In this document: one piece after another, positions 1-20,363 of the stretch | Position numbering within the stretch: position 1 is the stretch's first letter | How the letters are laid out: each line of letters opens with the position of its first letter | Assembly (NCBI GenBank): GCA_028681035.1 | Contig: JAQUJJ010000060.1 | Span: 1 to 20,363, forward strand | Direction of reading: 5' to 3' | DNA: 20,363 nt | Origin: Candidatus Cloacimonadota bacterium | GTDB taxonomy: Bacteria > Cloacimonadota > Cloacimonadia > Cloacimonadales > Cloacimonadaceae | Translations under genes and position numbers: made by a program | Notes under the pieces: generated by a model | What the model was told of the DNA's origin: nothing | Databases searched by the model: none | What the model saw: the letters and a program-made list of their open reading frames with translations, nothing else

Positions 1-81
1 GCCATCTCGTACAACTGCATAGATTACACGGTCTTTGAAGTTTTTACTGTAGCTAACTACTTTCTTTACATTGCGTTTCAT
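1..81 (-). CDS. 5' end of a gene, possibly IS transposase orfA (partial)
   Basis: On the minus strand an ATG at 81-79 opens a frame that runs off the window edge after 27 codons, beginning MKRNVKKVVSYSKNFKDRVI. A good ribosome binding site (GGAG within GAGGAGAA) lies just upstream, at about 82-93. The pattern of basic residues followed by YSKNFKDRVIYAVVRDG resembles the first helix of the helix-turn-helix in IS3-type orfA proteins (YSxEFKxxVV). Only the N-terminus is present, so this is a weak family assignment. A TTGACA on the same strand (163-158) could be its -35 box, but no good -10 is visible. GCTGTCAA occurs twice upstream (99-106 and 156-163), perhaps part of an element end. Confidence 0.45.
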   Translation of the reverse strand, partial: MKRNVKKVVSYSKNFKDRVIYAVVRDG

Positions 82-172
82 TATTTCTCCTCACTTTAGC
101 TGTCAACCAAAATCAGGAAACACCACTGTTTTACCATATTCCCCACTCAGTTCAGGCTGTCAAGTACTTCTT

Positions 173-223
173 TATCTTCCCTTAATCAAGCCTTAACTAT
201 TAACGCTTGATTAAGGGAAGATA
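173..223. repeat. Perfect 19-bp inverted repeat with 13-nt loop
   Basis: The arm TATCTTCCCTTAATCAAGC (173-191) is followed, after 13 bases, by its exact reverse complement (205-223). No T-tract follows either arm, so it is not a standard intrinsic terminator. It could be an RNA hairpin, a protein-binding palindrome or a small element end. It lies between the divergent partial gene at the window edge and the tandem array. Confidence 0.8.
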
Positions 224-282
224 GAGGTATGATATAGAATCTGGAAAGGGAGAAACGCTGGATATTGCTGTTTGAGCTTAGA

Positions 283-407
283 TGGATACTTAAGATGGAT
301 ACTTAAGTGGATACTTAAGTGGATACTTAAGATGGATACTTAATAATGGATACTTAATAATGGATACTTAAATGGATACTTAAATGGATACTTAAATGGA
401 TACTTAA
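283..407 (+). repeat. Ten-copy tandem array of TGGATACTTAA
   Basis: Exact copies of the 11-mer TGGATACTTAA start at 283, 296, 308, 320, 333, 347, 361, 373, 385 and 397, so the spacing is 12 to 14 bp. All variation is in the 1-3 bases between units (G, GA, A, TAA). With its preceding base each unit reads RTG GAT ACT TAA, that is a start codon, Asp, Thr and a stop. Eight copies have ATG and two (308, 320) have GTG. Neighbouring units often create the palindrome CTTAAG. There is no open frame through the array. Function unknown; possibilities are an iterated protein-binding site, slippage-derived DNA or serial mini-ORFs. Confidence 0.9.
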
Positions 408-478
408 AAGAGTGACAGGCACTGCCCGATGAAAACTCTTGACATCTAAGCGCGATATTCAGAGTTTGTTCAAAGTGA

Positions 479-554
479 GCGGGCATAGCTCAGTTGGTAG
501 AGCATTAGCTTCCCAAGCTGGGGGTCGCGGGTTCGAGTCCCGTTGCCCGCTCCA
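479..554 (+). tRNA. tRNA-Gly (anticodon CCC)
   Basis: The sequence folds as a complete cloverleaf. The acceptor stem GCGGGCA (479-485) pairs perfectly with TGCCCGC (544-550). The D stem is GCTC/GAGC (488-491/500-503). The anticodon stem TTAGC/GCTGG encloses the loop TTCCCAA (510-516), giving anticodon CCC at 512-514, which reads the glycine codon GGG. The T stem GCGGG/CCCGT (527-531/539-543) encloses TTCGAGT. Discriminator T551 and an encoded CCA (552-554) follow. A TTGACA lies at 439-444 but without a convincing -10 box. The gene sits at the left border of the defence genes. I saw no second copy of its 3' end in the window. Confidence 0.97.
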
Positions 555-682
555 TATTTAACAAGTACTTAGGCTATATTTTTGTCACACTCGATTTTCA
601 GATGGACACAGAAACGGACACAGTATTATTTTTAGATACTCTGAAATACTGGGATGCAGATAAAATTCAGTAATGATTCCTC

Positions 683-736
683 TTGACATATACTCCTATC
701 CTTTAATCTTCAGTAAAAACACGCGGGAGGTGATCA
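683..736 (+). promoter_or_regulatory. Promoter/5' leader, left copy (paralogous to 18496-18549)
   Basis: A TTGACA box (683-688), a weak -10-like TAATCT (704-709, short spacing) and a strong GGAGGT ribosome binding site (726-731) lead to the ATG at 737. The 54 bases align without gaps to those before the Sel1 gene at 18550; by my count 36 of 54 are identical. This is the most probable start of the operon transcript, but the -10 call is uncertain. Confidence 0.45.
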
Positions 737-844
737 ATGCGCACGTTAGAACTTATTTTGATCATCTTTGTGATGATGGGAACGCTTTGGAGCATTTTGG
801 TTTATGGCGACACCACATTACAGAACCAAGAGAAATTTTCATAA
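737..844 (+). pseudogene. Truncated Sel1-type secretory leader ORF (35 codons)
   Basis: The frame starts at ATG 737, five bases after GGAGGT, and ends at TAA 842-844. It begins MRTLELILIIFVMMGTLWS, a typical signal peptide. The Sel1-repeat protein at 18550 starts MRKLELLLIFLVMMGTLWN, and the two agree at 14 of 19 positions; upstream DNA matches too. Past about residue 19 the similarity ends and no Sel1 repeat follows, so this looks like the decapitated head of a Sel1 paralogue, cut where the defence genes now begin. It ends 18 bp before the helicase start. It may still be translated and couple to the helicase. A longer overlapping frame beginning at 673 is less likely, because it lacks the ribosome site and the homology. 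Confidence 0.6.
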
Positions 845-862
845 TCAAGAAAGGAATCTTAG

Positions 863-3800
863 ATGGACGTATTTGATCTTCGAGAAAAGTTGATAGCAGA
901 CTACAGCTCATTCGTTAGGGGCTTTATTACTATCAAAGATGATACTATCAAAGACATGGTGGCATCTGAGCTGCGAGACGGACTGCTTTGGCCCGATCCG
1001 CTTATCCAGCTTAGTCCCTTTTTTGAATCAGGCGGAACCATCGATGAATTAGTTCAAACTGGCATCCTGCATCCCCACTGCAAACAGATCTTCCGCATCA
1101 AAAAAGACGAAGCAGATTTTGGCAAGCAGATGCAGCTGCACCGTCATCAAACTGAGGCTATTGCGCGGGCTGAAAAGGGCTTAAACTACATTTTGACTAC
1201 AGGGACTGGATCAGGAAAAAGCCTGGCCTATATCATCCCGATCGTGAACCATGTACTGACCGCCGGAAGTGGAAAAGGCATCAAGGCGATTATCGTTTAT
1301 CCCATGAATGCACTCGCCAATAGTCAGGCTCTGGAATTGACCAAGTTTATCGAGTTTGGCTTTCCTGCCGGATTAAGACCAGTTACTTTCAGACGCTATA
1401 CTGGCCAGGAATCTGATCAGGAAAAGAATGAGATCTGCTCCAATCCTCCTGATATACTCCTGACCAACTATGTAATGCTGGAGCTTATCCTCACCCGCCC
1501 TGGTGAAGCGCGTTTGGTCAATGCCTGCAAAAATCTCAAGTTCCTGGTTCTGGATGAACTGCACACCTATCGCGGCCGCCAGGGAGCTGATGTGGCCATG
1601 CTTATACGACGCACCAAAGACGCTGCTCATGCCGAAGATGTGATTTGTGTGGGGACTTCAGCCACTCTTTCCAGCAGTGGAGACCGCGCTCAGCAAAACA
1701 AAGAAATAGCACGGGTAGCATCTTTACTATTTGGCAGCGTGGTCCATCCCCAGGATGTGATCGGAGAGACACTCCAGAGAATAAGCTCAGAATACGACTT
1801 TGAAGATACCCTCGTAATCAACAAAATCAAAAGCAGCATCCTGAGCATTGATTCGCTCCCTGCACTTAGCTATGAAGACATCAAGCAAAACGAATTTTGT
1901 TCCTGGATCGAATCTACCTTTGGCTTGACCACAGATCCATCTTCGGAGAAGCTCGTGCGTTCACTCCCCAAGAGCATTTTAGGGCCTGAAGGTGGAGCTG
2001 AAGCCCTTAGTAAACTTACCGGAATAGATCTGGATACTTGTGCCCACGCTATCCAGAAGATATTGATGATCGGATACAACGCCAAGAATCCCGCCAATGG
2101 CTTCCCCGTCTTTGCGTTTAGATTGCACCAGTTCATCAGTCGGGGTGATACGGTTTATGCTTCTTTGGATGAGAAAGAGCTCAGGCATCTTACCATCCAA
2201 AGGCAGGTATTTGTCCCCAATAGCAATAAAAAGAAAATCCTTTTGCCTCTGGCCTTCTGCCGCCATTGCGGACAGGAGTTTTATACTGTGCTTAAGGTCT
2301 TTGATGAAGAGAAAAGCTTGCCCAAATATATCTCACGTGATCTCAATGAACGCATCTTTGAGAGTGACCAGGAGGCAGGATTCCTATATGCGAACTATGC
2401 TGATAGGTGGTCTAATAATATGGCAGAAAACACCGACAAGATTCCAGACGAGTGGAAAGATCAGAATGGCAAAGTGCTGTACAACCGCCAGGTATATCTG
2501 CCAAAGCCTGTTTATTTGAATCCTGATGGCTATGAGAGCACTGAAGGCAGACAGATGCTATTTCTCTCAGCTCCCTTCCGCTATTGCCCCCATTGCATGG
2601 TTTCTTATGCTGCCAACCAGCGCAGCGACTTTGCCAAGCTCTCGGCTCTCGGCACCGAAGGCAGAAGCACGGCTACTACTATTTTATCGCTGTCTGCGGT
2701 CAGGCATATCAGACAGATGGAATTGCCCAAAGAAGCCCAAAAGCTGCTCAGCTTCACAGATAACAGGCAGGATGCCTCGCTGCAATCCGGGCACTTCAAC
2801 GATTTTATCCAAGTTGGCCTACTGCGTGGTGCTTTGTATCATGCCCTCTCAAAACAAGGTGCAGAAGGAGCCCGGGATAGCGAGCTTACTCAGCTTGTCT
2901 TTGATAGCCTGAATCTTCCTTTTGAAGAATATGCTTCGAACCCGGAAGCCAGTAAAGGCGCTGCCATCATGGAAACGCAACGTGCTTTGCGTAAGGTAAT
3001 CGGTTATCACCTCTATCGTGATTTGCAGAGAGGCTGGCGGGTAACCGCCCCGAATCTCGAGCAAACAGGTCTTTTGGAGATCAGCTACCTTTGCATCGAT
3101 GAACTGGCAGCTGACACAGAGCAGTGGGCAGCTTGCCATCCGGCCCTGTCTTCCGCAAAGACAGAAGCCAGACTAAACATACTGAATACTCTCTTGGACT
3201 GGATGCGCAGGGAACTTGCCATCAAAACATCTTATCTGGACCCGCAGGAACAGGAGAGAATCTTGCAGCAAAGCCAGCAACGCCTGATCCCGCCCTGGGG
3301 TTTTGACGAAAATGAACAGACCAGACAATTAACCCATGCTGCCATTCTGTACCCGCGCTCTCGCAGAGCTGGCAAAGATTATGGCGGAGATGCTTTCCTT
3401 TCTACCCGCAGTGGTTTTGGCCAGTTCTTAAGACGCTCCAATACCTTCCACGATTACACTCAGAAAATATCCTTAGATGACACACAGGTTATTATAGAAG
3501 ACCTGCTAAACGGCTTGGTCGCTTATGGCATCATAGAAAAGGTAAAAGAAGCCAGCAAAGATGATGATACCCATGGCTATCAATTAGTAGCAGACTCGAT
3601 GCTCTGGAAGGCAGGTGATGGCACCCAGGTAGCGCATGACCCCATCCGTCAAACCTCATCATCTACCGAAGGACAGGCTGTTAATGCTTATTTCAAAGAA
3701 TTTTATCAGTTCATTGCAGCTTCCACAATCGGCCTCTATGCTAAAGAACATACAGCTCAAGTGTCCTATGATGAACGTGAACGTCGGGAAGAAGAGTTCA

Positions 3801-6085
3801 GAAAAGCTAATCTACCCATTCTGTACTGCTCTCCCACCATGGAGCTCGGTATTGATATCTCACTTTTGAACGTAGTCAATATGCGTAATATCCCGCCTAC
3901 ACCTGCTAATTATGCTCAGCGCAGCGGTCGGGCAGGCAGAAGCGGGCAGCCAGCTCTGATCTTTACCTATTGTTCCGCTGGAAGTCCGCATGACCAGTAT
4001 TTCTTCAAACGCCCCGTCGATATGGTGTCAGGGGCGGTGGCTACTCCTCAGATAGACCTGGCCAATGAGGACATGCTGCATTCCCACCTCAATGCTATCT
4101 GGCTTTCTGAGGCCAAACTGAGCTTGGGCAAGACCCTGACAGATGTGATTGACATCTCAGGGCAACCGCCTTTGTTAGAATTGCTGCCAAGCTTTAGGGC
4201 TACCTTAAATGACTTTGCCATCAGGCAGCGGGCTTTGAGCCGCGCAGCCAAGATCATCGCTTCCATCGAAGAGTATTTAATCGACTCAATCTGGTACAGC
4301 CCTGATTGGCTTAGCGATATGATGAACGAATTACCCATGCAGTTTGAACAAGCTTGTGAGCGCTGGCGAGGACTTTACAAAGCCGCCCTAAGGCAGCAGG
4401 AAGTGCAGAATAGAATCATTCTGGATGTCAGCCGGGGCTCCACTGACAAGAATCAAGCGAAGCGGCTCAGACGCGAAGCAGAATCTCAGCTTGAGTTACT
4501 TACATCCTCCAGTGGTGCTTTCCAATCAGATTTCTATAGCTACCGCTATTTTGCCAGCGAAGGCTTTTTGCCGGGGTATAATTTTCCCAGGCTTCCGTTG
4601 TCTGCTTTTATTCCAGGCAGAAGATTGAAGAGTGGCAAAGACGAATATCTTTCCAGACCGAGGTTCCTGGCTATTACGGAGTTTGGCCCCCGTTCCTTTG
4701 TTTACCACGAAGGTTCCAGATACATCATCCATCAGGTTATCATACCTGCCCAGGACGAGCAGAATAGCATTACTACTTCCGAATCCAAGATTTGCTCCCA
4801 GTGTGGCTATCTGCATACCGATAGCTCGAAAGACTATATCTCACAATGTGATGTCTGCGAGCACTGTGGCAGCCAGCTCGATGCTCCCATAGCCAATTTG
4901 TTCAGACTCCAAAATGTGGTGGCCAAGCGCAGGGATCAGATCAATTGCGATGAAGAAGAGCGGCTCAGACTGGGTTATGACATCAGGACAACCCTGCGTT
5001 TTGCAGTACGAAACGGGAATCTGTCTTGTATAAGTGCCAAAATCATGCAAGCAGATGGAACCTGCCTGGCTACACTTACCTATGGTGATTCTGCGATGAT
5101 TTGGCGGATCAATATGGGCTATCGCAAGCGCGACAGCAGTGAGTCAGAAGGCTTCTGGCTGGATACAGAACGAGGTTATTGGGCTAAACGGCCGGATGAA
5201 GATGCCGATGATGATTCTCCCATGGGCAAATCCAAAATACTTGTGCGCCCCTTCGTGAACGACACCAAGAACTGTTTGCTCTTTGAACCAGGATTTCAGG
5301 TAAGCGACACGATAATCGCTTCTCTGCAGGCTGCCCTCAAAAATGCCATCCAAAGAGCATTTGAGCTGGAAGACAATGAGCTTGCTGCAGAATCCTTACC
5401 CGCTAAAGACAAGAGAAAGTCCATCCTCTTTTATGAATCTACGGAAGGTGGAGCAGGAGTTTTGAAGCAAGTGATAGACATCGGCGGATTCAAAAAAGTG
5501 ATGAGGGAAGCTATCGGACTCTGCCATTATGATCCCCACACCTTTGAAGATAAGTACAAGGCGCTCCATGCCAAAGAACCTTGCGAAGCAGCTTGTTATG
5601 ATTGCCTGATGAGCTATTCAAATCAAACCGATCATGAGCTTCTGGACCGCAAGGCGATCATAGATATCCTGATTAGTCTGCTGGGTGCAGATATCTTCCG
5701 CTCCTCCAGCGAACATTCCCGGGCGGAGCACTATGCAAGGCTCAAAAACCTGGCAGATTCTGAGCTTGAGATTAAGTGGCTGGATTATATCTATAACAAT
5801 GGCTTTATCCTGCCTACTCATGCGCAAGAGCTTATTGAAGCCTGCCATACCAGACCTGATTTTATCTATCAAGACAAATACACTGCCATCTATATCGACG
5901 GTCCAGTTCATGACTCTTTGGAACAGCGGGCCAAAGATAAAGCCATAGTGGAGAGTCTGGATGATTTGGGCTGGCATGTAATCCGATTCCGTTATGATGA
6001 AAACTGGCAAGCTACTATCTCAAATTATGCCAATATCTTTGGAGCAAAGGAGAATAAGCATGGTTTATTTACAGAAGGACATTGA
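863..6085 (+). CDS. Large SF2 DEAD/DEAH helicase with DUF1998/MZB region and C-terminal Vsr-like nuclease (DISARM DrmA/DrmB-like)
   Basis: This 1740-aa protein is predicted to be an ATP-driven DNA translocase or helicase with its own nuclease. Helicase motifs are visible: Walker A GTGSGKS (114-120), DELH (231-234), GTSAT (264-268), FTDNRQDAS (631-639), MELGIDIS (993-1000) and QRSGRAGR (1019-1026). Cysteine pairs C466/C469 and C575/C578 lie between the two RecA lobes; another cluster is C1311, C1314, C1329, C1332, C1335. The region FYESTEGGAGVL (from 1523) with C1554, C1574, C1578, C1581 is the DUF1998/MZB signature known from MrfA and DrmB. Residues 1666-1720 (PDFIY, then YIDGPVH with D1679 and H1683, then GWHVIRFRYDE) match the Vsr/DUF559 nuclease core. 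AAAGGA precedes the start. In DISARM these helicase and DUF1998 parts are usually separate genes. The nuclease function is inferred from motif only. Confidence 0.9.
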   Translation: MDVFDLREKLIADYSSFVRGFITIKDDTIKDMVASELRDGLLWPDPLIQLSPFFESGGTIDELVQTGILHPHCKQIFRIKKDEADFGKQMQLHRHQTEAIARAEKGLNYILTTGTGSGKSLAYIIPIVNHVLTAGSGKGIKAIIVYPMNALANSQALELTKFIEFGFPAGLRPVTFRRYTGQESDQEKNEICSNPPDILLTNYVMLELILTRPGEARLVNACKNLKFLVLDELHTYRGRQGADVAMLIRRTKDAAHAEDVICVGTSATLSSSGDRAQQNKEIARVASLLFGSVVHPQDVIGETLQRISSEYDFEDTLVINKIKSSILSIDSLPALSYEDIKQNEFCSWIESTFGLTTDPSSEKLVRSLPKSILGPEGGAEALSKLTGIDLDTCAHAIQKILMIGYNAKNPANGFPVFAFRLHQFISRGDTVYASLDEKELRHLTIQRQVFVPNSNKKKILLPLAFCRHCGQEFYTVLKVFDEEKSLPKYISRDLNERIFESDQEAGFLYANYADRWSNNMAENTDKIPDEWKDQNGKVLYNRQVYLPKPVYLNPDGYESTEGRQMLFLSAPFRYCPHCMVSYAANQRSDFAKLSALGTEGRSTATTILSLSAVRHIRQMELPKEAQKLLSFTDNRQDASLQSGHFNDFIQVGLLRGALYHALSKQGAEGARDSELTQLVFDSLNLPFEEYASNPEASKGAAIMETQRALRKVIGYHLYRDLQRGWRVTAPNLEQTGLLEISYLCIDELAADTEQWAACHPALSSAKTEARLNILNTLLDWMRRELAIKTSYLDPQEQERILQQSQQRLIPPWGFDENEQTRQLTHAAILYPRSRRAGKDYGGDAFLSTRSGFGQFLRRSNTFHDYTQKISLDDTQVIIEDLLNGLVAYGIIEKVKEASKDDDTHGYQLVADSMLWKAGDGTQVAHDPIRQTSSSTEGQAVNAYFKEFYQFIAASTIGLYAKEHTAQVSYDERERREEEFRKANLPILYCSPTMELGIDISLLNVVNMRNIPPTPANYAQRSGRAGRSGQPALIFTYCSAGSPHDQYFFKRPVDMVSGAVATPQIDLANEDMLHSHLNAIWLSEAKLSLGKTLTDVIDISGQPPLLELLPSFRATLNDFAIRQRALSRAAKIIASIEEYLIDSIWYSPDWLSDMMNELPMQFEQACERWRGLYKAALRQQEVQNRIILDVSRGSTDKNQAKRLRREAESQLELLTSSSGAFQSDFYSYRYFASEGFLPGYNFPRLPLSAFIPGRRLKSGKDEYLSRPRFLAITEFGPRSFVYHEGSRYIIHQVIIPAQDEQNSITTSESKICSQCGYLHTDSSKDYISQCDVCEHCGSQLDAPIANLFRLQNVVAKRRDQINCDEEERLRLGYDIRTTLRFAVRNGNLSCISAKIMQADGTCLATLTYGDSAMIWRINMGYRKRDSSESEGFWLDTERGYWAKRPDEDADDDSPMGKSKILVRPFVNDTKNCLLFEPGFQVSDTIIASLQAALKNAIQRAFELEDNELAAESLPAKDKRKSILFYESTEGGAGVLKQVIDIGGFKKVMREAIGLCHYDPHTFEDKYKALHAKEPCEAACYDCLMSYSNQTDHELLDRKAIIDILISLLGADIFRSSSEHSRAEHYARLKNLADSELEIKWLDYIYNNGFILPTHAQELIEACHTRPDFIYQDKYTAIYIDGPVHDSLEQRAKDKAIVESLDDLGWHVIRFRYDENWQATISNYANIFGAKENKHGLFTEGH

Positions 6086-6224
6086 TAAACAGATTGTCGT
6101 TACACTGTTACGACAATTAAGACGCGAAACCAGTATGCACAAAAACTTGATTTATTTGGGCATACGAGATACCCTCTGCACAAATAACTGGCTTTTTTGT
6201 GCAGATGAGATAGCCTATGTATAA
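6060..6224 (+). CDS. Small hypothetical protein (54 aa)
   Basis: ATG 6060 has a strong AAAGGAG site at 6047-6053 and overlaps the helicase end by 26 bases, so translation would be coupled. The product begins MVYLQKDIDKQIVVTLLRQL and ends LFCADEIAYV. It has an amphipathic N-terminal helix and no recognisable domain. The frame can be read back to 5994, but the internal start with the ribosome site is far better. It could be a genuine small subunit or regulator, or the surviving N-terminus of a longer gene that was lost before Fic. I do not recognise the family. Confidence 0.5.
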   Translation: MVYLQKDIDKQIVVTLLRQLRRETSMHKNLIYLGIRDTLCTNNWLFCADEIAYV

Positions 6225-6303
6225 AAAACTGCTTATTTTGGGCATATCACAGATGATGTGTACAGAATATGCTGCAATAGAACAGTATAGGAAGTATTTA
6301 TGA
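6217..6303 (+). CDS. Tiny hypothetical ORF (28 aa), doubtful
   Basis: The frame runs from ATG 6217 to TGA 6301-6303 and overlaps the Fic start as ATGA. The product starts MYKKLLILGISQMMCT. The same pattern, MHKNLIYLGIRDTLCT, is present inside the preceding small protein from 6133, and the DNA is visibly alike over about 45 bases with an offset of 84. This suggests a local duplication rather than an independent gene. No good ribosome site is seen. Confidence 0.25.
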   Translation: MYKKLLILGISQMMCTEYAAIEQYRKYL

Positions 6304-7370
6304 CTTTTGTGTTAAAGAACTTACCCCCCGATATCGAATTAGAGACCAAGCAAGTCTTGCGTAAAGCTGCTTCTGCACATAGATATCTGGCAGAACTTAA
6401 GGGGATTTCCGCGACCATACCCAATCAAGCCATCTTGATCAATACGCTTTCCCTGCAGGAAGCAAAGGACAGCTCCGCCATTGAGAATATAATCACAACT
6501 CATGATGATCTTTATCGTGAGGATATCTTTCCGGAACACACCTTCAGTGCGGCGGCAAAGGAAGTAAGCCGCTATGTATTTGCACTCAAAAAAGGCTATC
6601 ATGCGGTGAAGGATCAAGGCTTACTCACCTCCAATCATATCATAGATATTCAAGCAGAGCTGGAAACGCATAGCTCGGGATTCCGGAAATTGCCTGGTAC
6701 AGAGCTTAGAAATGAGCAGACCGGACAAGTAGTATATACCCCGCCCCAAAACCATCAAGATCTTATCGAGCTGATGTCCAATCTCGAAAAGTACATCAAT
6801 GATAATCAACAAAGTGATGTAGACCCTTTGGTTAAGATGGCTGTAATTCACTATCAATTTGAGAGTATACATCCATTCTATGACGGTAATGGACGTACTG
6901 GCAGGATCATAAACGTTCTTTACCTGGTACTCAAGGACTTGTTGGATATACCTGTTCTATATCTCAGTAGGCATATTGTAAAGAACAAGGGTACTTATTA
7001 TCATCTTCTGCAAAAGGTGAGAGACGAAGGTGCCTGGGAAGAATGGCTATTATTCATGCTAAACGCTGTAGAAGAGACCTCCAAACAGACCATACAAATC
7101 ATCCATGAGATCAGCAAAGCTATTCTGAAATACAAGCACCTAATCAGAGATAAACATAAATTCTATTCACAGGATTTGATAAACAACCTCTTCTTCCATC
7201 CCTATACCAAGATTGAGTTTGTCGTGCGCGATCTTGAAGTGAGCAGAAACACTGCCTCAAAATACCTGGATGCTCTTTGTGAAGATGGCCTGCTCAAGAA
7301 ACAGAAAATAATCACAAGCAACTACTACATCAATACTGCGCTCTACAGCATTTTAACCAAGGATTCATAA
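6300..7370 (+). CDS. Fic-domain protein adenylyltransferase with C-terminal winged helix
   Basis: This 356-aa protein has the full catalytic Fic motif HPFYDGNGRTGR at 191-202. H191 is the expected base and the GNGR loop binds the nucleotide phosphates. Such enzymes usually transfer AMP from ATP to a protein hydroxyl. The N-terminal inhibitory helix SSAIEN (58-63) fits the (S/T)xxxE(G/N) rule, with E62 expected to block ATP binding, so it is a class II Fic with built-in auto-inhibition. Residues from about 290 (FVVRDLEVSRNTASKYLDAL) look like a winged helix-turn-helix, common in this subfamily. AGGAAG precedes the start. Its stop at 7370 touches the ATG of the SNF2 gene. In this setting it may be an abortive-infection effector or regulator; the target cannot be read from sequence. 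Confidence 0.93.
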   Translation: MTFVLKNLPPDIELETKQVLRKAASAHRYLAELKGISATIPNQAILINTLSLQEAKDSSAIENIITTHDDLYREDIFPEHTFSAAAKEVSRYVFALKKGYHAVKDQGLLTSNHIIDIQAELETHSSGFRKLPGTELRNEQTGQVVYTPPQNHQDLIELMSNLEKYINDNQQSDVDPLVKMAVIHYQFESIHPFYDGNGRTGRIINVLYLVLKDLLDIPVLYLSRHIVKNKGTYYHLLQKVRDEGAWEEWLLFMLNAVEETSKQTIQIIHEISKAILKYKHLIRDKHKFYSQDLINNLFFHPYTKIEFVVRDLEVSRNTASKYLDALCEDGLLKKQKIITSNYYINTALYSILTKDS

Positions 7371-10250
7371 ATGGCCACTCCACTCACTCCTCACCACTCA
7401 CCCCTCACTGTTTATCCCATCGGTTCTCTCGTGAATACCCGGAGCCGAGAATGGGTCGTAATGCCAGATTCCACAGATGAACTGCTCATCCTAAAGCCCC
7501 TGGGTGGCAGCGATGACGAGATCACCGGCATTCTTACCGCGCTTGAAAAAGTAAAACCTGCTACTTTCAGCCTGCCAGACCCTACACAATTAGGTGACTA
7601 TCAGTCCTGTCGCCTGCTCCGAGATGCGCTGAGACTGGGCTTTCGCAATAGTGCCGGCCCTTTCAGAAGCTTTGGCAGATTGGCAGTTGATCCCAGGCCT
7701 TACCAGCTAGTTCCTCTGATGATGGCGCTCAAGCTTGATCCTGTGCGCCTCTTGATCGCTGATGATGTGGGTATCGGTAAAACCATTGAAGCTGGTTTGA
7801 TTGCCCGTGAACTGGTAGATCGTGGTGAGATCAGTCGCTTTTGTGTACTCTGCCCACCGCATTTGGCAGAACAGTGGCAAGCAGAGCTCAGCAGCAAATT
7901 CCACCTGGATGCTGAAATGGTCTTAGGCAGCACAGTTCGCCGTTTGGAACGCAATTGCCGGGCCAATGAATCCATCTTTGAAGTATATCCTTACACGGTT
8001 GTTTCTATAGATTACATCAAGACAGACCGGCACAAGGATGAATTCATCCGCACAGCTCCGGAACTGATCATCGTAGATGAAGCGCATACTGCCAGCTTCG
8101 ATGATGTCAAGCGCAGCAGCAGGCATCAGCGCTTTGATCTGATCAAGAGACTTAGCGAGAATCCCCAGAGGCATATCCTGCTGGTTACGGCCACGCCCCA
8201 TTCCGGCAATGAAGCCGCCTTCAGATCGCTGCTCACCTTGCTCAAAAGTGATGTTGAATTCTTTCCTCAAGACTTAAGCGGCACCCAGAATAGGGAGCAT
8301 CGCCGGGTAATCGCCCAACATTTTGTTCAGAGGCGCAGAGCCGACATTGAATTCTTCATGGGCGAAAAGACTGAGTTTCCCACTGCCGAGACCAAAGAAA
8401 TCCATTACAAGCTCTCGGAACCTTATCGTGATTTATTTGATAAAGCCCTGAAATATGCCAGAGAAATAGTTCGCGATCAGGAAGGAGGCCAGCATCGCCA
8501 AAGAGTCCGTTGGTGGTCTGCCCTGGCTCTTCTGCGCGCCCTTGCCTCCAGCCCGGCTGCTGCGGCAGCTACCATGCGCAATCGTAGTGCCACTCTGGAA
8601 ACTGAGACTGCCACCGAAGCCAATGAAATAGGCCGGCGTCTTGTCCTGGATATTGACGATAATGACAGCACTGATGCCAGCGATATCCTTCCCGGCAGCG
8701 ATTCCCACACCCAAGAAGATGAAAACGTCATCAGCCACCGCAAGCTTACAGCTATGGCAAGAGCAGCCGAAGCTCTGTTTGGTGAGCACGATACCAAAAT
8801 GCTTGGGCTGCTGAAACCGCTCAAGGATCTGATCAAAGAGGAGTATAGTCCCATCATCTTCTGCCGTTTCATCCAAACTGCGGAGTATTTGGCTGAACAG
8901 CTTCGGGAGCGATTGCCCAAATCTATCCAGATTGCCGCCGTAACAGGATTACTGCCGCCTGAAGAGCGTGAACTGCGGGTCAAGGAATTGGCTGAGCATC
9001 CCTCACGAATTTTAGTGTGTACAGATTGTCTTTCCGAAGGCATAAACTTACAAGAGCGCTTCAATGCTGTAATCCATTATGACCTCAGTTGGAACCCTAC
9101 CCGGCATGAGCAACGTGAAGGCCGGGTTGACCGTTTTGGCCAAAAGCGTGACATAGTGCGGATGATCACTTATTATGGGATTGATAACCAGGTGGACGGC
9201 ATCGTCTTGGATGTTCTGCTGCGCAAGCATAGGCAGATCAAATCTTCACTCGGTATCTCAGTTCCTTTCCCTGCCGATACCGATGCCGTGCTGGAAGCTA
9301 TTTTTGAAGGCCTTCTGCTACGAGAGCAGTCCGGATCCAGCGAACAATTGGTCATTGCCGGTTTTGAGGAGTACTTCAAAGAAGATAAAAAGAAGCTGCA
9401 CGATGCTTGGGAAAATGCCAAGGAAAAGGAAAAACGCAGCCGTACTATGTTTGCCCAGGAAGGCCTTACGGCCAGGGTGGATGAAATTAAGGCAGAGCTT
9501 GAATCCATCAGAGATTCCATCGGCTCTCAGCTTAGTATCAGGGATTTTGTACGGCAGACCTTACTCCGCTACAAAGCCAGCATTAAAGAAGTCAAAAACA
9601 GCTATCAGATCGATCTCAGCCCAGTGCCAAAGCTCATCAAAGAAAGCTGTGGCTACCTGCCGGATAAACTCACCGTCACATTTGATCTGCCTGCCCAGGA
9701 TAAGGAAATCTATCTCTCTCGTACCCATCCCATCGTGGAAGGCCTTGCCGATCTGGTGATGGCCACTGCCTTGGACAGCGAAAGCCAGCATGCTGTTGCC
9801 AGTCGCGCCGGAGTGATCCGCACTACTGCTGTAGAACGGAGGACCACCTTATTACTTTTGAGATACCGTTTCCACCTCACCCAGTTCTTTGAGGATAAAA
9901 AGCCCTACCGTAGCCTGGTAGAAGATTCTCAGATCGTAGCCTTCACCGGGACCCCCGAAAACCCCGAATGGCTCTCCGAACCTAAAGCCAAAGCCTTGCT
10001 CCTCGCCATGCCAAGCGCCAATGTCCTACCCCAACAAGCCCAAGAGCAGATTCAGCGTATAATCACTAACCACTCCCTACTCACCTCTCACCTGAATACC
10101 TTTGCCCAGAGCCGCGCCACTGAACTGCTCGATTCTCATCAGAATGTCCGGGAGGTGATGTTGATGAAACGCTCTCAAAAACCGGAAATCAAGCCAGAGC
10201 TTCCACCGGATGTTCTTGGTATCTATGTGTATTTGCCGGGAGGGGAATAG
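7371..10250 (+). CDS. SNF2-family DEAD-like helicase (DISARM DrmD-like)
   Basis: This 959-aa protein carries both RecA lobes of an SNF2/HepA-type ATPase: Walker A DDVGIGKT (131-138), DEAH (236-239), LVTATPHSG (271-279), then PIIFCRF, CTDCLSEGINLQ and the arginine-finger motif QREGRVDRFGQ (581-591). It is expected to move along double-stranded DNA rather than unwind it. A charged, probably coiled segment follows around 680-730. The start directly abuts the Fic stop. The first codons (MATPLTPHHSPLTV) are heptamer-repeat sequence, and the conserved family part begins at YPIGSLV; a second short tract lies near the C-terminus (10062-10093). The class 1 DISARM gene drmD has this architecture and normally neighbours an adenine methyltransferase, as here. 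Assignment to drmD rather than another SNF2 clade is moderate. Confidence 0.93.
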   Translation: MATPLTPHHSPLTVYPIGSLVNTRSREWVVMPDSTDELLILKPLGGSDDEITGILTALEKVKPATFSLPDPTQLGDYQSCRLLRDALRLGFRNSAGPFRSFGRLAVDPRPYQLVPLMMALKLDPVRLLIADDVGIGKTIEAGLIARELVDRGEISRFCVLCPPHLAEQWQAELSSKFHLDAEMVLGSTVRRLERNCRANESIFEVYPYTVVSIDYIKTDRHKDEFIRTAPELIIVDEAHTASFDDVKRSSRHQRFDLIKRLSENPQRHILLVTATPHSGNEAAFRSLLTLLKSDVEFFPQDLSGTQNREHRRVIAQHFVQRRRADIEFFMGEKTEFPTAETKEIHYKLSEPYRDLFDKALKYAREIVRDQEGGQHRQRVRWWSALALLRALASSPAAAAATMRNRSATLETETATEANEIGRRLVLDIDDNDSTDASDILPGSDSHTQEDENVISHRKLTAMARAAEALFGEHDTKMLGLLKPLKDLIKEEYSPIIFCRFIQTAEYLAEQLRERLPKSIQIAAVTGLLPPEERELRVKELAEHPSRILVCTDCLSEGINLQERFNAVIHYDLSWNPTRHEQREGRVDRFGQKRDIVRMITYYGIDNQVDGIVLDVLLRKHRQIKSSLGISVPFPADTDAVLEAIFEGLLLREQSGSSEQLVIAGFEEYFKEDKKKLHDAWENAKEKEKRSRTMFAQEGLTARVDEIKAELESIRDSIGSQLSIRDFVRQTLLRYKASIKEVKNSYQIDLSPVPKLIKESCGYLPDKLTVTFDLPAQDKEIYLSRTHPIVEGLADLVMATALDSESQHAVASRAGVIRTTAVERRTTLLLLRYRFHLTQFFEDKKPYRSLVEDSQIVAFTGTPENPEWLSEPKAKALLLAMPSANVLPQQAQEQIQRIITNHSLLTSHLNTFAQSRATELLDSHQNVREVMLMKRSQKPEIKPELPPDVLGIYVYLPGGE
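7375..7409 (+). repeat. Heptamer tract T1 (CCACTCA-type) at the start of the SNF2 gene
   Basis: Imperfect units of CCACTCA/CTCACC fill codons 2-13 directly after the start codon at 7371. A change of one unit would shift the frame of the whole SNF2 gene. Confidence 0.75.
10062..10093 (+). repeat. Heptamer tract T2 (degenerate)
   Basis: The stretch AATCACTAACCACTCCCTAC followed by TCACCTCTCACC is a decayed version of the same repeat, within the SNF2 C-terminal region (peptide NHSLLTSHL). Confidence 0.5.
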
Positions 10251-10324
10251 TGAGTAGTAAAGTGGTGAGTAGTAAAGTGGTGAGTAGTAAAGTGGTGAGT
10301 GGTAAAGTGGTGAGTGGTAAGTGG
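10250..10324 (+). repeat. Tract T3: five 15-bp units in the reverse orientation
   Basis: Units of GTGAGTAGTAAAGTG start at 10250, 10265 and 10280, followed by variants GTGAGTGGTAAAGTG at 10295 and GTGAGTGGTAAGTGG at 10310. TGAGTGG is the reverse complement of the CCACTCA heptamer seen elsewhere, so this tract is related but flipped. It begins at the last base of the SNF2 stop codon. The spacer continues to 10457 without a supported gene; a 68-codon frame there from GTG 10250 consists of the repeat and unremarkable sequence. Confidence 0.85.
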
Positions 10325-10457
10325 GGGCTGGTAGCTTACCTTGAAGAAATGAGCTTTGGAGTAGCTTTGGACTTACTTTTCTGGTTAGTTCAAATGCTGG
10401 ATTATTCAATGTTAAAAAACAATGAGATCATGTCTCTGAGTAAAGTGAGGATTTAGA

Positions 10458-10829
10458 ATGAGTAGTCAATCTTACCAAGACCTGGATGTTTGGCAAAGAG
10501 CTATGACGCTGGCCGAGAAAGCATACCAGATTACGGCAGCGTTTCCCAAAAGCGAGATGTTTGGGCTTACAAACCAGATTAGAAGAGCTGCTTCATCTGT
10601 GCCAGCCAACATTGCAGAAGGCTGGGCAAGGAATGGTGACAAAGAATTTCTCCATTTCCTCAGAATAGCGCATGGCAGCTTGCGTGAATGTGAATCTCAT
10701 TTAATCTTATCCTCCCGTATAAAATTTTGTGATCCCAGTTCCATTGCTCCCATCTTGGAAGAGATCACTATCATCAGCAAACAGCTCTTATCGTTGATGC
10801 GTCACATCAAAGGCAAAACTAATGCATAA
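10458..10829 (+). CDS. Four-helix-bundle protein (23S rRNA intervening-sequence / IVP family)
   Basis: This 123-aa protein has the family pattern: QDLDVWQRAMTLAEKAYQIT, then FPKSEMFGLTNQIRRAASSV, PANIAEGWAR and FLHFLRIAHGSLRECESHL, ending in a helix that reaches SLMRHIKG. Length and motif order are typical of the family, whose members form small basic oligomeric helical bundles; relatives serve as accessory proteins (Avd) of diversity-generating retroelements, but most have no known role. No reverse transcriptase is near. The gene lies between the SNF2 and methyltransferase genes with repeat tract T3 just upstream, and overlaps the methyltransferase start (ATG 10822) by eight bases. It does not belong to known DISARM operons, so it may be an insertion carried with the repeat. 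Confidence 0.92.
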   Translation: MSSQSYQDLDVWQRAMTLAEKAYQITAAFPKSEMFGLTNQIRRAASSVPANIAEGWARNGDKEFLHFLRIAHGSLRECESHLILSSRIKFCDPSSIAPILEEITIISKQLLSLMRHIKGKTNA

Positions 10830-13800
10830 CAAGCTTCGAAGAACGCCATCCTCTACTCACCATCTCACCCCTTCTGCCATCCGCACCGTCGGCGCCATCC
10901 TCCCCGCAGAATTACTGCAACGCATCATAAATGGCGACACCACCTTAGAAGGCTTAAAGCCCACAGATTTTCATCTCAGTCCTGGTGAACGCCTGGGTGA
11001 AGCTGCCACCCGTGCCTGGAACCGTATGACCGGTGTCTGGAAAACCTATAAAGATATCATAGACCGCTTGCCCCAGGACGCCATCGGCACCACCGAAACC
11101 CGCGAACGCTGGCTCCTGCCCCTATTTCAAGAGCTGGGCTATGGCCGTCTCCAAACCCAGAAATCACTGGAAATAGATGGCAAACTCTACCCCATCAGCC
11201 ACAAAGCAGCAGAGCCCGTCGCCATCCACTTAGTCAGCTTCAAGTGGGATCTGGACCGCCGCCCCACCTCCCCCCACTCACCACTTACCCCCTCGCCAAA
11301 CTCACCATCTCACCACTCCTCCACTCACCACTCACCATCTCACCACTTACCCAAATCCTCGCCTCATTCTTTGATCCAGGAATTCGTCAATCGCAGCAAG
11401 GACCACCTCTGGGGCTTCCTCTCCAATGGCTTCAAGCTCCGCATCTTGCGAGACAATATCTCTCTTACCCGCGCGGCCTATGTGGAATTCGATCTACAGG
11501 CAATGATGGATAATGATGCCTATAGCGATTTCTTCCTGCTCTATCTACTCTGCCATCAATCCCGGGTGGAAGCCAAAACAGACGAATCCGGCAGATTGCT
11601 TGGCCCCGAAAGCTGTTGGCTGGAAAAGTGGTACAATACTTCCATCACAGAAGGCGTGCGTGCCCTGGATGATTTGAGGGCTAATGTCCAATCTGCCATC
11701 GAATCACTGGGAGCGGGCTTTATCGCCTATCCCAATAATATCGAACTGAGAGACAAGCTCCGGGATGGAGCCCTTAGTCTGCAAAACTATTACCATCAGG
11801 TCCTGCGTCAGGTCTATCGTCTGCTCTTTGTCTTTGTGGCAGAGGATCGTGATTTACTGCTCGCTCCCGATGCGCCGGATGCCAGCAAAGAGATTTACCA
11901 AAAATACTATTCTACCTACCGCATCAGAGAACTTGCCCTAAGAAAGAGGGGCACCAAACACAGCGATCTCTGGCAGCACCTGGACTTGCTCTTTAATAGC
12001 CTCTACGACGGCAACCCTGCCCTCGGATTGCCAGCCCTGGGTTCCTTTCTGTTTAAAGCAGAATCGACTCCGGATTTGGCAGATTGCGGCCTGGCCAATA
12101 GCGACCTGCTTTCCGCCTTCCGTTATCTCTGCTATACGCAAAAGAACAATATCTTCCAGCCCATCAATTACCGCAATCTCGGTCCCGAAGAACTGGGCAG
12201 CGTCTATGAATCGCTCCTGGAAATGCACCCCGAAATCAACCTTGAAGCCGGATTCTTCAAGCTCAACATCATTTCCGGTTCAGAACGCAAAACCACCGGC
12301 AGCTACTATACCCCTGCGTCTCTTGTAAATTGTTTGTTAGATTCAGCGCTGGAACCGGTAATTGCGAAAGCAGTGAGTGGAAAGGAAGTGAGTAGTGAGT
12401 GGAGTGTCGGCAGCGATAGCTCTTCTGCCCCCAACTCACCACTCACCTCTCACCACTCACCAGAGCAAGCCCTGCTTGCTCTAAAAATCTGCGACCCCGC
12501 CTGTGGCAGCGGACACTTCCTCATCGCCGCAGCCCATCGCATTGCCAAACGCCTGGCCGCTATCCGTGCAGGAGAAGATGAGCCTGCACCCAGCATTATC
12601 CAGCATGCCCTGCGCGACGTGATCGGTCACTGTATCTACGGTGTGGATATCAACCCCATGAGTGTGGAACTCTGCAAAATCTCGCTCTGGATGGAAGCCT
12701 TGGAACCGGGCAAACCTCTTACCTTCCTGGAACATCACATACAGTGCGGAAACTCGCTTCTGGGCTGTACTCCTGCGCTGCTCAAGAAAGGCATCCCCGA
12801 TGCTGCCTTCACTGCTTTGACCGGCGACGATAAAGCTTACTGCGCCAAATACAAAAAGCAGAACAAAGAAGAAAGCAAGGGTGATGTAATCGACATCTTC
12901 AGCGGCGACGAGAAACCCTGGGAACATCTGGGCAACCATGCTCCCTATGTGATAAACCTGAACCAGATGGAAGATGACAGCATAGAAAATCTGACCAGGA
13001 AAGAGGAAGCCTATGCCGAGATCATGCGTTCTTCCGCATATCTGAATAGCAAGTTTATCTACGATGCCTGGTGCGCTGCCTTTGTCTGGGAAAAAGTCCC
13101 CAGCGACACCTTACCCTATCCCATCACCCAACGCCTGCTGGATAACATAGAAAGCAATCCCTACAGCGTGAATCCCGCTATCCGCAGCGAAATAATCCGC
13201 TTGGCTAAAGAGTATCAGTTCTTCCACTGGCATATCGCCTTTCCCGATGTTTTCCCGCCACTTACCACTCACAGCTCACCACTCACCCCCCAAGGCTTTG
13301 ACTGTGTCCTTGGCAATCCTCCCTGGGAAAGGGTAAAACTGCAGGAAAAGGAATTCTTTGCGGCCAGAGATGCGGAGATAGCCAACGCCGCCAATGCTTC
13401 CATCAGGAAAAAGCTGATAGAAGCACTACCTTCTACCAACCCCGCTCTATACCGGGCTTTTTTGGCAGAGAAACGGGTGTCGGAAGGCTCCTCTTTGCTG
13501 ATCCGCGAAAGCGGAGTCTACCCTCTCTGCGGAAGAGGAGATCTAAATACCTATACTGTCTTTGCAGAACTGAACCGCAACTTGCTTAATCCACGTGGGC
13601 ATTGCGGATGTATAGTCCCCAGTGGCATAGCCACCGATGATACCACCAAGTTCTTCTTTCAGGATTTGTTCGATACCGGCTCTTTAAAAAGCCTCTATGA
13701 TTTTGAAAATAGGGAGAAACTTTTTCCGGCTGTGGATAGCCGTATGAAGTTCTGCCTGCTCACCCTGCGCGCAGCGAGCTCCACTCACCATTCGCCACTC

Positions 13801-15096
13801 ACCACCCACCAAGCGGCAGATTTCCTCTTCTTCGCCCATTCTGTAGCCGATTTAAACGATGCTGAGCGTCATTTCCAACTCAGCAGGGAAGATGTCGCTC
13901 TCATCAATCCCAATACCCGCACCTGTCCCATTTTCCGCACCAAACAGGATGCCGAACTCACCAAATATATCTATCGTCGCGTGCCTGTTCTGATCAATGA
14001 AAATGACCCCGAGCAGGGCAATCCTTGGGGGATCTCATTTATGCGTATGTTTGATATGTCCAACGACTCCCAGCTCTTCAAGACCAAAGAGCAGATGGAG
14101 GATATGGGCTTTGAGCTGCAAGGCAATCGCTTCATTCGCGTTGCGCAGGACACTATTCCTGCGGGACAAATGGACAGTGTTTTGCCAGAACCAGAGGTCT
14201 ATCTGCCTCTGTATGAAGCGAAGATGATACACCACTACAACCACCGCTTTGGAGATTATGCCGATCTGCCCGCTGGCTCGAATTCCACTCAACTGCCCAA
14301 TATCCCGCTTTCACGCCTAGAGGACCCGAATTATGAACCTCTGCCAAGGTACTGGGTAAAAAAGGACGAAGTCGAGAGTGCAACGCCAGACACTAAGGGT
14401 TACTTTTTAGGGTTTAGGGATATATGTAGATCAACAGACGAAAGGACTATTATTGCTTCTTTCATTACCCAAACCGCAGTTAGCAATAAAATGCCACTCC
14501 TTCTATGTGATTATAGGGCAGCCACAACTTCTTATCTTAATGCTTGTTTGAATAGCTTTGCATGTGACTTTGTTAGTAGATTTAAAATAGGTTCTACTAG
14601 TCTAAACTTCTTTATTGCAAAGCAACTTGCCGTTTTACCCCCCACAGCTTTCGATAAACTGGATTCCCTACTCACCACTCACCACCTTGCCTCCTCACCA
14701 TCCGCCCTACTCACCACTCACCGCTTACCACTCACCTCCCTTCTGCTGGAGCTAATCTATACTTCTTACAGCATGCAAGCCTTCGCTCAAGACTGCGGCT
14801 ACGATGGACCTCCCTTTATCTGGAATGAAGAACGCCGTTTTGAGATCCGCTGTGAACTGGATGCCCTCTATTTCCATCTCTATCTTGGCACACAAGAAGA
14901 GTGGATGAAGCCCCCACTCACCACTCACCACTCACCACTCACTACTCACCCCCTATTTCCCCACCCCTCGCCATGCCGTAGATTACATCATGGATACCTT
15001 CCCCATCGTCAAGCGCAAAGACGAAAAGGAATATGGAGAATACCGCACCAAACACCGCATCCTGGAAATCTACGACCAAATGACCCCCATCTTTGA
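10822..15096 (+). CDS. Eco57I-type N6-adenine DNA methyltransferase (DISARM DrmMI-like), C-terminus frameshifted
   Basis: The 1424-aa frame encodes a large class I methyltransferase. Motif I DPACGSGHF is at 558-566, with SYYTPASLVNCLLDSALEPV before it and GVDINPMSVELCKISLWMEAL after it. The catalytic NPPW is at 832-835, which marks an enzyme methylating adenine N6 with S-adenosylmethionine. Later GYFLGFRDICRSTDERTIIA and SLNFFIAKQLAVLPP are the conserved C-terminal part of the family. I see no nuclease motif, so cutting would come from partner proteins. Heptamer repeats interrupt the gene at about residues 10-17, 148-181, 518-547, 813-823, 987-997, 1283-1306 and 1364-1377. At the last tract the frame slips: the residues to 1424 look meaningless, while the true C-terminus continues in the +1 frame to 15259. 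In the window the protein is therefore truncated and altered. Confidence 0.9.
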   Translation: MHNKLRRTPSSTHHLTPSAIRTVGAILPAELLQRIINGDTTLEGLKPTDFHLSPGERLGEAATRAWNRMTGVWKTYKDIIDRLPQDAIGTTETRERWLLPLFQELGYGRLQTQKSLEIDGKLYPISHKAAEPVAIHLVSFKWDLDRRPTSPHSPLTPSPNSPSHHSSTHHSPSHHLPKSSPHSLIQEFVNRSKDHLWGFLSNGFKLRILRDNISLTRAAYVEFDLQAMMDNDAYSDFFLLYLLCHQSRVEAKTDESGRLLGPESCWLEKWYNTSITEGVRALDDLRANVQSAIESLGAGFIAYPNNIELRDKLRDGALSLQNYYHQVLRQVYRLLFVFVAEDRDLLLAPDAPDASKEIYQKYYSTYRIRELALRKRGTKHSDLWQHLDLLFNSLYDGNPALGLPALGSFLFKAESTPDLADCGLANSDLLSAFRYLCYTQKNNIFQPINYRNLGPEELGSVYESLLEMHPEINLEAGFFKLNIISGSERKTTGSYYTPASLVNCLLDSALEPVIAKAVSGKEVSSEWSVGSDSSSAPNSPLTSHHSPEQALLALKICDPACGSGHFLIAAAHRIAKRLAAIRAGEDEPAPSIIQHALRDVIGHCIYGVDINPMSVELCKISLWMEALEPGKPLTFLEHHIQCGNSLLGCTPALLKKGIPDAAFTALTGDDKAYCAKYKKQNKEESKGDVIDIFSGDEKPWEHLGNHAPYVINLNQMEDDSIENLTRKEEAYAEIMRSSAYLNSKFIYDAWCAAFVWEKVPSDTLPYPITQRLLDNIESNPYSVNPAIRSEIIRLAKEYQFFHWHIAFPDVFPPLTTHSSPLTPQGFDCVLGNPPWERVKLQEKEFFAARDAEIANAANASIRKKLIEALPSTNPALYRAFLAEKRVSEGSSLLIRESGVYPLCGRGDLNTYTVFAELNRNLLNPRGHCGCIVPSGIATDDTTKFFFQDLFDTGSLKSLYDFENREKLFPAVDSRMKFCLLTLRAASSTHHSPLTTHQAADFLFFAHSVADLNDAERHFQLSREDVALINPNTRTCPIFRTKQDAELTKYIYRRVPVLINENDPEQGNPWGISFMRMFDMSNDSQLFKTKEQMEDMGFELQGNRFIRVAQDTIPAGQMDSVLPEPEVYLPLYEAKMIHHYNHRFGDYADLPAGSNSTQLPNIPLSRLEDPNYEPLPRYWVKKDEVESATPDTKGYFLGFRDICRSTDERTIIASFITQTAVSNKMPLLLCDYRAATTSYLNACLNSFACDFVSRFKIGSTSLNFFIAKQLAVLPPTAFDKLDSLLTTHHLASSPSALLTTHRLPLTSLLLELIYTSYSMQAFAQDCGYDGPPFIWNEERRFEIRCELDALYFHLYLGTQEEWMKPPLTTHHSPLTTHPLFPHPSPCRRLHHGYLPHRQAQRRKGIWRIPHQTPHPGNLRPNDPHL
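10850..10872 (+). repeat. Heptamer tract T4 at the methyltransferase N-terminus
   Basis: CCTCTACTCACCATCTCACC encodes STHHLTP close to the start codon. A change of one unit would shut off the entire reading frame. Confidence 0.6.
11264..11365 (+). repeat. Heptamer tract T5, about 100 bp
   Basis: This is the longest tract: variants of CCACTCACCATCTCACCACT. It encodes a Pro/Ser/His/Thr-rich insert (SPHSPLTPSPNSP, HHSSTHHSPSHH) between HLVSFKWDLDRR and LIQEFVNRSKDHLWGF, which are conserved blocks of the N-terminal domain. It sits exactly at an exposed linker. Confidence 0.85.
12372..12461 (+). repeat. Heptamer tract T6, both orientations
   Basis: The left half (12372-12407) holds TGAGTGG-type units and the right half (12431-12461) holds CCACTCA-type units, so the two halves can pair in DNA or mRNA. 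It encodes a Ser-rich linker (VSGKEVSSEWSVGSDSSSAP, then LTSHHSP) just before methyltransferase motif I. Confidence 0.85.
13258..13290 (+). repeat. Heptamer tract T7
   Basis: Units encode LTTHSSPLTP between AFPDVFPP and GFDCVLGNPPW, immediately upstream of the catalytic NPPW motif. Confidence 0.8.
13781..13811 (+). repeat. Heptamer tract T8
   Basis: Units encode STHHSPLTTHQ between the block SRMKFCLLTLRA and ADFLFFAHSVADL of the methyltransferase. Confidence 0.75.
14667..14738 (+). repeat. Heptamer tract T9
   Basis: Two runs encode LLTTHHLASSPSALLTTHRL, placed between AVLPPTAFDKL and the following helix LLLELIYTSYSM of the methyltransferase. Confidence 0.8.
14912..14952 (+). repeat. Heptamer tract T10, site of the frameshift
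   Basis: Nearly perfect consecutive CCACTCA units (14914 onward) encode PLTTHHSPLTTHP. Upstream sequence is coherent only in the frame of ATG 10822, downstream sequence only in the +1 frame. In that +1 frame a TGA at 14906-14908 bounds the slip on the left. Deleting one 7-bp unit, or adding two, joins the frames. Confidence 0.85.
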
Positions 15097-15113
15097 TTCT
15101 GGCGCAGCATCTG

Positions 15114-15146
15114 GCCACTCACCACTCACCACTCACCACTCACTAT
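15114..15146 (+). repeat. Heptamer tract T11
   Basis: Perfect CCACTCA units (CCACTCACCACTCACCACTC and on) encode SPLTTHHSLL in the out-of-frame methyltransferase tail, about 35 codons before its stop. Confidence 0.85.
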
Positions 15147-15255
15147 TAGATCCCCCTCCCGGTCCTCCCTGTGATGAAAATGGCAGCTTCATCCCGGTGG
15201 AGCAGTGGGATCCGGATAATTGGCCACCGCATATTCATAAAAGAAAGGAGAGTTT

Positions 15256-15621
15256 ATGACACTGAATGCAACTTTAAGCTTTGCTAAGCTAAACCATCCA
15301 ATATTTAGAGTCCTTCGGTCCACCTTGTTCTTGCTTGTGCTGTTCTTTGGTCTGTGTGCTTGCGGAACTAAGTCCCGAACCCAAGTCTGGGAGTATATGT
15401 CCTTGTCGATGAATACTAGTGAATTTACTATGCATACTGATTCAGGTATAAACATAGGTGCTTTCAATATGACAAAATACGGCAAGAAAGGCTGGGAACT
15501 CATCAGCACAATTCCGATCACAGAATCTGATTATCGTTATTCCTCGGGCGCACTCAATAATGTGGAAACGAAGAAAGTTGTTTTAATTTTCAAAAGACCT
15601 TTATCTAAGAAAAGGAAGTAA
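15256..15621 (+). CDS. Putative lipoprotein with DUF4177-like domain
   Basis: This 121-aa protein starts at ATG 15256, overlapping the methyltransferase-tail stop (ATGA), with AAAGGAG at 15243-15249. Residues 17-35 form a hydrophobic signal sequence (FRVLRSTLFLLVLFFGLCAC) ending in a lipobox, with C36 as the likely lipidated residue. The mature part VWEYMSLSM ... YGKKGWELISTIPI ... VLIFKRP follows the DUF4177 pattern of a short beta fold with a central GWEL. The expected location is the envelope. DUF4177 proteins have no established function. Its coupling to the methyltransferase is unexpected for a DNA-defence operon; it may be a later neighbour or an envelope partner of the system. Confidence 0.8.
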   Translation: MTLNATLSFAKLNHPIFRVLRSTLFLLVLFFGLCACGTKSRTQVWEYMSLSMNTSEFTMHTDSGINIGAFNMTKYGKKGWELISTIPITESDYRYSSGALNNVETKKVVLIFKRPLSKKRK

Positions 15622-15622
15622 A

Positions 15623-15982
15623 ATGCGTAAGATTATCTTGATCCTAATCCTTTTATTGCCGATGCTCATGATGGCTACCCGTTACGATGTGCAAGTTCAG
15701 CAGTCAGGAAGCTATATTAGTATTATTGGCACCAGCTACTATCTTCAAATAATAGGGTTTTTAAGCTATGGCTATCAGGATGCCATTTTGGACACTGGCG
15801 CAAAGACCTTGAAAGTAAGGCAAAGCTCTTATTACAATCAAGAGCCTAAATACACTACATACTATTATATGAATGCTTATGAAAAAGTCAATCTCCCAGC
15901 CGGTACTCTAAGTGACACTGGAATGCTTGTTTGGACAGTGTCTATGTTCCAACCACGATCAAATAGTTTCCCTTTATCATAA
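15623..15982 (+). CDS. Small secreted protein of unknown function
   Basis: This 119-aa protein starts one base after the preceding stop, with AGGAAG just upstream. It opens with a signal peptide (MRKIILILILLLPMLMMATR). The mature part is rich in Tyr, Ser and Gln with alternating hydrophobics (YDVQVQQSGSYISIIGTSYY, later YYYMNAYEKVNLPAGT), suggesting a beta-rich exported domain. I do not recognise a family. It is probably co-transcribed with the lipoprotein gene. Confidence 0.75.
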   Translation: MRKIILILILLLPMLMMATRYDVQVQQSGSYISIIGTSYYLQIIGFLSYGYQDAILDTGAKTLKVRQSSYYNQEPKYTTYYYMNAYEKVNLPAGTLSDTGMLVWTVSMFQPRSNSFPLS

Positions 15983-16313
15983 GCATGGGTAGGTAGCAGT
16001 ATAGCTGTGTTATCAGGATTTGCAAGCATTTCAAGCCATCGCCACGCCTATGCGTTTGTCTTGATTCTAATTCGCTTTCAACACGAGATGACTTGAGGTT
16101 TCGAGTCATCTCGAGTTGAAAGCATATTAATGGCAAGTTCAGAAAAGAAGCTTGACTGTAGAAGCAAAGATGAACACAATATAACAGGTCGTTTGACCTA
16201 GATAAACTTAAAGAAATGAGGGCTTAAAATGTTCTCTAACAGCATTAAAACAATGGGTTGGAATTTGCGCCAACCTTTGAGAAGCGACAATACCTAAACT
16301 AAAGGAGTATTAA
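15983..16313. other. Intergenic region before the DUF262 gene
   Basis: About 330 bases without a supported gene. It contains the large hairpin at 16074-16123, a 22-codon ORF at 16229-16297 preceded by GAGGG (MFSNSIKTMGWNLRQPLRSD and on), a short stem GGTTGG/CCAACC inside that ORF, and the AAAGGAG of the next gene at 16300-16306. A weak TTGACC is seen near 16194. No convincing promoter. Confidence 0.5.
16074..16123. repeat. 20-bp inverted repeat, one mismatch, 10-nt loop
   Basis: GCTTTCAACACGAGATGACT (16074-16093) pairs with 16104-16123 with a single mismatch. No T-run follows. It sits between the end of the operon-like gene run and the DUF262 gene, so it could act as a Rho-type or bidirectional transcript-end hairpin. 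Confidence 0.75.
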
Positions 16314-18146
16314 ATGGAATCTTTTGATTCAACCAAAACGAGTTTAAGGGAAATACTAAGAAAAGTAGATGAAGGCAAGATTCAATTGCCAGATTTCCAG
16401 CGTGGATGGATATGGGACGATAATCGCATCAAAGCACTATTGGCCAGCATCGCAAAGTCATTTCCCATAGGTGCGATTATGTTGCTGGAAACGGGTAATC
16501 CCTCAGTCAAATTTAGGCCCAAGCCGATCGAAGGTGTTTTGAATTGCAGAGAAACAAAGCCGGAACACCTTGTATTGGACGGCCAGCAAAGAATTACCTC
16601 ACTCTATCAGACAATCAAAACAAATGAGATTGTTAAAACCAAAAACGATAAAAATCGTGAGATCTATCGTTGGTATTATATTGATATGCAGAAAGCGATT
16701 GACCCTTCGATTGACTTGGAGGAGGCAATTCTGTCTGTGAATGAGAAGAAACAGATTACCAAAAACATAGGCAGGGAAATAGAACTGGATCTTTCGTCCT
16801 TGGAACTTGAGTATGAAAATCTAATGTATCCCGTATGTATGATAGACGAATATAGCACTTGGAGAAAAGAATATAACAAATACTGGAAACATGAGTCTTC
16901 CAAGATTGAGTTTTGGGATGAGTTTGAAGATAAAATTATCAAGAGCTATGAGAACTACATGATTCCCGTCATCGTTATGAAGAAAGAAAACTCTAAGGAA
17001 GCTGTCTGTCAGGTATTTGAGAAAGTCAATACAGGCGGAGTTGTCTTGACTGTTTTTGAATTGCTCACCGCTACGTATGCTGCTGACGATTTTAACCTGA
17101 AGGAAAGTTGGCAATCCGTACATGCAGAATTTAAAGAGTATAAGGTTCTTGGCAACACTCAAAATACTGACTTGCTACAATCTATAACGCTTTTAGCCCG
17201 ATACCGTAAAAGGCTGTCTGTCAACATTATAGATTCTGCTGATGAAATCCAGGTTGCCGTCAGTTGCAAGCGAAAAGATATTCTTAATCTTACCCTGGGA
17301 GAATATAAAGGCTGCGTGAAGGATATCCAAAATGGCTATATAAAAGCTGCCATGATCTTAGCCGAAAATCATATTTATTCCTCAAGAGACCTTCCCTATA
17401 ATACTCAGTTGATACCCATGGCCGCTATTCTGGCTGTGATGGGCAATCAAATTGATATTGCAGGGAATAAAAACAAACTGATGCGTTGGTTTTGGTGCGG
17501 TGTATTTGGGGAGCTTTATGGATCGGCTACTGAAACGAGATCTGCCTTGGATTTGCCTCAGGTTGTGGAATGGATTACTTCCAATGGGCCAGAACCCAAA
17601 ACTATTTATGATTCCAACTTTAGTCAGGCGCGTCTGCATACCCTGAGGACAAGAAACAGTGCGGCTTACAAGGGCGTATATGCCTTATTGCTTGGTGAAA
17701 ACCTTCGGGACTGGTTGTCAAATTCACCCATCAATATCCACAACTATTTTTCAAGAAATATTGACATTCACCATATATTCCCCGTTGCATGGTGTGTAAA
17801 GAACAGTATACACGCTGACCACTATAACTGCATTATCAATAAGACGCCTCTTTCCAGTGGTACGAATAGATTTGTAAGTGGAGATGCGCCCAGCAAGTAT
17901 CTGGATAGATTGCTAAAGAGAATAGGCGTTCCTGAAGAAGATTTTAATAGCATCCTCAGCTCTCATTTGCTTGAACCCGAAGATCTTCGCGATGACGACT
18001 TCTTCAAATTTGTGAAAAATCGGAAAGAGTTTCTCCTGCGTATAATTGAACAAGCCACGGGAAAACCAATCTCAAGAGATGATGTAACCGAAGAAGAGGG
18101 AGAATATATTGCGGATGATAATGGCGATGTTTTTGAAGCAGAATAA
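16314..18146 (+). CDS. GmrSD-like DUF262 / HNH (DUF1524-type) endonuclease
   Basis: This 610-aa protein is expected to be a modification-dependent (type IV-like) restriction enzyme. The DUF262 part shows LPDFQRGWIWD (25-35), then ALLASIAKSFPIGAIMLLE, and the DGQQR motif at 89-93 (VLDGQQRITSLYQTI); this region resembles a ParB-type nucleotide-hydrolysing fold. Near the C-terminus DIHHIFP (484-490), followed by NCIINKTPLSSGTN, fits the His-Me finger/HNH core of DUF1524, with H486/H487 the metal and catalytic candidates. Both halves being on one chain matches fused GmrSD and BrxU-type proteins, which attack phage DNA with modified cytosines. A strong AAAGGAG precedes the start. It is separated from the DISARM-like module by a 330-bp gap, so it is probably a separate transcription unit. 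Confidence 0.92.
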   Translation: MESFDSTKTSLREILRKVDEGKIQLPDFQRGWIWDDNRIKALLASIAKSFPIGAIMLLETGNPSVKFRPKPIEGVLNCRETKPEHLVLDGQQRITSLYQTIKTNEIVKTKNDKNREIYRWYYIDMQKAIDPSIDLEEAILSVNEKKQITKNIGREIELDLSSLELEYENLMYPVCMIDEYSTWRKEYNKYWKHESSKIEFWDEFEDKIIKSYENYMIPVIVMKKENSKEAVCQVFEKVNTGGVVLTVFELLTATYAADDFNLKESWQSVHAEFKEYKVLGNTQNTDLLQSITLLARYRKRLSVNIIDSADEIQVAVSCKRKDILNLTLGEYKGCVKDIQNGYIKAAMILAENHIYSSRDLPYNTQLIPMAAILAVMGNQIDIAGNKNKLMRWFWCGVFGELYGSATETRSALDLPQVVEWITSNGPEPKTIYDSNFSQARLHTLRTRNSAAYKGVYALLLGENLRDWLSNSPINIHNYFSRNIDIHHIFPVAWCVKNSIHADHYNCIINKTPLSSGTNRFVSGDAPSKYLDRLLKRIGVPEEDFNSILSSHLLEPEDLRDDDFFKFVKNRKEFLLRIIEQATGKPISRDDVTEEEGEYIADDNGDVFEAE

Positions 18147-18271
18147 GGAGAAATCACTTCTATAGATCTGGACTACCTCCAAGCTGGTGTAAGCTAGATA
18201 CAGAGACCTGAGAACTCTGCTGGCGTCTTCCTTCCTGAGTTGTATGGCTTTTCTGTGGGGGTTGCTTATGT

Positions 18272-18329
18272 GCACTACGGGATCAATACGGGGTGATTGC
18301 GAATTTAGCCCGTATTGATCTCGTAGTGC
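18272..18329. repeat. 21-bp inverted repeat with 16-nt loop
   Basis: GCACTACGGGATCAATACGGG (18272-18292) pairs with 18309-18329, complete except for one position that is a G-T wobble. No T-run follows. It lies in the roughly 400-bp gap between the DUF262 and Sel1 genes. Confidence 0.78.
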
Positions 18330-18374
18330 TAATGGGGAAGCATTGAGCCTAGTGTCGCCTCAAAGATAAACAAA

Positions 18375-18448
18375 CTCAAGAGAAGGAATACGAGGAAGAG
18401 TGATAATATATCGAGGAGGATAGCGGCCATACTTTTGAAGCGGAATAG
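18375..18448 (+). pseudogene. Decayed duplicate of the 3' end of the DUF262 gene
   Basis: The sequence from CTCAAGAGA (18375) to the TAG at 18446-18448 aligns with the last codons of the DUF262 gene. Read in frame it gives EEE, two stops (TGA, TAA at 18401-18406), then YIEEDSGHTFEAE and a stop; the intact gene ends EEEGEYIADDNGDVFEAE. The similarity continues beyond the stop (GGGAAATCA against GGAGAAATCA), so the duplicated block includes downstream DNA. Only the tail survives. Confidence 0.65.
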
Positions 18449-18495
18449 TGGGAAATCAATTCCGCAATAAGAGAATACCTGTGGGCTTTTTCACC

Positions 18496-18549
18496 TTGAC
18501 ACATATCCCTATCTGATAGTCTTTAGTAAAGTTGTACTGGAGGTGTATA
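18496..18549 (+). promoter_or_regulatory. Promoter/5' leader, right copy, for the Sel1 gene
   Basis: TTGACA at 18496-18501, a weak TAGTCT at 18517-18522 and GGAGGT at 18539-18544, five bases before the ATG. Spacing is identical to the left copy at 683-736, and most invariant positions lie in TTGACA, CCTATC, AGTAAA and GGAGGTG. Confidence 0.45.
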
Positions 18550-19518
18550 ATGCGTAAATTGGAACTCTTGTTGATATTCCTTGTGATGATGGGAACACTT
18601 TGGAATGAGTTGACTTATAGTGATTCACTACTATCAGCAGCAAGAAATGGTGATGCCGAAGCACAATACTGTTTGGGTGTGTGTTATGCCGATGGTTATG
18701 GTGTCGCACAAGATGATAAGGAAGCGGTCAAGTGGTATCGTTTGGCTGCAGAGCAGGGCTATGCCAATGCTCAATTCTTGCTGGGTCTGAGTTACTTTTC
18801 TGGAGAAGGTGGCATGCAGGATTTAAGGGAAGCAGTGAGATGGTATCGTCTGGCAGCTGATCAGGGAAGTGCCGAAGCACAAATAAATTTGGGGTGGCTT
18901 TACGCCAATGCTGAGGATATCTTACAAGATAAAAAGGAGTCGCTCAGGTGGTATCGTCTGGCAGCAGAGCAGGGACACCCAGATGCACAATATAATTTGG
19001 GTCAGTGTTACTACCATGGTAATGGCGTCTTACAAGATTATAAAGGAGCAGTGAAATGGTATCGATTGGCGGCGGAGCAGGGAGAGCCCGATTCTCAATG
19101 CAATTTGGGTCAGTGTTACCACCTTGGTGAGGGCGTCCTACAAGATCATAAGGAAGCGGTGAAGTGGTATCGCCTGGCAGCAAAGCAGGGAGATGCGATA
19201 GCGCAAAACAATTTGGCTGTGTGTTACGATAGTGGTGAAGGCGTCGTGCAGGATAATAAGGAAGCGTTCAGGTTGTATCACTTGGCGGCTGAGAAAGGGT
19301 ATGCCAGAGCACAGCATAATTTGGCTATTTGCTACTCTAATGGTGATGGCGTCTTGAAAGATAAAAAAGAAGCTTATTTTTGGTATTTAATATCGTCCGT
19401 AAGTGGCGGTGAGAACTCACAAGATGGTCGTTATGCTGTTGCGCAAGAACTAAGTGTTCAGCAGCGGGAGCAAATTGAATCAAGAGCTATAAAGTGGCTT
19501 GACGAGCATGAGCAATAG
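18550..19518 (+). CDS. Secreted Sel1-repeat (tetratricopeptide-like) protein
   Basis: I choose ATG 18550 (322 aa) rather than an upstream in-frame start at 18532, because GGAGGT (18539-18544) is correctly placed for it. Residues 1 to about 24 (MRKLELLLIFLVMMGTLWNE) form a signal peptide. Seven 36-residue Sel1 repeats follow, from about 28 to 280, each with the pattern GxAxAQxxLGxxYxxGxGVxQDxKEAVKWYRLAAEQ. The C-terminus is a charged helix (QREQIESRAIKWLDEHEQ). Such alpha-solenoids bind proteins in the periplasm or at the envelope. The third and fifth repeats are slightly degenerate. Its leader and signal peptide are duplicated at 683-794, on the other side of the defence genes. Confidence 0.93.
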   Translation: MRKLELLLIFLVMMGTLWNELTYSDSLLSAARNGDAEAQYCLGVCYADGYGVAQDDKEAVKWYRLAAEQGYANAQFLLGLSYFSGEGGMQDLREAVRWYRLAADQGSAEAQINLGWLYANAEDILQDKKESLRWYRLAAEQGHPDAQYNLGQCYYHGNGVLQDYKGAVKWYRLAAEQGEPDSQCNLGQCYHLGEGVLQDHKEAVKWYRLAAKQGDAIAQNNLAVCYDSGEGVVQDNKEAFRLYHLAAEKGYARAQHNLAICYSNGDGVLKDKKEAYFWYLISSVSGGENSQDGRYAVAQELSVQQREQIESRAIKWLDEHEQ

Positions 19519-19617
19519 ATGGCATAGGATATGCAATGCACCAGTTATATGTCCTCCAAAGTGATCGCTAAGAGTGGATAGGTATTGGGTAAGAAAGACA
19601 AGGTCCCTATACAGGGC

Positions 19618-19808
19618 TCAGATACAAAACATACTGTTCTTTCCCATCCGCCAGATCCTGAGAAATAAGTCCAGAGGATAACGGTTATTATTGCCTTGGG
19701 CTCTGCCGGGATCGTGTAAATAGATGTAGTCGGGTGAAATGCCCACCACCACCAAAAAGTGTCAGATCTCAAACGTTGAGACGGTGCAATCCCAATAAGC
19801 ACATCAGA
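19618..19808 (-). pseudogene. C39-like cysteine peptidase relic, frameshifted
   Basis: On the minus strand from 19761 the frame reads HFLVVVGISPDYIYLHDPGR, then AQGNNNRYPLDLFLRIW, ending at TGA 19620-19618. The pattern H-F-x-V-V-V-G ... YLHDPG ... YPLDLFLRIW matches the C-terminal half of C39-like papain-fold peptidases, with the initial His as the catalytic one. A stop lies immediately upstream in that frame; in another frame, upstream of 19761, VLIGIAPSQ (from 19803) resembles the preceding PVLIxI strand. I find no intact catalytic-Cys N-terminal part. This is a broken gene remnant. Confidence 0.5.
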
Positions 19809-20136
19809 CTGCTTTTATGTTGCTCTCCTACCAGATACCTGCAAATCAGCCAAAAGGTAACCTGATAACTTGTATCACAAACACCCCATGAATCATAGTG
19901 CGGTGATCGGATTGTGGCATTGGGCATAACGCCAAAATATTCCGTTGATCATAGCGCGGAGACTTGGGCTTTCACCGAAAGCCCCTACATGGAAGCTTGT
20001 GCTTTCAATACACTTTTAACGGCAAAGGGATCCGGAGATTATGGAATGGCAGGATGTCATTTTGTGAGAAGGGGAGCACTTGAGCTGCAATAGCCCACTT
20101 TCCAGCCCACCTTAGCGGTTAAGCAATTGGAAATCA
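19809..20136. other. Non-coding, probably degenerate DNA
   Basis: No supported gene on either strand. ATCATAGTGCGG (19892-19903) and ATCATAGCGCGG (19948-19959) form a near-perfect direct repeat 56 bp apart, and GGGCTTT/AAAGCCC (19966-19984) can form a short hairpin. On the minus strand, reading frames here may be further remains of the C39-like gene, but I could not assemble them. Confidence 0.4.
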
Positions 20137-20363
20137 ATGGAAAACCATTGCACGGTCTCCAAACTTTGGCGCAAATTACAGCTCGATGTTTTAGAGAGTA
20201 TCTCTAAAGAGCTACAGTAGCTTCGTCCCTTTGATGGAATTGGCATTCACCGCAAGATCGGCAAAAAGGCCGGCTTTGAACTTTGGTATTGCAGCCGCTG
20301 CGACCATCGCAGCATTGTCCATACAGAGCTTGAGAGAGGGAAAATAGACCTTGATATCGTATT
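20137..20363 (+). pseudogene. Partial ORF interrupted by a TAG, unknown function
   Basis: ATG 20137 opens MENHCTVSKLWRKLQLDVLE and reaches TAG at 20218-20220. The same frame then continues open to the window end as LRPFDGIGIHRKIGKKAGFE, LWYCSRCDHRSIVH and on. The CxxC pair (WYCSRCD) suggests a zinc-ribbon-like piece. Either the gene carries a nonsense mutation or the two halves are unrelated. There is no suitable start codon after the TAG. The end lies outside the window. Confidence 0.35.

Follow-up and report, generated by a model that had tools for sequence, protein, structure and literature searches.

Phasevarion mod genes switch by means of repeats in the reading frame, and Rickettsia genes carry palindromic elements inserted in frame. 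The mod enzymes are adenine methyltransferases that undergo ON/OFF switching (PMC4525171, PMC2667262), and in Helicobacter canadensis simple sequence repeats bring about C-terminal phase variation (PMC2823697). IVSs in 23S rRNA hold an S23 ORF between inverted repeats, with upstream tandem heptamers that differ in number by strain; this ORF is argued to be probably not expressed and expendable, and the S23 protein family, a common one, is described as being without known function (PMC4990558). In most of the genomes examined for 5–11-nt repeats, heptamers rank first in abundance (PMC4679880, citing earlier work), with dispersed TAACTGA repeats in Beggiatoaceae (PMC4679880) and dispersed heptamer repeats in Xanthomonas and Nostoc, two Xanthomonas genomes having 70 and 75 closely spaced inverted pairs (PMC4692102). 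The phrase 'four helix' does not occur in the text of PMC4692102 or PMC4679880.

The window, i.e. the whole 20,363-nucleotide stretch of a Candidatus Cloacimonadota contig analysed here, shares something with each of these systems. As in Rickettsia, a short repeated element appears to be tolerated as extra residues; here, however, the unit is a 7- or 8-bp array of variable copy number, and the reading frame is therefore at risk. Like the phasevarions, the locus combines an adenine methyltransferase with frame-shifting repeats, but mod belongs to another enzyme class, the window tract lies near the 3' end of the gene, and standing variation would be a prediction for the window gene. In H. canadensis, too, the repeat comes late in the coding sequence, so that a unit change alters only the C-terminus; those repeats are homopolymers whose length variation was seen in reads (PMC2823697), whereas the window has a heptamer in a defence methyltransferase known from one assembly. 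An S23 ORF with upstream tandem heptamers recalls the IVS (PMC4990558), except that in the window it lies outside rRNA, between two defence-island protein genes, and arrays also occur inside the neighbouring coding sequence. Dispersed heptamer arrays are shared with Xanthomonas and Nostoc (PMC4692102) and with Beggiatoaceae (PMC4679880), where the repeats are described as lying mostly outside coding regions, unlike those of the window.

The defence island

The features of the window are collected in Table 1. DISARM is defined by the core proteins DrmA, DrmB and DrmC, and a sequence-only reading of this DNA had called the system DISARM-like, a label that did not hold up. DruE models match the 1740-aa helicase best (1e-105), DrmA matching weakly and over part of it only. 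One DrmA model does match the SNF2 protein (4e-63), but DpdE and DrmD models match it better: in PADLOC, DpdE scores 822 bits versus 295 for DrmD, while in NCBIfam the protein reaches 340 bits against NF038317 (DrmD; cut-off 610) and 191 against the DpdE equivalog (cut-off 500). Neither DrmB nor DrmC appeared among the matches listed for six window proteins (the best 25 rows for three of these). On these PADLOC and NCBIfam results, for the core proteins and DrmD, we rejected DISARM membership.

For the methyltransferase, PADLOC ranks DrmMI first (7e-66, partial) and a type IIG model next (6e-50). In NCBIfam no model exceeded its cut-off; the best PglX row gave 47.7 bits versus a cut-off of 400, and BREX PglX membership was rejected. 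The Pfam run was done on a homologue, P0002 (79% identical), and a sequence search of solved structures gave no match.

Table 1. Coordinates of genes, arrays and the frame break in the window
Positions	Strand	Feature	Basis or remark
863..6085	+	DEAD/DEAH helicase, 1740 aa, DruE-like	MrfA Zn-binding domain
6300..7370	+	Fic family protein (SoFic-like)	
7371..10250	+	SNF2-family helicase (DpdE/DrmD-like)	short N-terminal array at 7380-7408
10250..10324	+	G-rich (antisense heptamer) array between SNF2 stop and S23 gene	left arm of the S23 unit
10458..10829	+	S23 / 23S_rRNA_IVP four-helix-bundle gene, outside rRNA	overlaps methyltransferase start by 8 bases
10822..15096	+	adenine methyltransferase open frame, Eco57I / N6_Mtase type	1424 aa; Pfam basis from P0002
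10853..10871	+	short C-rich array just 3' of S23 gene, within methyltransferase N-terminus	
11274..11351	+	heptamer array, methyltransferase N-terminal part	about 11300-11349 inverted-complementary to S23 upstream array
12372..12402	+	inverted array, left (G-rich) arm, upstream of motif DPACGSGH, in frame	
12432..12462	+	inverted array, right (C-rich) arm, in frame	partner of 12372..12402
13258..13287	+	CCACTCA array, another variable site, in frame	Tandem Repeats Finder, alignment
13795..13808	+	two heptamer units (one mismatch), another variable site, in frame	alignment, unit count
14670..14736	+	two short ACTCACC arrays, another variable methyltransferase site, in frame	Tandem Repeats Finder, alignment
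14905..14953	+	linker with frame break, 49 nt	10 codons in tract-free homologues
14914..14950	+	CCACTCA array, 5.3 units (29 bp perfect), site of frame loss	Tandem Repeats Finder
14954..15259	+	displaced conserved C-terminal part, +1 frame, ATGA overlap with next ORF	homology, codon bias
15115..15143	+	second perfect CCACTCA array, 4.1 copies, inside displaced C-part	Tandem Repeats Finder

A frame break inside a heptamer array

In frame 1, residues 1-1361 of the methyltransferase are family-like, the last clear codon being TGG at 14902-14904; the final 63 residues consist of the tract and an out-of-frame tail. Homology picks up again in frame 2 at 14954, and an ORF of 89 aa (14990-15259) lies in the +1 frame relative to the methyltransferase ORF. 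The intervening linker is made up of ATGAAGC, heptamers and a run of C. The sequence-only reading had placed a switch from the frame of ATG 10822 to the +1 frame inside the heptamer tract, had predicted a 1476-aa protein upon loss of one unit, and had noted an ATGA overlap with the next gene. Each of these points was confirmed, computed removal of one unit giving 1361 + 14 + 101 = 1476 aa and the frame-2 stop (TGA, 15257-15259) overlapping ATG 15256. Because the break falls at about 92% of the length of the 1476-aa form, 'C-terminally altered' suits this copy better than 'OFF', the other wording that had been offered.

Homologues that naturally end in the present frame, a case raised against the proposed switch at the outset, were not found. 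The conserved C-terminal block (C-block) is present in 111 of 115 homologues of at least 1250 aa among the BLAST matches listed, and we therefore rejected the present frame as a natural protein end. The four homologues without it are the window copy, P0008, which at the protein level appears frame-shifted at an array, P0014, which ends in what looks like adaptor-derived sequence, and P0116.

Comparison of the displaced C-part with five relatives gave 17/14/33, 18/12/34, 19/17/45, 25/17/61 and 13/12/39 differences at the three codon positions. The ratio of changed to silently changed codons, relative to the upstream part, was higher in two of the five relatives and lower in three. Third-position bias is thus kept, with no clear decay against these relatives, and it follows that the frame was broken recently or reversibly, or that the break is an assembly error. 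The last of these bears on a perfect 29-bp run that is identical at 14914-14942 and 15115-15143, with starts 201 bp apart; if the two runs had been mis-resolved, the number of units in the consensus would be wrong. Such an error would be in keeping with the many similar tracts in this one contig and the absence of clear decay, but ordinary reads can cross runs of 29 bp, and the upstream arrays are all in frame. On balance we consider it quite unlikely. Array-type residues at the second site also occur in some aligned relatives.

Programmed +1 ribosomal frameshifting on the C-rich stretch could in principle join the two frames in translation. The sequence has CCC codon runs at the junction, and the ATGA overlap would suit an extended product. 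However, the island copies examined as DNA have one open frame and need no frameshift, making this explanation highly improbable.

Heptamer arrays and S23 genes

Eight arrays of the wider class are carried by the methyltransferase gene, and those upstream of the break keep the reading frame. Two-unit matches (at most one mismatch) number 19 in the window, versus 0.00 expected from 100 shuffles. Read from the sequence, the heptamer is open in all three frames on the + strand (PLTTHHS), whereas its opposite strand has TGA in every frame. Arrays inside ORFs are concentrated in the methyltransferase, with 7 in 45.2 kb (11 loci) versus 11 in 681 kb of other ORFs (p ~1e-5); without the window copy, 5 remain (p ~6e-4). 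Insertions or replacements recur at the same methyltransferase sites across an alignment of eight island genes (the window among them) and seven database proteins, at least four of which are apparently the same genes as island copies. Judging purely from the alignment gaps, these sites are probably loops. At the motif-I site, the window, G044 and G022 each have both inverted arms, and folding was run for the first two of these. Of 124 Cloacimonadota genomes, just 5 contained the exact two-unit heptamer, and we rejected the idea of a phylum-wide habit.

The window S23 protein scores 130 bits against PF05635 (cut-off 33.8). The RNA genes of the window amount to one tRNA, and the location of the S23 gene is not 23S rRNA. 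Its left arm (10275-10323) has its complementary partner at about 11300-11349 (score 49), which is ~480 bp beyond the S23 gene and within the methyltransferase; when the distance is limited to 400 bp, the pairing scores 24, under the threshold of 36 applied elsewhere. S23 genes are flanked by inverted repeats in Cloacimonadota (32/47), Patescibacteria (17/29) and Spirochaetota (7/26), compared to 0.3-0.9% for mismatched flank pairs; the S23 profile drew on 15 ORFs selected automatically, among them at least one (L049) that is apparently not an S23 protein. In 20 of the first 30 S23 loci there were no Rfam matches. The flanking repeats in Cloacimonadota are often 7- or 8-bp arrays. Of 32 viral-contig loci carrying this heptamer, 0 had an S23 gene, and on that count we rejected the heptamer as a universal S23 marker; a search of viral contigs for relatives gave none.

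We tentatively suggest, at somewhat less than even odds, that S23 genes are the coding cargo of widespread non-rRNA hairpin elements with inverted short-unit (often 7- or 8-bp) arms. Such arms, alone or with S23, might seed arrays in host genes, loading the island methyltransferase with slippage-prone linkers and so giving it a variable C-terminus.

Origin of the frame loss

A unit change in the methyltransferase array shifts the frame, as is expected of a phase-variable gene. In its strongest form, phase variation would mean a standing mixture of unit counts, with the methyltransferase (and the overlapping next ORF) alternating between full-length and truncated states as an adaptive bet-hedge. 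Several elements of this proposal, which the sequence-only reading had made, stand: the break lies in the array, the unit length of 7 exceeds a multiple of 3 by 1, and the displaced part is the family C-terminus with its third-position bias kept. In a related allele pair, P0010 and P0012, the proteins are identical over 1446 residues apart from one 8-residue unit. In published cases, heptamers beside an S23 ORF vary by strain (PMC4990558) and C-terminal homopolymer tracts vary (PMC2823697). The population switch itself is what lacks support among relatives. The C-block is kept by 33 of 35 array-bearing proteins among the matches listed, the exceptions being the window copy and P0008, and its loss is not commoner with arrays (2/35) than without (2/80). 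A word-based search found the window copy's out-of-frame tail in no other protein, and recurrence of both frame states among these relatives was not observed. Further, the SPSGHL-type residues of 18 of the 115 listed homologues form an 8-residue, 24-nt unit, which cannot shift the frame. These data argue against a standing switch, which we regard as unlikely.

The linker from FHLYLG to the PTPR motif is 23 aa in its standard form; many Cloacimonadota copies have longer arrays in its place. Among the 90 of 115 homologues that could be parsed, 56 are standard and 30 exceed that length by at least 9 residues; each of these 30 has the C-part. The count is circular for the frame question, since the C-part is needed for parsing.

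A fixed, tolerated C-terminal truncation, or a first step of island decay that is practically irreversible, is somewhat unlikely. It draws on G004, in which a ~300-bp element with inverted heptamer arms of 45 nt (87% complementary) is located at the 3' end of the methyltransferase; the normal protein end was not found beyond this element, and the rest of the frame is open. C-terminal pieces and helicase-methyltransferase fusion fragments elsewhere may likewise point to decay of such islands. On the other hand, the remaining island genes of the window are all open, and in 10 island copies (of 12 genomes with matches) the methyltransferase is open over 1296-1431 codons.

We favour, with a probability of roughly 55%, a methyltransferase bearing S23-type arrays as tolerated linkers, one of which lost frame, most simply by slippage. 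The enzyme of this Cloacimonadota-type island would have taken up short 7-bp arrays, inverted or tandem and of the same kind as those flanking S23 genes, at eight variable, probably loop, positions, and these would be translated as tolerated linkers wherever their length leaves the frame intact. Ahead of the last conserved block, 42 or 63 nt would fit the frame and 49 nt would not, and replication slippage of a single unit would be the simplest cause. One caveat here is that an array of five units is short, which counts against an explanation by the array. The resulting enzyme would be without the last 101 conserved residues and would end in a foreign 63-residue tail, perhaps with altered activity. 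The change is presumably recent, and the same slippage could reverse it, so that the enzyme would vary at its C-terminus.

Should the frame change prove reversible, heptamer slippage would be the means by which a defence methyltransferase alters its C-terminal end, a route for which we found no description in the literature searched. That S23 genes go together with inverted repeats in three phyla provides a handle on the S23 family, and S23-linked inverted arrays may be one source of genomic heptamer repeats.

The defence island and its S23 gene

The island runs from a DruE-like helicase gene through a Fic gene, a SNF2 helicase gene (DpdE/DrmD-like) and a gene of the S23 four-helix-bundle family (PF05635) to the methyltransferase gene (DrmMI/type IIG-like). 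A reading of the sequence alone had described the system as DISARM-like. The DISARM core was looked for in the window island and not found, so the label fits the style of the system and not membership. Matches to the methyltransferase at E ≤ 1e-30 occur in 12 of 124 Cloacimonadota genomes, and ten island copies were fetched. The ~1700-aa helicase, SNF2 and methyltransferase genes follow in that order in seven of these; for the remaining three, the whole gene set is not visible in the contig stretch.

The distance from the end of the SNF2 frame to the methyltransferase start motif is 29 nt in genome G001 and 47 nt in G038. It is 632 nt in the window and 647 nt in G022, both with an S23 gene in between, and 197, 301 and 1561 nt in G037, G008 and G044, which have no S23 gene there; a search for this junction gave no match in G004. 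We infer that the S23 unit was gained at the SNF2–methyltransferase junction. Within its upstream array, nucleotides 10275–10323 are inverted-complementary to ~11300–11349 inside the methyltransferase gene (score 49); inside 400 bp downstream of the S23 gene the inverted-pair score is just 24.

Coordinates of repeats and associated features in the window
Feature	Position	Remark
12-bp unit (CTTAAATGGATA) ×10.5	277–408	upstream of tRNA (479–551) and helicase gene
41-bp repeat ×2.7	6134–6244	between helicase and Fic genes
Antisense heptamer array	10250–10324	upstream of S23 gene
S23 gene	10458–10829	
Eight CCACTCA-type sites, methyltransferase	10853, 11274, 12372–12462, 13258, 13795, 14670–14736, 14914, 15115	by comparison with tract-free homologues
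GmrSD_N-domain protein	16314–18146	downstream of island; another candidate defence gene
Sel1-repeat protein	18532–19518	108-bp tandem DNA repeat

Inverted repeats around S23 genes

In three phyla, inverted repeats flank S23 genes far more often than in controls (window 10250–10871; fetched loci L086–L125, L129–L158 and L167–L196). Inverted flanks were called at a score of at least 36, and the controls were flank pairings between different loci and other small ORFs. In Cloacimonadota, where PF05635 matches are found in 101 of 124 genomes (over the cut-off in 99), 32/47 S23 genes had inverted flanks, compared to 1/362 pairings and 10/779 other small ORFs. The values were 17/29 versus 2/226 pairings for Patescibacteria and 7/26 versus 1/199 for Spirochaetota, the other-ORF control being tiny in both (0/4 and 0/6). 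By the same test, 15/47, 12/29 and 19/26 S23 genes, respectively, lacked inverted flanks, which speaks against a simple link between the two. A small phylum of four genomes gave 3/5 versus 0/20 pairings, and Pelotomaculum 0/2. An earlier Cloacimonadota run that included the window gave 33/48 versus 4/287 and 3/384; at 400 bp the pair in the window itself did not reach the threshold. One run covered the first 30 Cloacimonadota loci, a group overlapping the later set, with 16/31 versus 4/267; Spirochaetota in that run had 7/24 versus 1/186. The upstream arm was purine-rich (>60%, S23 sense strand) in 26/32 Cloacimonadota, 8/17 Patescibacteria and 3/7 Spirochaetota cases.

In Cloacimonadota these inverted repeats are often 7- or 8-bp arrays; in Patescibacteria and Spirochaetota, some arms show no visible tandem structure. 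Around 40 S23 loci (701 kb), hand-picked from the PF05635 listing for ~10 kb of left-hand sequence, 18 period-7 arrays were near and 24 far (binomial p 7e-9), and 27 period-8 arrays were near and 10 far (p 1e-20), where near means ≤500 bp from the S23 gene, 63.8 kb in total.

Arrays also occur without S23, as judged from heptamer loci that lack the gene. Five Cloacimonadota genomes carry the exact heptamer: directly after an S23 gene in G104, in the methyltransferase ~1.7 kb past one in G022, and in the methyltransferase on a contig without one in G044. No S23 gene was found in the 12 kb fetched from G012 or anywhere in the genome of G002. Viral contigs had none at 32 loci with three heptamer units (L197–L228); the CCACTCACC arrays there lie mostly in the sense direction within open frames of 100 aa or longer.

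An intervening sequence of 23S rRNA that carries an S23 ORF has inverted ends, and the heptamers upstream of the ORF number three or two depending on the strain; the authors consider the S23 protein probably unexpressed and expendable (PMC4990558). None of 20 S23 loci tested, out of the first 30, had an Rfam match, so these loci are not in rRNA. For two Xanthomonas genomes, heptamer arrays are reported that include 70 and 75 inverted pairs lying close together (PMC4692102). The term 'four helix' is absent from the texts of PMC4692102 and PMC4679880, and the literature collection searched gave nothing on S23 genes with arrays outside rRNA.

The methyltransferase frame break

The open frame from ATG 10822 ends at 15096 (1424 aa), and the conserved methyltransferase end reaches 15259 in a second frame. 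Homologues decide which frame is correct. A search with the window protein scored 7997 candidates and gave 6053 matches; among the best 120 listed, the nearest other protein has 79% identity and 1484 aa. The conserved C-terminal block, preceded by a standard 23-aa linker from FHLYLG to the PTPR motif, is present at least in part in 111 of the 115 listed proteins that reach 1250 aa (BLAST; window counted), bearing out the change of frame noticed at the heptamer tract. Between TGG 14902–14904 and the frame-2 codon at 14954 the window has 49 nt, compared to 10 codons in tract-free homologues; loss of one 7-nt unit, as had been suggested, or gain of two would preserve the frame. No other protein with the present-frame tail emerged: window residues 1362–1424 as query gave four candidates and one match, the window protein itself, in a search that requires shared 5-residue words.

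Against five relatives, the displaced C-terminal part differs at codon positions 1/2/3 by 17/14/33, 18/12/34, 19/17/45, 25/17/61 and 13/12/39, third positions prevailing as in the upstream stretch. Residue-changed/silently changed codons number 27/21, 25/20, 28/26, 31/40 and 20/26 here and 137/169, 161/163, 210/141, 179/146 and 263/83 upstream, a mixed outcome over the five. Protein identity ahead of and past the break is 83.7% and 71.3% with homologue P0002, and 58.6% and 72.0% with the distant P0063. The displaced block is not clearly decayed by these measures, so the frame was lost recently, the loss is reversible, or the sequence is in error.

Array variation and gene breakage

Eight sites in the window methyltransferase have extra or replaced residues encoded by CCACTCA-type repeats. 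In three copies (window, G022, G044) the site ahead of motif DPACGSGH combines an antisense arm, of the AGTGAGTGG or AGTAAGTGG type, with a sense arm of the CCACTCACC type; on folding, this stretch forms a hairpin in the window and in G044. Period-7 or -8 arrays number 7 in 45.2 kb of methyltransferase ORFs (11 loci) versus 11 in other ORFs totalling 681 kb (Poisson p 1.2e-5; 6.1e-4 with the window left out). The frame is open in all ten fetched island copies (1296–1431 codons, stop to stop). G004 has a ~300-bp element with 45-nt inverted TTAGGTG arms at the methyltransferase 3′ end, and the terminal part of its protein was looked for and not found. Locus L078 carries three ~200–300 bp elements with such arms in 20 kb of one genome (2401–2651, 15297–15595, 18167–18395), one adjoining the methyltransferase end; no S23 gene was found there.

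Unit number varies in the family, since P0010 and P0012 have zero substitutions across 1446 aligned residues and differ solely by one 8-residue array unit. A pattern search found array-type peptides in 35 of the 115 listed proteins, 33 of which keep the C-terminal block. The exceptions are the window protein and P0008, whose frame, to judge by the protein's tail, is probably broken. The block is absent from 2 of 80 proteins without such peptides (P0014, P0116), so its loss is not commoner with arrays.

The C-terminal part alone matched 125 short proteins; among the best 120 listed, some begin at the block's internal Met and may be what is left of broken genes. In three (P0128, P0138, P0152) the N-terminus of the island helicase is fused to the methyltransferase C-terminus, suggesting large internal deletions, as if whole islands had been lost between two ends. 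P0132, a C-terminal piece, has MENGALRMEN-type repeat residues ahead of this part, which may mark a break in the same linker, there involving a different repeat.

Homopolymer-driven C-terminal phase variation has already been published (PMC2823697). From the protein comparisons we conclude that frame breakage at methyltransferase arrays does occur, though seldom among the proteins listed; the methyltransferase may possibly undergo standing phase variation.
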